DNA from: Saccharothrix saharensis
Lineage (GTDB): Bacteria > Actinomycetota > Actinomycetes > Mycobacteriales > Pseudonocardiaceae
DNA: 64,000 nucleotides
Direction: 5' to 3'
Assembly (NCBI RefSeq): GCF_006716745.1
Contig: NZ_VFPP01000001.1
Span: 2,294,001-2,358,000 of the forward strand
Below, piece after piece: positions 1-64,000 of the stretch. Under the pieces are notes generated by a model that was given only the letters and a program-made list of their open reading frames with translations, did no database searches and was not told the origin of the DNA. The position numbers and the translations under genes were made by a program. The stretch's first letter is position 1. Each line of letters begins with the position of its first letter.

Positions 1-341
1 GCGCGTTGGGCGACCCGCGCGTGCCGGGACTGGCGGCCGAGCTGGGCAACACCCGCAGCGCGGCGGCCCTGGAGCTGTGGGGCGACAAGCTGGACGGCGC
101 GGTGGTCGCCATCGGCAACGCGCCGACCGCGTTGTTCCACCTGCTGGACCTGGTCGCGGCGGGTGCGCCCCGACCCGCCGCCGTGCTGGGCGTGCCGGTC
201 GGGTTCATCGGCGCGGCGGAGTCGAAGGACGCGCTGGCGGCCAACGCCCTGGGGTTGGAGTACCTGGTCGTGCGCGGTCGGCGGGGTGGCAGCGCCATGA
301 CCGCGGCGGCGCTCAACGCGATCGCGAGCGAGGAAGAATGA
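1..341 (+). CDS. cobH: Precorrin-8X methylmutase CobH, 3' part
   Basis: This is the C-terminal part of the enzyme that moves the C11 methyl group to C12 to make hydrogenobyrinate in cobalamin synthesis. The gene is cut by the window edge and enters in frame at base 3. The visible 112 or so residues carry the family segments [21 protein letters not shown] and the C-terminal [17 protein letters not shown]. The stop overlaps the ATG of cobIJ by 4 bp (ATGA), so the two are translationally coupled. The true start lies upstream of the window. No riboswitch is visible, because the operon head is outside the window. Confidence 0.93.
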
Positions 342-1795
342 CGGGCAGGCTGTACGGGGTCGGGGTGGGTCCGGGCGACCCGGAGCTGGTGACCGTCAAG
401 GCGGCGCGGCTGATCGGCGAGGCGGACGTGGTCGTCTTCCACAGCGCGCGGCACGGCCGCAGCGTGGCGCGCCGGATCGCCGCCCCCTACCTGCGGGACG
501 GGCAGATCGAGGAGCAGCTCGTCTACCCGGTCACGACCGAGGACTCCGACGACTACCAGGGCGAGATCGACGCGTTCTACGAGGAGTGCGCGGCGCGGTT
601 GGCCGCGCACCTGGACGCGGGGCGCACGGTGGTCGTGCTGGCGGCCGGCGACCCGTTCTTCTACGGCTCCTACATGCACCTGCACAAGCGGCTGGCGCAC
701 CGGTACGAGGCCGAGGTCGTGCCCGGCGTGACGTCGGTGAGCGCGGGCGCGGCGGTGATCGGGCGGCCGCTGGTGGAGCGGGACGAGGTGCTGACCGTGC
801 TGCCGGGCACGCTGTCGGCGGACGCGCTGGTCGAGCACCTGGCGGGCGGCGACCCGGTGGCGATCATGAAGCTGGGTCGGACGTTCCCGCAGGTGCGCGA
901 GGCGTTGGCGCGGGCGGGCCGGTTCGACGAGGCCTGGTACGTGGAGCGGGCGACGACCGGCGCGCAGCGCACCGCGCCGCTGTCCGAAGTGGACGCCGAG
1001 GGCGTGCCGTACTTCTCGTTGGCGTTGCTGCCGAGCAAGCCCGTCCAACGGCCGACGGGCCTGGGCGAGGTCGTGGTGGTGGGGCTCGGCCCGGCCGGGC
1101 CGGAGTGGTTGACGCCGCAGGCGCGGCGGGCGCTGGCGGAGGCGGACGACCTGGTCGGGTACGTGACCTACCTGGACCGGGTGCCGGTGAACCCGCGCCA
1201 GCGACGGCACGCGTCGGACAACAAGGTCGAGGCGGAACGGGCCGCGTTCGCGCTGGACCTGGCCAAGCGGGGGCGGCGGGTCGCGGTGGTGTCGTCGGGC
1301 GACCCGGGTGTGTTCGCGATGGCCAGCGCGGTGCTGGAGGTGGCGGACGAGGAGCAGTTCGCGGACGTGCCGGTGACCGTGCTGCCGGGCATGACCGCGG
1401 CGCACGCGGTGGCCAGCCGGGTCGGCGCGCCGCTGGGGCACGACTACTGCGTGGTGTCGCTGTCGGACCGGCTCAAGCCGTGGGACGTGATCGAGGAGCG
1501 GCTGGAGGCCGCGGCGCGGGCCGACCTGGTGCTGGCGATCTACAACCCGGCGTCGCGCAGCCGCACGTGGCAGGTGGACAAGGCGCGGGACGCGCTGCTG
1601 CGGCACCGCTCCCCCGACACGCCGGTGGTCGTCGGGCGCGACGTCGGCGGGCCGGAGGAGTCCGTGCGGGTGGTGCGGCTGGCCGACCTGGACTCGTCCA
1701 CCGTGGACATGCGGTGCCTGCTGCTGGTCGGGTCGTCGCAGACGAAGGTCGGCGCGCGGGGCGCGGTGTTCACCCCGCGTCGCTACCCGCGGTGA
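338..1795 (+). CDS. cobIJ: Fused precorrin-2 C20 / precorrin-3B C17 methyltransferase CobIJ
   Basis: A 485-residue bifunctional enzyme. The N-terminal half (about 1-240) is CobI, which methylates C20 of precorrin-2. The C-terminal half (about 243-485) is CobJ, which methylates C17 with ring contraction. Each half opens with its own tetrapyrrole methylase SAM loop: [11 protein letters not shown] near residue 6 and [15 protein letters not shown] near 245. [10 protein letters not shown] and [12 protein letters not shown] are the paired GDP motifs. A CobI-CobJ fusion is usual in actinobacteria. The ATG at 338 overlaps the cobH stop. The same frame stays open upstream, but that part is antisense-like and unrelated. 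The 3' end overlaps convergent cobK by 26 bp. Confidence 0.95.
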
Positions 1796-2477
1796 CCCAG
1801 TCGACGGCCTCGGCCACCGTTGCCACCAGCGGCGCGGGCGGTGGCGGTGGCCGGCGCACGACGACGACCGGGATGCCGAGGTGACGGGCGGCGGTCAGCT
1901 TGGCCGCCGTCATCGGGCCGCCGCTGTCCTTGGTGACCAGCACCTCGACCCGGTGCTCCCGCATCAGCGCCAGCTCGCCGTCCACTGTGTACGGTCCGCG
2001 GTCCAGGACGAGGTGCAGGCGCGGGTTCGGCGGGTCGGGCGGGTCGACCGTGCGCGCGACGCCGGCGGTGAACGCGGCCAGCTCCTGCCGCCCGGTGGTG
2101 ATGAACGCCCGGCGGCCGGCGACGAGCGCGGCGGCCTCGGTGACGCTGTCCACGTACCGCCAGCCGTCCTCGGGCGGCCAGCCGGGACGGCGCAGCACCA
2201 GGAACGGCGTGCCGGTCGCGGTGGTGGCGGCCAGCGCGTTGGCGGTGATGCGGTCGGCGAACGGGTGGGTGGCGTCCACGACGGCGTCCACGCGTTCGGC
2301 CCGCAGGTAGGCCACGAGGCCGTCCACACCGCCGAAGCCGCCGACGCGGACCTGCCCCACCGGCAGCTTCGGGTCCGCCACCCGGCCCGCCAGCGACGAG
2401 ATCACGCGGACGCCGGTGAGCGCGGCGGCCAGCGCGCGGGCCTCGCCGGTGCCACCCAGTACCAGCACGGTCTTCAC
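1770..2477 (-). CDS. cobK: Precorrin-6A reductase CobK
   Basis: A 235-residue NADPH-dependent reductase converting precorrin-6A to precorrin-6B. The Rossmann-like start VLVLGGTGEARALA, the substrate-binding VVDATHPFA and the C-terminal LVTKDSGG segment are all typical of CobK/CbiJ, and the length is normal. It is divergent from cbiD, with starts only 20 bp apart, so both must share a compact promoter region or rely on leaderless or read-through transcripts. The 3' end overlaps cobIJ tail-to-tail. A proline-rich stretch near residue 210 (RRPPPPPAP) is a local oddity without evident function. Confidence 0.93.
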   Translation of the reverse strand: MKTVLVLGGTGEARALAAALTGVRVISSLAGRVADPKLPVGQVRVGGFGGVDGLVAYLRAERVDAVVDATHPFADRITANALAATTATGTPFLVLRRPGWPPEDGWRYVDSVTEAAALVAGRRAFITTGRQELAAFTAGVARTVDPPDPPNPRLHLVLDRGPYTVDGELALMREHRVEVLVTKDSGGPMTAAKLTAARHLGIPVVVVRRPPPPPAPLVATVAEAVDWVTAGSDAG

Positions 2478-2497
2478 GGCTGTTGCATCCTGTCGTC

Positions 2498-3556
2498 GTG
2501 AGCACGAACCTGCGCTTCGGCTGGACCACCGGCGCCTGCGCCACCGCCGCGACCACGGCGGCGTACACGGCGTTGCTCACCGGCGGGTTCCCCGACCCGG
2601 TCGGGATCGTGCTGCCGAAGGGCCAGACGCCGACCTTCGCCCTGGCGCGCGAGGAGCTGGGCGGGGACCGGGCGTTCGCCGCCATCGTGAAGGACGCGGG
2701 CGACGACCCGGACGTCACGCACCTCGCGCTGGTCGGGGCGCAGGTGCGGCACGGCGCGCCGGGCAGCGGCGTGGTGTTCGAGGCCGGGCCCGGGGTCGGC
2801 ACGGTGACCAAGCCGGGCCTGCCGCTGCCGGTGGGCGAGCCGGCCATCAACCCGGTGCCGCGGCGGATGATGCGCGAGCACGTCGCGCGGGTCGCGGCCG
2901 AGCACGGCGGCACCGGTGACGTGGTCGTGTCGATCTCGGTCGAGCACGGCGAGGAGCTGGCGCGCAAGACCTGGAACCCCCGGCTGGGCATCCTGGGCGG
3001 GCTGTCGATCCTGGGCACGACCGGGATCGTGGTGCCGTACTCGTGCTCGGCGTGGATCGACAGCATCCGGCGCGGCATCGACGTGGCGCGGGCGCAGGGC
3101 TACGAGCACGTGGCCGGGTGCACCGGCAGCACGTCGGAGAAGGTCGCGGCGACGCTGCACGGGCTGCCCGAGGACGCGTTGCTGGACATGGGCGACTTCG
3201 CCGGCGCGGTGCTGAAGTACCTGCGCCGCCACCCCGTGCCGCGGCTGACCGTCGCGGGCGGGATCGGGAAGCTGTCCAAGCTGGCGGACGGGCACCTGGA
3301 CCTGCACTCGGGGCGTTCCCAGGTCGACCTGGGCTTCCTCGCGTCCCTCGTGGACGACCCCGCGACGGCAGCGGCGGTGCTCGACGCGAACACCGCGCTC
3401 GGCGCGCTCCAGGTGTGCCAGGCGGCGGGCGTGCCGCTGGGCGACCTGGTGGCGGCGAAGGCCAAGGCCACGGCGGACGACGTGCTGCGCGGCGCGCCGG
3501 TCACCGTGGACGTGATCGTGATCGACCGCGCGGGAGCAGTGGTCGGGCGCGCCTGA
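2498..3556 (+). CDS. cbiD: Cobalt-precorrin-5B C1-methyltransferase CbiD
   Basis: A protein of about 352 residues that methylates C1 after loss of the two-carbon fragment. The start LRFGWTTGACATAA is the CbiD hallmark, followed by EAGPGVGTVTKPGLP, GEPAINPVPR and GILGGLSILGTTGIVVPYS. GTG at 2498 is chosen because homologues begin a few residues before the GWTTGACA motif; a TTG at 2483 is the alternative. CbiD is the anaerobic-route counterpart of CobF, while the neighbours (CobIJ, CobK, CobM, CobL) are aerobic-type, so the pathway is a hybrid. It converges on cobM with a 5-bp gap. Confidence 0.93.
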   Translation: MSTNLRFGWTTGACATAATTAAYTALLTGGFPDPVGIVLPKGQTPTFALAREELGGDRAFAAIVKDAGDDPDVTHLALVGAQVRHGAPGSGVVFEAGPGVGTVTKPGLPLPVGEPAINPVPRRMMREHVARVAAEHGGTGDVVVSISVEHGEELARKTWNPRLGILGGLSILGTTGIVVPYSCSAWIDSIRRGIDVARAQGYEHVAGCTGSTSEKVAATLHGLPEDALLDMGDFAGAVLKYLRRHPVPRLTVAGGIGKLSKLADGHLDLHSGRSQVDLGFLASLVDDPATAAAVLDANTALGALQVCQAAGVPLGDLVAAKAKATADDVLRGAPVTVDVIVIDRAGAVVGRA

Positions 3557-3561
3557 CCTCG

Positions 3562-4305
3562 TCACGAGCGGCTGCGGGTGATGGAGTACAGGTGGCTGTC
3601 GGGGAAGCCCTCGGCGGTCAGCACCCGGCCCACGACGATGACGGCGGTGCGCCGCACGCCCGCCGCCCGCACCTGGTCGGCGATGTCGGCCAGGGTGCCG
3701 CGCAGGATCAGCTCGTCGTCGCGGCTCGCGCGGGCCACCACGGCGACCGGGCAGTCCGCGCCGTAGTTCGGCAGCAGGTCGGCCACGACCTCCAGGATCC
3801 GCTGCACGGCCAGGTGCAGCACGATCGTGGCCCCGGCCTTGCCCAGCGTCGCCAGGTCCTCCCCCGGCGGCATCGGGGTGGCACGGGCCGCGGTGCGGGT
3901 CAGGATCACCGTCTGCCCGACGCCCGGCACGGTCAGCTCGCGGTGGAGCGACGCGGCGGCGGCGGCGAAGGCGGGCACGCCCGGGGTCACGTCGTAGGCG
4001 ATGCCCAGCGCGTCCAGCCGGCGCATCTGCTCGGCCATCGCGCTGAACACCGACGGGTCGCCGGAGTGCAGGCGGGCCACGTCGTGGCCGGCGGCGTGCG
4101 CGGCGGCGAGCTCGGCCGTGATCTCGTCGAGGTCCAGGTTCGCGGTGTCGACCAGGCGCGCGTCGGGCGGGCAGTGCTCCAGCACCTCGGCCGGTACCAG
4201 CGCGCCCGCGTACAGGCAGACCGGCGACCCGGCGATGAGCCGCGCCGCCCGCAGGGTGAGCAGGTCGGGCGCGCCGGGCCCGGCGCCGATGAAGTGGACG
4301 GTCAC
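3562..4305 (-). CDS. cobM: Precorrin-4 C11-methyltransferase CobM
   Basis: A 247-residue SAM-dependent tetrapyrrole methylase acting at C11 of precorrin-4. It starts VHFIGAGPGAPDLLTLRA and has LHSGDPSVFSAMAEQ as the GDP loop and YDVTPGVPAFAAAAA as the substrate region. The GTG start at 4305 overlaps the cobL stop by 4 bp, so it is the last gene of a coupled oxidoreductase-cobL-cobM unit. The reading frame continues far upstream inside cobL, but that part is not this protein. Confidence 0.94.
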   Translation of the reverse strand: MTVHFIGAGPGAPDLLTLRAARLIAGSPVCLYAGALVPAEVLEHCPPDARLVDTANLDLDEITAELAAAHAAGHDVARLHSGDPSVFSAMAEQMRRLDALGIAYDVTPGVPAFAAAAASLHRELTVPGVGQTVILTRTAARATPMPPGEDLATLGKAGATIVLHLAVQRILEVVADLLPNYGADCPVAVVARASRDDELILRGTLADIADQVRAAGVRRTAVIVVGRVLTAEGFPDSHLYSITRSRS

Positions 4306-5450
4306 GAACGCTCCTTGGTCACTAGCCAGGTGGTCACGGGCATCTGCGGGCGCCAGCCGGTGAACCCGCCGATCGCGGTCGCCCGGCTCACCTCGATCCG
4401 GCTGAGGTCGCCGCCCAGCCTGCCGTGCCACCGGGTCAGCACGGCCTCCGACTCCAGCGTCACGGCGTTGGCCACCAGCCGCCCGCCGGGCCGCACCGCG
4501 TCCCAGCAGCGCTCGACGACGCCCTCGGCGGTGAGGCCGCCGCCGATGAACACCGCGTCGGGTGGTTCCAGGTCGAGCGCACCCGGCGACGAGCCGACGA
4601 CGACCTCGATGCCCGGCACGCCCAGCGCGGTCGCGTTGCGCGTGATGCGGGCGGCGCGCTCGGGGTGCCGCTCCACGGCGATGGCCCGGCAGCTCGGGTG
4701 GGTCCGGCACCACTCGACGGCGATGCTGCCCGCGCCCGCGCCGACGTCCCACAACAGCTCGCCGGGACGCGGCGCGAGCAGCGCCAACGTCACCGCGCGC
4801 ACCTCGCGCTTGGTCAGCTGCCCGTCGTGCTCGAACGAGTCGTCCGGCCGTCCCGGCGTCACCGACGCGCCGTCCGCCCCGCACTCGACCGCGAGCACGT
4901 GCAACGGGTCGGCGTCGTCGAGCGAGTGGTGGACGCGTTCCGCCGGCCCGCCCAGCTGCTCCAGCACGGTCAGCCGCGCGTCCGGTGCCAGCGCGGCGAC
5001 CTCGCGCGGGTCCGCGCCGAGCACCAGCACGCGCCGTCCCGGGTGCAGGTGCGGCACGACGAGCGCGGCGGGCTTGCCCACCAGGCTCACCACGCCCACG
5101 TCGTCCAGCGCCCAGCCGAGGCGGGCGCACGCCAACGACACCGACGACGGGTGCGGCAGCACGCGGACCCGCTCCGCGCCCAGCAGCCGCACCAGGGTGG
5201 TGCCGATGCCGTGGAACATGGGGTCGCCGCTGGCCAGCACGCCCACCCGGCGGCCGGCGTGGCGCTCCAGCAGACCCGGCAGCGCGGGCACCAGCGGCGA
5301 CGGCCAGGGCACCCGGTCGAACCCGCCGGGTACCAGGTCGAGCTGGCGGGCGCTGCCCATCAGCACCTCGCACGATTCGATCTCGTGCCGGGACGCGGGC
5401 GGCAGGCCGTCCCAGCCGTCGGCGCCGATGCCGATGACCGTGACGCTCAC
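4302..5450 (-). CDS. cobL: Precorrin-6Y C5,15-methyltransferase (decarboxylating) CobL
   Basis: A 382-residue two-domain enzyme. The CbiE-like N-terminal domain (about 1-200) methylates C5: VTVIGIGADGWDGLPPASR near the start and LASGDPMFHGIG near 90. The CbiT-like C-terminal domain (about 200-380) methylates C15 and decarboxylates: LLWDVGAGAGSIAVEWCR is the SAM-binding loop and AVFIGGGLT follows. The GTG at 5450 overlaps the stop of the upstream oxidoreductase gene by 4 bp, and its own end overlaps cobM by 4 bp, giving a coupled operon. Confidence 0.95.
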   Translation of the reverse strand: MSVTVIGIGADGWDGLPPASRHEIESCEVLMGSARQLDLVPGGFDRVPWPSPLVPALPGLLERHAGRRVGVLASGDPMFHGIGTTLVRLLGAERVRVLPHPSSVSLACARLGWALDDVGVVSLVGKPAALVVPHLHPGRRVLVLGADPREVAALAPDARLTVLEQLGGPAERVHHSLDDADPLHVLAVECGADGASVTPGRPDDSFEHDGQLTKREVRAVTLALLAPRPGELLWDVGAGAGSIAVEWCRTHPSCRAIAVERHPERAARITRNATALGVPGIEVVVGSSPGALDLEPPDAVFIGGGLTAEGVVERCWDAVRPGGRLVANAVTLESEAVLTRWHGRLGGDLSRIEVSRATAIGGFTGWRPQMPVTTWLVTKERS

Positions 5451-5833
5451 ACCGTGCCCAGGACGCGGGTGACGGCGATCTCGATCACCACGCGGTCCGG
5501 GTTGGGCCGGGGCGTGCGGTAGCGGTCGGCGTAGCGGCGCTCGGCGTCCCGGACCGCTTCCGGCTCCTGGCGGACGACGGCCCGACCCTCCAGCGTCGAC
5601 CAGCGACGACCGTCCACTTGGCACACGGCGACGCGCGCCTCGCCGGCCGCGAGGATCTGCCGCGCCTTGTGCGACCTGCGGGAGGTGATCACCCGGGCCG
5701 TGGCGGTCTCCACGTCCAGCGTGACGCCGACCGGCACGACGTGCGGCGTGCCGTCCGGGCGGATCGTGGTCAGCGTGCACAGGTGGCGCTCGGTCCAGAA
5801 CGCGCGGAAGTCCTCGCCCTTGCTCGACAACAT
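5447..5833 (-). CDS. PPOX-class F420-dependent oxidoreductase
   Basis: A 128-residue single-domain split-barrel flavin/deazaflavin oxidoreductase (pyridoxamine 5'-phosphate oxidase fold). Visible family features are HLCTLTTIRPDGTPHVVPVGV near residue 16, ITSRRSHKARQIL and VDGRRWSTLEGRAVV. Proteins of this size in actinobacteria mostly bind F420; some reduce biliverdin. Being first in the operon and coupled to cobL suggests a tetrapyrrole-linked redox role, but that is inference. The ATG at 5833 starts the recognisable domain; a GTG 18 bp upstream in frame is possible. Confidence 0.85.
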   Translation of the reverse strand: MLSSKGEDFRAFWTERHLCTLTTIRPDGTPHVVPVGVTLDVETATARVITSRRSHKARQILAAGEARVAVCQVDGRRWSTLEGRAVVRQEPEAVRDAERRYADRYRTPRPNPDRVVIEIAVTRVLGTV

Positions 5834-5872
5834 GCGTGCATCATGCGGCACGCACCGGCTATCGTGGAAAAC

Positions 5873-5938
5873 GTGACGCGCCGATTCAGCCGCCCCCGGC
5901 CGGGAGACCCGGTCGCCGGGGCCTGCGGCGTGCGCTAG
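5873..5938 (+). other. Possible leader ORF with hairpin before the PheRS-like gene
   Basis: The 181-bp gap between the divergent oxidoreductase and PheRS-like genes holds a 21-codon GTG-started frame ending TAG. Inside it is an inverted repeat, CCCCGGC at 5894 and GCCGGGG at 5915, with a 14-nt loop. This could be an attenuator-like leader, since it lies about 80 bp upstream of the PheRS-like start. The peptide has a single Phe and no amino acid run, so classical attenuation by Phe is not supported. The remainder of the gap shows no other structure. Confidence 0.2.
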
Positions 5939-6014
5939 TTCACGCGGTCCCGGTGGCGGGCCGGCTCGGGGGACACCTCCAGCCGCTGTCCACCACCGCG
6001 AAGGGACCACCGCG

Positions 6015-7058
6015 ATGCCCCGCGACCTCAGCGACCCCGCCTACGGGCCGCACGCCGTGCAACTGCTCGTCGACGAGATCCTCGCCCACCTGCCGGGTGA
6101 CCTGCGCGTGCTGCGCGACCACCCCGAGGTGTCGGTCGACGACAACTACACGGCGCTGGGCTACCCGCCCGACGCCATCACCCGGGACGCCCGCTACACG
6201 CGCTACACCGGCGAGAACCGCATGCTGCGCAGCCACACGACGGCCATGGTGCCGCCCGCGCTGCGGCTGCTCGGCACGCGGGACGGCTGGGACGACGTGC
6301 TGCTGGCGTGCGTCGGGATGGTCTACCGCCGTGACGCGGTGGACCGGGTGCACTCCGGCACGCCGCACCAGCTCGACCTGTGGCGGATCTCCCACCACCG
6401 GGCCGACCTGGACGAGCTGATCGACGCCGTGGTCACCGCCGCCGTGCCCGGCCTGCGCTACCGGACGACGCCCGCGACCCACCCGTACACCGCCGAGGGG
6501 CGGCAGGTGGACGTGCTGGTCGACGGCGAGTGGCTGGAGGTCGCCGAGGGCGGCCTGGCGGCCCGCCACGTGCTGCGCCGGGCGTGGCTGCCCGACGACG
6601 TGCACGGCCTGGCGCTGGGCGTCGGCCTGGACCGGTTGCTGATGCTGCGCAAGGGCGTACCGGACATCCGCCTGCTGTCCTCCGACGACCCGCGCGTGGC
6701 CGCCCAGATGCTGGACCTGACCCCGTACCGGCCGGTGTCCCGGCACCCGGCGATCACCCGGGACATCTCGGTGGCGGTCGGCGCGGACGCCGACGGGGAC
6801 ACGATCGGCGACGTCGTGCGCGCCGCCGTCGGCGACCTGGTGGAGGAGGTCGCGGTGGTCGGCGAAACCCCGGTGGCCGACCTGCCCGCCGTGGCCGTGG
6901 CACGGCTCGGCGCGCGACCGGAGCAGAAGAACGTGCTGCTGCGCCTGGTCCTGCGCCACCCGACCCGCACGCTCACCGACGCGGAGGCCAACGCCGCCCG
7001 TGACGCCGCCCACGCGGCCGTGCACGAGGGTGATCAGCCCCTGATCTCGTTCAGGTAG
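6015..7058 (+). CDS. Single-chain PheRS alpha-like ligase with FDX-ACB domain
   Basis: A 347-residue class II aminoacyl-tRNA synthetase-like protein. Residues about 45-240 are a PheS-type core: ENRMLRSHTTAMVPP matches the PheS LLRTHTS motif, RRDAVDRVHSGTPHQLDLW matches the RRD...HQ substrate motif, and LALGVGLDRLLMLRKGVPDI is motif 3. Residues about 250-347 are a ferredoxin-fold anticodon-binding domain (RDISVAV...). The N-terminal coiled coil and any PheT subunit are absent, giving an architecture like mitochondrial PheRS. The canonical HQ-E-G motif reads HQLDLW, so substrate choice probably differs. Whether it charges tRNA or makes a small-molecule amide is unknown. It overlaps the next gene tail-to-tail by 25 bp. 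Confidence 0.82.
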   Translation: MPRDLSDPAYGPHAVQLLVDEILAHLPGDLRVLRDHPEVSVDDNYTALGYPPDAITRDARYTRYTGENRMLRSHTTAMVPPALRLLGTRDGWDDVLLACVGMVYRRDAVDRVHSGTPHQLDLWRISHHRADLDELIDAVVTAAVPGLRYRTTPATHPYTAEGRQVDVLVDGEWLEVAEGGLAARHVLRRAWLPDDVHGLALGVGLDRLLMLRKGVPDIRLLSSDDPRVAAQMLDLTPYRPVSRHPAITRDISVAVGADADGDTIGDVVRAAVGDLVEEVAVVGETPVADLPAVAVARLGARPEQKNVLLRLVLRHPTRTLTDAEANAARDAAHAAVHEGDQPLISFR

Positions 7059-8740
7059 TTGTAGATCGTGTACCGGGTCACGCCGAGCACGCCCGCGAGG
7101 TGGTCGACCGAGTCGCGGATGAGGAACAGGCCCGCCTCGTCCAGCACCCGCACCACCTGCGACTTGTGCGACTTCTTCATCAGCTCCACGGGCACGCCGA
7201 CGGCGGTCACGGCGCGTTCGACCAGCAGGCGTTGCAGGGTGTCGACGTCGCCGGGGAACGCCTCGACCGCCGAGACCGCCGTCTCCGGGCGGCGGTCGGG
7301 GCCCGGGTCGCTGTTGACGCACAGGCAGCCGACGGCCACGCCTTGGTCGTCGCGCAGGAACACGGTGGACGAGTGGATCACGCGCCCGTCCGGCGCGTAG
7401 GTCTCGTAGCCCGCCAGGTCCTGGGTGGTGCCGCGGCGAACCAGGCCGAGCAGCAGGTCGGTCATCGGGCCGCCGACCTTGCGGCCGGTGAGGTCGCCCG
7501 CGATGGCGATGATCGAGTTGGGCAGGGCACCGAGGTCGTGCAGCACGACCTCGGTGCCAGGTCCCAGCGCGGCGGCCAGGCTGTTCACCGTCGGGATCAG
7601 GGCGGTGAGCACGTCGGACGTCACTGCGGGCGCGGCGACGGCGACCGGCTTGCGGACCTCCCGCAGCGCGGCGGCGAAGCGGGCGACCGTGTCGGGGCTG
7701 GTGGAGGCGTGCGGCGAGAGCCGGACGTGCTCGGGCCGCACGGTCGCCGTCACGCCCGCGTCGGCCAGCGCCGCGCCGACCACCGACGGTGGGTGGTCGG
7801 GCAGGGTGAACGCGAGGATGCCCGCGCGGCGGTCCGGTGCGGAGACGACCTCGCCACCGGCCTCCCGGATCACCTCGGCCAGTTCGTCGGATCGTTCAAC
7901 AATCCGCTGGTGAATGGCCTCGACGCCGGCCACCTCGACCAGCTCCAGCGCCGCCGCCAGCGCGCCGGACGCGATCGGGCTCAGGTTCGTGATCGACCAG
8001 CCCGCCGCGCCCTCGCCGACGGGGTGGATGCCGTTGTCGAACAGGCCGGGGTCCTCGGCGCCCGTCCAGCCCGACAGCACCGGGTCCAGCCGGGCCAGCG
8101 CCCGGTCGGACAACGTCATGAACCCGGTCGACCAGCCCGCCCGCAGCCACTTCTGGCCGCCGACCACCAGCACGTCGGCCACCTCCCACGGCTCGTCCAC
8201 GACGCCGAAGCCCTGGATGCCGTCCACGACCAGCAACCGGTCGCCGACCACCTCCCGCAACGCCGCCAGGTCCGCCCGGTACCCGGTCCGGAAGTCCACC
8301 GCGCTCACCGACAGCGCCACCGTGTCCGGCGTCAACGCGGCGCGCACGACGTCGGGCGTGACGGGGCCGGGCGGCAGCCACGACACGTGCGCGGAGGGCG
8401 ACCGCGCCCACGGGTAGGTGTTCGCCGGGAACTCCCCCGAGGACACCAGCACCTCGCCGGTCACGCCCAGCGCCGCCTGGAACAGGCCGGTGCTGGTGTT
8501 CGGCAGCAGCGTCACGTGGTCGGTGTCGCCGCGGCACAGCCGGGCCACCGCCGCCTTCGCGCGCAGCTCCTGCCGCATGAGGTCGTCCACCGTGGACGGC
8601 CCGGCCACCACGGACGCCTCCACCAGCCGGGTGGAGGCGTCCACCACGGCGAACGACGGCGGCCCGAAGCGGGCGAAGTCCAGGTACCCCTCCGGCTCGT
8701 GGAACTGGACGAGGTAGGACGACGGGATGCGCATGACCAC
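7034..8740 (-). CDS. Class V aminotransferase fused to YheO/DauR-type PAS-HTH regulator
   Basis: A 568-residue fusion. Residues about 1-360 form a PLP fold-type I, class V aminotransferase or kynureninase-like enzyme, with LLVVDGIQGFGVVD (cofactor Asp/Gln) and VVGGQKWLRAGWSTG carrying the Schiff-base Lys. Residues about 375-480 are a YheO-like PAS domain (EVVLHDLGALPNSIIAIAG, LTGRKVGGPMTD). Residues about 515-568 are the DauR-type helix-turn-helix (VLDEAGLFLIRDSVDHLAG, TRYTIYNYLNEI). It is the last gene of the amino acid importer operon; an AAGG motif before the GTG at 8740 favours that start. A metabolic enzyme that is also a DNA-binding sensor of its own substrate is the obvious inference. 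DauR relatives control D-amino acid use. Confidence 0.9.
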   Translation of the reverse strand: MVMRIPSSYLVQFHEPEGYLDFARFGPPSFAVVDASTRLVEASVVAGPSTVDDLMRQELRAKAAVARLCRGDTDHVTLLPNTSTGLFQAALGVTGEVLVSSGEFPANTYPWARSPSAHVSWLPPGPVTPDVVRAALTPDTVALSVSAVDFRTGYRADLAALREVVGDRLLVVDGIQGFGVVDEPWEVADVLVVGGQKWLRAGWSTGFMTLSDRALARLDPVLSGWTGAEDPGLFDNGIHPVGEGAAGWSITNLSPIASGALAAALELVEVAGVEAIHQRIVERSDELAEVIREAGGEVVSAPDRRAGILAFTLPDHPPSVVGAALADAGVTATVRPEHVRLSPHASTSPDTVARFAAALREVRKPVAVAAPAVTSDVLTALIPTVNSLAAALGPGTEVVLHDLGALPNSIIAIAGDLTGRKVGGPMTDLLLGLVRRGTTQDLAGYETYAPDGRVIHSSTVFLRDDQGVAVGCLCVNSDPGPDRRPETAVSAVEAFPGDVDTLQRLLVERAVTAVGVPVELMKKSHKSQVVRVLDEAGLFLIRDSVDHLAGVLGVTRYTIYNYLNEIRG

Positions 8741-9499
8741 CTAGAGCACCTTCGCGAGGAACTGCTGCGTGCGTTGCTGCCGCGGATTGTCCAGCACCTG
8801 GCCCGGCGGCCCCGCCTCGACCACCGCGCCGTCCACCAGGAACACCACCTCGTCGGCCACCTGCCGGGCGAACCCGATCTCGTGCGTGACCACGATCATG
8901 GTCATGCCGTCGCGGGCGAGGTCGGCCATCACGTCCAGCACCTCGCCGACCAGCTCCGGGTCCAGCGCCGAGGTCGGCTCGTCGAACAGCATGAGCTTCG
9001 GCCGCATGGCCAGCGCCCGCGCGATGGCCACCCGCTGCTGCTGGCCGCCGGACAGCTGGTGCGGGTAGGAACCGGCCTTGTCCGCCAACCCGACCCGGTC
9101 GAGCAGCGCCCGCGCCTCGGCCAGGGCCGCCTTCTTCGGGGTGCGCAGGACGTGCACCGGACCTTCGGCGACGTTCTCCGCGGCCGTGCGGTGCGGGAAC
9201 AGGTTGAACCGCTGGAACACCATGCCGATGTCCCGCCGCCGGCGCGCCACCTCCCGTTCGCGCAGCTCGTGCAGCTTCCCGCCGCGCTGGGTGAATCCGA
9301 CCGGCCGGCCGTCGACCCAGATCCGGCCCGCGTCGATCGTCTCCAGGTGGTTCACGCAGCGCAGGAACGTCGACTTGCCCGCGCCCGACGGCCCCAGCAG
9401 GCACACGACCCGGCCCCCGTCCACGGACAGGTCGACGCCCCGCAGCACCTCCGCGTGACCGAACGACTTCCGGACCCCCACCGCCCGCACGAGGCTCAC
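8741..9499 (-). CDS. Polar amino acid ABC transporter ATP-binding protein
   Basis: A 252-residue ATPase of the GlnQ/HisP type energising the importer. Walker A is [11 protein letters not shown], the Q-loop region [11 protein letters not shown], the signature [15 protein letters not shown], Walker [14 protein letters not shown], and the switch His is in VVTHEIGFA. The GTG start overlaps the permease stop by 4 bp. Its own stop abuts the fusion regulator gene. A 10-residue insert after the strand containing the Walker A region ([14 protein letters not shown]) is common in this family. Confidence 0.95.
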
Positions 9500-10320
9500 C
9501 GGGCCACCCCCTTGCCGTAGTGGCGCTCCAGGAAGTGCTGCCCGACGCTCGCCACGCTGACCACGACCATGTACCACGCGGCGGCGGCCAGCAGCGTCTC
9601 CATGATCTGGAGGTTGCGCGAGGCGATGTTGTTGGCCGCGTGGACGAGCTCCAGGAACCCGATGACCGACGCCATGGACGTGCCCTTGAGCATGTTGATG
9701 AAGTTGTTGCCGGTCGGCGGGATGATCACCCGCATCGCCTGCGGCAGCACCACCCGCCGCAGCGTGGTCGCGGGCGTCATGCCGATCGCCTTGGCCGCCT
9801 CGACCTGGCCGTGGTCGACGCTGGTCAGCCCGGCGCGCACGATCTCGGCCATGTACGCGCTCTCGTTGAGGCCCAGGCCGAGCAGCGCCGCCACGAACGC
9901 GGTCACCAGGACGTTGGTCTTCTCCTCGAACAGGCCCGGGATCGAGATGGTGTCGAAGACCAGCGCCAGGTTGAACCACAGCAGGATCTGCAGCAGCACG
10001 GGCAGGCCGCGGAACAGCCACACGTACCCGGCGGCGAACCAGCGGGCGACCGGGTTGGCCGAGCGGCGCAGCAGCGCGATCAGCACGCCGAGCACGATCG
10101 CGCCCGCCTGCGCGGCCACCGCCAGCACGACGGTGTTGGCCAGGCCGCGCAGCATGATGTCGTGGGTGAAGAACCCCGGCACGGCGGCGTAGTCGATCTT
10201 CGCACCGGCCAGCGCCCAGGCCAGCGCGCCGAGGACGGCGAGGATGACCGCGCCGCCGACCCACCGGCCCCAGTGCCTCAGCGGGACGACCACCAGGTCG
10301 TCGGTGCCGCTACCGGCCAT
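9496..10320 (-). CDS. Polar amino acid ABC transporter permease
   Basis: A 274-residue inner-membrane permease of the HisMQ family. A first hydrophobic segment near 20-40 is followed by the core membrane domain from about residue 58. The EAA loop AAKAIGMTPATTLRRVVLPQ that docks the ATPase is clear, as are GYVWLFRGLPVLLQIL and PPTGNNFINMLKGTS. It overlaps the binding-protein gene by 11 bp upstream and the ATPase by 4 bp downstream. A single permease gene implies a homodimer. Confidence 0.95.
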   Translation of the reverse strand: MAGSGTDDLVVVPLRHWGRWVGGAVILAVLGALAWALAGAKIDYAAVPGFFTHDIMLRGLANTVVLAVAAQAGAIVLGVLIALLRRSANPVARWFAAGYVWLFRGLPVLLQILLWFNLALVFDTISIPGLFEEKTNVLVTAFVAALLGLGLNESAYMAEIVRAGLTSVDHGQVEAAKAIGMTPATTLRRVVLPQAMRVIIPPTGNNFINMLKGTSMASVIGFLELVHAANNIASRNLQIMETLLAAAAWYMVVVSVASVGQHFLERHYGKGVAR

Positions 10321-11230
10321 TGACGGTCGCCTTCGCGACGGCGCCCTGCTCGACGTCCCAGGCTTGCAGGATCTCGCCGTAGGTGCCGTCGTCGATGAGC
10401 GCTTGCAGCGCCTTCTGCAACGCCGCGGTCAGCTCCGGGGTGTCCTTGTCGACGCCGATGCCGTACGGGCCGCCGTTGATCGGGGCCAGGTCGACGACCT
10501 CGAAGAACTCGCCGTCACCGGCGGTCCTGGCCACGTAGACGGCGGTGGGCAGGTCGTTGAGGATGGCGGCGACCCGGCCGGTGCGCAGCTGGTTCTGGTT
10601 CTGCGTGTCGCTGTCGGTGGCGGTGACCGCGATGGGGTCGCCGGACAGGCACTGGAACTCCTTGGCGTACGTCTCCTGGCTGGAGCCGAGGTTGACCGCG
10701 ACCGACTTGCCGCACAGGTCGTCCGGGCTCTTGATGCCCGCCGGGTTGCCCTTCTGCACCATGATCGTGATGCCGGAGGTGAAGTAGTCCACGAAGTCGA
10801 TGGCCTGCTGCCGCTCCGGCGTGTCGTTCATCGCGGCCATGGTCACGTCGATCCGGCCCGCCTGGAGGCTCGTGATGAGCGAGCCGAACGCCATGTCCTG
10901 GTGCTCGACGGCCAACCCGAGCTTGGCGCCGAGCGCCTTGGCCAGGTCGACCTCCGAGCCGACGGGCGTCCGGCCGTCGGCGGCGTAGAAGTTGTTCGGC
11001 GGGTTCTGGATGTTCGAACCGACCCGCAGCTTGCCCGACTGGACGACGGCGGTCGGCAGCGTCGCGGCGAGCGCGTCGTCCTTGGTGACCGCACCCACGA
11101 TCGCCGAGGTGGACGGCAGGCCCTCGTCGGCGGGACCGGCCGGCGGGCCGTCGGCCGGTGCACCGCACGCCATCAGCGCGAACAGGGACATGACGAGGGC
11201 TGGGCCGAGCCTGGCGGGCTTCCTGCGCAC
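10310..11230 (-). CDS. Polar amino acid ABC transporter substrate-binding lipoprotein
   Basis: A 306-residue type 3 solute-binding protein and first gene of the importer operon. GTG at 11230 has a strong AGGAGG 7 bp upstream and opens a lipoprotein signal (RRK, hydrophobic stretch, LMAC lipobox near residue 23). Family segments are LRVGSNIQNPPNNFYAADG, VGSEVDLAKALGAKLGL, RIDVTMAAMNDTPERQ and IDFVDYFTSG. These predict an L- or D-amino acid ligand, unspecified. The terminal fusion regulator, with a DauR-like half, hints at D-amino acids, but the pocket cannot be read from sequence alone. Confidence 0.94.
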   Translation of the reverse strand: MRRKPARLGPALVMSLFALMACGAPADGPPAGPADEGLPSTSAIVGAVTKDDALAATLPTAVVQSGKLRVGSNIQNPPNNFYAADGRTPVGSEVDLAKALGAKLGLAVEHQDMAFGSLITSLQAGRIDVTMAAMNDTPERQQAIDFVDYFTSGITIMVQKGNPAGIKSPDDLCGKSVAVNLGSSQETYAKEFQCLSGDPIAVTATDSDTQNQNQLRTGRVAAILNDLPTAVYVARTAGDGEFFEVVDLAPINGGPYGIGVDKDTPELTAALQKALQALIDDGTYGEILQAWDVEQGAVAKATVNGR

Positions 11231-11274
11231 GGGACACCTCCTGCTTCCGGGTGAACCGAAAGCTACAACCTTCT

Positions 11275-11302
11275 GTTGAAGGCGTCCACAAGTTGTTGAA
11301 GG
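11275..11302. promoter_or_regulatory. Direct repeat, candidate operator of the importer operon
   Basis: GTTGAAGG occurs at 11275-11282 and again at 11295-11302, exactly 20 bp apart (two helical turns), 45-72 bp upstream of the binding-protein start. Around the first copy CCTTC-tgtt-GAAGG also forms a small palindrome. The segment is locally AT-richer than its surroundings. It is a plausible binding site for the DauR-type half of the operon's own fusion protein, by inference only. Confidence 0.4.
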
Positions 11303-11375
11303 GAATTGTCCGGGTGTGGTGGTCGTTGGTCCCGGGTACAAGGGGGCGACCCCATGTCCACAGCGAGGAGGACCT

Positions 11376-11738
11376 ATGGCCACCGTGGAGCTGACCGCGG
11401 AGAACTTCGACGAGGTTGTCGGCGGCTCCGAGATGGTCCTGGTCGACTTCTGGGCGGGCTGGTGCGGACCGTGCCGCCAGTTCGCGCCGACCTACGAGAA
11501 GTCCGCCGAGAAGCACGGCGACATCGTCTTCGGCAAGGTCGACACCGAGGCGCAGCAGCAGCTCGCGGCCGCGTTCCAGATCCGGTCGATCCCGACCCTC
11601 ATGATCGTGCGCGACGGCGTCGTGCTCTACGCGCAGCCGGGCGCGCTGCCCGAGGCGGCGCTGGAAGACCTCATCGACCAGGCGCGCAAGGTCGACATGG
11701 ACGAGGTGCGCAAGCAGGTCGCCGAGCAGCAGGCCTGA
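11376..11738 (+). CDS. trxA: Thioredoxin
   Basis: A 120-residue cytoplasmic dithiol oxidoreductase. The active site FWAGWCGPCRQFAPTYE is intact at about residues 28-44, followed by the cis-Pro segment RSIPTLMIVRDG. The ATG at 11376 follows a GAGGAGG ribosome site. The C-terminal helix extends slightly (about residues 105-120, charged KQVAEQQA) compared with E. coli TrxA. It is divergent from the amino acid importer operon and stands alone; it ends in a clear hairpin. Confidence 0.95.
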   Translation: MATVELTAENFDEVVGGSEMVLVDFWAGWCGPCRQFAPTYEKSAEKHGDIVFGKVDTEAQQQLAAAFQIRSIPTLMIVRDGVVLYAQPGALPEAALEDLIDQARKVDMDEVRKQVAEQQA

Positions 11739-11739
11739 G

Positions 11740-11763
11740 CCGCGCCGGGTCGGTCCGGCGCGG
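11740..11763. terminator. Bidirectional hairpin terminator
   Basis: CCGCGCCGG and CCGGCGCGG form a perfect 9-bp stem with a 6-nt loop right after the trxA stop, between two converging genes. There is no U tract, as usual in high-GC actinobacteria. Confidence 0.6.
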
Positions 11764-11781
11764 CGGCGGTCCGTCGCTGCG

Positions 11782-12711
11782 TCAGTCCATCGCGGCCGTG
11801 TCGCGGGGCGGGGCCACCGGGTCCCGCCCCTCGGGCTGCCACCCGGCCTCGATCCGCCTGCCCCGCTCCAGCTCCGCGTCCAGCTCGGCGCCGAGCAGCA
11901 GGGCCAGGTTCGAGATCCACAGCCACACCAGGAAGATGATCACACCGGCCAGTGAGCCGTAGGTCTTGTTGTAGGACCCGAAGTTCGCCACGTAGAACGC
12001 GAACCCCAGCGACGCGGCGACCCAGACCACCACGGTCAGCAGGCCGCCCGGCGTGATCCACAGGAAGCTGGGCTGCCGCACGTTCGGCGAGGCCCAGAAC
12101 AGCAGGCCGATCGCGAGGCTCGCGAGCACGAACAGCACCGGCCACTTCGCGACGTCCCAGACCGTGACGAAGGTCGAGCCGAGCCCGAGCACCTCGCCCA
12201 GCCACTCGGCCACACCGCCGGTGAGCGTGACGCCCAGCGCGGTGAGCGCCAGCAGCACCACCACGCCGACGGTCAGTCCCAGCCGCAGCGGGATGACCTT
12301 CCAGAACGGCCTGCCCTCCTCCACGTCGTAGATCGAGTTCGCCGCGCGCATGAACGCGCCCACGTACCCCGAGGCCGACCACAGCGCCGTCACCAGGCCG
12401 ACGATCGCGAGCAGGCCGCTGGCCTGCGACTTCTGGAGGTTCTCGATCGCACCCGCGATGGTGTCCTTGGCCTCGCCCGGCCCCAGCGCCTCCAGGCTGT
12501 CCACAATGGACTTCGTGGCGTCCGGCCCGAGGAGCCCCAGCAGTGCGGTCAGCAGCAACAAGCCGGGGAACAGGGACAGCACCGCGTAGTAGGTGAGGGC
12601 CGCCGCCCAGTCGGTCAGGTTGTCGTCGTTGAACTCCTTGACCGTCCGCTTGAGCACGCCCCACCACGAGCGCTTCGGCAGTTGGGTCGGGGCCTCCGGT
12701 GCGTGCGCCAT
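11782..12711 (-). CDS. YihY/BrkB family membrane protein
   Basis: A 309-residue inner-membrane protein with six predicted membrane segments, formerly (and wrongly) called ribonuclease BN. DWAAALTYYAVLSLFPGLLLL near residue 38, LWSASGYVGAFMRAANSIYDVEEG and FLVWLWISNLALLLGAELDAELER are family signatures. Function is unresolved; envelope integrity roles are proposed for relatives. ATG at 12711 is preferred; a GTG at 12735 with a GAGGG upstream is a real alternative. It is divergent from the holin-like/DUF3618/DUF4235 cluster, a common association in actinobacteria. Confidence 0.88.
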   Translation of the reverse strand: MAHAPEAPTQLPKRSWWGVLKRTVKEFNDDNLTDWAAALTYYAVLSLFPGLLLLTALLGLLGPDATKSIVDSLEALGPGEAKDTIAGAIENLQKSQASGLLAIVGLVTALWSASGYVGAFMRAANSIYDVEEGRPFWKVIPLRLGLTVGVVVLLALTALGVTLTGGVAEWLGEVLGLGSTFVTVWDVAKWPVLFVLASLAIGLLFWASPNVRQPSFLWITPGGLLTVVVWVAASLGFAFYVANFGSYNKTYGSLAGVIIFLVWLWISNLALLLGAELDAELERGRRIEAGWQPEGRDPVAPPRDTAAMD

Positions 12712-12794
12712 GGGCGACGGGTTTCCCCCGAACACCGTGCGTACACCCTCGCGTTTTCGGGTAGTCGGGGTGCGAGTGGAGAGAGGAGACGGCC

Positions 12795-13247
12795 ATGAGT
12801 CACGTCGCCGACACCCGTGCGGCTGACCGCGTCGCCGATCGGGTCACGGTCCGCGCCCCCGAGCGGGAACCGTCGACCGCGGAACTGGTGCACCGGCTGT
12901 CCGAGCAGGTGAGCAGGCTGGCGCGGGACGAGATCCGGCTGGCCGCGGCCGAGATGCGCACGAAGGGCAAGCGCGTCGGCACGGGCGCCGGGCTGCTCGG
13001 CGGCGCGGGCGTGCTGGCCTGGTTCGGCCTGATGACGGTCCTCGCGGGGCTGGTGCTGCTGCTGGCCACCGTGATGGAGGCGTGGATCGCGGCGTTCGTC
13101 GTCGCGGTGGCCGTGTTCGTCGTCGCGGGCGTGCTCGCGCTGATCGGCCGCAAGCAGTTGCAACGCGGCACGCCGCCGGTGCCGGAAGAGGCCATAGCGG
13201 GCGTCAAGCAGGACATCGCCACCGTGAGCGAGAGGGCACACCGATGA
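12795..13247 (+). CDS. Actinobacterial holin-X-like (phage holin family) membrane protein
   Basis: A 150-residue small membrane protein. A charged N-terminal region with the amphipathic segment ELVHRLSEQVSRLARDEIRL (about 30-50) is followed by two membrane helices at about 72-97 and 102-122 and a basic tail. Despite the family label it is a housekeeping envelope protein, not a phage remnant: no phage genes are nearby. A GAGAGGAG ribosome site precedes the ATG. It is coupled to the next gene by a 4-bp overlap. Confidence 0.85.
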   Translation: MSHVADTRAADRVADRVTVRAPEREPSTAELVHRLSEQVSRLARDEIRLAAAEMRTKGKRVGTGAGLLGGAGVLAWFGLMTVLAGLVLLLATVMEAWIAAFVVAVAVFVVAGVLALIGRKQLQRGTPPVPEEAIAGVKQDIATVSERAHR

Positions 13248-13840
13248 GCGGCAAGGACATCCCCACGGATCCGGAGGAGCTGCGCGCCGACGTCGAGCAG
13301 ACCCGGCGGGAGCTCGGGGACACCGTGGAAGCGCTGGTGCACAAGACCGATGTGCCCGGACGGGTGAAGGACAAGGCGCACGAAGGAGTGGAACAGGTGA
13401 AGGAGACCGCTACGCGGGCCAACGCGGCGGTGTCGGCCGCGGCGGGCAAGACCACCGCCAAGGTCAGCCAGGCCGCGGACAAGGCGGGCGAGCAGGTCGG
13501 CAAGGCGGGCGCGGCGGCCGGCGCGGCCGGTGCCGCGGTCGGCGAGAAGGCCGCCGTGATCGGCGAGAAGGCCGGTGCCGTGGCGACGCAGGTCGGGCAG
13601 AAGGCGACCGAGGTCGCGGGCCAGGTCGGCACGAAGGCCGGTGAGGTCGCCGAGCAGGTCAGCCTGAAGGCGGGCGTCGTCGCCGAGCAGGTCGGCACGA
13701 AGGCCGCGCAGGCGGTCGAGGCGCTGCCGCCGCCCGTGCAGCAGCGCGTCGAGCAGGCCCGCAAGCACCCGGCGGCGGTCGCGGCCGGTGTCGCGGCGGT
13801 CGTGCTGGTGCTGTGGAAGCTCCTGAGGAGGGGGCGGTGA
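13244..13840 (+). CDS. DUF3618 protein with Ala/Lys amphipathic repeats
   Basis: A 198-residue protein. The N-terminal DUF3618 motif is DPEELRADVEQTRRELGDTV (about 8-27). The middle (about 55-160) is a long run of Ala-rich 11-residue-like repeats (AGEQVGKAGAA, AGEVAEQVSLK, AGVVAEQVGTK), predicted to be amphipathic helix resembling LEA or apolipoprotein repeats. A C-terminal membrane helix precedes KLLRRGR. It probably lies along or under the membrane. The start overlaps the holin-like gene and the stop overlaps the DUF4235 gene, each by 4 bp. Confidence 0.85.
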   Translation: MSGKDIPTDPEELRADVEQTRRELGDTVEALVHKTDVPGRVKDKAHEGVEQVKETATRANAAVSAAAGKTTAKVSQAADKAGEQVGKAGAAAGAAGAAVGEKAAVIGEKAGAVATQVGQKATEVAGQVGTKAGEVAEQVSLKAGVVAEQVGTKAAQAVEALPPPVQQRVEQARKHPAAVAAGVAAVVLVLWKLLRRGR

Positions 13841-14124
13841 ACGTGAACAAGCTGCTCTACCGACCCCTGGGCATGCTGTTCGGCGTGCTCGGCGGTCTGG
13901 CCGCCAGCGCGTTGTTCGGCCAGGTGTGGAAGCTGATCACCGGCACCAAGGAGGCGCCGACCCCGACCCAGAAGGATCGGGGCTGGGGCGAGGTGCTCCT
14001 GGCGGCGTCCATCCAGGGTGCGATCTTCGGCCTGGTGAAGGCCGCGATCGACCGGGGTGGCGCGACCGGCTACGACAAGCTCACCGGCGAGTGGCCCGGT
14101 GACACGAACAAGTACGTCGACTGA
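13837..14124 (+). CDS. DUF4235 small membrane protein
   Basis: A 95-residue protein with two short hydrophobic segments (about 8-26 and 55-70) separated by a polar loop, ending in a polar tail. NKLLYRPLGMLFGVLGG and GWGEVLLAASIQGAIFGLVKA are DUF4235 signatures. Function is unknown. The GTG at 13837 overlaps the preceding stop, so a second upstream reading of the same frame is ignored. Its place as third gene of a coupled holin-like/DUF3618/DUF4235 unit suggests one envelope complex. Confidence 0.85.
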   Translation: MNVNKLLYRPLGMLFGVLGGLAASALFGQVWKLITGTKEAPTPTQKDRGWGEVLLAASIQGAIFGLVKAAIDRGGATGYDKLTGEWPGDTNKYVD

Positions 14125-14136
14125 CGTCCTGACGGT

Positions 14137-14304
14137 CTAGGACGGCGGTTCGTCCTCCTTCCCGCGCCGCTCGCCCTCGTCGAGGAACTGCTCCGGGTCC
14201 ACGTCGAGGTCGGGCGGCTCGGGCGTGCCCGGCGAGTGCGGCGGGTCGGGGTTGATGTGCTGGTCCGGGTCGTTCGGATCGCCTTCGAGCGGGTGTTCGG
14301 TCAT
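14137..14304 (-). CDS. Small acidic proline-rich protein
   Basis: A 55-codon ATG frame giving a protein rich in Asp, Glu and Pro: it begins MTEHPLEGDPNDPDQH and contains PDLDVDPEQFLDEGERR. No domain is recognised and it is probably disordered. It is supported by good third-position GC, an ATG start, and placement between two genes where otherwise 200 bp would be empty. It converges on the DUF4235 gene with a 12-bp gap. Confidence 0.6.
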   Translation of the reverse strand: MTEHPLEGDPNDPDQHINPDPPHSPGTPEPPDLDVDPEQFLDEGERRGKEDEPPS

Positions 14305-14331
14305 GTGCTCGAAGTACCCGCCCGTCGGCGT

Positions 14332-15093
14332 TCAGAACCTCGGTGACCGCTTCTCCAGGAACGCCGCCACGCCTTCCGCGTACTCCGGGCTGTGCACGGC
14401 TTCGTCGTACAGCGCGCGCACGGCGTCGTCCTCGTCGTGCTGACCGTCCGTGATGCGGTTGACGATGTGCTTCGCGCCGCGGACGCTGACCTGCGCGCGT
14501 GCCGCGATGGTGTCCGACAGCTGCGCGACCCTGGCCTCCAGGGCGTCGGCCGGGTGCACCTCGTTGACCAGGCCGATGCGCAGGGCGGTGGCCGCGTCGA
14601 CGATCTCGCCGCTGAACAGGATCTGCTTGGCCCACGCCGGGCCGACCACGTCGACCAGCTGCTTGGTGGACGTGAAGTTGTAGACGATGCCGAGCTTGGC
14701 GGGCGTGATGCCGAACCGGGCGTCGGCCGCGGCGACCCGCAGGTCGCAGGCCAGCGCGATCTCGCAGCCGCCGCCGATGCAGAAGCCGGTGATGGCGGCG
14801 ATGGTGGGCTTGCCGAGGGTGGCGATGGCGCGTTCGCCGTTGTGGACCGCTTCGCCGTACTTCGCCGCGCCGTCCGCGCCCTTGCGGAGGGTGGAGAACT
14901 CGCTGATGTCCGCGCCGGCCGAGAAGTGCTCGCCGCCCCGGACGACGAGGACGCGCACGTCGTCGTCGCGCCGCACTTCGTCCAGGAGGCCGGGCAGGGC
15001 CGACCACATGTCGTAGCTCATGGCGTTGCGCTTGGCCGGGCGGTCGATGGTCAACGTGGCGACCGGCCCTGCCGTGTCGAGCCTCAGCGTCAT
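14332..15093 (-). CDS. Enoyl-CoA hydratase/isomerase (crotonase family)
   Basis: A 253-residue crotonase-fold enzyme. Oxyanion-hole segments are GGEHFSAGADISEF (about 54-67) and ITGFCIGGGCEIALACDLR (about 98-116). The two catalytic Glu of enoyl-CoA hydratases are not both evident: ARFGITPAKLGIVYNF lacks the usual PE, so the reaction may be isomerase- or hydrolase-like. ATG at 15093 is used; an adjacent GTG at 15096 is equally possible. It stands alone, preceded by a repeat element on its 5' side. Confidence 0.85.
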   Translation of the reverse strand: MTLRLDTAGPVATLTIDRPAKRNAMSYDMWSALPGLLDEVRRDDDVRVLVVRGGEHFSAGADISEFSTLRKGADGAAKYGEAVHNGERAIATLGKPTIAAITGFCIGGGCEIALACDLRVAAADARFGITPAKLGIVYNFTSTKQLVDVVGPAWAKQILFSGEIVDAATALRIGLVNEVHPADALEARVAQLSDTIAARAQVSVRGAKHIVNRITDGQHDEDDAVRALYDEAVHSPEYAEGVAAFLEKRSPRF

Positions 15094-15145
15094 CACCGGA
15101 GCCTACGACCCCCACCTCTGTGCCCCGGCTCACATCCCCCCACCG

Positions 15146-15308
15146 CGCGAGTCGAACGCCCAGGTCCCGAGTGTCGAACGCTCGGGTCCCGAGTGTCGAA
15201 CGCCCGGGTCCCCCGAATTCAACGTTCAGGACCGGGCGCCGGTGTCCTGAGCGTTGAATTCAGGGGTCCTGAGGGTTCGACACTCGGGACCTGGGTGTTC
15301 GACTCGCG
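15146..15308. repeat. Composite palindromic intergenic repeat, copy 1
   Basis: A 163-bp near-palindrome built from units of about 22 bp. The left arm has three GTCGAAC units separated by GGTCCCGAGTG-like spacers plus one GAATTCAACG unit. The right arm has one GTTGAATTC unit and two GTTCGAC units. The outer ends CGCGAGTCGAAC and GTTCGACTCGCG pair perfectly. It begins 2 bp after the stop of the leftward secreted-protein gene, so it could act as that gene's terminator. Confidence 0.9.
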
Positions 15309-15310
15309 GG

Positions 15311-16243
15311 TTAGCGGTAGGAGTTGCGGAGGTAGGTCAGGCTGAACGCGCCCCGGTTGGCGAAGTAGACGGAGACGACGTAGGCCGGGTCGGTGGCGAG
15401 CAGGCCGCGCTGGATGTCACTGCCGTCGTTGCCGTCGTCCCAGCCCCACGCGCTGTTCGCCGAGTTGTCCTTGCCGTTGTCACCCCGGAACGTGCCCCAG
15501 CTCGCGAACGTCGCCGAGCTGTTCCGCTGCGCCCACAGCCCGCCCGCGGCGAACGTGTCCACCAGCCGGTAGCCCACCGAACGGTCGTTCCCGCCCGACG
15601 GCACCTCACCGGTCGTGCTCGGCACGTACACCACGCCGTCACCACCCGGGAACTCCGCGCCGTTCCACGCGTACAGCCCGTGCCCCTTCGCCTCCTGGCG
15701 CGTGGTCGGCCGGTTCCCCTGCAACCGCAGCGTGCCGTCGACGCTCTCCCGACCCGACGTGAACGTGCTCCCGGCCGGCACGTACGAGTAGAAGTCGCTG
15801 TGCGCCACCGTGATCACGGCCTCCAGCCGGCCGAACGCCGTGCCGTCCTTGCGCACGGTCGCCAGCAGGCCCTCCATGTCGTTCTCGTGCGTGAACTGCT
15901 CGAACGGGTCGGCGAAGTCCTCCCAGTCACGCGGGTGGTAGAAGCTGTAGACCAGGAACCAGTGCGTCGGCGTCTCCACCACCGAGTAGTACGCCGCACC
16001 CGTGAGCCGCGCCAACGAGTCGTCCTGCGCCTCCCAGTTGTCCACCGTGTTCCACTCACCATCGAAGTCCACTGTGGACAGGTAGTCGGCGTCGTAGTCG
16101 GACGAGTCGGTGTCCTGGTAGTGCACCGGGGCCCAGTAGAACGCCAGCTCGGCGTCCGTCGCGGCGTGCGCGGGAGTCGTGACGAACACCGAGAGCGCGG
16201 CCGCCGCGAACAGGGACGCGGCGATCTTGCGTGCAGGGAACAT
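15311..16243 (-). CDS. Secreted protein of unknown function
   Basis: A 310-residue exported protein with a clear Sec signal: basic start, hydrophobic core, cleavage after TPAHA near residue 27. The mature part is rich in Trp, Tyr and Asp (YHPRDWEDFADPFEQFTHEN, SAWGWDDGNDGSD), with few Cys. The HEND...GLLATVRKDG stretch resembles surface or virulence-type secreted proteins of unclear fold; I do not recognise a family. A strong GGAGGTGG lies before the ATG. It is monocistronic, with a repeat element directly after its stop. Confidence 0.8.
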   Translation of the reverse strand: MFPARKIAASLFAAAALSVFVTTPAHAATDAELAFYWAPVHYQDTDSSDYDADYLSTVDFDGEWNTVDNWEAQDDSLARLTGAAYYSVVETPTHWFLVYSFYHPRDWEDFADPFEQFTHENDMEGLLATVRKDGTAFGRLEAVITVAHSDFYSYVPAGSTFTSGRESVDGTLRLQGNRPTTRQEAKGHGLYAWNGAEFPGGDGVVYVPSTTGEVPSGGNDRSVGYRLVDTFAAGGLWAQRNSSATFASWGTFRGDNGKDNSANSAWGWDDGNDGSDIQRGLLATDPAYVVSVYFANRGAFSLTYLRNSYR

Positions 16244-16388
16244 GCTCCACCTCCATCAGGGTTGCCCGTCGGAGCCAACGGGCCGCGCCGAACCCTGGGG
16301 TGAAGCGGTGGCCAACACAAGGGGTGATTCAGGTGATCGTTCACGCTGAGGTGCGCGGGGAGCACCGCTGACGCTTCGGGACACCGCA

Positions 16389-16424
16389 GGGCGGACCGGG
16401 AGGTCGAAGTGCCCCGGTCCGCCC
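16389..16424. terminator. Hairpin terminator after the binding-protein gene
   Basis: GGGCGGACCGGG and CCCGGTCCGCCC make a perfect 12-bp stem with a 12-nt loop, 11 bp downstream of the stop of the leftward binding-protein gene, and close its operon. Confidence 0.75.
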
Positions 16425-16434
16425 CGCGGCCGGC

Positions 16435-17355
16435 TCAGCCGTGCTCCGGCGGGCTGATCAACGACTCCGGGATCGCCGAGTCCTTGGTGCCCCACTTGTC
16501 CAGGATGCGCGGGTACACGCCGTCCTGGATCAGCTCGTTCACGGCCGCCTGCAACGCGGGCGCGAGCGGCGAACCCTTCGGCAGCGCGAAACCGACGTCC
16601 AACCGCTTGAACTCGCCCAGGAACCTCAGGTTCGGCTGGTTGGCCGCCGCGTGCCGCAGCCCGTTGATCGTGCTCATCACGACGTCGATGTGCCGCTGCT
16701 GCAACCCCAGGAACACGGCCGCGTTCTCGGAGAAGCTCAGCACCTCGTAGTCCGGCTTGCCCGCGGCACCGCACACGTGCTTCTCCCGCTCCAACGTCGC
16801 CTCGAACGTCGTGCCCGCGCCCGTGCCGACCCTCAACCCGCACAACGACACCAGGCCGTCCACCCGCGTCACGCGGTCGTCGTCGGCCCGCACCGCGAAC
16901 CCCTGGCCGTCGTTGACGTAGGTGACGAAGTCGATCGTCTTCTTCCGCGCCTCGGTCACGCCGAAGTTGCCCGTCCCGACGTCGTACTTCCCGCCGGCCA
17001 GCGACGGCAGGATCGTCTCGAAGCTCGCGACCTCCCGCTCGACCCGCACCCCCAACGTCCGGGCGACCGCCTCGGACATGTCGGCGTCCAGGCCGAGCAC
17101 CGTCTTGTTGTCCTCCGCGTAGTAGGACGACGGCGGCTGCCCGCCCACCGACGACCCGAACCGCACCACCCCCGCGTCACGCACGGCCGGTGGCAGCAAC
17201 GAGGCGATCGCCTCGTCCTCGACCACCCCCGACAGCACGTCCTCGGTCGGCTCCACGCCGGACGGGGGTGGGTCGACGGCGTCCGCGGGCAGGGCGCACC
17301 CGGAGACGACGAGCGCGAGCACGGCGGTGAGCAGCAACAGGCAACGTGCGCGCAT
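16435..17355 (-). CDS. Orphan polar amino acid-type substrate-binding lipoprotein
   Basis: A 306-residue type 3 solute-binding protein. The signal ends in LVVSGC (lipobox, Cys about residue 20). VVRFGSSVGGQPPSSYYAED, GLDADMSEAVARTLGV, KYDVGTGNFGVTEARKKTID and GTGAGTTFEATLEREK define the family. No permease or ATPase is adjacent, so it must borrow a membrane complex, perhaps the importer at 8.7-10.3 kb, or serve as a sensor. It starts 3 bp after the GNAT gene and shares its operon with the LLM monooxygenase. Confidence 0.92.
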   Translation of the reverse strand: MRARCLLLLTAVLALVVSGCALPADAVDPPPSGVEPTEDVLSGVVEDEAIASLLPPAVRDAGVVRFGSSVGGQPPSSYYAEDNKTVLGLDADMSEAVARTLGVRVEREVASFETILPSLAGGKYDVGTGNFGVTEARKKTIDFVTYVNDGQGFAVRADDDRVTRVDGLVSLCGLRVGTGAGTTFEATLEREKHVCGAAGKPDYEVLSFSENAAVFLGLQQRHIDVVMSTINGLRHAAANQPNLRFLGEFKRLDVGFALPKGSPLAPALQAAVNELIQDGVYPRILDKWGTKDSAIPESLISPPEHG

Positions 17356-17358
17356 GGG

Positions 17359-17832
17359 CTATCCCAAGTCCTTCTCGAACGGCAGGTGGTCGATGGTGAG
17401 CGGGTCGGCGGTCAGGTCGAACAGCGGCGTGTACCCGGTGGCCAGGTACAGCGCGCGAGCCTCCGGCTGCCGCGGGCCGGTGGTCAGGTACAGCCGGGAG
17501 TAGCCGAGGTCGACGGCGTCGCGTTCCAGCTCGGCGAGCACGCGCCGGGCGAGGCCGCGCCGGCGGTGCCGCGAGTGGGTCCAGATGCGCTTGAGCTCGG
17601 CGGTGCGCTCGTCGTGCCGCATGAACGCGCCACCCGCCACCGCCGCGCCGTCCTCGAACAGCAGCAGGAGCGTGCCGTGCGGCGGCGCGAAGACGGTCGG
17701 GTCGTACCGGGTCAGCTCGGCCCGCGCCCGATCGCCGTACCGGGTCACGTACTCGTGCGTCAGCTCCTCTTTCAGCGGCCCGGTGGCCGGGTCCTCCCAG
17801 CGGACCCGGCGGGCGACGAGGGTGCCGGTCAC
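17359..17832 (-). CDS. GNAT family N-acetyltransferase
   Basis: A 157-residue acetyl-CoA-dependent transferase. The acetyl-CoA pyrophosphate loop is HSRHRRRGLARRVLAELE (about 87-104), and GYSRLYLTTGPRQPEARALY is the usual beta6/alpha4 region. It lies 4 bp after the LLM oxidoreductase stop and 3 bp before the binding protein. A flavin monooxygenase, a GNAT enzyme and an amino acid binding protein together resemble the S-alkyl-cysteine salvage sets of Bacillus, where the thioether amino acid is N-acetylated before oxidative cleavage. That link is inference. Confidence 0.85.
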   Translation of the reverse strand: MTGTLVARRVRWEDPATGPLKEELTHEYVTRYGDRARAELTRYDPTVFAPPHGTLLLLFEDGAAVAGGAFMRHDERTAELKRIWTHSRHRRRGLARRVLAELERDAVDLGYSRLYLTTGPRQPEARALYLATGYTPLFDLTADPLTIDHLPFEKDLG

Positions 17833-17836
17833 GCGG

Positions 17837-18877
17837 TCAGCCGTCCACCGCGATCTCACGCGGCTCCGGCACGGCGGCGGCCCGTTCCCGGTCGCGCTTG
17901 GCGACTTCCTCGCGCACGATCGGGATCACGTGCCGGCCGAAGTCGATCGTGTCGTCGACCATGTCGTAACCGCGCGCGGACAGGATCTCCACGCCGAGGT
18001 CGTAGTAGTCGAGCAGCGCCTGGGCCACGGTCTCGGGCGTGCCGACGAGCGCGTTGGAGTTGCCCGCCCCACCGGTCGCGGCGGCGGTCGGCGTCCACAG
18101 GGCGCGGTCGAAGCGCTCACCGCGTTCGGCGATCTCGAGCAGCCGCTGCGAGCCCGTGTTCTCCGGGTTCGTCAGCGAATGCCTCCGGGTCAACGGGTTC
18201 ACTCCCCCGGTGCGCGCCTTGATCGCGTCCACCGTCCGGTACGCCCTCTCCCAGGCCAGCTCCTCGGTCGCGCCGAGGATGGGGCGGAACGCCACCTGGA
18301 TGCGCGGCAGGTCGGTGCGGCCCGCGTCCCGCGCGGCCTGGTGCACGGCCTCGATCTGCGCGGCCGTGTCCGCCAGCGGTTCGCCCCAGAGGCAGAAGAT
18401 GTCGGCCTCCGCGCCACCCGCCCGGTACGCGGCGGGCGACGACCCGCCGAACGACACACGGGGCCGGGGTTGCTGCACCGGGAACACGTCGCTCACGAAG
18501 TCGGCGAACCGGTAGTGCTCGCCCTCGTGGTCGAACGGTTCCCGTGCCGTCCAGGCCTTCTTGACGATCCGGATGTACTCCTCGGTGCGCGAGTAGCGCT
18601 CGTCCTTGGTCAGGTAGTCGCCTTCGCGCTGCTGCTCGCGATCCGTGCCGCCGGTGATGAAGTGCACGGTCAGCCTGCCGTCGCTGATCCGGTCCAGCGT
18701 GGCGAACGTCTTCGCGGCGAACGTGGGGTAGGACACGTTCGGCCGGTGCGCCAACAGGATCTGCAACTTGTCCAGCTCGGTGGCCACGTAGGCGGCGGCC
18801 TGCGCGGGATCGGGCGAGCCGGAACCGTAGGCGAACAGGACCCGGTCCCAGCCGTGGTCCTCGTGCGCGCGGGCCAA
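17837..18877 (-). CDS. LLM-class FMNH2-dependent monooxygenase (SsuD-like), start region lost
   Basis: A luciferase-like TIM-barrel oxidoreductase of the alkanesulfonate monooxygenase group: FAYGSGSPDPAQAAAYVA, LLAHRPNVSYPTFAAKTFAT, GRLTVHFITGGTDREQQREG and FDHEGEHYRFADF. From the only available start (TTG at 18877) 346 residues follow. However, the family-like segment SETHPRSGPSFDKDYTLRL is encoded in frame upstream of that TTG, and no ATG, GTG or TTG exists in any frame between it and the stop of the preceding lipase gene. The first beta strand and start codon therefore appear missing: a damaged gene, or an unusual start such as CTG. Confidence 0.7.
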   Translation of the reverse strand: MARAHEDHGWDRVLFAYGSGSPDPAQAAAYVATELDKLQILLAHRPNVSYPTFAAKTFATLDRISDGRLTVHFITGGTDREQQREGDYLTKDERYSRTEEYIRIVKKAWTAREPFDHEGEHYRFADFVSDVFPVQQPRPRVSFGGSSPAAYRAGGAEADIFCLWGEPLADTAAQIEAVHQAARDAGRTDLPRIQVAFRPILGATEELAWERAYRTVDAIKARTGGVNPLTRRHSLTNPENTGSQRLLEIAERGERFDRALWTPTAAATGGAGNSNALVGTPETVAQALLDYYDLGVEILSARGYDMVDDTIDFGRHVIPIVREEVAKRDRERAAAVPEPREIAVDG

Positions 18878-18985
18878 CCTCAGGGTGTAGTCCTTGTCGA
18901 ACGAGGGGCCGCTGCGCGGGTGCGTCTCGGAACGGCGACAGAGGTTTCCCGAGTGGCGATGCCGGGAGCGAGTGGTGTCGGGCGG

Positions 18986-19879
18986 TTACTGCTCGGGGAA
19001 CATCCGCGCCATGCCGCGCGGTGGGGTGAAGGGGCGCCAGTGGCGGGGGCGTTGGGACAGGCGGTCGGCGATCAGCCAGAGGACGGTGGCGTTGTAGCCG
19101 TAGCCGAGGTGGCTCGAGGTGACCGCGACGTTCTGCTGGCGCGCGCCGGGGGCCGAGATGCACGTCCGCCAGGCCACGATGCCGTCGGACTTCGAGTAGA
19201 CCGAGGTCGACGGCACGGGGAACGGCGGCCGGGTGTGCTCGGGCGGCGGCATGTCGGCACCGGGGACGTAGAGCCGCGCCAGCAGTTGGTACACCGGGTT
19301 GACCCTGGTCTGGCGCAGGTCGGTCATGGCGTACGGGCTGCCCAGCGTGATCACCTGGCGGACCATCCCGGGGTGCTCGCGGGCCAGCTCGCGGGCGAAG
19401 ATGCCACCCAGCGACCAGCCGACGACGCTCACCTTGCCACCCACGGCGAGTTCCCGCAGCAACTCGCGCATGCCGCGCACCACCCCGACCGACGGGCCGA
19501 TGTTCAGGCCGAGACCCCAGCCGTGGACGTCGTAGCCCAAGCCGGTGAGGAACTTGCGCAGCGTCGCGGTCGACGCGTCGGTCGCGCCGAGGCCCGGCAA
19601 CACCAGGACGGTGTGGCCGTCGCCGCTCGGGGCCGCCCGCAGGAGTGAACGGGTGGCCGCGAACTGGCCGATGCCCACGGCGGTGCGGGTCGGCTCGGTC
19701 AGGTACCAGAGCAGGCCCGGAGCGGATCCTGGCGCGGAGCCCGGAGCGGAACCCGGCTCGGCCACCGGCCGCGACCGCGACTCCGACCGCCGGTGCGACC
19801 GCAGCTCCGCCTGCGGCTCGGTGGCCGGGTGCCGACGCAGGTCAGGGTGGTCCGGTGGGACGTGTGGCAGTGGTGACAT
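18986..19879 (-). CDS. Alpha/beta hydrolase (lipase/acyltransferase-like)
   Basis: A 297-residue hydrolase. After a low-complexity linker with three GSAP repeats (about 36-55), the fold starts at HTVLVLPGLGATDAS. The nucleophile elbow is VVGWSLGGIFARELA, the acidic residue is probably in SVYSKSDGIVAW, and the His in SSHLGYG. A GGGGGAGGGG ribosome site precedes the ATG. It is divergent from the wax ester synthase/DGAT gene, pointing to neutral lipid turnover. No signal peptide is obvious. Confidence 0.85.
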   Translation of the reverse strand: MSPLPHVPPDHPDLRRHPATEPQAELRSHRRSESRSRPVAEPGSAPGSAPGSAPGLLWYLTEPTRTAVGIGQFAATRSLLRAAPSGDGHTVLVLPGLGATDASTATLRKFLTGLGYDVHGWGLGLNIGPSVGVVRGMRELLRELAVGGKVSVVGWSLGGIFARELAREHPGMVRQVITLGSPYAMTDLRQTRVNPVYQLLARLYVPGADMPPPEHTRPPFPVPSTSVYSKSDGIVAWRTCISAPGARQQNVAVTSSHLGYGYNATVLWLIADRLSQRPRHWRPFTPPRGMARMFPEQ

Positions 19880-19933
19880 GGCCCCTCCCCCGCTCCGCGT
19901 CGAGCGCGAACCCCAGGTGACCATGATGTTTCG

Positions 19934-19951
19934 TGGCGGTTGATTCCGCCA
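19934..19951. promoter_or_regulatory. Inverted repeat in the lipase / WS-DGAT divergent promoter
   Basis: TGGCGG-ttgatt-CCGCCA is a perfect 6-bp inverted repeat with a 6-nt spacer, 55 bp upstream of the lipase start and 74 bp upstream of the WS/DGAT start. It is a candidate shared operator. Confidence 0.35.
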
Positions 19952-20024
19952 GTACCGGTGAGTCTCGATCCTTGCGGGGTCACCTCCCTGGACCAGTGGG
20001 ACGACGCGGGCCTACGGTCGGTCG

Positions 20025-21413
20025 ATGGATCGGATGAGCGCGATGGACGCGGGCTTCTTCTTCATCGAGGACGAGAACGTGCCCATGCACGTCGGCTCGG
20101 TCCTGGTGTTCGAGGGACCGGCGCCGTCGTACGGGGACGTGGTGCGCTTGTTCGCGGCCAAGTTGGGGACCGTGCCGCGGTACCGGCAGCGGGTGAAGGC
20201 GTTGCCGTTGCACGTCGGCCGTCCGGTGTGGGTGGACGACGAGCACTTCCAGGTCCTGTACCACGTCCGGCACACCGCCGTGCCGTCGCCGGGTGCGGAC
20301 GACCAGCTCCGCAACCTCGCCGGACGTCTGTTCGCGCAACGCCTCGACCTGGCCAAGCCCTTGTGGGAGGTCTGGCTGGTGGAGGGCTTGGAGGACGGTC
20401 GGTGGGCGATCATCTCCAAGGTCCACCACTGCCTGATCGACGGCGTCGCGGGCAGTGACCTCATGCAGGTGCTGCTGGACTGGCGCGCGGACTCGCCCCT
20501 GCCCGAACCGGCGCGCTGGCAGCCCGCCACCAGCCCGTCGACCTTGGACCTGGTCGTGGACGGCGTACGTGACGCGGTGCTGACGCCGGTCACGCACCTG
20601 GCCAAGTTCCCGGCGTTGGCCAAGCGGTTGCGCAGCGGCACGGAGGTGCTGGACTTCGGCCGGGCCGTGCTGCGCAGCCTGCCGACGACCGCCCGCCGGC
20701 TCGCGGCCGGCACGCCGAAGACCTTGAACGGGCCGATCGGACCGCACCGGCGGTGGGTGTGGGCCAAGGCCGACTTGGCCGAGATCAAGGCCATTCGCCG
20801 GGTCACCGGAGGCACGGTGAACGACGTCATCCTCGCGGCGGTGACGCGAGGGTTCCGCGACCTTCTCGCCAAGCGCGACGACCTGGCCGACGGTCAGGTG
20901 GTGCGCAGCATGGTGCCGGTGTCGATGCGCTCCTCCGCCGAGCGCGGCGTGCTGAACAACCGCGTCAGTGCGGTGTTGGTGAACCTCCCTGTCAGTGAGC
21001 CGGACCCGCTGACGCGGCTCGCGTCGATCCGGGAACAGATGGACGGCCTCAAGAGCAGCCGGCAGGCGGCGGGCGCCGACGTGCTCACGAACCTGACGAA
21101 CTTCGCACTCCCCACCTTGCTGGCACTGGGCTCGCGCACCGCCGTGCGCTTCCCGCAGCAGTTGTTGCAGACGGTCACGACGAACGTGCCCGGTCCGCGC
21201 ATCCCGTTGTTCATGCTGGGCAGGCGGCTGTCCGAGATCTACCCGTACGCGCCGATCGCGAGCACACTGCGCATCAGTGTCGGCATCTTCTCCTATCTCG
21301 ACCGGATCACCTTCGGCATCAACGCGGACTTCGACGGCGTGCCGGACGTCCAGGTGCTCGCCGACGGCATCCGCGCGGGCTTCGACGAACTGGTCACCTC
21401 GACCGCGAGCTGA
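20025..21413 (+). CDS. Wax ester synthase / diacylglycerol O-acyltransferase (WS/DGAT)
   Basis: A 462-residue acyl-CoA-dependent acyltransferase making triacylglycerol or wax esters. The catalytic HHxxxDG is HHCLIDG at residues 134-140. MSAMDAGFFFIEDENVPMHV at the start, KPLWEVWLVEGL and the C-terminal NVPGPRIPLFMLG and INADFDG segments complete the family pattern; length is typical (about 460). ATG at 20025 is used; an ATG at 20034 is nearly as good. The divergent lipase suggests paired synthesis and breakdown of storage lipid. Confidence 0.93.
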   Translation: MDRMSAMDAGFFFIEDENVPMHVGSVLVFEGPAPSYGDVVRLFAAKLGTVPRYRQRVKALPLHVGRPVWVDDEHFQVLYHVRHTAVPSPGADDQLRNLAGRLFAQRLDLAKPLWEVWLVEGLEDGRWAIISKVHHCLIDGVAGSDLMQVLLDWRADSPLPEPARWQPATSPSTLDLVVDGVRDAVLTPVTHLAKFPALAKRLRSGTEVLDFGRAVLRSLPTTARRLAAGTPKTLNGPIGPHRRWVWAKADLAEIKAIRRVTGGTVNDVILAAVTRGFRDLLAKRDDLADGQVVRSMVPVSMRSSAERGVLNNRVSAVLVNLPVSEPDPLTRLASIREQMDGLKSSRQAAGADVLTNLTNFALPTLLALGSRTAVRFPQQLLQTVTTNVPGPRIPLFMLGRRLSEIYPYAPIASTLRISVGIFSYLDRITFGINADFDGVPDVQVLADGIRAGFDELVTSTAS

Positions 21414-21615
21414 GGTGGTCGGCCGCCACCGCGCCGGCCAACTCGGCCGCCTCCACCGCCACCTCGCCGATCCTGGTCAGGGCCTGCGGCTCGATGTAGA
21501 GCTCCACGTCCTGACCGATCTTGAACACCACCGCACCTCCTCCCGGCTCCACCTCGTAGTTGATCCAGACATCACCCGGCACCTGCGCCCACAGGTGCAC
21601 CTGAGCCCGACCCAT
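21394..21615 (-). CDS. Small conserved-looking hypothetical protein
   Basis: A 73-residue protein without membrane segments, containing VHLWAQVPGDVWINYEVEPG, VVFKIGQDVELYIEP and a C-terminal helix LTRIGEVAVEAAELAGAVAA. The pattern (short beta strands then a helix) suggests a small folded protein; no family is recognised. GGAGG lies 6 bp before the ATG at 21615. It overlaps the WS/DGAT gene tail-to-tail by 20 bp and is divergent from the XRE regulator, so both may answer to the same promoter region. Confidence 0.65.
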   Translation of the reverse strand: MGRAQVHLWAQVPGDVWINYEVEPGGGAVVFKIGQDVELYIEPQALTRIGEVAVEAAELAGAVAADHLSSRSR

Positions 21616-21618
21616 CAC

Positions 21619-21701
21619 GCCCTCCGATCTGCACTTCTGTTACGATCATGCCCAGCATTAGTAATATCAGTAAGTATGACTACCCGATCGGATGATAGAT
21701 C
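21619..21701. promoter_or_regulatory. AT-rich divergent promoter with AGTAA repeats
   Basis: This 83-bp gap is strikingly low in GC for this genome. AGTAA occurs at 21660-21664 and 21669-21673, forming an almost symmetric TTAGTAATATCAGTAA block, and GATC lies on both sides of an 8-bp core at 21686-21701. It probably holds the promoter and autoregulatory site of the XRE gene. Confidence 0.4.
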
Positions 21702-22562
21702 ATGGCGACGTCGCCGTCTGTAGCCGGCTGGGAACTGGGCCTGCGCCTGCGGGAGCGCCGCGAACTCCTGGACGTGACCTCCGTGTCGGCCGGTAAGGCC
21801 ATCGGCACCAGTCAGTCCTACATCTCGGGCATCGAGAACGGGAAGCTCAAGATCAGCGCGGCCAAGCTGGCCGAACTCGCCGCCGTGCTGGAGTTCGACA
21901 AGGCCGAGGTCGAGGAGCTGCAAGCACTGCGCGAGGCGGCGGGAAAGCGCGCCTGGTGGAGCCCTTATTCAGCCATGTTCAACAGCGAGGTGTTGCGGTA
22001 CTTCGGGTTCGAGGCCGGCGCCGAGAGCATCCGTGCCTACAGCGCGGGCATGATCACCAGCCTGCTCCAGACCCGGGACTACGCCATGGCCATCATGAAC
22101 GGCGGCGCGCCGAGCATCCGGCTGGCCGAGGCGCACCGCCGCGTCGAGGTGAGGATGAAGCGGCAAGAGCGCCTGGAGGGCGAGGACCCGATCCGGCTCA
22201 CCACGGTCATCACCGAGTCCGGGCTGCGGCAGGTGGTCGGCGGCCGGGAGGTGATGGTGGCGCAGCTCAAGCACCTGGTCGCCAGGATCCACCAGCTCCC
22301 GGACACGCTCGACGTGCGGATCGTGCCGTTCAGCGCCGACTACCACAACGCCATCGGCGGCTCGACCTTCTACCTCCTGGGTTTCGCCAGCAGCAGGCTG
22401 CCCGACCTGGTGTGGCAGGAGACCGTGTCGACCACCGATCTGATCGACCAGCCCATGCGGATCCGCGAGTACAGTTTGGCGCACAGCCAGGCCATGGATT
22501 TCGCGCTCGACCGGGTCGGATCACTCGGTCTGATCGAGCAGATCGGCAAGGAGTTGGAGTGA
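21702..22562 (+). CDS. XRE-family regulator with DUF5753
   Basis: A 286-residue DNA-binding protein. A helix-turn-helix at about 15-70 (LRLRERRELLDVTSVSAGKA, SQSYISGIENGKLKISAAKL) is followed by a long DUF5753 ligand or partner domain (LQTRDYAMAIM, VRMKRQERLEG, VITESGLRQVVGG, ADYHNAIGGSTFYLL). These regulators are expanded in actinomycetes and pair with a DUF397 protein as here; several pairs affect differentiation and antibiotics. The start overlaps no other gene; the stop overlaps the DUF397 start by 4 bp. Confidence 0.93.
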   Translation: MATSPSVAGWELGLRLRERRELLDVTSVSAGKAIGTSQSYISGIENGKLKISAAKLAELAAVLEFDKAEVEELQALREAAGKRAWWSPYSAMFNSEVLRYFGFEAGAESIRAYSAGMITSLLQTRDYAMAIMNGGAPSIRLAEAHRRVEVRMKRQERLEGEDPIRLTTVITESGLRQVVGGREVMVAQLKHLVARIHQLPDTLDVRIVPFSADYHNAIGGSTFYLLGFASSRLPDLVWQETVSTTDLIDQPMRIREYSLAHSQAMDFALDRVGSLGLIEQIGKELE

Positions 22563-22732
22563 ACCGGACCGACCGCACCGACTGGTTCAAGTCGAGCCGC
22601 AGCGCCGAGAACCCGGCCTGCGTCGAGGTCCGGTTCGTGCCCGACGCGATCGACGTCCGCGACTCCAAGAACCCGACCGGGCCGGTGCTGTCGTTCCCCC
22701 GATCCGCGTGGACCAAGTTCCTCAACCGCTGA
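22559..22732 (+). CDS. DUF397 small protein paired with the XRE regulator
   Basis: A 57-residue protein with the DUF397 pattern WFKSSRS...CVEVRF...IDVRDSKNPTGPVLSF...W. GTG at 22559 overlaps the XRE stop (GTGA). DUF397 proteins act as small partners or antagonists of their XRE regulator in a manner likened to toxin-antitoxin pairs, though toxicity is not general. The 3' end overlaps the convergent adenylyltransferase gene by 11 bp. Confidence 0.93.
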   Translation: MNRTDRTDWFKSSRSAENPACVEVRFVPDAIDVRDSKNPTGPVLSFPRSAWTKFLNR

Positions 22733-23459
22733 GGCGGTCAACCTCGGCCACGACGTGGCGCACGTGCTCGGGCACGCGCGCCCTCAGGTCGTCGGGCCAG
22801 CTCTCCTCGTCGTAACGGCACTCGAGGTACAGCTCCCTGGCGTGCGCCAGCACCGCGCGGTGCGCCGGTGGCAGCCGTGCCAACGCCCAGTCGGCGGCTG
22901 CGGCCTTCGACCTGATCGCGCCGGTCGCGACGGTGGTCCACACGCGGGCCAGGGTCAGCACGACGTTGCGGGTGTCGTGGTCCAGGTCGGCCAGCAGGCC
23001 CGGCACTCCCGCCAGGCTCGCCCGCACCACGTCGGCGTGCGGGACCGGGTCCAGGACCTCGGCCGGTGGCGGGCCGGACAGCGGGTGGTTCCCGGCCAAC
23101 GCCATCGTGACCAGCAGGGCCAGGTCCGGCATCGGCTCGGGCACCGGGACCGTGCCGGACTCGAACTCCGCGCGCAGCCACTCGCCGTACTGGAAGTCGG
23201 CGGTCGGGGGGAACCGCCACGGGCGGATCTCCGACTGGACCACCACGGTCAGTTCGACCGGGCGGGGGCAGGGGAGCGCCAGCAGGCCGTCCAGCAGAGC
23301 CCGCCGCCGCACGCGCTCCATCGGCCGCCGGGTGACGACGAGGAAATCCAGGTCACTGGCCGGTTTCAGGCCGTCCAGCACGGCGGAGCCGTGGAGGTAG
23401 ACGCCGAGGGGGTCGAGCACGGCACGGGTCAGCTCGGCGACCTCCCGGATCGGGTCCAC
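22722..23459 (-). CDS. AadA-like aminoglycoside adenylyltransferase
   Basis: A 245-residue nucleotidyltransferase colinear with ANT(3'')(9) AadA, which adenylates streptomycin and spectinomycin. The nucleotidyltransferase motif is YLHGSAVLDGLKPASDLDFL, with Asp36 and Asp38 as metal ligands. VELTVVV (Glu69) supplies the likely base, PWRFPPTADFQYGEWLR matches the AadA drug region (Trp94), and DTRNVVLTLARVW the C-terminal helical part (Asp162). It is slightly shorter than the 260-residue enzymes, and sits as a chromosomal gene without mobile elements, so it is probably intrinsic. Drug substrate is unproven. Confidence 0.82.
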   Translation of the reverse strand: MDPIREVAELTRAVLDPLGVYLHGSAVLDGLKPASDLDFLVVTRRPMERVRRRALLDGLLALPCPRPVELTVVVQSEIRPWRFPPTADFQYGEWLRAEFESGTVPVPEPMPDLALLVTMALAGNHPLSGPPPAEVLDPVPHADVVRASLAGVPGLLADLDHDTRNVVLTLARVWTTVATGAIRSKAAAADWALARLPPAHRAVLAHARELYLECRYDEESWPDDLRARVPEHVRHVVAEVDRLSG

Positions 23460-23463
23460 GCCG

Positions 23464-24360
23464 TCAGCCCAGCTCCGCCAGCCAGTCCCTCAGCCGGGAC
23501 GCGACCAGCTCCGGCACCTCCAACTGCGGCACGTGACCGACGTCCTCCAGCACCTCGAAGCGCCACGACGGGTTGCGCCGCGCCGCCTCACGCGCCGACG
23601 CGACCGGCACCAGGCGGTCCTTGTCGCCCGACATCAGGTACACCGGCACGCGCACCCTGCTCATCGCCGTGTAGTACCGGCGCGCGGTGGCACCGGTCCA
23701 CACGACCGACCGCGCCGCCGCCAGGAACGCCTCGTCCAGCCCAGGGATCTCGGCCCGCTGCTCCAGCAGCGACATCGACGCCAGGACGATCTCCTCCGGC
23801 ACCGACCTCGCGTTCGCGCACACCAGGTTCAGCACCCGCTTGACCTGCCGCCGCGTCGACACCCCGGCCCGCGACTTCGCGAGGAACCACTGCCCCAGCC
23901 CCGGCACGGCGTACATCGCGAACGCCGCCGCGACCTGCGGGTCCGGGCGGACGCCGAACGGCATCGGCACGGCCGGGTCCAGCAGCCCCAGCGCCGTCAC
24001 CGACTCGGGGCGGCGGGCCGCGTGCAGGATCGCGATCATCCCGCCCATCGAGTTGCCCACCAGCACCACCGGCTCGCCGACCACCTCGGCCAGGAACCGC
24101 TCCAGCAGCCGCGCGTTCGCGGGCACCGTCGTGGACCGCCCCTCGGGGTGGGTGAGCCCGAACCCGGCCAGGTCGACGGCCAGCACGCGGTACCGGTCGA
24201 CCAGGTGCGGCGCGAGCAGGCACCAGTTGAGGTGCGAGCCGCCCAGGCCGTGCACGAGCACCATCGGCGGGCCCTCGCCGCCGAAGTCGACGTAGTGCAC
24301 CGGTGCGCCGTCCAGGTCGACGTGCCGGCTCGTCCCGCCCCAGTGGTCGAGTGTGGTCAT
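23464..24360 (-). CDS. Alpha/beta hydrolase
   Basis: A 298-residue hydrolase. VLVHGLGGSHLNWCLLAPHL gives the oxyanion HG, VLVGNSMGGMIAILHA the Ser nucleophile, MSGDKDRLVPVA the Asp and LEDVGHVPQLEVPE the His. A cap region at about 135-215 lies between strands. It is similar in pattern to meta-cleavage or epoxide-type hydrolases; substrate unknown. The ATG at 24360 lies 5 bp from the patatin stop, so the two form an operon. The gene ends 4 bp before the adenylyltransferase start. Confidence 0.88.
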   Translation of the reverse strand: MTTLDHWGGTSRHVDLDGAPVHYVDFGGEGPPMVLVHGLGGSHLNWCLLAPHLVDRYRVLAVDLAGFGLTHPEGRSTTVPANARLLERFLAEVVGEPVVLVGNSMGGMIAILHAARRPESVTALGLLDPAVPMPFGVRPDPQVAAAFAMYAVPGLGQWFLAKSRAGVSTRRQVKRVLNLVCANARSVPEEIVLASMSLLEQRAEIPGLDEAFLAAARSVVWTGATARRYYTAMSRVRVPVYLMSGDKDRLVPVASAREAARRNPSWRFEVLEDVGHVPQLEVPELVASRLRDWLAELG

Positions 24361-24365
24361 ACCGG

Positions 24366-25268
24366 TCAGTATGTCCCGGAGGGGTGGCCGTACAGACCGG
24401 GGCCCTCGATCCGCACGCCGGCGAGGAACGCCGCCGAGGCGTCGTAGGACGCGGCGACCAGTTCCGCGGTGTGCCCGAAGTCGAGCGGCGTCACGGGCTG
24501 CACGGGCGGTCCGGGCAGGTAGACGACCGGCACGTCGGCCGAGGCCGGCTCGGCTTCCAGCACGGCCTGGTTGCGGGTGCTCAACGTGGCCCAGAACAGC
24601 AGCGTCTCGGCGAGCGTCGCGGGCACGGTCGGCAGGTGTCCCGGGAACGTGCAGTCCAGCACGACCAGCGACTTCGCGCCCATGGCCAGCGCCTGGCGGA
24701 TCGGCACGTTCGCCAGCACGCCGCCGTCGTAGAGCACCCGCCCGTCTCGCCGCACGGGTGGGTAGATGCCCGGGATGGCGCTGCTGGCCAGCACCGCGGA
24801 CACCAGGTCGCCCGAGGTCAGCGCCACGGCGGTGCCGGTCACCGAGTCGACCGCCACCGCGCCGAACGGCAGCGCGAGGTCGGCGAAGTCGGGCGTGCCG
24901 CCGAGGCCGAACGCCAGCACCTCGGCCGGCCCCGTGTTGGGGAACAGGTGGGTCTTGTGCTGCCGCAACGTCCTGGCCTGGGCGAGCAGTCCGCCGGGGA
25001 ACACGCGGGCCCGGGTCATGTGCCGCCAGATCGCGGCCAGCCGCTCGAACGCGCCCGCCGGGTCGAGCGCGAGCAGCGAGCCGTTGACCGAGCCCACGGA
25101 CGTGCCGACCACGAGCTCCGGCACCACGCCGCGCTCGGCCAGCGCCCGCAGCATGCCGACCTGGCCCGCGCCCAGGCTGCCGCCACCACCGAGCACGAAC
25201 CCGACGGGTCGGGGCAGGTCGAGGTCCACGGCCCGGATCGTCCCACCGCGGCGACGGAACGAAGTCAC
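24366..25268 (-). CDS. Patatin-like phospholipase
   Basis: A protein of up to 300 residues with a Ser-Asp dyad. The oxyanion loop is VLGGGGSLGAGQVGMLRAL, the nucleophile Ser57 is in VVGTSVGSVNGSLLAL, and Asp181 in RVLYDGGVLANVPI. Such enzymes hydrolyse phospholipids or acyl esters. GTG at 25268 gives the longest form, but it lies 14 bp from the divergent kinase start and has no ribosome site; a GTG at 25229, just before the conserved strand, is a fair alternative. It precedes the alpha/beta hydrolase in one transcript. Confidence 0.85.
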   Translation of the reverse strand: MTSFRRRGGTIRAVDLDLPRPVGFVLGGGGSLGAGQVGMLRALAERGVVPELVVGTSVGSVNGSLLALDPAGAFERLAAIWRHMTRARVFPGGLLAQARTLRQHKTHLFPNTGPAEVLAFGLGGTPDFADLALPFGAVAVDSVTGTAVALTSGDLVSAVLASSAIPGIYPPVRRDGRVLYDGGVLANVPIRQALAMGAKSLVVLDCTFPGHLPTVPATLAETLLFWATLSTRNQAVLEAEPASADVPVVYLPGPPVQPVTPLDFGHTAELVAASYDASAAFLAGVRIEGPGLYGHPSGTY

Positions 25269-25282
25269 CTAGTGTGGTGAAC

Positions 25283-25816
25283 ATGATCGTGTGGCTCAAC
25301 GGCGCGTTCGGCGCGGGCAAGACGACCCTGGCCGAGGAGCTGCGGCGCAGGCTGCCGGACGCGCTGTCGTTCGACCCGGAACACGTCGGCCTGCTGCTCC
25401 GCATGTCCGCACCACCGCCGCCGACCGGTGACTTCCAGGACCTGCCCGCGTGGCGCAAGACGACCGCCGAGTTCGCCACCACCCTGCACCGCGAGTACGG
25501 GCAGCACGTGATCACGCCGATGACCCTGGTCGAGCGGTCCTACCAGGAGGAGATCTTCGGGCACCTGGCCTCCGCCGGCGTCCCGCTGCTGCACGTCTTC
25601 CTCGACGTGCCCGCCGACGAACTGCGCCGCCGCATCACCGACCAGGTGCTGGACCCGTACAACCCGGAGGCGGACGCCCAAGCGCGCGCCTTCCGCCTCC
25701 GCAACGTGGACCGCTGCGTCGCCGCTCGGGCCTCCCTGCCGGCGGGCACGCTCGTGCTGTCCGGTGACCGGCACCCACCGGAAGAGCTGGCCGACCAGGT
25801 CCTGGCGGCGCTCTAG
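25283..25816 (+). CDS. TmrB-like P-loop nucleotide-binding protein
   Basis: A 177-residue P-loop protein. Walker A is WLNGAFGAGKTTLAEEL near the start, followed by LPDALSFDPEHVGLLLR, HVITPMTLVERSYQEEIFG, and a C-terminal DRHPPEELADQVL. This is the pattern of the tunicamycin-resistance TmrB family and related small kinases. Resistance is only a family association. ATG at 25283 starts the Walker strand; GTG codons at 25274 and 25277 are possible. It converges on the LLM gene with a 4-bp overlap. Confidence 0.8.
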   Translation: MIVWLNGAFGAGKTTLAEELRRRLPDALSFDPEHVGLLLRMSAPPPPTGDFQDLPAWRKTTAEFATTLHREYGQHVITPMTLVERSYQEEIFGHLASAGVPLLHVFLDVPADELRRRITDQVLDPYNPEADAQARAFRLRNVDRCVAARASLPAGTLVLSGDRHPPEELADQVLAAL

Positions 25817-26613
25817 GACGACGGCGGGCCGGCGGTGATCCGCTCGCGGACCGCGTCGACCGTCGTTTCCCAGTCCGACTCGATCCACCAGGTGGCGCCC
25901 GCGTCGGCCCACTCGGCCACGTCGGTCGCCTTGCCCTCGGCGATCACGTCGAAGCCGTCCCACGGCAACCCGAGCGAGGTGCGCAGCGACCGCGCCTCCG
26001 CCACGATCGCCGACAGCTCCGCCGGGGTCTCGGCACCGCGCGCCTCGCCGTCCGCGATCACGTTCGGCAGCAGCCCGTCCCACGACACGGCACGCCGCAT
26101 CGACACCGGACGGCCGAACGCGCCCACCACCCACACCGGCACACGGGGCCGTTGCACGGGCGGTGGGGGTGGGAAGAAGTCCGTTTCCCGCACGTCGTAG
26201 CGCCGGCCGTGGAACGAGAACGGTTGGCCGCGCATCAGGCCGTCGTACACGGCCAGGCCTTCGTCGAGCAGCAGCGCCCGCTCGGCACGACCGGTCTCGC
26301 GCTCGAACGCGGTCCAGCCCGGGTGCAGGGCGCCCAGCCCGACCGAGAGCTGCACCCGCCCGCCCGACAGCCGGTCCAGCGTCGCCGCCTTCGACGCCAC
26401 GTCCCACGGCTTGAACCGGGGCAGCGGCGTGAGCATCGTGCCCAACCGCACCGACGACGTGCGCATCGCCGCCGCCGCCAACGCCACCCACGCGTCGACG
26501 CCCCACACCGCCTCGGCCAGGAACACGCCGTCCCAGCCGCACTCCTCCGCCAACGCCGCGCACGACGCCACGTCCGGCGCGTCGAAGAACGGCAGCACGA
26601 TCCCGCACCGCAT
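25813..26613 (-). CDS. LLM-class F420/flavin-dependent oxidoreductase
   Basis: A 266-residue luciferase-like TIM barrel: RCGIVLPFFDAPDVASCAAL, VRLGTMLTPLPRFKPWDVAS, RVQLSVGLGALHPGWTAF and FHGRRYDVRETDFFPPPPP. Short members of this class in actinobacteria generally use F420. As third gene of the P450-rppA operon, 23 bp after rppA, it may reduce or oxidise a naphthoquinone intermediate. That role is inferred from position only. The longer open frame that continues upstream runs inside rppA and is not this protein. Confidence 0.85.
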   Translation of the reverse strand: MRCGIVLPFFDAPDVASCAALAEECGWDGVFLAEAVWGVDAWVALAAAAMRTSSVRLGTMLTPLPRFKPWDVASKAATLDRLSGGRVQLSVGLGALHPGWTAFERETGRAERALLLDEGLAVYDGLMRGQPFSFHGRRYDVRETDFFPPPPPVQRPRVPVWVVGAFGRPVSMRRAVSWDGLLPNVIADGEARGAETPAELSAIVAEARSLRTSLGLPWDGFDVIAEGKATDVAEWADAGATWWIESDWETTVDAVRERITAGPPSS

Positions 26614-26636
26614 GCGCGGCAGCGTCCCACACCGCG

Positions 26637-27704
26637 TCACGGCACGGCGGCGAGCCGGGACGCGGTCCACGTGCCGAGCGCGATCTCCGCCGTGATGCCC
26701 GGCCCGAACCCCGCGATGACGCCCCGCGCACCGGGCCGCGCGCCGCCGTCGGCGAACAGCCGTGCCAGGGCGTCGAAGATGACGACGCTGGCCACGTTGC
26801 CGCGCTCGGTGAGCGTGGTCCTGCTGTACCGGAACGTCTCCGGCGGCAGCCGCAGGTGCTTGCCCAGGTCGTCCAGGATCCGCGGCCCGCCCGCGTGCAC
26901 GATGTAGAAGTCGAGGCCCGCGATGTCCCAGCCGTGCGGTTCGGCCATGTCCCGCATGGCGGGCGCGAGCACCGACATCGTGCCGGGCACCCGCTTGTCC
27001 AGCAGGAAGTGGAACCCGGTCTCGCGCACCTCGTAGGCGATCCAGTCCTCCGTGTCGGGCACCAGCCGCGAGCTGTTCCGCTCGACCGACACGCCCTCGC
27101 CGCCCTCGCCCCGCATCACGGCCGCCGCCAGCGCGTCGCCGAACAGGCCGTTGGACAGCAGGTTGCCGACGGCGCGGTCCGTCGGCTGGTAGAGCAGCGA
27201 GCAGAACTCGCACGCGACGATCAGCACGTTCGACCGCGGGTAGGCGGTGCAGAAGTCGTGCGCGCGGTTGATCGCCGCGCCGCCGGCGGCGCAGCCGAGC
27301 TGGGCGATCGGGAGTTGCCGGGTGGACGACCGGAACCCCATCGTGTTGATCAGCCAGGCCGTCATCGACGGCATCATGAACCCGGTGCACGAGACGTACA
27401 CGATCAGGTCGATGTCGGCGGCGGCCAGGTCGGCGTGGTCCAACGCCCGCCGCACCACGTCCGGCACCCGGGACTTGGCCTCCTTCTCGTAGACGGCGTT
27501 GCGCACGGTGAAACCGGGGTGCTTGAGGGTGTCCTCGATCGGCTGGACGATGTGCCTGGTCTGGACGCCGGTGTTGCCGATCAGCCGCAGCGCGAGGTCG
27601 AGCTGCGGGTGGTCGCGGTGCAGCACCCTGGCCAGTTCCAGGGTCTGCTCGCGGGTGATGAGGTGTTCGGGCACCGCGATGGCGGGCCGGCACAGCGTGG
27701 CCAC
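26637..27704 (-). CDS. rppA: Type III polyketide synthase, 1,3,6,8-tetrahydroxynaphthalene synthase
   Basis: A 355-residue homodimeric synthase condensing five malonyl-CoA to tetrahydroxynaphthalene, precursor of flaviolin-type pigments. With the GTG at 27704 the catalytic triad falls at Cys138 (IAQLGCAAGG), His270 (FYIVHAGG) and Asn303 (ERGNVASV), the same numbers as I recall for S. griseus RppA. A GAGGAG site lies 4 bp before the GTG. The frame is open further upstream, but that is P450 sequence. It is preceded by the P450 gene with an 8-bp gap. Confidence 0.93.
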   Translation of the reverse strand: MATLCRPAIAVPEHLITREQTLELARVLHRDHPQLDLALRLIGNTGVQTRHIVQPIEDTLKHPGFTVRNAVYEKEAKSRVPDVVRRALDHADLAAADIDLIVYVSCTGFMMPSMTAWLINTMGFRSSTRQLPIAQLGCAAGGAAINRAHDFCTAYPRSNVLIVACEFCSLLYQPTDRAVGNLLSNGLFGDALAAAVMRGEGGEGVSVERNSSRLVPDTEDWIAYEVRETGFHFLLDKRVPGTMSVLAPAMRDMAEPHGWDIAGLDFYIVHAGGPRILDDLGKHLRLPPETFRYSRTTLTERGNVASVVIFDALARLFADGGARPGARGVIAGFGPGITAEIALGTWTASRLAAVP

Positions 27705-27712
27705 GGCTCTCC

Positions 27713-28936
27713 TCACCACGTGACCGGCAGGGCCAGCGGGTACCGCCAGATCGAGACGGTGTTCCACCGCACCTCCGCGGCCGGGACCGCCGACCGCAGG
27801 GTCGGGAACCGCGCGAGCAGCCCGCCGACGGCCTCCTGGAGCACCATGCGGGCCAGGTGCGAGCCCGGGCAGTGGTGCCCGCCGTGGCCGAACGTCAGGT
27901 GCGGCGCGGGGTCGCGGCGGTCGAAGTCGAGCTCGTCGGGGCGGTCGTAGGCCAGCTCGTCGCGGTTGCCGGTCAAGTAGGACACGTGGACCGCGTCACC
28001 CGCCTTGATCGTCACGCCGCCCAGCTCGACGTCCTCCAGGGCGACGCGCGGGATGCCGACGCCCTGCCGGAACGGGATGTACCGCAGCAGCTCCTCGACG
28101 GCCCGCGGCACCACCTCCGGCTCCGCGCGCAGCCGGGCCAGGTGCCGGGGGTGGGTGAGCAGCGTGAACGTGATGTCGCCGATCTCGTAGGTCGTGGTGT
28201 CGTGGCCGGTGACGGCGAGGAGCATGGCCAGCACGGACAGCTCGGCGTCGGCGAGCACGTCGTCACCGACGCGGGCCGTGGCCAGGGCGCTGATCAGGTC
28301 GTCGCCCGGGTCGCGGCGGCGGGCGGCGGTGAGCTGGTCGAAGTAGCCGCGCATGGCGGCCTTGGCCTCGGCGGCGGCGGTCCGGTCGGCGGGGCTCATC
28401 GACATCATGGTCGCCGCCCACGCCCGCACCCGCGGCCGGTCCGGCTCGGGGATGTCCAGCAGCTCGCAGATCGTCATCAGGGGCAGCCGGTCCGCCAGGT
28501 GCTCGACCACGTCGGCCGGTGGGCCGTGCTCGACCATGGCGTCGAGGAGGGCGTGGACGGTCCGGCGCGTCCACGGTCGCAGCGCCTCGACCTGGGGTGT
28601 GGTGAACGCCTTGGCGACCAGCCTGCGGACCCGGTTGAGCGCGGGCGGGTCCATCAGGTTGATCGCCTCGCGCTGGGCTATGGGCGCCGGCGTGATGCGC
28701 GGGAAGTCGCGTCCGATCAGCGCGGCCCGGCTGAACCGCCGGTCGGAGGTGACCGCCCGGACGTCGTCGTAGCGCGTCACCAGCCACGCCTCGCCCTCCC
28801 CGTACGGCATGCGCACCCTGGCGACCGGCGCCTCGACCCGCATCCGGGTCAGGAACGGGTCGGGCTCCAGTGCCTCGTCATGGCGGAAGGGGCAGGTCGG
28901 CGCGGACTCCCGGTCACGCGCTCGGACGTTCACCAC
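27713..28936 (-). CDS. Cytochrome P450 (CYP158-like) of the rppA operon
   Basis: A 407-residue bacterial P450. The heme loop is FGHGGHHCPGSHLAR with ligand Cys356, the I-helix AVTGHDTTTYE (about 241-251) and the ExxR is EELLR at 281-285. The pairing with RppA and features such as NLMDPPALNRVRRLVAKAF match the enzymes that couple flaviolin or oxidise tetrahydroxynaphthalene (CYP158A/P450mel). Ferredoxin partners are not adjacent. Adjacent GTG codons at 28936 and 28933 both could start; GAGGGG sits 7 bp upstream of the first. It heads a P450-rppA-LLM operon. Confidence 0.92.
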   Translation of the reverse strand: MVNVRARDRESAPTCPFRHDEALEPDPFLTRMRVEAPVARVRMPYGEGEAWLVTRYDDVRAVTSDRRFSRAALIGRDFPRITPAPIAQREAINLMDPPALNRVRRLVAKAFTTPQVEALRPWTRRTVHALLDAMVEHGPPADVVEHLADRLPLMTICELLDIPEPDRPRVRAWAATMMSMSPADRTAAAEAKAAMRGYFDQLTAARRRDPGDDLISALATARVGDDVLADAELSVLAMLLAVTGHDTTTYEIGDITFTLLTHPRHLARLRAEPEVVPRAVEELLRYIPFRQGVGIPRVALEDVELGGVTIKAGDAVHVSYLTGNRDELAYDRPDELDFDRRDPAPHLTFGHGGHHCPGSHLARMVLQEAVGGLLARFPTLRSAVPAAEVRWNTVSIWRYPLALPVTW

Positions 28937-29040
28937 GGACGTTCCCCTCGTGGACGGCGATGCGGTTCCCTCCCATCACACACGCCGCCGCGCTGTCCCG
29001 TTCCCGCCGGCGGCACGGTTCATCAGTTGTCGCGGTTCTC

Positions 29041-29061
29041 CCACCGGTTCGTGACCGGTGG
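29041..29061. promoter_or_regulatory. Perfect inverted repeat upstream of the P450-rppA operon
   Basis: CCACCGGT and ACCGGTGG form a perfect 8-bp inverted repeat with a 5-nt spacer, about 105 bp upstream of the P450 start, in the 246-bp gap before the 154-residue protein gene's stop. The spacing suits a dimeric regulator (TetR- or MarR-like). The rest of the gap shows no open frame or second repeat of note. Confidence 0.45.
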
Positions 29062-29182
29062 CCGGCCGCTCCTTGACTCTCCGGGCCGCTCGGCTCCACT
29101 CATTCAGGCGCTCGAACGCCCTCCATGGGGCGCAGGTCCGGAGCGCCACCGCCGCGCAACGTAGGCCGAGGCGGGCCGAAGC

Positions 29183-29647
29183 TCAGAAGATGGGCGTGAA
29201 GACGCACTCGAACCCGTACTCCCGGCCCGGCCGCGGGCTGCTGACCATCCAGTACTCGCCGGGTCGGACGACGACGCCCATGTAGGAGTTGAGGTCGGCG
29301 CTGGAGTCGGCGTAGCCGACGCTGGTCTCCGGCGGGTTCGCGGTCCCGACGAGCAGCCGGAGCCGGGACGTCCGCCCGCCGACGAAGAACACGGCCACGT
29401 AGCCGAACGTCTTCGCGTGGTAGACGGTGTCCAGCGCGGCTTGGAAGCGCGGTTGGCCGACCCCGACCGACGCCGCGCGCGCCTCCAGGGACCGCAACGC
29501 GCCGTCGGTCCGCTCGGCCAGCCCGTGCAGCCGCGCGTACCGCTCCTCGTCGTCGGTCAGCTTGCCCAGCAGGCCGGTCAGCCGTTCGACGCGGCCTTCC
29601 AGCTCCCGCACCCTGGTGTACAGCGCTTCGTCCCTGGTTCCGAACAC
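29183..29647 (-). CDS. Coiled-coil protein of the CHAT-TPR operon
   Basis: A 154-residue protein. The N-terminal third (about 5-60) is a heptad-rich helix (LYTRVRELEGRVERLTGLLG, KLTDDEERYARLHGLAE). The rest (about 65-154) is beta-rich and compact (FGYVAVFFVGG, SRLRLLVGTANP, YMGVVVRPGEYWMV, YGFECVFTPIF). No family is recognised. GTG at 29647 follows an AGGGG site. It starts 26 bp after the CHAT gene and is likely the last gene of the operon, perhaps a target or sensor for the protease. That is inference. Confidence 0.7.
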   Translation of the reverse strand: MFGTRDEALYTRVRELEGRVERLTGLLGKLTDDEERYARLHGLAERTDGALRSLEARAASVGVGQPRFQAALDTVYHAKTFGYVAVFFVGGRTSRLRLLVGTANPPETSVGYADSSADLNSYMGVVVRPGEYWMVSSPRPGREYGFECVFTPIF

Positions 29648-29673
29648 GTCCTCACCCCTCTCGGCGAGGGACG

Positions 29674-30879
29674 TTACGCACCGTCCGGTCCCCTACCGGT
29701 CCCAACTGCACGGCGGGGTGACGGTGCCCAGGTCGTGGTGCACGCCGCCCAGACGAGCGGTGACCAGGTGAGGTCGCCGGTGTCCTCCCACCGGGTGGCG
29801 GCGGCACGTTGCCACTCGTTGAGCGCGGTCACCGGGTCGGGCGCGCGGTGGGCGGCGTCGACCGCCAGCACGGTCGGCGCGAGGACCGGTGTCGGGGGGA
29901 AGCCGGGGACCAGTCGGCGCAGCCCCTCGTCGGTCGGCAACGTCCACCTCGTCGCCGTGACGTGCTCCGCGCCGCCGTGCACCATGGCGGTGACCAGGCC
30001 GGACGGTTCGGCGAACCGGACGTCGCCGCCGCTCTCGCACGCCACCAGGGCCACCCGCGCGGGGATGCGCCACGGGCGCACCGGGCCGGCGCGGTGACCC
30101 AGCACGATGTCGGCGGCGGTCAGGGGGCGGTGGGCGCCGATCGGCGCGGCCCGGCCCTCGGTGTCGGCGGTGCAGGACAGGTGCAGGCGCGCGTCCAGGC
30201 CGTGCTCGCCGGTGGTCACGTGGCCGACGTAGAGCAGGCGTGACGCGGTGGCCAGGGCTCGTTCGAGGTGGTCGCGGTCGAGGTCGTCGCGGCGCGTGCC
30301 GCCGAGCGCCGCCAGGTCCGCCGGGCCGAGGACCGAACCCAGGCCGGAGTGGTCGGCGAACCCCGGCACGACGGGGTCCAGCACGGCCACGACCGTCCCT
30401 TGTGGATCGAACGGGCTGACGCGGCGTGCGGCGGCGTTGCCCACGGTGGCCGGTGGCAGCACCGAGATCGTGGCGTCGTGGACCGCCCGCAGCCCGTCGT
30501 CGATCCGCAGGGCTTCCCAGGGCACCAGGGCGGTCGACGGGGACGGTTGGACGCGCAGGTGGGGCCGGATCCCCCGGCCGAGGAACGCGTTCAGCTCCAC
30601 CGCCAGCCGGTGCGGGATCAACGCCCGCGCCAGCCTGGTCGCCAGGTCCCGCTCGCGGTCGTGGTCCACGAGCGGGCCGCGGGTGAGCGCGCGGCGCAGG
30701 GCCTGGTCGGCGGTCTCCCCCGGCAACGGCGACGGCACCGCTTCGGCCCACTCGGTCAGCGTGGCGTGCACGAGGTCGCGCGGCACGGCCACGACGCGCG
30801 GCTCGGCCGGTTCGTGCTCCCAGCGCCACGAGACGTACAGGTCGCCCGCGTCCACGAGCTTGAGCTGGACGGTCACCAC
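29674..30879 (-). CDS. CHAT-domain caspase-like protease
   Basis: A 401-residue protein whose C-terminal part (about 95-375) is a CHAT domain. The predicted dyad is His220 (SRLLYVGHVTTGEHG) and Cys281 (VALVACESGGDVRFAEPSGL), with LVPWEALRIDD, PLTAADIV and VHGGAEHVTATRW as supporting motifs. The N-terminal about 90 residues are an unassigned beta/helix region. CHAT proteases act in programmed proteolysis and defence, often triggered by TPR partners. The GTG at 30879 overlaps the TPR gene end by 7 bp; GTG at 30876 is also possible. Confidence 0.88.
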   Translation of the reverse strand: MVTVQLKLVDAGDLYVSWRWEHEPAEPRVVAVPRDLVHATLTEWAEAVPSPLPGETADQALRRALTRGPLVDHDRERDLATRLARALIPHRLAVELNAFLGRGIRPHLRVQPSPSTALVPWEALRIDDGLRAVHDATISVLPPATVGNAAARRVSPFDPQGTVVAVLDPVVPGFADHSGLGSVLGPADLAALGGTRRDDLDRDHLERALATASRLLYVGHVTTGEHGLDARLHLSCTADTEGRAAPIGAHRPLTAADIVLGHRAGPVRPWRIPARVALVACESGGDVRFAEPSGLVTAMVHGGAEHVTATRWTLPTDEGLRRLVPGFPPTPVLAPTVLAVDAAHRAPDPVTALNEWQRAAATRWEDTGDLTWSPLVWAACTTTWAPSPRRAVGTGRGPDGA

Positions 30880-32957
30880 GACGCCACCGCCCGGCCGGAG
30901 CGGACGGGGAAGCCGTAGCGGCGTTCGGCCACGTCGATCCAGGCGTCCAGGGCGGTCGGCACGGCGGGGTCGAGCCGGACCCTCGGCGGCAGGTCGAAGC
31001 CGGTGGCGGGGTCCGCGCCGGTGGCCAGGCCGGCGGCGGCGTAGGGCAGGTGCGCCTCGACCACCGGCGGCGCGGGCAGCGCCACCAGCTCACCGCGTTC
31101 GACGTGCCCGGCGCCTTCCGCCTGCAAGGACACCGAGCCGGCGACGTGGTCGACGTACTCGGCGGCCAGGGTCACGTCCTGCACCGCCCGGATCGCCAGG
31201 AACGCCGTGCGGGTCGCGGGTGCGGAGGCCAACGCCACCCAGCGCTCCCGCAGCGGCCCGTGCGGGAACCGCTGCCGCACGGCCTCCGCCGCCAGCGCGG
31301 CGGGCAGGGCCAGGTCCAGCGCCCGGTGGCCGAGCCGGCGGCGTTCGTCCCCGGTGACCGCCGCGGCCCGGCGCACCAGGGCGTCCGCCCGCCACCACGC
31401 CATGCCCAGCGCGACGTGCCACAGCCCGGCCGCCTCGCACAGTTCCGCCGCCCGCGCGTAGCAGGCCTCGGCCTCGGCGAAGTCCCGCGCCGCCTCGAAC
31501 GCCGAACCCCGCACCTGGTGCACGGCCACTTCCTGCAACGGGGTCGCCGCACCCAGCAGCGCGAGCGCGCGGTCGGCCAGCGCCAGTGCCTCGCGCGGCC
31601 GGCCGCGCAGCACCGCGACCGCCGCCCGACCGTGCAGGCACACCGCCCGCCGGCCGGGGTCGTCGGCGAGCAGGGCGTCCGCCTCGTCGTACAGGGCGTC
31701 GGCCCGGTCGGCGTCCGAGGCCAGGTAGGCCAGGCGCGCGGCGCTGAGCAGGGCGGTGGCCTCGCCCGGGACGTCGCCGGTGGCGGCGCTCAGCTCGCGG
31801 GCCAGGGCCAGGTGCTCGGAAGCGCCGGGCAGGTCGCCGGTCGCGCTGGTGATCTCGGCCCACGTCAGGTGGACGGACGCGGCCAGCGCGGGCGCGGCGG
31901 AGTAGGCGAGGTCCAGCGCTCGGCGCGCCTCGTCCGCCGCTTCGGCGAACCAGCCGCCGGTGGCGAGCACGCGGGCGCGCAGGGCGCGGACGGTGGCTTC
32001 GTGCGACTCGCCGTCGTCGGCGGCCGTGACGATGTCGAGGGCGTCGTCCAGGTCGGCCAGCGCTTCGGGCAGCCGCGTCTGCCGCTGTCGTGCCGCGGCA
32101 CGTGACACCAGCGCGTTCACCAGCACGGTGGCGGACCCGTACGCGTCGCCGACCTGGCTCAACGCCTCCCGTGCCGCTTCGACCGCCTCGGTGCTCCACC
32201 GCACGACGTCGTCGGGGTGGTCGGCGACGCCGGCGAGGTTGCCCGCGACACCCGCCCGGCACACGACGGCTTCGACGTCGTCGACGTCCAGGGTTTCGAG
32301 GTAGGCGGCGTCGAAGGCCGACTTGGCGGCGGCGCGGTCGCCTGCCGCCAGCAGCGCCACGCCCTCGGCGTTCAGCTCCACGAACCGCCGCCACCGGGGG
32401 CCGAGCGGCTGCCGGCCCGGGTTGTCCGCCAGCATGCGGTACATCGCCGCGCGCCGCTCGTCACCCGCCTCGTCGGCCAGGAGCGCCAGGCCGGCGTACA
32501 GGTTCTCCAGGTACTCCGGCGCGTGCCGCGCGGCCAGGTCGACGGTGCGGGTGGCTTCCGCCTCGGCCTCCGCGAGCCGGCCGGCCGCCATCAGCAGGCC
32601 CACGCGGGAGGTGCGGAGCACCACCTCACCCGTCGCGTCGGCGTCGGCCAACGCGCCCTCGACGTCCCGCCACGCCTCGTCCCACCGGTCCAGCCAGGGC
32701 AGCAGGTCGGCGCGCGAGGCGAGGGCCATGACCCAGACCTGCCCCTCCCCCGCCTCGATCGCCTCGGTCAGCAGGTCCACGGCGAGCTGCCGTTCACCGG
32801 CCAGGTCGACCACGTGCGCCAGGTTCACCAGGACGTGCGGGCGGTCTGCCGGGGGTGCCGCCGTCAAGGCCGCTTCGAGCGCCGCACGCGCGCCGGCCAC
32901 GTCACCGTCGGCGGCGAGCCGCACGCCCTCGTCGTGCGACGCCGACCAGTCGCTCAC
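30873..32957 (-). CDS. Tetratricopeptide-repeat protein, CHAT partner
   Basis: A 694-residue all-helical protein made of degenerate TPR/MalT-type repeats from residue 1 to about 600 (repeat-like segments EAALTAAPPADRPHVLVNLA, AGERQLAVDLLTEAIEAGEG, ALADLDDALDIVTAADDGE, EAEACYARAAELCEAAGLWH). The last about 80 residues (LDAWIDVAERRYGFPVRSGR) are non-repeat and could contact the protease. No enzyme motif is seen. The GTG overlaps the upstream gene's stop by 4 bp, and its end overlaps the CHAT gene, so it is made at the same time as both. Confidence 0.85.
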   Translation of the reverse strand: MSDWSASHDEGVRLAADGDVAGARAALEAALTAAPPADRPHVLVNLAHVVDLAGERQLAVDLLTEAIEAGEGQVWVMALASRADLLPWLDRWDEAWRDVEGALADADATGEVVLRTSRVGLLMAAGRLAEAEAEATRTVDLAARHAPEYLENLYAGLALLADEAGDERRAAMYRMLADNPGRQPLGPRWRRFVELNAEGVALLAAGDRAAAKSAFDAAYLETLDVDDVEAVVCRAGVAGNLAGVADHPDDVVRWSTEAVEAAREALSQVGDAYGSATVLVNALVSRAAARQRQTRLPEALADLDDALDIVTAADDGESHEATVRALRARVLATGGWFAEAADEARRALDLAYSAAPALAASVHLTWAEITSATGDLPGASEHLALARELSAATGDVPGEATALLSAARLAYLASDADRADALYDEADALLADDPGRRAVCLHGRAAVAVLRGRPREALALADRALALLGAATPLQEVAVHQVRGSAFEAARDFAEAEACYARAAELCEAAGLWHVALGMAWWRADALVRRAAAVTGDERRRLGHRALDLALPAALAAEAVRQRFPHGPLRERWVALASAPATRTAFLAIRAVQDVTLAAEYVDHVAGSVSLQAEGAGHVERGELVALPAPPVVEAHLPYAAAGLATGADPATGFDLPPRVRLDPAVPTALDAWIDVAERRYGFPVRSGRAVASW

Positions 32958-33961
32958 CGCGCCGTCCGCTCGGTGAGCGTCGCGGTCGGCGAGGTGGTCC
33001 GGGCTCGGGCGTAGGCGATGATCGCCGCACGGCGCGGCCCGGCGGCGGGGTCCGGCGCGGCCGGTTCGGCGAAGTCCGGCGCGTAGACGACCAGCTCGCG
33101 CCGGTCCGGCGGCAGGAGCAGCACCGCCGCCGACACCGGCGTGGACCCGGTGAGCCGACCCACCTCGTCGACGCCGTCCAACGCCACCTCGACGTCACCG
33201 AACCGTGCCGCCAACCGGGCTCCCGGCTTCGGCCCGGGCACGACGGAGACCTCCACCACCGTGCGCCCCTGCCGCCGCACGACGGCCCACGTGGCGGGCG
33301 CGGCGGCGTCCACCGCACCGTGCGGCACCAACGACCAGTCCACAGTGGACGAACCGGACAAGGCGGCGATCCCGCCGCGGCCGCCGTCGAGACCTCCGGC
33401 CGCCAGGGCGAAACCCGACTGGCGAGGCACCTCCGCCGCGGGCAGGACCACGCCGTAGTCCTCGGCGAGGGCGGACACACGCCCGGCCAGGGCGGTCAAC
33501 GCGGGGTCGGACGCGTCGAGCGGAACGACCGCCGCCAACGCCCGCTCCACCGCGTCCGGATCGTCCAGCAGGTGCTCCACGGCGGACACCTCGACGGCCA
33601 GTTCCGCGTGCAGCACGGCGGTGTTAAACGCGGGCACGCCGGCCGTCACCGACGCGGGCCACCACGCGCTCGCCCAGTTCAGCTGCGCCACCCGCCGGCA
33701 CGCGTCACGGACGCGCCGGTCACCGGGACCGGGCTCACCCACCTCCGCCGCACCGCCGAGGATCGCGTCCGCCGCGTCCCCGTAGACCTCCCACAGCCAC
33801 TCCGCCGCACGGTCCACGTCGTGCACCCGCGCGGCGGGCACGGGGGCGTCGACCAGGACGTCCCACGCCAGCAACGCGCCCGAGCACTCCAGCAGCGCCA
33901 CCACCTCGGGCGACGTGGGCCAGTCGCCGACGACGACCTCGGACCCGCGGGTCACCCTCAT
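32954..33961 (-). CDS. Unknown protein, second gene of the CHAT-TPR operon
   Basis: A 335-residue soluble protein without signal or membrane segment. The N-terminal about 180 residues look helical (VDRAAEWLWEVYGDAADAIL, RVRDACRRVAQLNWASAWWP, LHAELAVEVSAVEHLLDDPD). The C-terminal half is beta-rich (TWAVVRRQGRTVVEVSVVPG, VSAAVLLLPPDRRELVVYAP). I do not recognise a family. The start ATG overlaps the preceding stop and the stop overlaps the TPR start, each by 4 bp, which makes a stoichiometric complex with its neighbours likely. Confidence 0.75.
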   Translation of the reverse strand: MRVTRGSEVVVGDWPTSPEVVALLECSGALLAWDVLVDAPVPAARVHDVDRAAEWLWEVYGDAADAILGGAAEVGEPGPGDRRVRDACRRVAQLNWASAWWPASVTAGVPAFNTAVLHAELAVEVSAVEHLLDDPDAVERALAAVVPLDASDPALTALAGRVSALAEDYGVVLPAAEVPRQSGFALAAGGLDGGRGGIAALSGSSTVDWSLVPHGAVDAAAPATWAVVRRQGRTVVEVSVVPGPKPGARLAARFGDVEVALDGVDEVGRLTGSTPVSAAVLLLPPDRRELVVYAPDFAEPAAPDPAAGPRRAAIIAYARARTTSPTATLTERTAR

Positions 33962-35205
33962 GCCACCGCCTCCCGCTCCAGCGCCGAGCGCAGCCGGTCG
34001 CGCTGGTCCAGGATCACCGACCGCAGCACGCCGTCGAGCACGTCCCACACCTGGTCGAACGCCACGGGGTCGTGGCGCAGCTCGCGGCCGTGCACGCGCG
34101 CCCACAGCCGCCGCAGGTACGCCTCCCGCACACCGCGCACGTCCGCGCGGACCTCCGGCGGCGCGGCCGACGGCATGCGCAGCACGCGGTGCACGTACGC
34201 CTCGCGCTCCCACCTCGACCGCAACCGCGCAGCGGCCGACCCCGGCTCGCCCGCCGGCGGACCGGCGAGGTCGGCGGACGCGTCCCGACCCAGCACCACG
34301 ACCAGCCGGCTCTCCTCGTCGGCGAGCTGCCACGGCCCGGCGGACCGGGCGATCTCCCGCCGCACCAACGTCGGCACGTCGGCCAGCCCGGCCCGCTGCG
34401 CCGCGTTGGTCAGCGGCGCGAACAGGCGTTCCAGGATCGACCGGTCGAACGGCCGGGGCAGGTTCGCCTTCGACGCGCCACGTCCCAGCTCGGGCCGCAC
34501 GGGCACGTCGCGCGAGGTCAGCCCGTGCGCCAGCGCCACGCCCGGCCGGTGCAGCCCGACCGCGCCCGCGGTGCCGGCCCGGCCCGCGACCAGCGCGCCG
34601 AACAGGGCCCGGTCGGGCGCGACGGCGCAGGTGGCCAGGAACGGGGACGTCGCCATCGCGGTCACCGCCACCGGGGCGCGCGCGGCCCACGCGGAGGCCA
34701 GCAGCTCCGTCAGCTCACCCGCGTTCGCCGGATCGGTGAGGTGGTCGCGCAGTGCCGCCACGGTCGGCCCTTCGCGCCCGTGGACCTCTTCCAGCACGTC
34801 GGCGGCGATGTCGGCGGCGTCCGGGCCGGGTCCGCCGTGCGCCGTCGCCAGCTCGAAGCAGCGCTGGAAGTAGAGGTCCTGCGGGTTGCCGTCGGTGATC
34901 CACCGGCGGCGGCGTTCCTTCTTCAGCACCACGAACCAGCTCGCGGTCGCGGCCAGCACCGGACCCGCGTCGAGGATCCGGGACACCAGCGCGTCGGCGT
35001 GCTCGGCGGCGACCGCGCCCGCCGCGAACTCCGGGTTCAGCACGGGACGCAGCACCAGCGGGTCGAGGACCAGCTTGACCGTGCGGGTCAGCGGGCGGCC
35101 CGCCGCGTTGCTCAGCGGCGCGACCGCGTCACCCAGCCCGGCCCACGCCCGCGCGACCAGCGCGCCCCGCGGCAGCGTCGTCGGCACGGCTCGGGCGGTG
35201 CTCAC
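33958..35205 (-). CDS. Unknown protein, first gene of the CHAT-TPR operon
   Basis: A 415-residue, mostly helical, Ala/Arg-rich soluble protein. Segments such as AGPVLAATASWFVVLKKERR, GNPQDLYFQRCFELATAHGG, FLATCAVAPDRALFGALVAG and RRLWARVHGRELRHDPVAFD show amphipathic helices but no catalytic motif I recognise. It is first in the operon, so it may be a scaffold or sensor; this is inference. The GTG at 35205 lacks a strong ribosome site, suggesting leaderless initiation or a later start. Confidence 0.72.
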   Translation of the reverse strand: MSTARAVPTTLPRGALVARAWAGLGDAVAPLSNAAGRPLTRTVKLVLDPLVLRPVLNPEFAAGAVAAEHADALVSRILDAGPVLAATASWFVVLKKERRRRWITDGNPQDLYFQRCFELATAHGGPGPDAADIAADVLEEVHGREGPTVAALRDHLTDPANAGELTELLASAWAARAPVAVTAMATSPFLATCAVAPDRALFGALVAGRAGTAGAVGLHRPGVALAHGLTSRDVPVRPELGRGASKANLPRPFDRSILERLFAPLTNAAQRAGLADVPTLVRREIARSAGPWQLADEESRLVVVLGRDASADLAGPPAGEPGSAAARLRSRWEREAYVHRVLRMPSAAPPEVRADVRGVREAYLRRLWARVHGRELRHDPVAFDQVWDVLDGVLRSVILDQRDRLRSALEREAVA

Positions 35206-35236
35206 CGGCCCGAGCCTAGTCGAACCCGATCACCGC

Positions 35237-35306
35237 TGGTGGCGCACTCGCGCGCCGCGTTCCTGGGACCGGTAGGCGGCCCGCGGGCCCGACGCTTGCG
35301 CCACCA
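35237..35306. promoter_or_regulatory. Long-range inverted repeat between the CHAT operon and the membrane-protein gene
   Basis: TGGTGGCGC at 35237-35245 and GCGCCACCA at 35298-35306 are perfect 9-bp complements 52 bp apart in the 120-bp divergent promoter region. The first arm lies 32 bp upstream of the CHAT operon start and the second 20 bp upstream of the rightward gene. This could be a looped operator pair controlling both sides. Confidence 0.4.
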
Positions 35307-35325
35307 CGACAGAACGGGGGACCCG

Positions 35326-36423
35326 ATGTACCGGACACCGCCGCAGTACCCGCCGGTGATGCCCTACCAGACCCCGCCGCCACCTCGCCGACGCGTCCTG
35401 CCGCTGCTGCTGTTGCCGCTCGCGCTGTTCGCGCTGCTGTTCTTCGGCGGGTCCTACGCGGTCTCACCGGAGCCCGAGGTCGAGATGCAGTCCGGGTTCG
35501 CGTTCGCCGAGGTCGACGGTCGGGACGTGGTGCTCGCCCCCTACGCGCGGCACGGCGTGCGCGGCATGTTCCAGCTGATGACGCAGGACCTGTTCCAGGT
35601 GCGGCTCGCGGCCACCGACCCGGCCACCGGCGACGTGCTGTGGGACACCCAGTTGTCCGACCGGCTCGTCTGGGAGGCGTCCGTGCTGGCCGCCGGGCAG
35701 CGGCACGCCTACCTGGCCACCGACTCGGGCCTGGTCGTGGTCGCGCTGGCCGACGGGTCGGTGGTGGCCGAGGGGGCGGGCGTGCCGGGGCTCGGCGACG
35801 CGTTCGCCGCCGTGCGCACGGCCTACGCCTACGACCCGGACGCCCGCCGGGTGATGGCCATGACCGCCACCGGAGGGGTGGTGGCGATCGGGCTGGACGA
35901 GGTGGCGGCGACGCCGGTCGACGCGGCGACCGCCGCCGCCTGGTCCGGCCGGCTCTCGGTGCAGCGCGGCCCCGGCGCGCCGACCAGCGCGACCGGCGTC
36001 GAGGCGTCGCTGGACTCCGGCGTCGAACGGGTCGCGCTGCGGCAGGCGCCCGGTGGCGCGCCGGGCAGCGTGCTGGTCCGCGTCACGGCCGACGGCCGCG
36101 AGGTACCGGTCGGCACGACCGCGTTCCACGGCGCGCGGCTGGTGGTCGACGGCGTCACCGCCGTCGCCGCCGCCACCGGGCACGTGCTGGTCGAGCACCA
36201 GCGCTCGGTGAACGACCCCGGCGTGGCGCTCAGCCTCGTCTCCCTGGCCACCGGGCAGGTCACCGCCACGTTGGCGGTCGACTCCCGGGTGGACCGCGCC
36301 CTCGTCGGCCCCGACGGCGTCACGGCCGTCGCCGCGGGCGAACTCCTCGCCGCCGCGCGCGGTGACGGCCGGGTCGTGCCCCTGGGCATCGGCCTCGCCG
36401 ACTTCTTCGGTGCCCACCGCTGA
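35326..36423 (+). CDS. Membrane-anchored beta-propeller-like protein
   Basis: A 365-residue protein. A Pro-rich cytoplasmic start (YRTPPQYPPVMPYQTPPPP) is followed by one membrane helix (about 25-45) and an outside domain of PQQ-like blades: VRLAATDPATGDVLWDTQLS, HAYLATDSGLVVVALADGSV, VLVEHQRSVNDPGVALSLVS. I associate this pattern with the PA2928 family, but that is uncertain. No catalytic residues are seen. Start ATG at 35326; a partner gene begins 21 bp downstream, so both form a unit. Confidence 0.75.
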   Translation: MYRTPPQYPPVMPYQTPPPPRRRVLPLLLLPLALFALLFFGGSYAVSPEPEVEMQSGFAFAEVDGRDVVLAPYARHGVRGMFQLMTQDLFQVRLAATDPATGDVLWDTQLSDRLVWEASVLAAGQRHAYLATDSGLVVVALADGSVVAEGAGVPGLGDAFAAVRTAYAYDPDARRVMAMTATGGVVAIGLDEVAATPVDAATAAAWSGRLSVQRGPGAPTSATGVEASLDSGVERVALRQAPGGAPGSVLVRVTADGREVPVGTTAFHGARLVVDGVTAVAAATGHVLVEHQRSVNDPGVALSLVSLATGQVTATLAVDSRVDRALVGPDGVTAVAAGELLAAARGDGRVVPLGIGLADFFGAHR

Positions 36424-36444
36424 CCCCCGGAAGGACGACACACC

Positions 36445-37224
36445 ATGAAGGCACTCCCCTGGCTCGGTCTCACCGTCGGGCTCGGCCTCACCGCGGCGTG
36501 GGTCGCGGGCGGCCTCGCGGGCGACGACGTGTTCGCCTGGCTGAACGGGTGGCTGGCCGGCCCGTTCATCCTCCTGTTCGCCGTGCCCAGCCTGTTCTCG
36601 ATGAGCGGGCTGTTCGGCGGCGGCCTCGCGGCCCTGACCGGCGGCGTGCCCCAGGAGTTCCGCGGCGCGCCGATCGGCATGGGCACGGTCGTGGGCGTGG
36701 CGCGGACCGGCCTGACCGTCAACGACCAGCCCCAGCTCGACATCCGGCTCCAGGTCGACACCGCGGACGGCCGCTCGTTCCCGGCCACCGCGCGGCAGGT
36801 CGTCGACATCACGGAGCTGTCCGTCGTGCAGCCGGGCGCGATCCTGCCGGTCCGCTACCTGTCCGACGGCCGCGCCGTGCTCGCCACGGACGCGCCGCCG
36901 CACGAGCTCCAAGCCGCCCTCGACCGCGTGCACGTGGCCAAGGGCATCCTGACGCCGCACCAGCTCCGCATCACCGAGGAGGGCGTCGAGACCAGCGCCG
37001 TCGTGCTGGACATGCTCCCGACCGGACAGGCGCCCGACGGCCGGACGGCGTTGCGGCTGACCCTGCGCGTGACCCGACCGGACGGCACCACGTTCGACGT
37101 GACGCAGGACAAGAAGCTGCCGCCAATGTCGATCCCGCAGGTGCAGCGCGGGATGGTGGTCAAGGCGATGTACCTGCCCGAGGACGAGTCGGACGTCGCG
37201 GTCCTCACCAAGCTCTTCCCATGA
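36445..37224 (+). CDS. Membrane protein with duplicated beta-rich domain
   Basis: A 259-residue protein. Two membrane segments (about 3-25 and 33-58) precede two similar soluble halves (about 75-155 and 158-258). Each half contains a [20 protein letters not shown]-type strand followed by LxLxLxVxxxDG ([37 protein letters not shown]) and an ending like GAILPVRYL or [18 protein letters not shown]. No family is recognised. It follows the propeller-like gene by 21 bp, with a GGAAGG site. Confidence 0.72.
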
Positions 37225-37324
37225 CGGCGGTGCCGGCGGGCGGACCGGCGTTGATCCGGTCGGCCCAGCCGGCCGGGTCGGGGTGCCCGAACGTGCCCCG
37301 GCGGGCAGGGCACAATGGCTCGCT

Positions 37325-39640
37325 GTGACCACAGCCATTCACCAGAGGATCGCCGACGAGCTCGGGGTGCGGGCCGGGCAGGTCAGCGCCGCCGTCGACC
37401 TGCTCGACGGTGGTTCCACCGTCCCCTTCATCGCCCGCTACCGCAAGGAAGCGACCGGCGCGCTGGACGACGCCCAGCTGCGCACCCTGGAGGAGCGGCT
37501 GGGCTACCTGCGCGAGCTGGAGGAACGCCGGGCGGCTGTGCTCGAGTCCATCCGGTCGCAGGGCAAGCTGGACGAGGCGCTGGAGGCCTCGATCCTGGCC
37601 GCCGACTCCAAGGCCCGGCTGGAAGACCTCTACCTGCCGTACAAGCCGAAGCGGCGGACCAAGGCGCAGATCGCGCGCGAGCAGGGCCTCGAACCGCTCG
37701 CCGACGGCCTGCTGGGCGACCCGGCGCAGGACCCGCAGGAGGTGGCGAAGGCGTTCGTGACCGAGGAGATCCCCGACGCCGCCGCCGCGCTGCAGGGCGC
37801 GCGGGCGATCCTCGTCGAGCGGTTCGGCGAGGACGGCGACCTCATCGGCGAGCTGCGCGAGCGCATGTGGGCCCAGGGCCGGCTCGCGTCCAAGGTCCGG
37901 GAGGGCAAGGAGGAGGACGGGGCGAAGTTCTCCGACTACTTCGATTTCTCCGAGCCGTTCACCAAGCTGCCCTCGCACCGCATCCTCGCGCTGCTGCGCG
38001 GCGAGAAGGAAGAGGTGCTCGACCTCCAGTTCGACCCGGCCGACTCCGACGAGCCCACCGGCTACGAGGCGCGCATCGCGTCCCGGTTCGGCGTGGACGA
38101 CCGGGGTCGGCCCGCCGACCGCTGGCTGTCCGACACGGTCCGCTGGGCGTGGCGCACCCGCATCCTCGTGCACCTGGGCATCGACCTGCGGTCGCGGCTG
38201 CGGGCGTTCGCCGAGGACGAGGCCGTGAAGGTGTTCGCGTCGAACCTGCGCGACCTGCTGCTGGCCGCGCCGGCGGGCACCCGGGCCACCATGGGCCTGG
38301 ACCCCGGCTTCCGCACCGGCGTGAAGGTGGCCGTGGTCGACGCGACCGGCAAGGTCGTCGACACCGACACCATCTACCCGCACGTGCCCGCGAACCGGTG
38401 GGACGAGTCGATCGCCAAGCTGGCCGTGCTGGCGAAGAAGCACGCCGTGGAGCTGGTCGCCATCGGCAACGGCACCGCGTCGCGGGAGACCGACAAGCTG
38501 GCCGTCGACCTGCTCAAGCGGCACCCCGAGCTGAAGCTGACCAAGGCCGTGGTGTCCGAGGCGGGCGCGTCGGTGTACTCCGCGTCGGCGTTCGCCTCGG
38601 CGGAGCTGCCCGGGCTGGACGTGTCGCTGCGCGGCGCGGTGTCCATCGCCCGCCGCTTGCAGGACCCGCTGGCCGAGCTGGTGAAGATCGACCCCAAGTC
38701 GATCGGCGTCGGCCAGTACCAGCACGACCTGTCCGAGTCGAAGCTGTCGCGCTCGTTGGACGCGGTGGTCGAGGACTGCGTGAACGCCGTCGGCGTCGAC
38801 CTGAACACCGCGTCCGCGCCGCTGCTGACCCGGGTCTCCGGCATCACCGCGGGCCTGGCCGAGAACATCGTGCTGCACCGCGACAGCAACGGCCCGTTCC
38901 GCTCGCGGCGCGCGTTGAAGGACGTGGCGCGGCTGGGCCCGAAGGCGTTCGAGCAGTGCGCGGGCTTCCTGCGCATCCCGAACGGCGACGACCCGCTGGA
39001 CGCCTCCGCCGTGCACCCCGAGGCGTACCCGGTGGTGCGGCGGATGCAGGAGCGGGCAGGCGGCGAGCAGCTGATCGGCAACACGGCGGTGCTCAAGTCG
39101 CTGCGCCCGCAGGAGTTCGTGGACGAGCGGTTCGGCCTGCCGACCGTCACCGACATCCTGCGCGAGCTGGAGAAGCCGGGGCGCGACCCCCGGCCCGCGT
39201 TCAAGACGGCCACGTTCGCCGACGGCGTGGAGAAGATCTCCGACCTCGAGCCCGGGATGGTGCTGGAGGGCGTGGTGACGAACGTGGCCGCGTTCGGCGC
39301 GTTCGTGGACGTCGGCGTGCACCAGGACGGCCTCGTGCACATCTCGGCGCTGTCCAACACCTACGTCAAGGACCCGCGGGACGTGGTCAAGTCCGGTGAC
39401 GTGGTGCGGGTGAAGGTGCTGGAGGTCGACATCCCGCGCAAGCGGATCGGGTTGACACTGCGGCTGGAGGACGAGCCCGGCCGCAAGCAGCCGCGTGAGC
39501 AGCGCGAACCGCGTGGCAATCAGCGTGGGCCGCGTGGCGGTGGCGGTGGTGGCGGCAAGCCCCGTCAGCAGGAGCGCCCGCCCGCGAACGGCGCGATGGC
39601 CGAAGCGCTGCGGCGTGCCGGGCTTGGCGGCGGCAAGTAG
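37325..39640 (+). CDS. tex: Tex family transcription accessory protein
   Basis: A 771-residue RNA-binding protein. In order: N-terminal helical domain with [20 protein letters not shown], YqgF/RNase H-like domain with [20 protein letters not shown] (about 320), helix-hairpin-helix segments including [17 protein letters not shown] and [22 protein letters not shown], and an S1 domain with [20 protein letters not shown] (about 650-725). A basic Gly-rich tail follows ([19 protein letters not shown]). GTG at 37325 precedes [10 protein letters not shown]; an in-frame TTG upstream is not needed. It is a single gene under its own promoter. Confidence 0.95.
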
Positions 39641-39655
39641 GGGTACCCGGCGGCC

Positions 39656-40681
39656 ATGAGGGTCGTCGTCACGGGTGCCAGCGGCAACGTGGGGACGGCC
39701 CTGCTCCGGGTGCTCGCGGACGCGGGCGACACGGTGGTCGGCATCGCCCGGCACGTGCCGCCCGATTCACCTGGCTGGGTGAGCTGCGACCTCGGTGCGC
39801 CGGCCGCCGATGTGGTGTTGAGCAGGGCGTTCGCCGGTGCGGACGCGGTGGTGCACCTGGCGTGGGCCGTGCAGCCCACGACAGGTGAGCCCGCCATGCG
39901 GCGGACGAACCTCGTCGGCAGCGCGCACGTGCTGCGTGCGGCGGAGCGTGCCGGTGTGCCGCACGTCGTGGTGGCGTCGTCGGTCGCCGCGTACACGCCC
40001 TCTCCGGCGCCGGTGGACGAGGAGTGGCCGTGCGGCGGGGTGCCCGGCAGTGCCTACAGCACGCAGAAGGCCGAGCTGGAGCGGATGCTCGCCGGGCGTC
40101 CCGGCGTGGCGGTGGTGCGGCCGTGCGCGATCGTGCAGCCGGACGCGGGCGGCGAGCTGGCCCGGTGGGTGCTGAGCCCGTTGCTGCCCGCCGGGCTGGT
40201 GGGACGGCGGTGGCTGCCGATGCCGTTGTGGTCGGGGTTGCGGGCCCAGGTCGTGCACGCCGAGGACGTGGCGCGGGCGATCCGGGTCGTGCTGGCGCAC
40301 CGGGCGGAGGGCGCGTTCAACGTGGCGGCCGATCCGCCGTTGAGCGCGCGTGAGCTGGCGTCGGTGCTGGGCGGGTTCCTGCTGCCCGTGCCGCTCGCGG
40401 TGCTGCGCGCGGTGGCGTGGCCGACGTGGCGGCTGGGCGTGCAACCCCTGCACCCCGGCTGGCTCCGGTTGGCGGATCAGGCGTCCCTCATGGACTGCAC
40501 GCGGATCAGGGCGCTGGGTTGGGAACCGCGGCACCCGCCGCGGGAGGCGTTGGCGGAGTTCGTGGCGGCGGTCGCGGAGGGGCGCGGGACGTGGGGGCCG
40601 CTCGCGCCGCGCCACGTGGGACGGTGGCGGCGGTTGGGCTTCGGCCGGCCGGCGCATCAGAGCCAGGGAGATGTGCGTTGA
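39656..40681 (+). CDS. NAD-dependent epimerase/dehydratase-like SDR
   Basis: A 341-residue extended short-chain dehydrogenase. The nucleotide loop is VVTGASGNVGTALLRVL, catalytic Ser lies in VASSVAAYTPS and the YxxxK pair in YSTQKAELERML. FNVAADPPLSARELASVLGG belongs to the substrate domain. It starts 15 bp after tex and overlaps the FAD oxidoreductase by 4 bp (TTGA), so it works with that enzyme, probably on a lipid or isoprenoid-like substrate. That substrate guess is weak. Confidence 0.87.
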   Translation: MRVVVTGASGNVGTALLRVLADAGDTVVGIARHVPPDSPGWVSCDLGAPAADVVLSRAFAGADAVVHLAWAVQPTTGEPAMRRTNLVGSAHVLRAAERAGVPHVVVASSVAAYTPSPAPVDEEWPCGGVPGSAYSTQKAELERMLAGRPGVAVVRPCAIVQPDAGGELARWVLSPLLPAGLVGRRWLPMPLWSGLRAQVVHAEDVARAIRVVLAHRAEGAFNVAADPPLSARELASVLGGFLLPVPLAVLRAVAWPTWRLGVQPLHPGWLRLADQASLMDCTRIRALGWEPRHPPREALAEFVAAVAEGRGTWGPLAPRHVGRWRRLGFGRPAHQSQGDVR

Positions 40682-42303
40682 GCGATGTCGTGGACGCGGT
40701 GGTCATCGGATCGGGCCCGAACGGGCTGGTGGCGGCGAACCTGCTGGCCGACGCCGGGTGGGACGTGCTGGTGCTGGAGGCGGCCGACGAGCCGGGCGGT
40801 GCGGTGCGGACGGCGGAGTTGACCGAGCCGGGGTTCCGGCACGACCTGTTCAGCGCGTTCTACCCGCTGGGCGCGGCGTCACCGGTGATCGCGGGGTTGG
40901 GGTTGGAGCGGCACGGGCTGCGGTGGCGGCGGGCGCCGGAGGTGCTGGCGCACGTGTTCCCGGACGACCGGGCCGCGGTGCTGTCGCAGGACGTGGACCG
41001 GACGGCGGCGTCGGTCGAGTCGTTCGGCGCGGGTGACGGTGACGTGTGGCGGGCCGAGTTCGCGCGGTGGGAACGGGTCCGGGCGGACCTGATCGAGGCG
41101 TTGATGCGGCCGTTCCCGCCGGTCCGGGCCGGTGCCGGGCTGGTGGGCGCGTTGGGCGCGGGTGAGGCGTTGCGGTTCGCGCGGTCGTTCGTGCAGTCGG
41201 TGCGGGCTTTCGGGGACGAGCGGTTCTCGGGTGAGGGCGCGCCGTTGTTGTTGGCCGGCAACGCGATGCACACCGACCTGGGGCCGGACCAGGCGGGCGG
41301 TGCGGCGTTCGGGTGGTTGCTGTCGATGCTGGGGCAGGACGTCGGGTACCCGGTGCCGGAGGGCGGGGCCGGTGCGCTGACGCGGGCGATGGTGCGGCGG
41401 TTGGGCGGCGTGGTGGAGTGCGGTCGGGCGGTGGACCGGGTGGTCGTGGCCGGTGGGCGCGCGCTGGGGGTCCGTGACGCGGCGGGTGGGTACGTGCGGG
41501 CGCGCAAGGCGGTGCTGGCGGACGTGCCCGCGCCGTCGTTGTACCTCGGGTTGGTGGGGCCGGAGCACCTGCCGGCGCGGTTGGTGTCGGACCTGGACGC
41601 GTTCGAGTGGGACGACGCGACGATCAAGGTGGACTGGGCGTTGAACGGGCCCGTGCCGTGGACGGCGGCGGAGGTGCGCGGTGCGGGGACCGTCCACTTG
41701 GGAGGGGACTTCAACGGGTTGGCCCAGTCCAGCACGGAGATCGCGTGCGGCCGGGTGCCGCGGTTGCCGTTCGTGATCATGGGGCAGATGACGACGACGG
41801 ACCCGACGCGGTCGCCGGAGGGCACGGAGACGGCTTGGGCGTACACGCACGTGCCGCGGGGTGAGCGGTGGTCGGCGGATCGGTTGCGCCGCCGTGCCGA
41901 CCGGGTGGAGCAGGTGATCGAGCAGCACGCGCCGGGGTTCCGCGACCTGATCCGTGCGCGCGTCGTGCAGGGTCCGGAGGACCTGGAGACCCGCAACCGC
42001 AGCCTGGTGGCCGGTTCGATCAACTCGGGCACCGCCGCCATCCACCAGCAGCTGGTGTTCCGCCCGATCCCGGGCCTGGGCCGGGCCGACACCCCGATCG
42101 ACCGCCTCTACCTGACCTCCGCCTCGGCCCACCCCGGCGGCGGCGTCCACGGTGCTTCGGGCGCGAACGCCGCCCGTGCCGCCCTGACCCGCAACGGCCT
42201 GGGCGGCGACGCCTACCGCCTCCTCCTCCACACCCTCCACCACCACCTCTACCCCGAGAGTCGAACGCTCAGGTCCCGAGTGTCGAACCTCCAGGCCCCC
42301 TGA
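40678..42303 (+). CDS. Phytoene desaturase-like FAD-dependent oxidoreductase with repeat-derived C-terminus
   Basis: A 541-residue NAD(P)/FAD oxidoreductase. The dinucleotide loop is VVIGSGPNGLVAANLLADAG (about 8-27), with a second flavin segment LEAADEPGGAVRTAEL and the C-terminal YLTSASAHPGGGVHGASGAN. Such CrtI-like proteins desaturate or isomerise lipids; substrate unknown. The TTG start at 40678 overlaps the SDR stop. The final 15 residues (ESRTLRSRVSNLQAP) and the stop codon are encoded inside a palindromic repeat element, so the native end was probably replaced. Confidence 0.85.
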   Translation: MSDVVDAVVIGSGPNGLVAANLLADAGWDVLVLEAADEPGGAVRTAELTEPGFRHDLFSAFYPLGAASPVIAGLGLERHGLRWRRAPEVLAHVFPDDRAAVLSQDVDRTAASVESFGAGDGDVWRAEFARWERVRADLIEALMRPFPPVRAGAGLVGALGAGEALRFARSFVQSVRAFGDERFSGEGAPLLLAGNAMHTDLGPDQAGGAAFGWLLSMLGQDVGYPVPEGGAGALTRAMVRRLGGVVECGRAVDRVVVAGGRALGVRDAAGGYVRARKAVLADVPAPSLYLGLVGPEHLPARLVSDLDAFEWDDATIKVDWALNGPVPWTAAEVRGAGTVHLGGDFNGLAQSSTEIACGRVPRLPFVIMGQMTTTDPTRSPEGTETAWAYTHVPRGERWSADRLRRRADRVEQVIEQHAPGFRDLIRARVVQGPEDLETRNRSLVAGSINSGTAAIHQQLVFRPIPGLGRADTPIDRLYLTSASAHPGGGVHGASGANAARAALTRNGLGGDAYRLLLHTLHHHLYPESRTLRSRVSNLQAP

Positions 42304-42414
42304 GTTCTACGTTCAGGTCCCCCCGGACGCGCCCCCAGCGTTGAATTCGGGGGTCCTGAGCGTTCGACACTCGGGTCCTGAGCGTTCGACACTCGGGACC
42401 TGGAGGTTCGACAC
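42258..42414. repeat. Composite palindromic intergenic repeat, copy 2
   Basis: A 157-bp element. The left arm has two GTCGAAC units plus a decayed GAGTTCTACG unit; the right arm has one GCGTTGAATTC unit and three GTTCGAC units with CGGGTCCTGAG spacers. Unit number thus differs on the two sides from copy 1. The right end lies 9 bp from the stop of the leftward SRPBCC gene. The left end overlaps the 3' end of the FAD oxidoreductase frame by 46 bp, placing the element between converging genes. Confidence 0.9.
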
Positions 42415-42423
42415 GCGCGGGGG

Positions 42424-42864
42424 TTAGAGGGTGCCGCGGCGGGTGGCTTGGTCGGCGAGGCGGCGCAGGGATTCGCGGTTGCGAGGGGTCAGGAAGAGGG
42501 CTTGGGCCGAGGCCGGGAGGAGGGAGAGGGGGCCCTTGGTGGCCTCTTCGGCCATGGTGACCTCGCAGCCGTCGGCGGTCGGGGCGAGGGTGAAGCGGAT
42601 GCGCGCGGCTCCCAGGGGCCACAGGCGGGCTTCCAGTTCGAGCATCCGGGGTGGGTCGACGTTCAGGACCTTGGTGACGTCCTTGACCGCCACCGGCCAC
42701 GCGCCGACGCTGTGGTGGATCCGCGTGCCGGTGCCCGGCCAGCCCGGGTCGACCTCGCGGATGTGCGCCGCGCCCACCACCCAGCCCGCGTACGACCAGC
42801 CGTCGGCCAGCACCGCGAACACCCGCTCCACCGACGTGGGCACCGCCCAGCGCACCTCGATCAT
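42424..42864 (-). CDS. SRPBCC-family protein
   Basis: A 146-residue START-like domain that binds hydrophobic small molecules: IEVRWAVPTSVERVFAVLAD at the start, GTGTRIHHSVGAWPVAVKDV and a long C-terminal helix NRESLRRLADQAT. It converges on the SDR/FAD oxidoreductase pair; such proteins often accompany lipid-modifying oxidoreductases. The ATG at 42864 is clear. No transmembrane segment. Confidence 0.85.
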   Translation of the reverse strand: MIEVRWAVPTSVERVFAVLADGWSYAGWVVGAAHIREVDPGWPGTGTRIHHSVGAWPVAVKDVTKVLNVDPPRMLELEARLWPLGAARIRFTLAPTADGCEVTMAEEATKGPLSLLPASAQALFLTPRNRESLRRLADQATRRGTL

Positions 42865-42910
42865 GCGCCTCGGATTCCCCGCCCGGACCGGCGGAAACTA
42901 CCCGCCGGGG

Positions 42911-44131
42911 CTACTTCGCCCGGGTGCCCTTCAGCTTCACGAGGTCGGACTCGAACAGGTTGGCGATCACGGCCAGCCCGCCGGGCGTCCCCGGGTCCGG
43001 CCGCGCGATGTAGGACTGCGTCGCCGACGGCCGGCCCACGAGCGAGAACCGCAACGACCCGGTGAGGCTCTTGGTGTCCACCTGGTTGGTGTCCTGGAAC
43101 GCCCGCAGCACGCCGTCACGGGTCAGGTCGCGCTCGCCGCACGCCTTCTCCAGCACCGCCGCGAACGCCACGCCGATCACGTACCCGTGGTCCACCGACC
43201 CGGTCGGCTCCAGGTCCGGGAACTTGCGCGTGAACGCCTCCGCGACCGCGCGCGGCCCCGGCAGGTCGGTCGCGAACGGCGCGATCGGCGACACCACCAG
43301 CACCCGCTTCACCACGGCCGCCGCCGCGGGCGACTCGAGGATCAACGGGTCGTAGCCCGCCGCGTTGACCAGGAACGGCACGTCCCAGCCGAGCCGCTCG
43401 GCGGTGGCCACGGCGGTCGCGGTCTGCTGCGGCGACGTGCTGAGGAACACCGCCTTCGCACCCGCCGCACGCAGCTCGGCGACCTGCGCGGCCACGTCCG
43501 CGACCTCCGGCACGGGCTTGGCGACCAGCTCCATGCCCCACTGCTCGGCGGCGAACGTGCTGCCCTCCAGCGCGTTGCGCCCGTAGTCGCTGTCGACGTA
43601 GACGTGCCCGACGGTGTCACCCTCGCGGATCGCGCCGGACCGCTTCACGTGGTCCAGCCCGTTGATCACGTCGAGGTCGTACGTCGTGCCGACGATCATC
43701 ATGTGCGGGTTGCCGAGCAGGCTCGCCGACCACGACGCGGGCGCGGCGATGGCGCGGGTCTGCATCAGGTCCGGCTCGATGGCCTCGGTCATCGGCGCGC
43801 CGGTGACGTCCATGAACCCGAGCACCTGCGGTTCGAGGTCGAAGTACGCGGTCAACGCCCGGTTCACGTCGTAGCCGTGGTCGGCCTGCCTGAGCTCGAC
43901 CCTGCGCCCGCAGATGCCGCCGCGCTCGTTCAGCTCGCTCAGGAACAGCTCGTAGCCCTTGATCCGGATGAGCGACGTGGCCGAGAACGGTCCCGTCATG
44001 TCGGTGAGCACGCCCAGCGAGATGGTGTCGTCGGTGACGCCGGGGCCGGTCTTGACCGGTGCCTCGTCCGGTGCGCCGCACCCGGCGAGCAGCACGGCGA
44101 GCACGGTCGATCCGACGACGAAGTTGCGCAC
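42911..44131 (-). CDS. Orphan branched-chain amino acid-type substrate-binding lipoprotein
   Basis: A 406-residue type I periplasmic-binding-fold (LivK-like) protein. The signal VRNFVVGSTVLAVLLAGCG gives a lipobox Cys at about residue 18. DTISLGVLTDMTGPFSATSL, DYGRNALEGSTFAAEQWGM and GYDVNRALTAYFDLE are family segments. The GTG at 44131 is preferred over 44146 because GGGAG lies 8 bp before it. No Liv permease or ATPase genes are near, so it either uses a remote transporter or senses a ligand. It is divergent from the LAL regulator. Confidence 0.9.
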   Translation of the reverse strand: MRNFVVGSTVLAVLLAGCGAPDEAPVKTGPGVTDDTISLGVLTDMTGPFSATSLIRIKGYELFLSELNERGGICGRRVELRQADHGYDVNRALTAYFDLEPQVLGFMDVTGAPMTEAIEPDLMQTRAIAAPASWSASLLGNPHMMIVGTTYDLDVINGLDHVKRSGAIREGDTVGHVYVDSDYGRNALEGSTFAAEQWGMELVAKPVPEVADVAAQVAELRAAGAKAVFLSTSPQQTATAVATAERLGWDVPFLVNAAGYDPLILESPAAAAVVKRVLVVSPIAPFATDLPGPRAVAEAFTRKFPDLEPTGSVDHGYVIGVAFAAVLEKACGERDLTRDGVLRAFQDTNQVDTKSLTGSLRFSLVGRPSATQSYIARPDPGTPGGLAVIANLFESDLVKLKGTRAK

Positions 44132-44153
44132 CAACGGGACTCCCACAGCTCAC

Positions 44154-44229
44154 GTTACCGACGGGTAAGGAGTATTGACAGAAGTCACCCGAATCGCCTA
44201 ATCATGTGACATACCGCACGGTCGGTAAC
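44154..44229. promoter_or_regulatory. Divergent promoter with 9-bp inverted repeat and TTGACA box
   Basis: GTTACCGAC at 44154-44162 and GTCGGTAAC at 44221-44229 are perfect complements 58 bp apart. Between them a consensus TTGACA (44175-44180) is followed 18 bp later by TAATCA, a possible rightward promoter. The rest of the 249-bp gap up to the LAL start contains no gene; a second AT-rich patch (TTCTAATACAG near 44331-44341) lies closer to it. Confidence 0.4.
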
Positions 44230-44380
44230 CTTTTCCGCCGCACCGGAAGCGCTCGTTCGCCGTGATTGCCACTCGATCAGCCGCATATCGTCACTGCGCG
44301 GCAGGGGGTGCTCGCACCGGACGATTCGGGTTCTAATACAGGGGCCCGGTCGATCTCCCGCGCGAGTGCCTGGAGTGCGC

Positions 44381-47188
44381 ATGACGCCACCGCGAACCAG
44401 CTCTCCGGTCCTGGTCGGCCGGGGTCGGGAGCTGGCCGCGCTGCTGGGCGCGGTGGCCACCCAGCCGTCGGTGGCGCTGGTGGCGGGCGAGGCCGGCGTC
44501 GGCAAGAGCCGGCTGGTGCGCGAGCTGCTCGGCCGGCCGGAGGTGCGGCCGCTGCGCGTGCTCACCGGGTTCTGCCAGCCGCTGCGCGAGCCGTTCCCGT
44601 ACGGCGCGGTGCTCGACGCGTTGCGCACCGTGGGCGACTGCCTGGACCGAGTGACACTGAGCCCGGTGACGGGTGTGCTGAGGCCGCTGGTGCCGGAACT
44701 CGCGGACCACCTGCCCGACCCGCCCGAACGACCCGACGACCCGCGCCACGAGCGGCACCACCTGTTCCGCGCCGTGCGCGAGCTGCTGTCGGTGCCCGGC
44801 CCGGTCCTGCTGGTGGTCGAGGACCTGCACTGGGCCGACGACGGGTGCCGCCACCTGCTGCGCTTCCTGATGGCCGACCCGCCGCCGAACCTGACCACGC
44901 TGGTCACCTACCGCCGCGAGGACGCGCCCGGCGGCATGCCGCTGGGCAGCGCCTACCGCCCGCCGGCCGGGGTGGCGTCCGTGCTGGTGGAGCTGGCCCC
45001 GCTGGACGTCGACGGCGTGCACGACCTGACCGCCGCGATCCTCGACGTGGACGCCGTGCCCGCCGGGTTCGCCGCCCGGCTGCACGAGCGCACGGCCGGC
45101 ATCCCGTTCGTGGTCGAGGAGATGCTCCGGGCACTGCACGACCCGGACTGGCGGCTGCTGGACGAGGTCGAGGCGCCGGCGCTGCTCCGGGACGCGATGG
45201 CCGAACGCCTGGCGCGGCTGCCCGTCACGGCCCGCCGCGTCGCCGAGGCCGCCGCCGTGCTGGGCGTGCCCGCCGCCGAGCAGCTCCTCGCCGACGTCGC
45301 CGCCGTCACGCCGGAACGGGCCGCCGCCGCGCTCACCCACGCGCTGCACAGCGGCGTGCTGCACGAGACCGCCGACGTCCGCTACGGCTTCCGCCACGCC
45401 CTCGCCCAGCAGGCCGTCTACGACACCCTCACCGGTCCCGAGCGGCAACGCCTGCACCTGCGCGCGCTGCGGGCCCTCGACCACGCCACGCCCCGACCGT
45501 TCATGCAACTGGCCGAGCACAGCCGCCGCGCCGGGCTGCGGCACGACTGGCTGCGGCACGGCGAGGCCGCCGCGGACCGGGCGCTGGAGGTCGGCGACCC
45601 GTCCACCGCCACCCACCTCTACCAGCGGTTGCTGGACGAGGCGTCGCTCACGCCCGCCGACGTCGACCGGCTCGCCGTCAAGCTCGGCCAGGTCGCCCGC
45701 GGTGGGCTCGACCAGCGCGACCCCCGCGCCACGCTGGAACGGCTGCTCGACGACCACCGGCTCTCCACCGCCGCGCGCGGCGAGGTGCGGCTGAACCTCG
45801 GCTTCCTACTGATGCGCCAGTTCGACGGCCCGCGGAACGGGCGCGTGGTCGTCGAGCACGCCATCGGGGAGCTGGCCGCCCGGCCGGACCTCGCCATGCG
45901 GGCGCGGGCCGTGCTCGCCCAGCCGTTCGTCGGCGCGACGCCGTTGGCGGAGCACCTGCGGTGGCTGCGCGAAGTCGAGGCGTTCATCGCGTCGTGCGGG
46001 GACGACCGGGTGCGGTACGCGCTGCTGGCCAACCAGCTCGGGTCGCGGATGTCCACCGGCGACCACACCGTGATGGCGGAGCTGCACCGGTTGCCGGACA
46101 CGGCGGCGGACGTGGCGGTCCGGCGTCATCTGGCGCGGGCGCACTGCAACCTGGCCGACGCGTTCGCCCTGGTCGGCCACTTCGACCTGGCTCGCGACTT
46201 CCTCGACCGGGGGCTGCGGCTCACCGTCGGGGCGGGCGTGCCGTTCACCGAGGGCACCGGCCAGTCCACCCGCATCCACCTCGACTGGTACCGCGGCGAC
46301 TGGGGCACGTTGGCGGACCGGGCCGCCCGGCTGCTGGAGGAGTACCGCGAGATGCTGCCGGTCGCGGGTGAGATCAACCTGGTGCTGGGGTGCCTGGCCT
46401 TGACACGGGGCGAGTGGGACGCGGCCGAGCGGCACCTGGCCGACAGCGGCGTGCGGTCGGTGGAGAACTCGATCACGCCGGTCGCGCTGGGCGGTTTCGC
46501 CGCGTTGACCAGGCTGTGGTCGGAACGCGGCGACCTGACGAGGGCGTGCGCCGAGGCGGACCGGGGGCTGGACCTGGCGCGGCGCAAGGGCGTCTGGGCG
46601 TGGGCGGGCGAACTCGCGCCCGCCGCGGTGGACGCGTTCCGGGCCGCCGGGCGGGTCGAGGACGCGGTCAAGCTGGTGGAGGAGTTCGACGCGGGTCTCG
46701 TCGGCCGGGACGCGCCGTTGGCGCACGTGGCGTTGCGGATGTGCCGGGCGTTCCTGGCGCAGCAGCACGCCGCGCCCCTGCTCCGGGAGGCGCGTCGGGC
46801 AGCCGACGACCTGGGGCTGCGGTACTACTCGGCGGTGCTGTCCGAACGGATCGCGCGGACGGCGTTGGAGCGCGGTGACGACGCGGCGGCGGCCGAGCTG
46901 GGCGAGGTGGCGGCGCGGTTCGACGCGCTGGGTGCGAGCCGTGACGCGGCGAGGTGCCGGCACCTGGTGCGCGGCGCGGGTGTGCCGACGCCGTCACGGC
47001 GCGGTCGGCGCGGGTACGGCAACGCGTTGTCGCCGCGTGAGCGGGACGTGGCGCGGTTGCTGGCGCAGGGGCGGACGAACCGGGAGATCGCCGACGTGCT
47101 GTTCCTGTCGCCGCGCACGGTGGAGCAGCACGTGGCGCGGGTGCTGCGCAAGCTCGGCGTGGCGTCACGGGCGCAGCTGCGGGCCTGA
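44381..47188 (+). CDS. Large ATP-binding LuxR-family (LAL) transcription regulator
   Basis: A 935-residue STAND-type regulator. The ATPase domain has Walker A GEAGVGKS at 36-43 and Walker B VLLVVEDLHWADD (about 145-157). The middle about 400-850 is TPR-like helices (RAVLAQPFVGATPLAEHLRW, AHCNLADAFALVGHFDLARD). The C-terminal LuxR HTH is LSPRERDVARLLAQGRTNRE followed by LSPRTVEQHVARVLRKLGV. ATG at 44381 follows a GGAG site 5 bp before. It may regulate neighbouring metabolic genes; LAL proteins of this size commonly control secondary metabolism. It ends at a strong terminator. Confidence 0.93.
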   Translation: MTPPRTSSPVLVGRGRELAALLGAVATQPSVALVAGEAGVGKSRLVRELLGRPEVRPLRVLTGFCQPLREPFPYGAVLDALRTVGDCLDRVTLSPVTGVLRPLVPELADHLPDPPERPDDPRHERHHLFRAVRELLSVPGPVLLVVEDLHWADDGCRHLLRFLMADPPPNLTTLVTYRREDAPGGMPLGSAYRPPAGVASVLVELAPLDVDGVHDLTAAILDVDAVPAGFAARLHERTAGIPFVVEEMLRALHDPDWRLLDEVEAPALLRDAMAERLARLPVTARRVAEAAAVLGVPAAEQLLADVAAVTPERAAAALTHALHSGVLHETADVRYGFRHALAQQAVYDTLTGPERQRLHLRALRALDHATPRPFMQLAEHSRRAGLRHDWLRHGEAAADRALEVGDPSTATHLYQRLLDEASLTPADVDRLAVKLGQVARGGLDQRDPRATLERLLDDHRLSTAARGEVRLNLGFLLMRQFDGPRNGRVVVEHAIGELAARPDLAMRARAVLAQPFVGATPLAEHLRWLREVEAFIASCGDDRVRYALLANQLGSRMSTGDHTVMAELHRLPDTAADVAVRRHLARAHCNLADAFALVGHFDLARDFLDRGLRLTVGAGVPFTEGTGQSTRIHLDWYRGDWGTLADRAARLLEEYREMLPVAGEINLVLGCLALTRGEWDAAERHLADSGVRSVENSITPVALGGFAALTRLWSERGDLTRACAEADRGLDLARRKGVWAWAGELAPAAVDAFRAAGRVEDAVKLVEEFDAGLVGRDAPLAHVALRMCRAFLAQQHAAPLLREARRAADDLGLRYYSAVLSERIARTALERGDDAAAAELGEVAARFDALGASRDAARCRHLVRGAGVPTPSRRGRRGYGNALSPRERDVARLLAQGRTNREIADVLFLSPRTVEQHVARVLRKLGVASRAQLRA

Positions 47189-47193
47189 GACGC

Positions 47194-47231
47194 CGCGAGG
47201 ACCGGCGGGGTTGGCCCCGTCGGTCCTCGCG
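47194..47231. terminator. Bidirectional terminator between LAL and YCII-LuxR genes
   Basis: CGCGAGGACCGGCGGGG and CCCCGTCGGTCCTCGCG form a 17-bp stem with one mismatch and a 4-nt loop between the two converging genes. Confidence 0.75.
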
Positions 47232-47257
47232 TCACTGCGTCCGACCGGTACGTGCGC

Positions 47258-47806
47258 CTAGAGGTACGAGCGCTGGCCCCACGGCATCGCCGCGGCGAGC
47301 TGGGCCCGCCTGCCGATGTCGAGCTTGCGGTAGATGCGGGTGATGTGGAGTTCGACGGCCCGGGTCGACACCGAGAAGTGCTCGGCGATCTGCCGGTTCG
47401 TCATGCCCTCCAACATCATCAGCGCGATCCGGTGCTCGTGCGGCGTCAACGGCTCGCGCGAGCGCGCTTCGGCGCTCTGCCCATCGCGCGGCCGGACGAT
47501 GCCCGGCACGCGCTCACCTTCCGGCACACCCAGCAGCACGTGCCACTGGCGTATGCGCACCTCCGCGATCGACTGCGATCGCACGTACGGGTCACCGCGC
47601 ACCAGGTCCCGGGCGGCGGCGTCGTCGGGCACCTGCACGATGAGCAGCACGCCGGAACCGTCGGCCCAGGGGCCGGTCCCGACGAGCACTCCCTGCTCGG
47701 CTAACGGACGCCAATATTCCCGGTGTGCGAGATGAATGGATCTCCGCACCTGGCGCGCATCACGAAATGTCAACTCAACGGCGAAAGCCACTGGACTGAT
47801 CCCCAT
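47258..47806 (-). CDS. YCII-domain / LuxR-type HTH fusion protein
   Basis: A 182-residue protein. The first about 95 residues form an alpha/beta barrel of the YCII type (IHLAHREYWRPLAEQGVLVG, GVLLIVQVPDDAAARDLVRG, AEVRIRQWHVLLGV). Residues about 118-180 are a LuxR HTH (LTPHEHRIALMMLEGMTNRQ, ISRTRAVELH-like RAVELHITRIYRKLDIG). A small-molecule or catalytic YCII fold directly joined to an HTH is unusual; the barrel may sense a metabolite. It lacks a receiver domain, so phosphorylation control is not expected. A TTGACA box upstream supports its own promoter. Confidence 0.87.
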   Translation of the reverse strand: MGISPVAFAVELTFRDARQVRRSIHLAHREYWRPLAEQGVLVGTGPWADGSGVLLIVQVPDDAAARDLVRGDPYVRSQSIAEVRIRQWHVLLGVPEGERVPGIVRPRDGQSAEARSREPLTPHEHRIALMMLEGMTNRQIAEHFSVSTRAVELHITRIYRKLDIGRRAQLAAAMPWGQRSYL

Positions 47807-47856
47807 TTCATTCCGCGGCCGACTTTCGCCACATACTCAACTGGGGCGTTCATTTA

Positions 47857-47886
47857 GTGTCAAGTGAGACACATCACAACAGTGAT
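47857..47886. promoter_or_regulatory. Promoter and tandem inverted repeats of the YCII-LuxR gene
   Basis: On the minus strand TTGACA (complement of 47858-47863) lies 52-57 bp before the ATG, a good -35 position. Overlapping it are GTGTC-aagtga-GACAC and ATCAC-aaca-GTGAT. They could be autoregulatory sites. The 98-bp gap is AT-rich and otherwise empty. Confidence 0.4.
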
Positions 47887-47904
47887 ATGGGAACCCGATG
47901 GCCC

Positions 47905-48372
47905 CTATAGCCGCTTTTCGAACCAGTGCTCCGCATAGCGGTCGCTGTTGAACGGGGGCACCTCACGGTAGCCGTGCTTGGCGTACAACGCCCGCGCTTC
48001 GACCAGGTCAGTACGGGTGTCGAGGCGAATGGCCGAAGCGCCAAATGAGACGGCGGCCTCCTCGACCGCGGCGAGCAGCGCCGCGCCGCCGCCGGTGCCG
48101 CGGGCGGCCGGATCGACGAACATCCGCTTCATCTCCGCCGTTTCGCGGTCTACCAGGCGAAACCCGACGCACCCTCGCACCTGCCCGCCGTGCCGGCCGA
48201 CGAAGAACCGGACCAGGTCGTCGGTCGGGTCGTCGGCGATCGCCCGGTCGACCTCCGCCGGCGTGGCGGGCCGCCCGTAGTAGCGGGCGACGATGTCGGC
48301 CAGGTAGGTGCGGATCACCGCGACGGCGGTCGGGCTGTCAACCGGCTCCGGCTGAACGGTCCAGGAACTCAT
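47905..48372 (-). CDS. GNAT family N-acetyltransferase
   Basis: A 155-residue acetyltransferase. The acetyl-CoA loop is VDPAARGTGGGAALLAAVEE, with GCVGFRLVDRETAEMKRMF before it and RTDLVEARALYAKHGYREV after it. The pattern resembles the PhnO/YybD-like group; no substrate can be assigned. The ATG at 48372 is preferred because the frame upstream lacks conserved sequence. It is divergent from the crotonase gene with a 76-bp gap. Confidence 0.87.
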   Translation of the reverse strand: MSSWTVQPEPVDSPTAVAVIRTYLADIVARYYGRPATPAEVDRAIADDPTDDLVRFFVGRHGGQVRGCVGFRLVDRETAEMKRMFVDPAARGTGGGAALLAAVEEAAVSFGASAIRLDTRTDLVEARALYAKHGYREVPPFNSDRYAEHWFEKRL

Positions 48373-48448
48373 CGGCGGATTCTCGCCCCCGCTGGGCCAT
48401 TCGGACACGTGGTTTTCGGCATTCCGGACGCGTGTAAAGTGCGGGCCC

Positions 48449-49234
48449 GTGGCAGCGCAACAGGTCCGGCTGGAGCGGGACGCCGTGGGACTGGCCCTGC
48501 TCACCGTCGACGCTCCCCCGCTGAACCTCTACACCGCCGAGCTGCAGGACCTGCTCGACGCGGCGGTCGAGGACCTGGAGCGACGGCCCGCGCGGGCGTT
48601 GCTGATCCGCTTCGAGGGCAGGGTCGTCAGCGGCGGCGTCGACGTCGGGCTGTTCGCCGCGCAGCAGACGTCCGCGCAGGCCAAGGCACTGCTGGACCAG
48701 ATGCTGGAGCTGACCGACCGGGTGGCCGCGCTGCCGTTCCCGACCGTGTTCGCCGCGCACGGGCTGTGCCTGACGTGGGCGTTCGAGGTCGCGGTGGCGT
48801 GCGACATCGTGCTGGCCGCGCGCCGGGCGACGTTCGGGTTGGTGGAGAAGGTCGTCGGATTGACCCCGACCATGGGCGGCACGCAGCGGCTGGCCGCGCG
48901 GGCGGGCGTGGGTCGGGCCAAGGAGTTCGTGATGACCGGCGAGCGCTACGACGCGGCCACGCTGGAGCGGTGGGGCGTGGTCAACCGGGTGCTGCCGGAC
49001 GAGGGGTTCGACGACGCGGCGCTGGCGTTCACGCAGGCGCTGGCGGCCGGGCCGACGGTGGCGCACGCGGCGACCAAGCGCGTGCTGGCGCACTTCGAGA
49101 GCGGCGGCGTGGCCGAGGCGAACGAGCACGTCACCTCGATCGCGGCCGAGCTGTTCGACACCGAGGACCTGCGCGGCGCGGTGCGGTCGTTCCTGGCCGA
49201 CGGTCCGGGCAAGGCGACGTTCAGCGGTCGTTGA
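48449..49234 (+). CDS. Enoyl-CoA hydratase/isomerase family protein
   Basis: A 261-residue crotonase-fold protein. Oxyanion segments are GRVVSGGVDVGLF and AHGLCLTWAFEVAVACDIVL; ATFGLVEKVVGLTPTMGGTQ carries the family helix, with Glu in LVEKVVG as a possible catalytic acid. It differs from the copy at 14.3 kb in having LTW instead of GGG in the hole, so the reaction may differ. GTG at 48449 starts just inside the conserved region. Confidence 0.83.
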   Translation: MAAQQVRLERDAVGLALLTVDAPPLNLYTAELQDLLDAAVEDLERRPARALLIRFEGRVVSGGVDVGLFAAQQTSAQAKALLDQMLELTDRVAALPFPTVFAAHGLCLTWAFEVAVACDIVLAARRATFGLVEKVVGLTPTMGGTQRLAARAGVGRAKEFVMTGERYDAATLERWGVVNRVLPDEGFDDAALAFTQALAAGPTVAHAATKRVLAHFESGGVAEANEHVTSIAAELFDTEDLRGAVRSFLADGPGKATFSGR

Positions 49235-49249
49235 GCCGCGGGCCGAGGC

Positions 49250-50806
49250 TCAGCGGGGGTCGTAGGCGGCGGAGCCGTACCAGGCCAGGGCGGAGCGCAG
49301 CTCGACCACGTCCCGGTCGCGGCGCTTGCGGTAGCGCTCGTGCGAGATCGGGTAGACGCGCAGGCCGCCCTTGTGCCGGGTGAAGCTGCCGCGTCCCAGC
49401 GTGTCCGGGGTCTTGGCGGCCGGGACCAGCCAGACCACGAGCCACGGCCGGGCGTGGTGGGCGTCGACCTTGACCCGGGCGATGGCGTACCACGGCAGGC
49501 GGCGGTTCTCCGTGCCGTTGGACAGCGTGATGCCGTCGGGGCCGACGTCGAGGGTGAGCGGTGAGCGGGCGACGCCGACCAGGAGCCGGATGGCGGCCAC
49601 GGCGAAGGCCAGGAACGCGACGAACGCGGCCAGCCGGACGGCGCCGGGCGCGCCTGCGGCCGGGTCGGCGATGGAGGCCGTGACGACGGCGGCCAGCGCG
49701 TTCGCCCCGGCCCAGCTCGAGCCGACGACGCGGGAGGTCTTGAACCGGACGCCGGTGGGGCGGACGTCCTTCGGTTCGGGGGTGATGCGGACCGGGGCCG
49801 CGGGCGGGGTGGGTGCGGACGGGGTGGGTGCGGGTGTGGGTGCGACCAGCGTCGGCGTTCTGGGCGGCGGGTCGTCCACCATGACCCGCGTCGGCGGCTT
49901 GGCTGGCAGCCGGCCCAGCTCGGTGTGCCGTTGCTCGACCATCGTGCGGACGCGTTCGGGCAGCCACGACGGGTCGTTGGACGGCGGGCCGATGGCTTCC
50001 AGCAGCCGTGCGGGCGTCGGCCGGTTCGCCGGTTCGCGGACCAGGCACGGCACGATCAGCGGCACCAGGCCCGGCGGCACGCGGGACAGGTCGGGCTCCT
50101 GGTGGACCACGCGGTAGACCAGCGCGGACGTGGCGCCCTCGCCGAACGGGCCGCCGCCGGTCGCGGCGTAGACCAGCACCGAGCCGAGCGCGAACACGTC
50201 GCTCTGCGTGGTGATCTGCTGGCCGATGACCTGTTCGGGTGACAAGTAACCGGGCGTGCCGAACACGATGCCCGCTTCGGTGAGCGCGGAGTGCTCCAGC
50301 GCGCGGGCGATGCCGAAGTCGATCACGCGGGGGCCGTCGTCGGCCAGCAGCACGTTCGACGGCTTGAGGTCGCGGTGGATCAGGCCCGCGCCGTGGATGG
50401 CGACCAGCGCCTCGGCCAGGCCGCCCGCGAGGCGGCGCACGGCCCGTTCCGGCAGGGGGCCGTGGTCCTGGACGACCTGCTGGAGGCTCGGGCCGGGGAT
50501 GTACTCGGTGGCCATCCACGGCCGTTCGGCGTCGGGGTCGGCGTCCACGACGGTGGCGGTCCAGAAGCCGCCGACCGCGCGTGCCATCTCGACCTCGCGG
50601 CGGAAGCGCTCGCGGAACGGCGGGTTGTCGGCCAGCTCGGCGCGCGCGACCTTGACCGCGATCGGCCGCCCGCCGCGTGACCGCGCCAGGTAGACCGACC
50701 CCATCGCGCCGCGGCCGAGGGCGGCGAGCAGCGTGTAGTCGCCGATCCGCGACGGGGCGTTCGGGGGCAGTGGCTGCACGACACCCACACTAGATGCGCC
50801 GGCCAC
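49250..50806 (-). CDS. Membrane-anchored serine/threonine protein kinase
   Basis: A 518-residue eukaryotic-type kinase. Gly loop LGRGAMGSVYLARS (30-43), Lys52 in IAVKVA, HRDLKPSN (144-151) with catalytic Asp146, DFG at 163-165 and the activation segment GTPGYLSPEQ. A Pro/Thr-rich linker (about 285-350) leads to membrane helices near 365-410. The last about 100 residues are a PH-like beta domain (LTLDVGPDGITLSNGTENRR). Extracellular sensing repeats are lacking. GTG 50806 is the longest start; GTG codons at 50788 or 50779 are nearly as plausible since no ribosome site is strong. Confidence 0.9.
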   Translation of the reverse strand: MAGASSVGVVQPLPPNAPSRIGDYTLLAALGRGAMGSVYLARSRGGRPIAVKVARAELADNPPFRERFRREVEMARAVGGFWTATVVDADPDAERPWMATEYIPGPSLQQVVQDHGPLPERAVRRLAGGLAEALVAIHGAGLIHRDLKPSNVLLADDGPRVIDFGIARALEHSALTEAGIVFGTPGYLSPEQVIGQQITTQSDVFALGSVLVYAATGGGPFGEGATSALVYRVVHQEPDLSRVPPGLVPLIVPCLVREPANRPTPARLLEAIGPPSNDPSWLPERVRTMVEQRHTELGRLPAKPPTRVMVDDPPPRTPTLVAPTPAPTPSAPTPPAAPVRITPEPKDVRPTGVRFKTSRVVGSSWAGANALAAVVTASIADPAAGAPGAVRLAAFVAFLAFAVAAIRLLVGVARSPLTLDVGPDGITLSNGTENRRLPWYAIARVKVDAHHARPWLVVWLVPAAKTPDTLGRGSFTRHKGGLRVYPISHERYRKRRDRDVVELRSALAWYGSAAYDPR

Positions 50807-50873
50807 CCCGCTCGGGCAAGACGGCGAGGTTCGCGGCGCAGACCACAGCCGCGCAACCTCGGCGGGGGTCGCG

Positions 50874-50988
50874 GAGTCGAGCGCGCCTCAGGACCGCGCG
50901 GCGGGTCCTGAGCGTTGAATTCAGGGGTCCCGGACGTAGGACACTCGGGACCTGGGGGTTCGACGCTCGGGACCTGGAGGTTCGACTC
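50874..50988. repeat. Composite palindromic intergenic repeat, copy 3
   Basis: A 115-bp, shorter form. The left arm is reduced to GAGTCGAGC plus CCTCAGGACC, which pairs with GGGTCCTGAG across a 7-nt loop. The right arm has GCGTTGAATTC and then a decayed unit and two GTTCGAC units. Its last bases supply the TGA stop of the leftward GT2-GT4 gene, so again the element sits exactly at a leftward 3' end. Confidence 0.88.
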
Positions 50989-53029
50989 ACGGGGTGGTCA
51001 GGGAGAGGAGGGTTCGGGTGCGGGCGTGCCAGGAGTGGAGGTGGACGGAGGCGCGGAGGGCGGCCGGGGGCAGGAGCGGGCCGGTGGCCAGGGTGGCGCG
51101 CAGGGCGTCGACGAACTCCGTGTGCGTGCGGGCGGCGCGGACGCGGTCGGTGTAGCCGGCCAGCTCGGCGAAGTCGGTGCTGACCACCGGCAGGCCCAGG
51201 GCCAGGTACTCCTTCAGCTTGATCGGGTTCGACCGCTTGATCCAGTCGTTGTCCTGCCACGGCATGATCGCCACGTCGAACGCCGAGCCGTAGGCCGGGA
51301 TCAGGCTGTAGGGGCGGAACCCGAGCCAGTGCACGTTCGGGTACTTGGCGAAGCGCTCCATCGGGTGCGTCGCGTCCCCGATCAGCACCAGGGACGCCTG
51401 CGGCAGCTCGACCGCGACGCGCTCCAGCAGGTCGAAGTCCACCACGAAGTCGTCCAGCGCCCCGAAGAAGCCGATGCGCGGGCCGGGGATCGAGCGCACG
51501 TCGTCCGGCCACTCGTGCTCCGGCCGCGCCACGAAGTGGTCGACGTCCACGCCGTGGTCGAGGAAGTGCGCCCGGTCGCCCGTGCGCGGCAGCTCCTCGG
51601 CCATCAGCGCCTGGCTGACGTACACGACGTGGTCGGAGTGGGCCAGGAGCTGGTTCTCCAGCGCCTCGATGGACGCCCGGTCGGCCTCCGGGAAGTCCGA
51701 GTGCCGGTCCGACCGGTTGAACACCAGGCGGTGCCGGCGCATCGGGGCGACCACGTCCCACGCGGTGGGGATGGTGACCATGATCACCGGCGTGCGCAGG
51801 CCCAGCGCGCGGGCCACCAGCCCGACCTGGGCCCGGACCAGCACGGCGTTGACCCGGCGCAGCAGCGGCGAGCCGTAGAACGGCAGGGGCAGCGGCGACA
51901 TGACGTAGAACTCGGGCATCGGTCGGCGCACGAACTTGGCCACGCTGCGCAGCTTGCGCAGGATGCGCCGGGACACGTGCGTGCTGTTGCCCCGGGTGGG
52001 CATCCGCATGCCGATGCTGTTGACCACGAGCACCCGGCGGTGCCCGGCCATCGACCGCATCAGCTGGAAGTCCGAGTGCGCCCGGTTGTGGTACCACCAG
52101 TCCTGCGCGGAGAAGCACACCCAGCCCGGCTCGGGGCCCGCGCCGGGACGCGCCGGCCACCGCCGCCAGCGCAGCAGGTCGCCGACGGCCTTGCGGTGCT
52201 TCACGCCGCGCGGGGCGCGCAGCAGCTCGTTGAGCAGCACGGCGCACCACATGGCGAACGCCGCCAACCGGCCGTTGCGCTCGCGGACCATCCGCACGCG
52301 GTTCGTCGTGGCCATCGACCACAGCACCGGTGACGTCGACTGCTCGCCGCCGATGTGCACGGCACGCGCCCGCGGCTCGTAGCGGACGGAGAACCCGCGC
52401 TCGCCCGCGCGCAGCATGTACTCGGTCTCCTCCGAGTACAGGAAGTACCGCTCCTCCAGCACGCCGGTCGCCTCGCGCGCCTCGCGCGAGATCAGCCACG
52501 CCGCGCCGGTCGCCCAGTCCGCCGTGCCCGCCGTCTCGTACCGCAGGGGCTCCACGACCACCTCGCCGAGCGCCTCGCGCCGCCCCGCCCGCGTGCCGCC
52601 GAGGACCGCTTCGCCCAACGCGCGCAACGGGCTCGGCGTGCGGCGCAGCGAGAGCTGCGGCGCGCCGTCCACACCGGTCAACCGCGGCACGGCGATCCCG
52701 GTCCCCGGCAGCGCCAGCGCGGCGCGCAGCAGGGCGACGGCATCGCGGTGCAGGCGGATGTCCGGGTTGAGCACCAGCACGTCGCAGTCCGGCGCGGCGG
52801 CGAACCCGGCGTTGACGCCCGCCGCGAAGCCGTCGTTGGACGAGCGGGCGACGATCTGCGCGTGCGGCGCGACCCGGGCGACGATCGCCAGGGTGTCGTC
52901 ACCGGAAGCGTTGTCCACCACCACGACCCGGCTGTCCGGAATGGACTCCAGCGCGATCGCGACCGACTTCAGGCAGTCTTCGACGACCTCGGCGCTGTGG
53001 TAGGTCACGACGACGACGGCAAGTGGCAC
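50987..53029 (-). CDS. Bifunctional glycosyltransferase (GT2-GT4 fusion)
   Basis: A 680-residue fusion. The N-terminal GT-A half (about 1-300) has AVVVVTYHSAEVVEDCLKS, VVVDNASGDDTLA and a DxD-like NPDIRLH, as in rhamnosyltransferases. The C-terminal GT-B half (about 330-680) has IGFFGALDDFVVDFDLLERV, FRPYSLIPAYGSAFDVAIMP and SNPIKLKEYLALGLPVVSTD, the GT4 donor signature. Both active regions look complete, so it could add two sugars in sequence. GTG at 53029 has GGGGAG 5 bp upstream. It follows the GT26 gene with a 2-bp gap. The stop codon lies in a repeat element. Confidence 0.9.
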   Translation of the reverse strand: MPLAVVVVTYHSAEVVEDCLKSVAIALESIPDSRVVVVDNASGDDTLAIVARVAPHAQIVARSSNDGFAAGVNAGFAAAPDCDVLVLNPDIRLHRDAVALLRAALALPGTGIAVPRLTGVDGAPQLSLRRTPSPLRALGEAVLGGTRAGRREALGEVVVEPLRYETAGTADWATGAAWLISREAREATGVLEERYFLYSEETEYMLRAGERGFSVRYEPRARAVHIGGEQSTSPVLWSMATTNRVRMVRERNGRLAAFAMWCAVLLNELLRAPRGVKHRKAVGDLLRWRRWPARPGAGPEPGWVCFSAQDWWYHNRAHSDFQLMRSMAGHRRVLVVNSIGMRMPTRGNSTHVSRRILRKLRSVAKFVRRPMPEFYVMSPLPLPFYGSPLLRRVNAVLVRAQVGLVARALGLRTPVIMVTIPTAWDVVAPMRRHRLVFNRSDRHSDFPEADRASIEALENQLLAHSDHVVYVSQALMAEELPRTGDRAHFLDHGVDVDHFVARPEHEWPDDVRSIPGPRIGFFGALDDFVVDFDLLERVAVELPQASLVLIGDATHPMERFAKYPNVHWLGFRPYSLIPAYGSAFDVAIMPWQDNDWIKRSNPIKLKEYLALGLPVVSTDFAELAGYTDRVRAARTHTEFVDALRATLATGPLLPPAALRASVHLHSWHARTRTLLSLTTP

Positions 53030-53031
53030 TT

Positions 53032-53841
53032 CTACTCCCCGATCCGGTGGCCGACCCGACCGGCGGCCGAGCGGCGGAACCGGGTGCGCAGCGCGCCCCC
53101 GAGCAGGCGGAACGCGAACGGCAGGTCGTCGCGCAGGTAGCGCTTGGCCAGGCGGCGCGGTTCGAGGGCGAGGCGGTGCAGCCACTCCGCGCCCATCTTC
53201 TGCACCACGCCCGAGGCGCGCCGGAACTCGCCCGCGGCCATGGGGATGCCCGCACCGCACCCGAGGAACCAGGCCTGCGGCAGATCCGCGCGCAGCAGGC
53301 GGATGAGGCGTTCCTGCTTGGGGAAGCCGAGGCCGACGAGGACCAGGTCCGGCTTGGCCTCCACCACCTCGGCCACGGTCGCGGCGGTGGCGTCGGCGTC
53401 GGCGTCGAACCCGAACGGCGGCGAGGCGGTGCCCGCGACGAGCAGCCCGGGGTAGCGGGCGCGCAGCACGTCGGCGGCCTTCTCCGGCACGCCCGGCTCA
53501 CCGCCGAGCAGGTAGATCGACCGGCCTTCGCGGGCGGCGGCTTCGGCGAGGGTGAACACCAGCGACGCGCCGGTCACGCGCTCGGGCACCGGGACGCCCG
53601 CGAGCCGGCCCGCCCACACGACCGGCATGCCGTCGGCCACCACGAGCTCGGACTCGGCGATCAGGGCGGCCAGCTCGGGGCGGCGGGTCGCGGCGCGCAC
53701 GATGTCCACGTTGGCCGTGACGATCGCGCCGCCCTCGGCCCGTCGCCACGCTGCGGCGACGTGGTCGGCGACACCGGACTCGGGGACGGACCACACGTCG
53801 ACGGCGCCCACGCGGACGCGGGGCTGCGGGATGTCCGGCAT
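53032..53841 (-). CDS. WecG/TagA/CpsF-family glycosyltransferase (GT26)
   Basis: A 269-residue glycosyltransferase adding ManNAc- or UDP-sugar-type units to lipid-linked intermediates. GAIVTANVDIVRAATRRPEL, LVVADGMPVVWAGRLAG with the conserved Asp, IYLLGGEPGVPEKAADVL and PDLVLVGLGFPKQERLI are family signatures. It is first of a two-gene leftward unit with the GT2-GT4 fusion, so both probably act on one polymer or lipid. It is divergent from the MFS gene across a palindromic promoter. Confidence 0.92.
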   Translation of the reverse strand: MPDIPQPRVRVGAVDVWSVPESGVADHVAAAWRRAEGGAIVTANVDIVRAATRRPELAALIAESELVVADGMPVVWAGRLAGVPVPERVTGASLVFTLAEAAAREGRSIYLLGGEPGVPEKAADVLRARYPGLLVAGTASPPFGFDADADATAATVAEVVEAKPDLVLVGLGFPKQERLIRLLRADLPQAWFLGCGAGIPMAAGEFRRASGVVQKMGAEWLHRLALEPRRLAKRYLRDDLPFAFRLLGGALRTRFRRSAAGRVGHRIGE

Positions 53842-53890
53842 ACCCGCGTCATCGGGTTCGGGGTGGTCCCCGTTACGACGGGCCCGGATG

Positions 53891-53907
53891 GCGGTAACGG
53901 TTACCGC
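53891..53907. promoter_or_regulatory. Perfect palindrome in the GT26 / MFS divergent promoter
   Basis: GCGGTAACGGTTACCGC is a perfect 8-bp inverted repeat around one central base. It lies 50 bp upstream of the GT26 start and 20 bp upstream of the MFS ATG, so a dimeric repressor bound here could block both genes. Confidence 0.5.
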
Positions 53908-53927
53908 ACGTGACCGATATCGGGTGC

Positions 53928-55139
53928 ATGTACGTAGCGTCCGTCCGGCCTGGCGAGCGGGTCAGGGGCAAGGTGCCGGGCACGGTGGTCGCGCTCGGCG
54001 CGGTGAGCCTGCTGACCGACGTGTCGGCCGAGATGGTCACCGCGTTCATGCCGGTCTACCTGCTGTTCACGCTCAACATGGGCTACGCCCAGTTCGGTCT
54101 GCTGGACGGTCTGTACACGGGTGCGACGGCCGTGCTGCGGCTCGTCGGCGGTCACGTCTCGGACCGCACGCACCGGCACAAGGCGGTCGCGGCGGTCGGT
54201 TACGGGCTGTCGGCGGTGACGAAGCTCATCTTCCCGCTCGTCGGCGCGTCGGCGTTCGGCATCGGCGCGACCATGGCGGCCGACCGCGCGGGCAAGGGCC
54301 TGCGCACCGCGCCGCGGGACGCGTTGATCTCGTTGGCCACCCCGCCGGACCGGTTGGGCGCGGCGTTCGGGGTGCACCGGAGCATGGACACGGTGGGCGC
54401 GCTGCTCGGGCCGCTGGTGACGTTCCTGCTGCTGTACTCCATCGGCACGGTCGCGGGCCCGGTGTTCGTGGTGAGCGCGTGCTTCGCCGCGGTCGGGCTG
54501 ATCGTGCTGGTGGCGTTCGTGCGGGAGAACCCGCGGCCCGCGTCGGCCGGGCCGCGCCCGTCACTGCGGGCGGGCTTCACGCTGCTGCGGGAGGCCGGCT
54601 ACCGGCGGCTCGCGGTCGGGACGGCGGTGCTGGGCCTGGCGACGGTGTCGGACGCGTTCGTGTTCATCCTGGTGCAGAAGGCGACCGACGCGCCGCTGCA
54701 CCTGCTCCCGCTGCTGCCGCTGGGCACCGCCCTGGTGTTCCTCGTGGCCGCCGCGCCGGTGGGGCGGCTGGCGGACCGGGTCGGCCGGTGGCCGGTGTTC
54801 CTGGGCGGGCACGTGCTGCTGCTGGCCGTGTACGTGCTGCTGCTGGCTCCGGGCACCGGGTACTTCGGCGTCGGCGCGGCCTTGTTGCTGCACGGCCTGT
54901 TCTACGCCGCGACGGACGGCGTCCTGTCGGCCCGGGTGAGCGCGCTCGTACCGGAGTCGCTGCGCGCGTCCGGTCTGGCCGTGGTGCAGACGGGGCAGGC
55001 GCTGGCGCGGCTGGTGTCGTCCGTGGCGTTCGGCCTGCTGCTCCAGTTCGCCGCGTTCGGCACGGCGGTGCACGCGGCGATCGGTTCGCTGCTCGTGGCG
55101 GTCGTGGTGGCCTGGTGGCTCAACGCCCGACGGCGGTAG
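53928..55139 (+). CDS. Major facilitator superfamily transporter
   Basis: A 403-residue carrier with about 12 membrane segments. Motif A-like loops are VGGHVSDRTHRHKAVAAVGY (about 78-97) and VGRLADRVGRWPVFLGG (about 270-290). RAGKGLRTAPRDALISLATP is a characteristic loop of a YfkL/antibiotic-efflux-like group. Substrate unknown; sugar or glycolipid export is only suggested by neighbours. ATG at 53928 is preferred to GTG at 53910, because the palindrome would then lie in the 5' leader. Confidence 0.88.
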   Translation: MYVASVRPGERVRGKVPGTVVALGAVSLLTDVSAEMVTAFMPVYLLFTLNMGYAQFGLLDGLYTGATAVLRLVGGHVSDRTHRHKAVAAVGYGLSAVTKLIFPLVGASAFGIGATMAADRAGKGLRTAPRDALISLATPPDRLGAAFGVHRSMDTVGALLGPLVTFLLLYSIGTVAGPVFVVSACFAAVGLIVLVAFVRENPRPASAGPRPSLRAGFTLLREAGYRRLAVGTAVLGLATVSDAFVFILVQKATDAPLHLLPLLPLGTALVFLVAAAPVGRLADRVGRWPVFLGGHVLLLAVYVLLLAPGTGYFGVGAALLLHGLFYAATDGVLSARVSALVPESLRASGLAVVQTGQALARLVSSVAFGLLLQFAAFGTAVHAAIGSLLVAVVVAWWLNARRR

Positions 55140-55141
55140 TA

Positions 55142-55189
55142 CCCGCCGGCTCCCCCAGGGGGTCGATTCCTCCTGGGGGAGCCGGCGGG
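55142..55189. terminator. Strong bidirectional terminator
   Basis: CCCGCCGGCTCCCCCAGG and its perfect complement form an 18-bp stem with a 12-nt loop between the converging MFS and YVTN-propeller genes. It is one of the strongest hairpins in the window. Confidence 0.85.
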
Positions 55190-55204
55190 TCGGCCACACC
55201 TTGA

Positions 55205-56524
55205 TCAGAGCAGGCCGATCGGGCCGTGCGCCACCGAACGGCCGTGGGTCGGGTCGCCCGGGTGGCTCGCCGTGTAGCCCTGGAGCAGGGTGGCCAGGCC
55301 GACCAGCAGGGGCACGTTCGCGTCGCACTGCGCCTTGCCGTAGGCGTTCGTGGTCGCGGTGCACAGCGGGTGCCCCTTGACCGTGCGGAACGTGATCTGC
55401 TTGCCCGCCACCGGCTTGCCCGTGTGCGACTCGGTGAGCGTGGCGTCCAGCCCGCGCGCGGTGAAGCCGAGCAGGCGCAGGTGCAGGTGCGCGTAGCCCG
55501 CGGTGAGCTTCGTCGGGGCCGGCGGCACGGCGTGGATCGCGATGCCCACCGGGTTGACGCCGACCGGCGCCGTGCCGACCACCGACAGCGACGCCGTGTC
55601 CACGACGGACACCGTGCCGCTGGTGAAGTTCGTCACGTAGGCCCGCGCGCCGTCCGGGGTCAGCGCCACGCTGATCGGCCTGCTGCCCACCGGGATCCGC
55701 GCGACCGGGGCCAGCGCGACCAGGTCCACCACGGACAGGCTGTGGCCCTCGCTGTTGGTCACGTACGCGCGCCCGCCGTCGGGCGAGACGGCGACACCGT
55801 GCGGGATGAAGCTCACCGGGACCGTCCCGACCACGGCGTTGGAGGCGGTGTCGACCACGGCCACGTTGTTGGAGAACTTGTTGACCACGACCAGCTTCGC
55901 GCCGTCCGGCGTCACGGCCACCGCGGTCGGGGTGTTGCCGGTCGGGATGTCGGCGATCTCGGTGTTGGTCGCCGTGTCGACCACGGACACCGTGCCCGGT
56001 CCGACGACGTCGTGCGCCACGTAGAGCCGCTTGCCGTCGGGCGTGATCGCGATGCCGTCCGCGTTCGCGCCGACCGGGATGGTCTCGGTGGTCGTCAACG
56101 TCGCCGCGTCCACCACCGACACCGTGCCCGCCAGGTAGTTCGACACGTACACGTGGCCACCGGAGGGCGACACCACGACGCCGGCGGGCCCGTCGCCGAC
56201 CGGCACGGCCGCGTCCACCGTGTTGGTCGGCGTGTCGATGACCGTCAGCGTGTCGTCACGCACGTTGGTCACGTACCCGCGCGTGCCGTCGAACGCGACA
56301 CCGACGCCGTAGGGCGAGTCGCCGGTGGAGTCGATGAGGGTGGTGGTGACGGCGTTCGTCGCGGTGTCGAGCACCGACACGCCGCCGCCGTTGTTGGCGA
56401 CGTACCCGAGCACGCGCACCGGTCCCTCGGCGACCGCCGTCCCGGGCGGCACGAGCAGCAGCGCTGCTCCCAACGCCAACGCGCCGCACGCCGCCGGCGC
56501 CTTGCGGATCTGTCTGAGCAGCAC
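55205..56524 (-). CDS. Secreted YVTN-family beta-propeller protein
   Basis: A 439-residue exported protein. The signal ends near TAVAEG (about residue 33). Residues about 38-335 are seven or so YVTN blades (RGYVTNVRDDTLTVIDTPTN, HVYVSNYLAGTVSVVDAATL, RAYVTNFTSGTVSVVDTASL) joined by IPVG-type turns. The last about 95 residues are a separate beta domain with GYAHLHLRLLGFTARGLDAT and two Cys, like an Ig-type add-on. GGAGG lies 6 bp before the GTG. A cell-surface binding role is inferred; no enzyme is evident. Confidence 0.9.
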   Translation of the reverse strand: MLLRQIRKAPAACGALALGAALLLVPPGTAVAEGPVRVLGYVANNGGGVSVLDTATNAVTTTLIDSTGDSPYGVGVAFDGTRGYVTNVRDDTLTVIDTPTNTVDAAVPVGDGPAGVVVSPSGGHVYVSNYLAGTVSVVDAATLTTTETIPVGANADGIAITPDGKRLYVAHDVVGPGTVSVVDTATNTEIADIPTGNTPTAVAVTPDGAKLVVVNKFSNNVAVVDTASNAVVGTVPVSFIPHGVAVSPDGGRAYVTNSEGHSLSVVDLVALAPVARIPVGSRPISVALTPDGARAYVTNFTSGTVSVVDTASLSVVGTAPVGVNPVGIAIHAVPPAPTKLTAGYAHLHLRLLGFTARGLDATLTESHTGKPVAGKQITFRTVKGHPLCTATTNAYGKAQCDANVPLLVGLATLLQGYTASHPGDPTHGRSVAHGPIGLL

Positions 56525-56591
56525 TATCGGCCTCCAGGGGTTCGAGTCCCGCAGTGCTCCAATCGGCGAGGGCCGCTGCCCCGTTAGCCGG

Positions 56592-57842
56592 TCAGAACCG
56601 GTACACCCGAACCTGGTACGGACCGAAGTCGTCGACGATCCGGCCGTCCACGATCGGCACGGTCCGATTCTCGTCCACCACCTCGGCGGTGCCCGACGAC
56701 ACCGGCACGGTCAGCGTGACGCGGGCGGCGAGGCTGCGCGGGTGCTCCTTGGTGCCGTCGGTCTGCGCCAGCACCCACCGCGCGTCGCCGACCTGCTTGT
56801 GGAGCGCGGACACCGGGATGCCGTTGTCGCTCGCGGCCGTCACGCCCGGCAGGTTCGGCGCGTTGAGCACCGGCGCGAGCGACTTCAGCCGGGCGTTGAC
56901 GGCGGCCACCCGGGCCTTGATCCCCGGACGGGTCAGCACGCTGGAGTACTCGCCGGTGCCGTCGGTGTAGAAGCTGTGCGCGAAGTAGTTGATGCCGGTC
57001 GCGCCGTGCAGGACCGTGTTCCAGACCGCCGCTTCGAGCTGGTCGGGTTCGATGATCTCGCCGCGGTCGTGCGGGTGCCCGGTCTCGACGAACCCGTACA
57101 GCGGCTTGTCCGGCCCGCACCACTTGCGCATGGTGTCGATGACCTGCCCGTAGCTGTACGCGCCGACGGTGTGATTGCGGTCCGGGTGGGTCCAGCCGTA
57201 GTAGTCGGCCGACGCGATGTCCGCGGCCGAGCAGTAGGTGCGCATGTCCTCTTCGTACGACTTCTCGATGTAGCCGTAGCCGACCTCGCCGGTGGGCGTG
57301 CCCATCCACGGGCTGAAGTTGAGGTACGTCGGCCGGGACGGGTCCTTGGCGCGCACCGCGTCGGCGGCCTCCACGATGGCCGACGGCTGCATGTCGGGGT
57401 GGAACACGTCGCCGTAGACCTTGGTCATGTCCGGCTCGTCGGCGATCAGGTAGCCGACGTAGTTGCGGGCGTGCGCGGTGTCGGCCAGGACGGCGTCGAC
57501 CCGCGTGCCGTCCACGTACACGCGCCAGTCTGTCTCGTGCAGGCCCTCCTGGCGCAGGTACCACCACTCGTCCTCCCACAGCCCGATGCCGAAGTCGATG
57601 CCGATCCCCGGGTAGGCGCGGCCGAGCTTCTCGCCGTTCTCGATCCCGGACGGGTCCTGCATCCAGACGTTGATCGGGAACACGGTCGGGTCGCCGGTCG
57701 GGTTGGGCCCGTTGGCCCACTTCTTGTAGTAGTCGACGGACGGACCTGCGAGGACCGGTGGCGGGTCGGCCGGCCGTTGCGCCTCGGCCGTGCAGGCGGT
57801 CAGGGCGACGGCCAGCGCCGCGAGCGCGGCGGTCCGGTTCAC
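56592..57842 (-). CDS. Glycosidase-like (TIM-barrel) lipoprotein
   Basis: A 416-residue lipoprotein with a LTAC lipobox near residue 17. The mature part looks like a (beta/alpha)8 glycoside hydrolase: NYVGYLIADEPDMTKVYGD offers a candidate acid Glu, and PLYGFVETGHPHDRG a candidate nucleophile Glu. ASADYYGWTHPDRNH and FAHSFYTDGTGEYSS are further barrel ends, and a C-terminal beta sandwich begins near 340. No CAZy family can be named. Its stop is followed by unrelated DNA. It overlaps the upstream glycosyltransferase by 4 bp. Confidence 0.78.
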   Translation of the reverse strand: MNRTAALAALAVALTACTAEAQRPADPPPVLAGPSVDYYKKWANGPNPTGDPTVFPINVWMQDPSGIENGEKLGRAYPGIGIDFGIGLWEDEWWYLRQEGLHETDWRVYVDGTRVDAVLADTAHARNYVGYLIADEPDMTKVYGDVFHPDMQPSAIVEAADAVRAKDPSRPTYLNFSPWMGTPTGEVGYGYIEKSYEEDMRTYCSAADIASADYYGWTHPDRNHTVGAYSYGQVIDTMRKWCGPDKPLYGFVETGHPHDRGEIIEPDQLEAAVWNTVLHGATGINYFAHSFYTDGTGEYSSVLTRPGIKARVAAVNARLKSLAPVLNAPNLPGVTAASDNGIPVSALHKQVGDARWVLAQTDGTKEHPRSLAARVTLTVPVSSGTAEVVDENRTVPIVDGRIVDDFGPYQVRVYRF

Positions 57843-58699
57843 CGCGACGACCGGACCCGCCCGCGCGCGGCCAGCACCTGCTTCGCCTTCTCGAAGCCGC
57901 CCGGGCCGAGCAGCCGCTGCGCCGCGGTCTTGGCCAGGTACCGCGCGCCGTCACGGGCCGTGCGCAGCGGGTGGCCGACGAACCGGTCGCGCGCCAGCAG
58001 GCCGCCGGCGGGCTCGGGCACGTCGTCCAGCGCCGCGCCGAACAGCGCCCGGTACGGCGCGGGCGAGACCAGCCGGCCGCGCGTGCGGTTGCTCACGTTG
58101 CCGCCGTGCACGACCTGGAGCCAGCCGGGCGGCCCGCCCAGCGACACCACCTCGGCGTGCCGGTGCAGCCGGTTGTGCCAGTCGGCCCAGCACGTCACCG
58201 GGTCGGCCCAGCTCTCCCGCATCGACGCGAACGCGTTGTCGCGGTCGTGGTGGGCGAACAGCCCGGTCGGGCTCTTGACCAGCCCGTTGGCCAGGTAGAG
58301 GGCGGTGCGGCGGCCCGTGGACCGGTCGGCCTGCAGCCGGGCCACGAAGTCCGCGGCCAGGCCGTCGTCGTTGTCGAGGTTGGTGGTGATCAGCTCGTCG
58401 CCCCTGACCGGGAACAGCGCCGAGATGTCCTCGACCAGTTCGGCTCGGCTGACCTGCGTGCGGAACACCGGCGTGTACGCGTCGCCGTGCGCCTCGATGC
58501 GGTCCTTGAGCCACTGCGGGCTCTCCGGGTCGAAGTAGATGAGCCACCGGAAGTTCGAGGACGTCTGCGCCGCCACCGAAGGCAGGCAGTAGCGCTCGAA
58601 CAGCCCGACGCGTTCGGTCAGCCACCCCTCCCGCGCCCGCACGACGCTCTCCGCGCCCACGGACGGCAGGTTGAAACGCGTCAGCACGACGTGGTCCAT
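57839..58699 (-). CDS. Rhamnosyltransferase-like glycosyltransferase
   Basis: A 286-residue protein with VVLTRFNLPS at the start, RYCLPSVAAQTSSNFRWLIY, and TTNLDNDDGLAADFVARLQ in place of a DxD metal site. This is the pattern of the putative rhamnosyltransferase family PF11316. The ATG at 58699 has AAGGGG 3 bp before it. It is the first gene of a leftward pair with the glycosidase-like lipoprotein and divergent from the GT2-flippase-WsaF operon. Confidence 0.88.
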   Translation of the reverse strand: MDHVVLTRFNLPSVGAESVVRAREGWLTERVGLFERYCLPSVAAQTSSNFRWLIYFDPESPQWLKDRIEAHGDAYTPVFRTQVSRAELVEDISALFPVRGDELITTNLDNDDGLAADFVARLQADRSTGRRTALYLANGLVKSPTGLFAHHDRDNAFASMRESWADPVTCWADWHNRLHRHAEVVSLGGPPGWLQVVHGGNVSNRTRGRLVSPAPYRALFGAALDDVPEPAGGLLARDRFVGHPLRTARDGARYLAKTAAQRLLGPGGFEKAKQVLAARGRVRSSR

Positions 58700-58780
58700 G
58701 GAACCCCTTCCCGTATGTCCCCTACATCGGTATCGGGGCGCCGCCGTTAACGATCCGCGTTCGAACACGATGTGTAGGTC

Positions 58781-59830
58781 GTGACTGAGCCACCGGCACG
58801 ACCAACGGTCGACGTCGTCATCCCCTGCTACAACTACGCGCGGTTCCTGCGTGCATGCGTCAAGAGCGTGCTCGACCAACCCGGCGTCGACGTGCGGGTG
58901 CTGATCATCGACGACACGTCGAGCGACGAGACGCCCGAGGTCATGGCCGAGTTGACGCAGGACCCGCGGGTCGAGGGCCGCCGGCACGAGGTCAACCGCG
59001 GTCACATCGCGACCTACAACGAGGGCCTGCTGGAGTGGGCCAAGGCCGACTACACCGTGCTGCTGTCCGCGGACGACCTGCTGGCGCCGGGCGCGCTGGC
59101 CCGTGCCGCCGAGGTGTTCGAGGCCCACCCGAACGTCGGCATGGTCTACGGACGTGTCGTCTATTACACCGACCACGACCACCTGCCGTCCGTGGTCGCG
59201 CCGCCGGCCGGCCGCACGGTCTGGTCCGGTGTGGACTGGATCGAGGCGCGCTGCCGGACCGGGCAGAACGTGCTGTCCTCGCCCGAGGCCGTGGTGCGCA
59301 CGTCGGTGCAGCAGGAGGTCGGCGGCTACCGGCCCGACCTGCCGCACGCGGGCGACCTGGAGATGTGGATGCGCATCGCCGCGGTGTCCGACATCGGGTA
59401 CGTGCGCGGCAAGCCCGCCGCCTACTACCGCGTGCACCAGCAGAGCATGATGCGCACGCGGTTCTCGTCGCTGTTCGCCGACCTGGAGCAGCGGCAGGCC
59501 GTGTTCGAGCGGTTCTTCGCCGAGCACCCCGACCTGCCGCCGCGGCTGCGGTCGCTGGCCAACCGGTCGATCGCCAAGGACGCCCTGTGGCGGGCCGTGC
59601 GCGCCTACGACCGGGACAAGCTGGCCGAGATCCCGGTGGACGAGCTGGAGGCGTTCGCCCGGCGGGTGTTCGCCGGCGTGGAGCGGCTGCCCGAGTACCG
59701 GGCGTTGCGGCGGCGGCGGGCGCTGGGGCCGCGGGTGTGCAGCCGCACGCAGCTGTTCGTCGGGAGCCACCTGGCCAAGCGCGGCGCGGGGCTCGTGGGC
59801 AAGCAGGTCTGGAAGTGGCGCGGCCAGTGA
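58781..59830 (+). CDS. GT2-family glycosyltransferase
   Basis: A 349-residue GT-A glycosyltransferase. VDVVIPCYNYARFLRACVKS, VLIIDDTSSDETPE and TVLLSADDLLAPGALARA (metal-binding ADD) are the core motifs. GDLEMWMRIAAVSDIGYV is the acceptor-side ED-like segment and YYRVHQQSM the C-terminal signature. A basic tail of about 60 residues (RRRRALGPRVCSRTQ) may touch the membrane. GTG at 58781 follows AGGTC. It overlaps the flippase start by 4 bp. Confidence 0.92.
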   Translation: MTEPPARPTVDVVIPCYNYARFLRACVKSVLDQPGVDVRVLIIDDTSSDETPEVMAELTQDPRVEGRRHEVNRGHIATYNEGLLEWAKADYTVLLSADDLLAPGALARAAEVFEAHPNVGMVYGRVVYYTDHDHLPSVVAPPAGRTVWSGVDWIEARCRTGQNVLSSPEAVVRTSVQQEVGGYRPDLPHAGDLEMWMRIAAVSDIGYVRGKPAAYYRVHQQSMMRTRFSSLFADLEQRQAVFERFFAEHPDLPPRLRSLANRSIAKDALWRAVRAYDRDKLAEIPVDELEAFARRVFAGVERLPEYRALRRRRALGPRVCSRTQLFVGSHLAKRGAGLVGKQVWKWRGQ

Positions 59831-61284
59831 CCGCCGTGGAGCCACCGGGGACCGAGCGGCCGGAGCTGCGGCGCAAGGTCTCCTCGGCGATCCGGTGGAG
59901 CGCGGTCAACAGCCTGGTGCAGCGGTTCAGCCAGGTCGGCGTGGGCGTGCTGCTGGCCCGGCTGATCGCGCCCGAGCAGTTCGGCGTGTTCGCGGTCGCG
60001 CTGGTGGTGCTCAACATCGTGCTGAGCGTCAGCGAGATGGGCGTGAGCGTCGCGCTGGTCCGCACCGAACGGCCGGTCGAGGAGCTCGCGCCGACGGTGA
60101 CGACGCTGTCGATCGCGTCCGGCGCGCTGCTGGCGCTGGTCTGCGTGCTCGGCGCGCCGTGGTTCGCCGCGGCGATGGACACGCCGCAGGCCACCGGCGT
60201 GATCCAGCTCATGTCGTTGTCGCTGGTGGTCGCGGGCGCGTCGGCGGTGCCGGGAGCGTTGCTGCAACGCGAGTTCCGGCAGGACCACAAGTTCGTCGCC
60301 GACACGTCGGCGTTCGTCGTCGGCACGGCCGTGGTGGTGGTGCTGGCGCTCATGGGCTTCGGCGCGTGGAGCCTGGCGTGGTCGCGGATCGCCACGAACG
60401 TGGTCGCCGCCGTGGTGATGTTCGCCTACACGCCGAAGCGCTACCGGCCCGGGTTCGACGCGGTGCAGGCACGCGGGCTGCTGGCGTTCGGGCTGCCGCT
60501 GGCGGGCGCGAGCCTGCTGGTGTTCGGGGTGCTCAACGTCGACTACATCATCGTCGGCAGCGTCCTGGGCACCGTGCCGCTGGGCTTCTACCTGCTCGCG
60601 TTCAACCTCGCGAACTGGCCGGTCGGCGCGTTCTCACAGCCGGTGCGCAGCGTCTCGCTCGCGGCGTTCTCGCAGGTCAGGGACGATCCGGAGCTGTTCT
60701 CGCGGACGTTCGCCCGTGCGCTGCGGCTGCTCGCGCTGGTGACCGTGCCCGCGTGCGTGCTGCTGGCGGCGTTGGCCGACCCGCTCGTGCGCACGGTCTA
60801 CGGCGAGCGGTGGGCGCCGGCCGCGCAGGCGTTGGCGCTGCTTGTGCTGCTCGGCGCGCTGCGGGTGGCGTTGGAACTGGGCTACGACTACCTGGCCAGC
60901 GCCGGGCGGTCGCGGGCGATCCTGGTGATCCACCTGGTGTGGCTGGCGGCGCTCGTGCCGCTGCTGGCGCTGGGCGCGCACCTGGACGGCATCCGGGGCG
61001 TGGCGCTGGCGCAGAGCGTGGTCGTGCTGGTGGTGGTCGTGCCCGCGTACCTGGTCGCGTTCCGGCCCTACGGGCTGCGCGCGCGGGCGCTGGGCGCGGC
61101 GGTCGCCCGGCCGGTGCTCGGCGGTGTGGTGATGGTCCTGGTGGCGTCCGGCGTGCAGTGGGTGGTCGACGGCGCGCTGTGGCGGCTGCTGGTCGGTGGC
61201 GCGTTGGCGTCGCTGGCGTACGCGGCCGTGGTGTTCCCCCTGCGCCACGAGGTGCTGGGCCTGTTGCGGAGGAGTGGCGCGTGA
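59827..61284 (+). CDS. Wzx-type polysaccharide flippase
   Basis: A 485-residue MOP-superfamily protein with about 14 membrane helices. AIRWSAVNSLVQRFSQVGVG, LLARLIAPEQFGVFAVALVV and LLQREFRQDHKFVADTS match lipid-linked oligosaccharide flippases (WzxC/RfbX-like). It moves undecaprenyl- or polyprenyl-linked units outward. The GTG overlaps the GT2 stop, and its own stop overlaps the next glycosyltransferase start, each by 4 bp. Confidence 0.92.
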   Translation: MTAVEPPGTERPELRRKVSSAIRWSAVNSLVQRFSQVGVGVLLARLIAPEQFGVFAVALVVLNIVLSVSEMGVSVALVRTERPVEELAPTVTTLSIASGALLALVCVLGAPWFAAAMDTPQATGVIQLMSLSLVVAGASAVPGALLQREFRQDHKFVADTSAFVVGTAVVVVLALMGFGAWSLAWSRIATNVVAAVVMFAYTPKRYRPGFDAVQARGLLAFGLPLAGASLLVFGVLNVDYIIVGSVLGTVPLGFYLLAFNLANWPVGAFSQPVRSVSLAAFSQVRDDPELFSRTFARALRLLALVTVPACVLLAALADPLVRTVYGERWAPAAQALALLVLLGALRVALELGYDYLASAGRSRAILVIHLVWLAALVPLLALGAHLDGIRGVALAQSVVVLVVVVPAYLVAFRPYGLRARALGAAVARPVLGGVVMVLVASGVQWVVDGALWRLLVGGALASLAYAAVVFPLRHEVLGLLRRSGA

Positions 61285-62498
61285 AGGTCGTCCAGCAGTT
61301 GCGGCGTCGGGCGCACCAGGTCACGCGCATCGTGCGCGAACAGGGTGTGCGGCAGGTCGGCGCGCGGGCGCTCGGCCGGGCGGCGCGGCGGTTCGGCGCG
61401 GAGGCCGAGGTGTTCCCGGTGCGGTGGGAGGACGTGCGCGCGGCGGACATCGGCGCGCGGCGACCGGTGGTCGTGCCGCCCGTGCCCGCGGACGGGCGGC
61501 TGACGGTCAACTGGGTCAGCACGCCGCCGTCACCGGGCTCCGGCGGGCACACCACGATGTTCCGGCTGATCGAGCACCTGGAGTCGTTGGGGCACACGTG
61601 CCGGCTGTACCTGTACGACGTGTACGGCAGCCGTGCGGCCGACCACGAGCCGGTGGTCAGGTCGGCGTTCCCGGGGTTCCGCGGGCCGGTGCACGACGTG
61701 CTGGACGGGATGGCCGACGCGCACGCCGTGTTCGCCACCGCGTGGATGACGGCCTACCCGGCGTTCAACGACCCGTGCGCGGGCAGGCGGTTCTACCTCG
61801 TGCAGGACTACGAGCCCTGGTTCTTCCCGGTCGGCGGGCTGTCGGCGCTGGCCGAGAACACCTACCGGATGGGGTTCCACGGCTTCACCGCCGGCCGGTT
61901 CCTGGCCGACAAGCTGCGGGCCGAGACCGGGATGGCGGCCGACTCGTTCGACTTCGGGTGCGACGCGGACCGCTACCACCTGCTCGACGGCGTGCCGCGC
62001 GACGGCGTGGTGTTCTACGCCCGTCGGCTCGCGCCCCGGCGGGCGATCGAGATCGGGTTGCTGGCGCTGGAGGTCTTCGCCGAACGCCACCCCGACGTCG
62101 CGATCCACACCTACGGCGAGAAGATCGGGTCGCTGGGGCCGCGGCACGTCGACCACGGCCTGGTCACGCCCGACCGGCTCAACGACATCTACAACCGGTG
62201 CTACGCGGGTCTCACGCTGTCGATGACGAACGTGTCGCTCGTCCCGCACGAGATGCTGGCCGCGGGCTGCCTGCCGGTCGTCAACGACGCCGTGCACAAC
62301 CGGGTCGTGCTGGACAACGACCACGTCCGCTACGCGCCCGCGACACCGCACGACCTGGCCCGCGCGCTGTCCGACGTGGTGACGCTGCCGGACTTCGGCG
62401 CGGTGGCCCGGGCCGCGTCCGCGAGCGTGTCCGGCCGGTCGTGGGACGCGGCCGGACACGAGCTGGAGAAGGTGCTCAGGCGCGAGCTGTCGGCCTGA
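61281..62498 (+). CDS. WsaF-like GT4 glycosyltransferase
   Basis: A 405-residue GT-B enzyme. STPPSPGSGGHTTMFRLIEH, FYLVQDYEPWFFPVGGLS, FYARRLAPRRAIEIGLLAL and LSMTNVSLVPHEMLAAGCLP are the rhamnosyltransferase WsaF pattern, the last being the donor-binding loop. The N-terminal about 60 residues are basic and helical (VQQLRRRAHQVTRIVREQG). GTG at 61281 overlaps the flippase stop. It overlaps the convergent acyltransferase by 23 bp at the 3' end. Confidence 0.88.
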   Translation: MKVVQQLRRRAHQVTRIVREQGVRQVGARALGRAARRFGAEAEVFPVRWEDVRAADIGARRPVVVPPVPADGRLTVNWVSTPPSPGSGGHTTMFRLIEHLESLGHTCRLYLYDVYGSRAADHEPVVRSAFPGFRGPVHDVLDGMADAHAVFATAWMTAYPAFNDPCAGRRFYLVQDYEPWFFPVGGLSALAENTYRMGFHGFTAGRFLADKLRAETGMAADSFDFGCDADRYHLLDGVPRDGVVFYARRLAPRRAIEIGLLALEVFAERHPDVAIHTYGEKIGSLGPRHVDHGLVTPDRLNDIYNRCYAGLTLSMTNVSLVPHEMLAAGCLPVVNDAVHNRVVLDNDHVRYAPATPHDLARALSDVVTLPDFGAVARAASASVSGRSWDAAGHELEKVLRRELSA

Positions 62499-63561
62499 GC
62501 AGGCGTCGCTGCGCCGGCCGTTCGACGAACCGGTGCAGCAGCCACGCCAGCACCAGCGAGGCGCCCAGCGCGGCGGCCGAGATCCCGGTCGCGGCCGCCA
62601 GGGTGACGTCGTGCGGCCAGACCGCCTCCGCGGCCCGCAGCACCACCTGGTGCACGAGGTAGAAGGCGAAGGACACCTCGCCGAGGAACACCGCCGCGCG
62701 GTGGCGCCACGGTGACCAGGACCCGGTGAGGTCGGCCGTGGCGACGGCCGGGATGAGCAGCGCGAGCGGCACGACCGTGCCCGCGACGTAGCCGAACGTG
62801 CCGGGCAGGTGGCCGGAGGCGACGTACCCGACGACGGCCGGCGCACCCGCCTGCCACGGGGCCAGCCGGGGCCACCGGCCCGCGCGCACGATCCGCGCGA
62901 GCACCATGCCCAGCACGAACTCCAGCGCCCGCGTCACGGGGAAGACGTAGACGAACCAGTACTCCAGGTGGTCCGGCAGGGGCAGCGCCAGGGCGGGGAC
63001 GGCGATGACGGCGGCCATGAGGCCGACCGCCGCCGCCCAGAGCCTCTTGTGCGGCACGCGGTCCACCAGTGCCAGCAGCCACGCGAACGCCGTGTAGAAC
63101 GCCGCCTCGCACGACAGCGACCAGGCCGGGGTGTTGACGCCGAAGTACACCGACTGCACCGGCACCCACGCCTGGAGCAGGAACAGCCCCAGCACGCCGG
63201 ACAGCACGGACACCCCGCCCAGCCAGGCGAGGCCCGCGAAGACGACCACCCAGACCACCACGTGGTTGGGCAGCACCCTGGCCGCCCTCCGGCGCCGGCC
63301 GACGGCCGCCGGGACCCCGTCCCGCGCCGACCAGGTGAGCACGAAACCGGACAGCAGGAAGAAGAACCCGACCCCGGTCGCGCCCTGGCCGAACAGCACC
63401 GCCAGCACGCCTTCCGCACCGGTGCCCGCGAACAACCCGCCGGCGTGCAGGTGGAAGCCGAAGACGACGAACGCGGCGAGGAAGCGCAACCCGGTCAGGG
63501 ACGGCAACCGGGCGGGCAGCACCGGTGGGACCGTCGGGGCGGGTGCCGGCGCGTTCGTCAT
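62476..63561 (-). CDS. OafA/YrhL-type membrane acyltransferase
   Basis: A 361-residue acyltransferase-3 protein with about 10 membrane segments. LPSLTGLRFLAAFVVFGFHL carries the conserved RFLA...H, FFFLLSGFVLTWSARDG and AWSLSCEAAFYTAF are family loops, and FLGEVSFAFYLVHQVVL lies near the C-terminus. It would O-acylate the surface glycan. ATG at 63561 is preferred; GTG at 63567 is possible. The basic loop GRRRRAARVLP is cytoplasmic. An AT-rich gap of about 150 bp lies upstream. Confidence 0.9.
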   Translation of the reverse strand: MTNAPAPAPTVPPVLPARLPSLTGLRFLAAFVVFGFHLHAGGLFAGTGAEGVLAVLFGQGATGVGFFFLLSGFVLTWSARDGVPAAVGRRRRAARVLPNHVVVWVVVFAGLAWLGGVSVLSGVLGLFLLQAWVPVQSVYFGVNTPAWSLSCEAAFYTAFAWLLALVDRVPHKRLWAAAVGLMAAVIAVPALALPLPDHLEYWFVYVFPVTRALEFVLGMVLARIVRAGRWPRLAPWQAGAPAVVGYVASGHLPGTFGYVAGTVVPLALLIPAVATADLTGSWSPWRHRAAVFLGEVSFAFYLVHQVVLRAAEAVWPHDVTLAAATGISAAALGASLVLAWLLHRFVERPAQRRLLRPTARA

Positions 63562-63677
63562 CGGCACGTGGTCCGAGCGGCGGAGCGGGCCGTACTGCTG
63601 GTGCGGCGTAATACTATTCTTGCGGTCGGGTATTCGTTTTCGGGAAGGAATAACAACTTCCGCCTCCGATGCAGCAG

Positions 63678-63701
63678 GATTTCCTGTGACGACAGGAAAT
63701 C
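63678..63701. terminator. Hairpin after the PD40-type propeller gene
   Basis: GATTTCCTGT and ACAGGAAATC form a perfect 10-bp stem with a 4-nt loop, 30 bp downstream of the leftward gene's stop. It probably terminates that gene. The remaining gap (63568-63677) is unusually AT-rich and may contain the acyltransferase promoter; no ORF is seen. Confidence 0.6.
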
Positions 63702-63730
63702 GCGGCGCTGCGGAAGGCGTTAGCCGGAGG

Positions 63731-64000
63731 TCACACGGGGGACGGCGACGTGGCGTCGGCGATCATCGGCACGGCCGCGGACGAGCCGTCGGCGGGCACC
63801 ACGTGGATCGACGCGAGCTTGGCGTCCTTCGGCACGGCGGCGAACGCGAGCCGCTCGTCGTCCAGCCAGGTCGCCTGGTCGTCCACGCCGGCCGTGCCCG
63901 GCAGCCTGCGCTCCTCGCCGGTCGCCAGGTCCAGCACCGCCAACTCCCACGGCCCCAGCCGGCCGATGCGCTTCTTGTAGGCGACCTTCGTGCCGTCCGG
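63731..64000 (-). CDS. PD40/TolB-like beta-propeller protein, C-terminal part
   Basis: The window end cuts this gene, leaving about 89 C-terminal residues. The blade pattern is LAVLDLATGEERRLPGTAGV, DDQATWLDDERLAFAAVPKD and ASIHVVPADGSSAAVPMIAD, preceded by PDGTKVAYKKRI and LGPWEL in the same frame beyond the first internal start. It is similar to WD40-like propellers of TolB or of sensor proteins. No signal or anchor can be judged because the N-terminus lies outside. Confidence 0.75.
   Translation of the reverse strand, partial: PDGTKVAYKKRIGRLGPWELAVLDLATGEERRLPGTAGVDDQATWLDDERLAFAAVPKDAKLASIHVVPADGSSAAVPMIADATSPSPV

What the first reader, a model, noticed from the sequence alone, without database searches (positions are those of the whole stretch)
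29183..35205. Compact CHAT-TPR operon with three unknown proteins, a candidate proteolytic conflict or signalling system
Seen: five leftward genes, 35205 to 29183, with two 4-bp overlaps, one 7-bp overlap and one 26-bp gap. Products are a 415-residue helical unknown, a 335-residue unknown, a 694-residue TPR protein, a CHAT protease with likely dyad His220/Cys281, and a coiled-coil protein. Known: CHAT proteases work with TPR partners in programmed proteolysis and defence, and actinobacteria carry caspase-TPR conflict systems (I recall the label CATRA, unverified). Inference: tight coupling suggests one stoichiometric complex in which the TPR protein senses, the CHAT protein cuts, and one unknown or the coiled-coil protein is substrate or scaffold. 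I cannot name the unknown families.
Basis: partly seen in the sequence, partly recalled or inferred. Interest (0 to 1): 0.78.

Follow-up and report, generated by a model that had tools for sequence, protein, structure and literature searches.

The report
TPR–CHAT protease cassette with tag-like switch
A set of genes inherited together across actinobacteria encodes a caspase-like protease with its TPR partner and two protein families not previously described in the libraries searched, one of which carries an almost unchanging, tag-like sequence in a floppy loop that looks like the protease's cutting site, pointing to an undescribed protein-cutting signalling system.

Summary
Four (A 415 aa, B 335 aa, TPR, CHAT) are a real system. 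In 80 loci fetched with A, 71 of the 74 with enough contig hold all four, in the same order. In 150 Pseudonocardiaceae genomes every strong CHAT (29) comes with A and B. The fifth gene (154 aa) was found at this site only in Saccharothrix and is not core. In Mycobacterium the modules are re-ordered (TPR-CHAT / D / A-B); TPR and CHAT fused repeatedly. H220 and C281 are invariant in 93/93. A and B match no Pfam, NCBIfam, PADLOC or PHROG family, and their confident AlphaFold models match no solved structure. B carries a near-invariant [YFW]ALAAG in its only disordered linker; this equals the end of the host's tmRNA tag (…AFALAA). Best explanation: TPR-CHAT cuts B in this linker, possibly unmasking an ssrA-like ClpXP degron, as in LexA and RseA. 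Cutting and degradation are inferred, not shown. Flanks are metabolic genes and no known defence family matched, so an anti-phage role is unsupported. New variant of a known kind.

The parts
33958..35205 (-). A: 415-aa all-helical protein of unnamed family, first gene of the operon
   Evidence: no Pfam/NCBIfam/PADLOC/PHROG hit; AF2 pLDDT 91.8, pTM 0.70; no PDB fold match with E<0.69; about 60 invariant residues in 55 homologues
32954..33961 (-). B: 335-aa protein of unnamed family; N-terminal alpha/beta domain, disordered linker, C-terminal beta-sandwich; proposed CHAT substrate
   Evidence: AF2 pLDDT 92.9, pTM 0.88, only residues 182-193 below 50; no PDB or BFVD fold match with E<0.1
33395..33412 (-). 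near-invariant FALAAG motif of B (residues 184-189) in the disordered linker; matches the end of the host tmRNA tag AESNDQRAFALAA
30873..32957 (-). TPR: 694-aa tetratricopeptide-repeat protein, proposed sensor/scaffold of the protease; fastest evolving core gene
   Evidence: fused to CHAT in other lineages
29674..30879 (-). CHAT: 401-aa caspase-like cysteine protease; dyad H220 (codon 30220-30222) and C281 (codon 30037-30039)
   Evidence: dyad invariant 93/93
36445..37224 (+). D: 259-aa protein with hydrophobic N-terminal region and two related beta-type domains, divergently transcribed; part of the cassette
   Evidence: 24/150 genomes, all with A; 23 adjacent to A; D-type gene upstream in 72/80 loci
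35326..36423 (+). C: 365-aa PA2928-family protein with one N-terminal membrane segment; accessory part present at about 30 of 80 loci
   Evidence: NF041516 E 2.2e-91
35206..35325 (.). 120-bp divergent promoter region: TAGGCT (35218-35213, -) 7 nt before the GTG of A, suggesting a leaderless transcript; conserved CCTACCGATCACAGGAA-like block at 35276-35260
   Evidence: and alignment of 13 loci; consensus only
29183..29647 (-). 154-aa protein, not a core member; seen at this site only in Saccharothrix

Best explanation
A proteolytic signalling cassette made of three modules. (1) TPR plus CHAT form one caspase-like protease; TPR senses or gates. (2) A plus B form the response module; B is the substrate and A is its partner or effector. 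(3) A divergent membrane-linked gene D (with C in some lineages) gives the input. On activation CHAT cuts B once in its disordered interdomain linker, within or next to the near-invariant [YFW]ALAA-G motif, separating B's N-terminal domain from its C-terminal beta-sandwich and so releasing or activating A or B. If the cut is after ALAA, the new C-terminus equals the host's ssrA tag end and would send the N-terminal fragment to ClpXP, as happens for cleaved LexA and RseA. Shown here: the gene set, co-inheritance, intact catalytic dyad, recurrent TPR-CHAT fusion, motif conservation and predicted disorder. Inferred: protease activity, B as substrate, site of cutting, degron role, membrane input.
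For: A, B and CHAT occur together: 32, 31 and 29 (strong) of 150 genomes, and all 29 strong CHAT genomes hold A and B. 71 of 74 loci with enough contig hold A-B-TPR-CHAT. In Mycobacterium the same genes are re-ordered as TPR-CHAT, D, A-B. TPR-CHAT fused in 20 of 90 scored loci, at least 4 changes. H220/C281 invariant in 93/93. Distance matrices of the four proteins correlate at r 0.94-0.97 (shared ancestry adds to this). In B, A185-L186-A187-A188 is kept in 93 of 95 rows while flanks are variable and indel-rich; it shows the largest contrast to its flanks of any conserved 4-mer in A, B or CHAT (2.6 bits, next 1.5), and lies in the only segment with pLDDT<50. Tags of 60 cassette genomes nearly all end ALAA, the window genome's in FALAA as in B. 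[FYW]ALAA occurs in only 3 of 790 flanking proteins. Precedents: Csx29 TPR-CHAT cuts the neighbouring-gene product Csx30 once in a flexible loop and its N-fragment is unstable (PMC10028731); CHAT substrates are commonly encoded nearby (PMC9729208).
Against: No cleavage data exist. A conserved motif in a disordered loop could be a docking site instead. The B motif does not follow the tag where the tag deviates (tag VALAA in L071 and L082, YSLAA in L077, while B keeps YALAA/FALAA; Glycomyces B has W, tag F), so co-evolution with the tag is not shown. ALAA is a favoured string in high-GC proteins (90 seen, 54 expected), and the likeness to the tag was noticed after the fact. D's membrane role rests on hydropathy alone (one 19-residue segment above 1.6), and C is missing from most loci.
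Confidence: 0.42

Rival explanations
1. The [YFW]ALAAG motif of B is a docking peptide, not a cutting site: it binds a pocket on A, TPR or CHAT (or acts as a pseudo-ssrA peptide) and holds the protease off; CHAT's substrate lies elsewhere.
For: Invariant short motif in a disordered linker fits docking as well as cutting; TPR domains commonly bind short peptides (established knowledge).
Against: The G after ALAA (88/95) and the aromatic before it extend the motif as a protease subsite pattern would, and CHAT substrates are commonly encoded next door (PMC9729208); neither excludes docking.
Confidence: 0.25
2. Anti-phage or abortive-infection system: the CHAT protease kills or arrests the infected cell on sensing phage.
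For: CHAT proteases serve in defence elsewhere (Craspase, gasdermin operons); patchy presence (32/150 family genomes, 11/396 in the phylum draw); decayed copies; signs of transfer in the tree (Streptomyces zhaozhouensis and sedi beside Glycomyces).
Against: No PADLOC family matches A, B, CHAT or C154. Of 131 flanking proteins the commonest families are ABC, MFS, deacetylase and other metabolic ones, with a few generic PADLOC hits and no clear defence island. None in phages.
Confidence: 0.2
3. A developmental or envelope-stress regulator of mycelial actinobacteria in which A (many invariant charged residues) is the enzyme and CHAT merely removes B, its inhibitor.
For: About 60 invariant residues in A; membrane-linked D at most loci; flanks are ordinary chromosomal genes.
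Against: No recognisable active site or fold for A; loss in close relatives argues against an essential role.
Confidence: 0.25
4. A chance run of unrelated genes with a CHAT gene in the middle.
For: Short intergenic gaps alone are common in actinobacteria (general knowledge).
Against: Conserved order in 72 loci, re-ordered but intact set in Mycobacterium, gene fusions.
Confidence: 0.02

Closest known systems
Craspase / type III-E CASP (Csx29 TPR-CHAT with Csx30)
   Same: TPR and CHAT in one protease with a His/Cys dyad; neighbouring genes of unknown fold; substrate cut in a flexible loop; unstable N-fragment (PMC10028731, PMC9729208).
   Different: No Cas7-11 or CRISPR gene was identified here, and no ECF sigma factor partner; TPR and CHAT are separate genes in this lineage; the CHAT profile finds no PDB chain, Csx29 included, up to E 1; A and B have no sequence or fold relation to solved structures.
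[quoted passage not shown]
   Same: Caspase-like protease with TPR, phyletically restricted, multi-gene.
   Different: No CATRA-named Pfam model matches any protein of the cassette; CATASP (PF20271) not found in this genome (the control genomes were silent too).
CHAT/caspase-like protease with bacterial gasdermin
   Same: CHAT protease beside its likely substrate.
   Different: No gasdermin; B has no membrane-pore fold match.
LexA and RseA latent ClpX degrons
   Same: A cut next to small residues exposes a C-terminal xAA recognised by ClpX (established knowledge; Neher 2003 cited in PMC5742171; RseA/ClpXP step noted in PMC10028731).
   Different: There the cut is by self-cleavage (LexA) or DegS/RseP; here a CHAT protease is proposed, and the exposed end would be the full [YF]ALAA tag end.

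Membership tests
CHAT peptidases (PF12770) | Pfam match over cut-off | tested here: met
   33 bits against cut-off 24, E 5.5e-8
CHAT peptidases (PF12770) | His and Cys catalytic dyad kept | tested here: met
   H220 and C281 in 93/93 homologues
CHAT peptidases (PF12770) | proteolytic activity | not testable with these tools
   needs an assay
Craspase (type III-E) | Cas7-11/gRAMP and CRISPR genes next to TPR-CHAT | tested here: not met
   neighbours are P450, type III PKS, patatin, PA2928-family protein, Tex, epimerase; no Cas effector among the families reported for 131 flanking proteins at other loci (only the commonest Pfam families are listed)
Craspase (type III-E) | TPR fused to CHAT | tested here: not met
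   separate genes in the window (7-bp overlap); fused in 20 homologous loci of other lineages
CATRA | CATRA-specific domains (for example CATASP PF20271) | tested here: not met
   no Pfam hit for A or B up to E 1, none of CATRA type for C or D; PF20271 absent from the genome, control silent
CATRA | caspase-superfamily protease with TPR | tested here: met
   resemblance of kind only
Known anti-phage systems (PADLOC) | match to a PADLOC model | tested here: not met
   only a sub-threshold generic TPR match, E 0.016
PA2928 family (gene C) | NCBIfam NF041516 over cut-off | tested here: met
   307 bits against 70
Latent ClpX degron proteins | cut exposes C-terminal xAA and causes ClpXP degradation | not testable with these tools
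   motif present; cutting and degradation untested

The most novel reading that the evidence does not exclude
B carries a hidden copy of the ribosome-rescue (ssrA/tmRNA) degradation tag inside a flexible linker; a TPR-CHAT protease cuts right after it, so that the N-terminal domain suddenly ends in the host's own tag sequence ([YF]ALAA) and is destroyed by ClpXP, flipping the system in one irreversible step. This would be a caspase-like protease coupled to the tmRNA-tag degradation pathway, conserved over families of Actinomycetota from Saccharothrix to Mycobacterium.
Probability: 0.2. Interest if true: 0.86.

Novelty: new variant of a known kind. Interest (0 to 1): 0.62.

Why it matters
It adds a widely distributed and, as far as the searched library shows, undescribed CHAT-TPR system with two families that have no detectable relatives in Pfam, NCBIfam, PHROGs or the PDB. 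It also names a probable substrate and a probable cutting site to the residue. CHAT proteases are common in bacteria but few have a known substrate; here a single mixing experiment (TPR+CHAT+B, wild type against C281A) decides. If the cut exposes the ssrA-like end, it would link caspase-like signalling to ClpXP in the way LexA and RseA do.

Tried and rejected
1) The 154-aa gene as a fifth core part: rejected, found at this site only in Saccharothrix. 2) The 624-aa minus-strand ORF 35464-37338: rejected as a shadow of the plus-strand genes C and D. 3) Known names for A and B: no Pfam, NCBIfam, PADLOC or PHROG match, none in PDB sequences (one chance hit E 0.88 for A) or folds. Weak class-I terpenoid-synthase-like hits for A (E 1-10, probability about 0.03) are not evidence. 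4) CATRA membership: not met. 5) B as a LexA-type self-cutting S24 peptidase: no conserved Ser/Lys pair in its C-terminal domain. 6) Covariation of the B motif with the tmRNA tag: looked for and not found. 7) Defence-island context: not found. 8) Phage-borne copies: none; six copies on very large actinobacterial replicons. 9) Literature: no paper on this set found in the open library; the CATRA founding paper is not held. 11) Sigma-70 promoter and terminator scans gave nothing clearly above chance.

Full report
What is in the sequence. The window is from a Saccharothrix-like genome of 8.92 Mb (nearest relatives by protein are Saccharothrix). I call them A (415 aa), B (335 aa), TPR (694 aa), CHAT (401 aa) and C154 (154 aa). 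Pfam sees TPR repeats and a CHAT domain, and nothing in A, B or C154; NCBIfam, PADLOC and PHROGs name none of A, B, CHAT or C154. The upstream minus-strand ORF 35464-37338 is a shadow ORF: the real genes there run rightward, C (35326-36423) and D (36445-37224), 120 bp from A.

Which genes belong together. A occurs in 32 of 150 Pseudonocardiaceae genomes, B in 31, and a strong CHAT of this family in 29. All 29 hold A and B; the remaining A or B genomes are remnants (G132 A+B, G031 and G023 part of A, G110 fragments of B). D occurs in 24 of the 150; every one has A, and in 23 it lies beside A. A scan of GTDB contigs found 190 relatives of A; the best 80 loci span Pseudonocardiaceae, Streptomyces, Glycomyces, Nocardia, Rhodococcus, Microbacterium, Promicromonospora and others. 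Of the 74 with enough contig, 71 hold A-B-TPR-CHAT; two hold A+B and one A. A D-type gene (long form, or the short form of Streptomyces; profile-profile P 9.5e-5 but probability only 59%) lies just upstream in 72 of 80, divergent in 71. C154 was seen only in Saccharothrix.

Evidence that linkage is functional and not just inherited position. First, in Mycobacterium the modules are re-ordered: TPR-CHAT, then D on the other strand, then A-B. Second, TPR and CHAT are one gene in 20 of the 90 scored loci, in separate clades, needing at least 4 changes on the CHAT tree (quick method). Third, in two Pseudonocardiaceae genomes (G027, G114) A and B stand at one locus with a broken or missing TPR-CHAT, and an intact TPR-CHAT of another subtype stands elsewhere, so A-B and TPR-CHAT behave as two modules. 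Fourth, a Saccharothrix relative (G110) has lost the cassette between the same flanking genes, leaving only B fragments. Distance matrices of the four proteins agree (r 0.94-0.97), but shared ancestry contributes to this.

The protease. H220 and C281 are present in all 93 CHAT homologues examined, including the Mycobacterium ones, so an active cysteine protease is expected, though not shown. TPR evolves fastest (mean identity 34%), then B (40%), A (50%) and CHAT (53%) over the same pairs, which fits TPR as the sensing part.

The unknowns. AlphaFold2 with 52-55 homologues gives confident models: A all-helical (pLDDT 91.8, pTM 0.70), B an N-terminal alpha/beta domain plus a C-terminal beta-sandwich (pLDDT 92.9, pTM 0.88). 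Neither matches a PDB fold at a useful level, nor a viral one for B.

The key clue. B's only disordered segment (residues 182-193, pLDDT below 50) is the linker between its domains. It holds FALAAG. Over 95 homologues A-L-A-A is kept in 93, L-A in all, the aromatic before it in nearly all and the G after it in 88, while both flanks vary in sequence and length. No other conserved 4-mer of A, B or CHAT stands out so much from its surroundings (contrast 2.6 bits, next 1.5). [YF]ALAA is also the end of the tmRNA (ssrA) tag: the window's own genome has AESNDQRAFALAA, Mycobacterium and Nocardia ...QRDYALAA next to B ...RRDDYALAAG. [FYW]ALAA appears in 3 of 790 flanking proteins. I did not find that B follows the tag where the tag deviates (L071, L077, L082, Glycomyces), so the likeness is to the general degron, was noticed after the fact, and could be coincidence.

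Most likely mechanism. In the best studied relative, Csx29 (TPR-CHAT) cuts the neighbour Csx30 once in a small flexible loop, the N-fragment is unstable, and the authors compare it with RseA and ClpXP (PMC10028731); CHAT substrates are commonly encoded nearby (PMC9729208). By the same logic B is the substrate here and the near-invariant loop the cutting site. If the cut falls between A188 and G189, the fragment would end in the host tag sequence and meet ClpXP, as cleaved LexA does (established knowledge; Neher et al. 2003). I put about 0.8 on TPR+CHAT as one protease, 0.42 on B cut in its linker, 0.2 on the degron step.

What it is for. C is a PA2928-family protein with an N-terminal membrane segment, and D has a hydrophobic N-terminal region, so an envelope signal is plausible.

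Known or new. Not Craspase (no Cas gene identified), not shown to be CATRA (its Pfam models do not match), not a PADLOC system. It works like a TPR-CHAT signalling protease; the gene set, the two families and the tag-like loop are not described in the literature I could search. I rate it a new variant of a known kind.

Noticed in passing
window 35260-35276 and 35213-35218: Block CCTACC(G/A)(A/G)TC(A/C)CAGGAA conserved in nearly all of 13 related loci between the divergent operons, and TAGGCT 7 nt before the GTG of A: candidate operator and leaderless promoter.
   Followed up: partly
L143, L144 (genomes G027, G114): TPR-CHAT pair without A, B at a second locus, of a different subtype from the A-B locus of the same genome: a natural two-locus version.
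   Followed up: partly
L145 (G110), 9518-9902: Decayed cassette remnant in a Saccharothrix relative: only B fragments between the Tex and patatin genes.
   Followed up: yes
L085 and L092, about 14465-16690: Streptomyces zhaozhouensis and S. sedi carry an extra TPR gene between TPR and CHAT, and group with Glycomyces in the CHAT tree, suggesting transfer.
   Followed up: no
L132 13885-16545; L102 11014-13565: A 2.7-kb insert between TPR and CHAT in Rhodococcus opacus, and an in-frame insert in A plus a 1.7-kb insert between A and B in a Glycomyces.
   Followed up: no
tmRNA loci L184, L177, L189: Unusual tmRNA tags...REVALAA (Kibdelosporangium)...RDVALAA (Actinophytocola)...AAYSLAA (Saccharothrix obliqua).
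   Followed up: no
window 25813-28936: Luciferase-like monooxygenase (ORF 25813-27693), type III polyketide synthase (26637-27767) and P450 (27713-28936) annotations in this stretch; a likely small biosynthetic cluster beside the cassette.
   Followed up: no
window 22722-23459: AadA-type aminoglycoside nucleotidyltransferase-like gene.
   Followed up: no
NZ_CP108509.1, NZ_CP108269.1 and four other large replicons: A homologues on 1.2-2.7 Mb actinobacterial replicons listed as plasmids.
   Followed up: no
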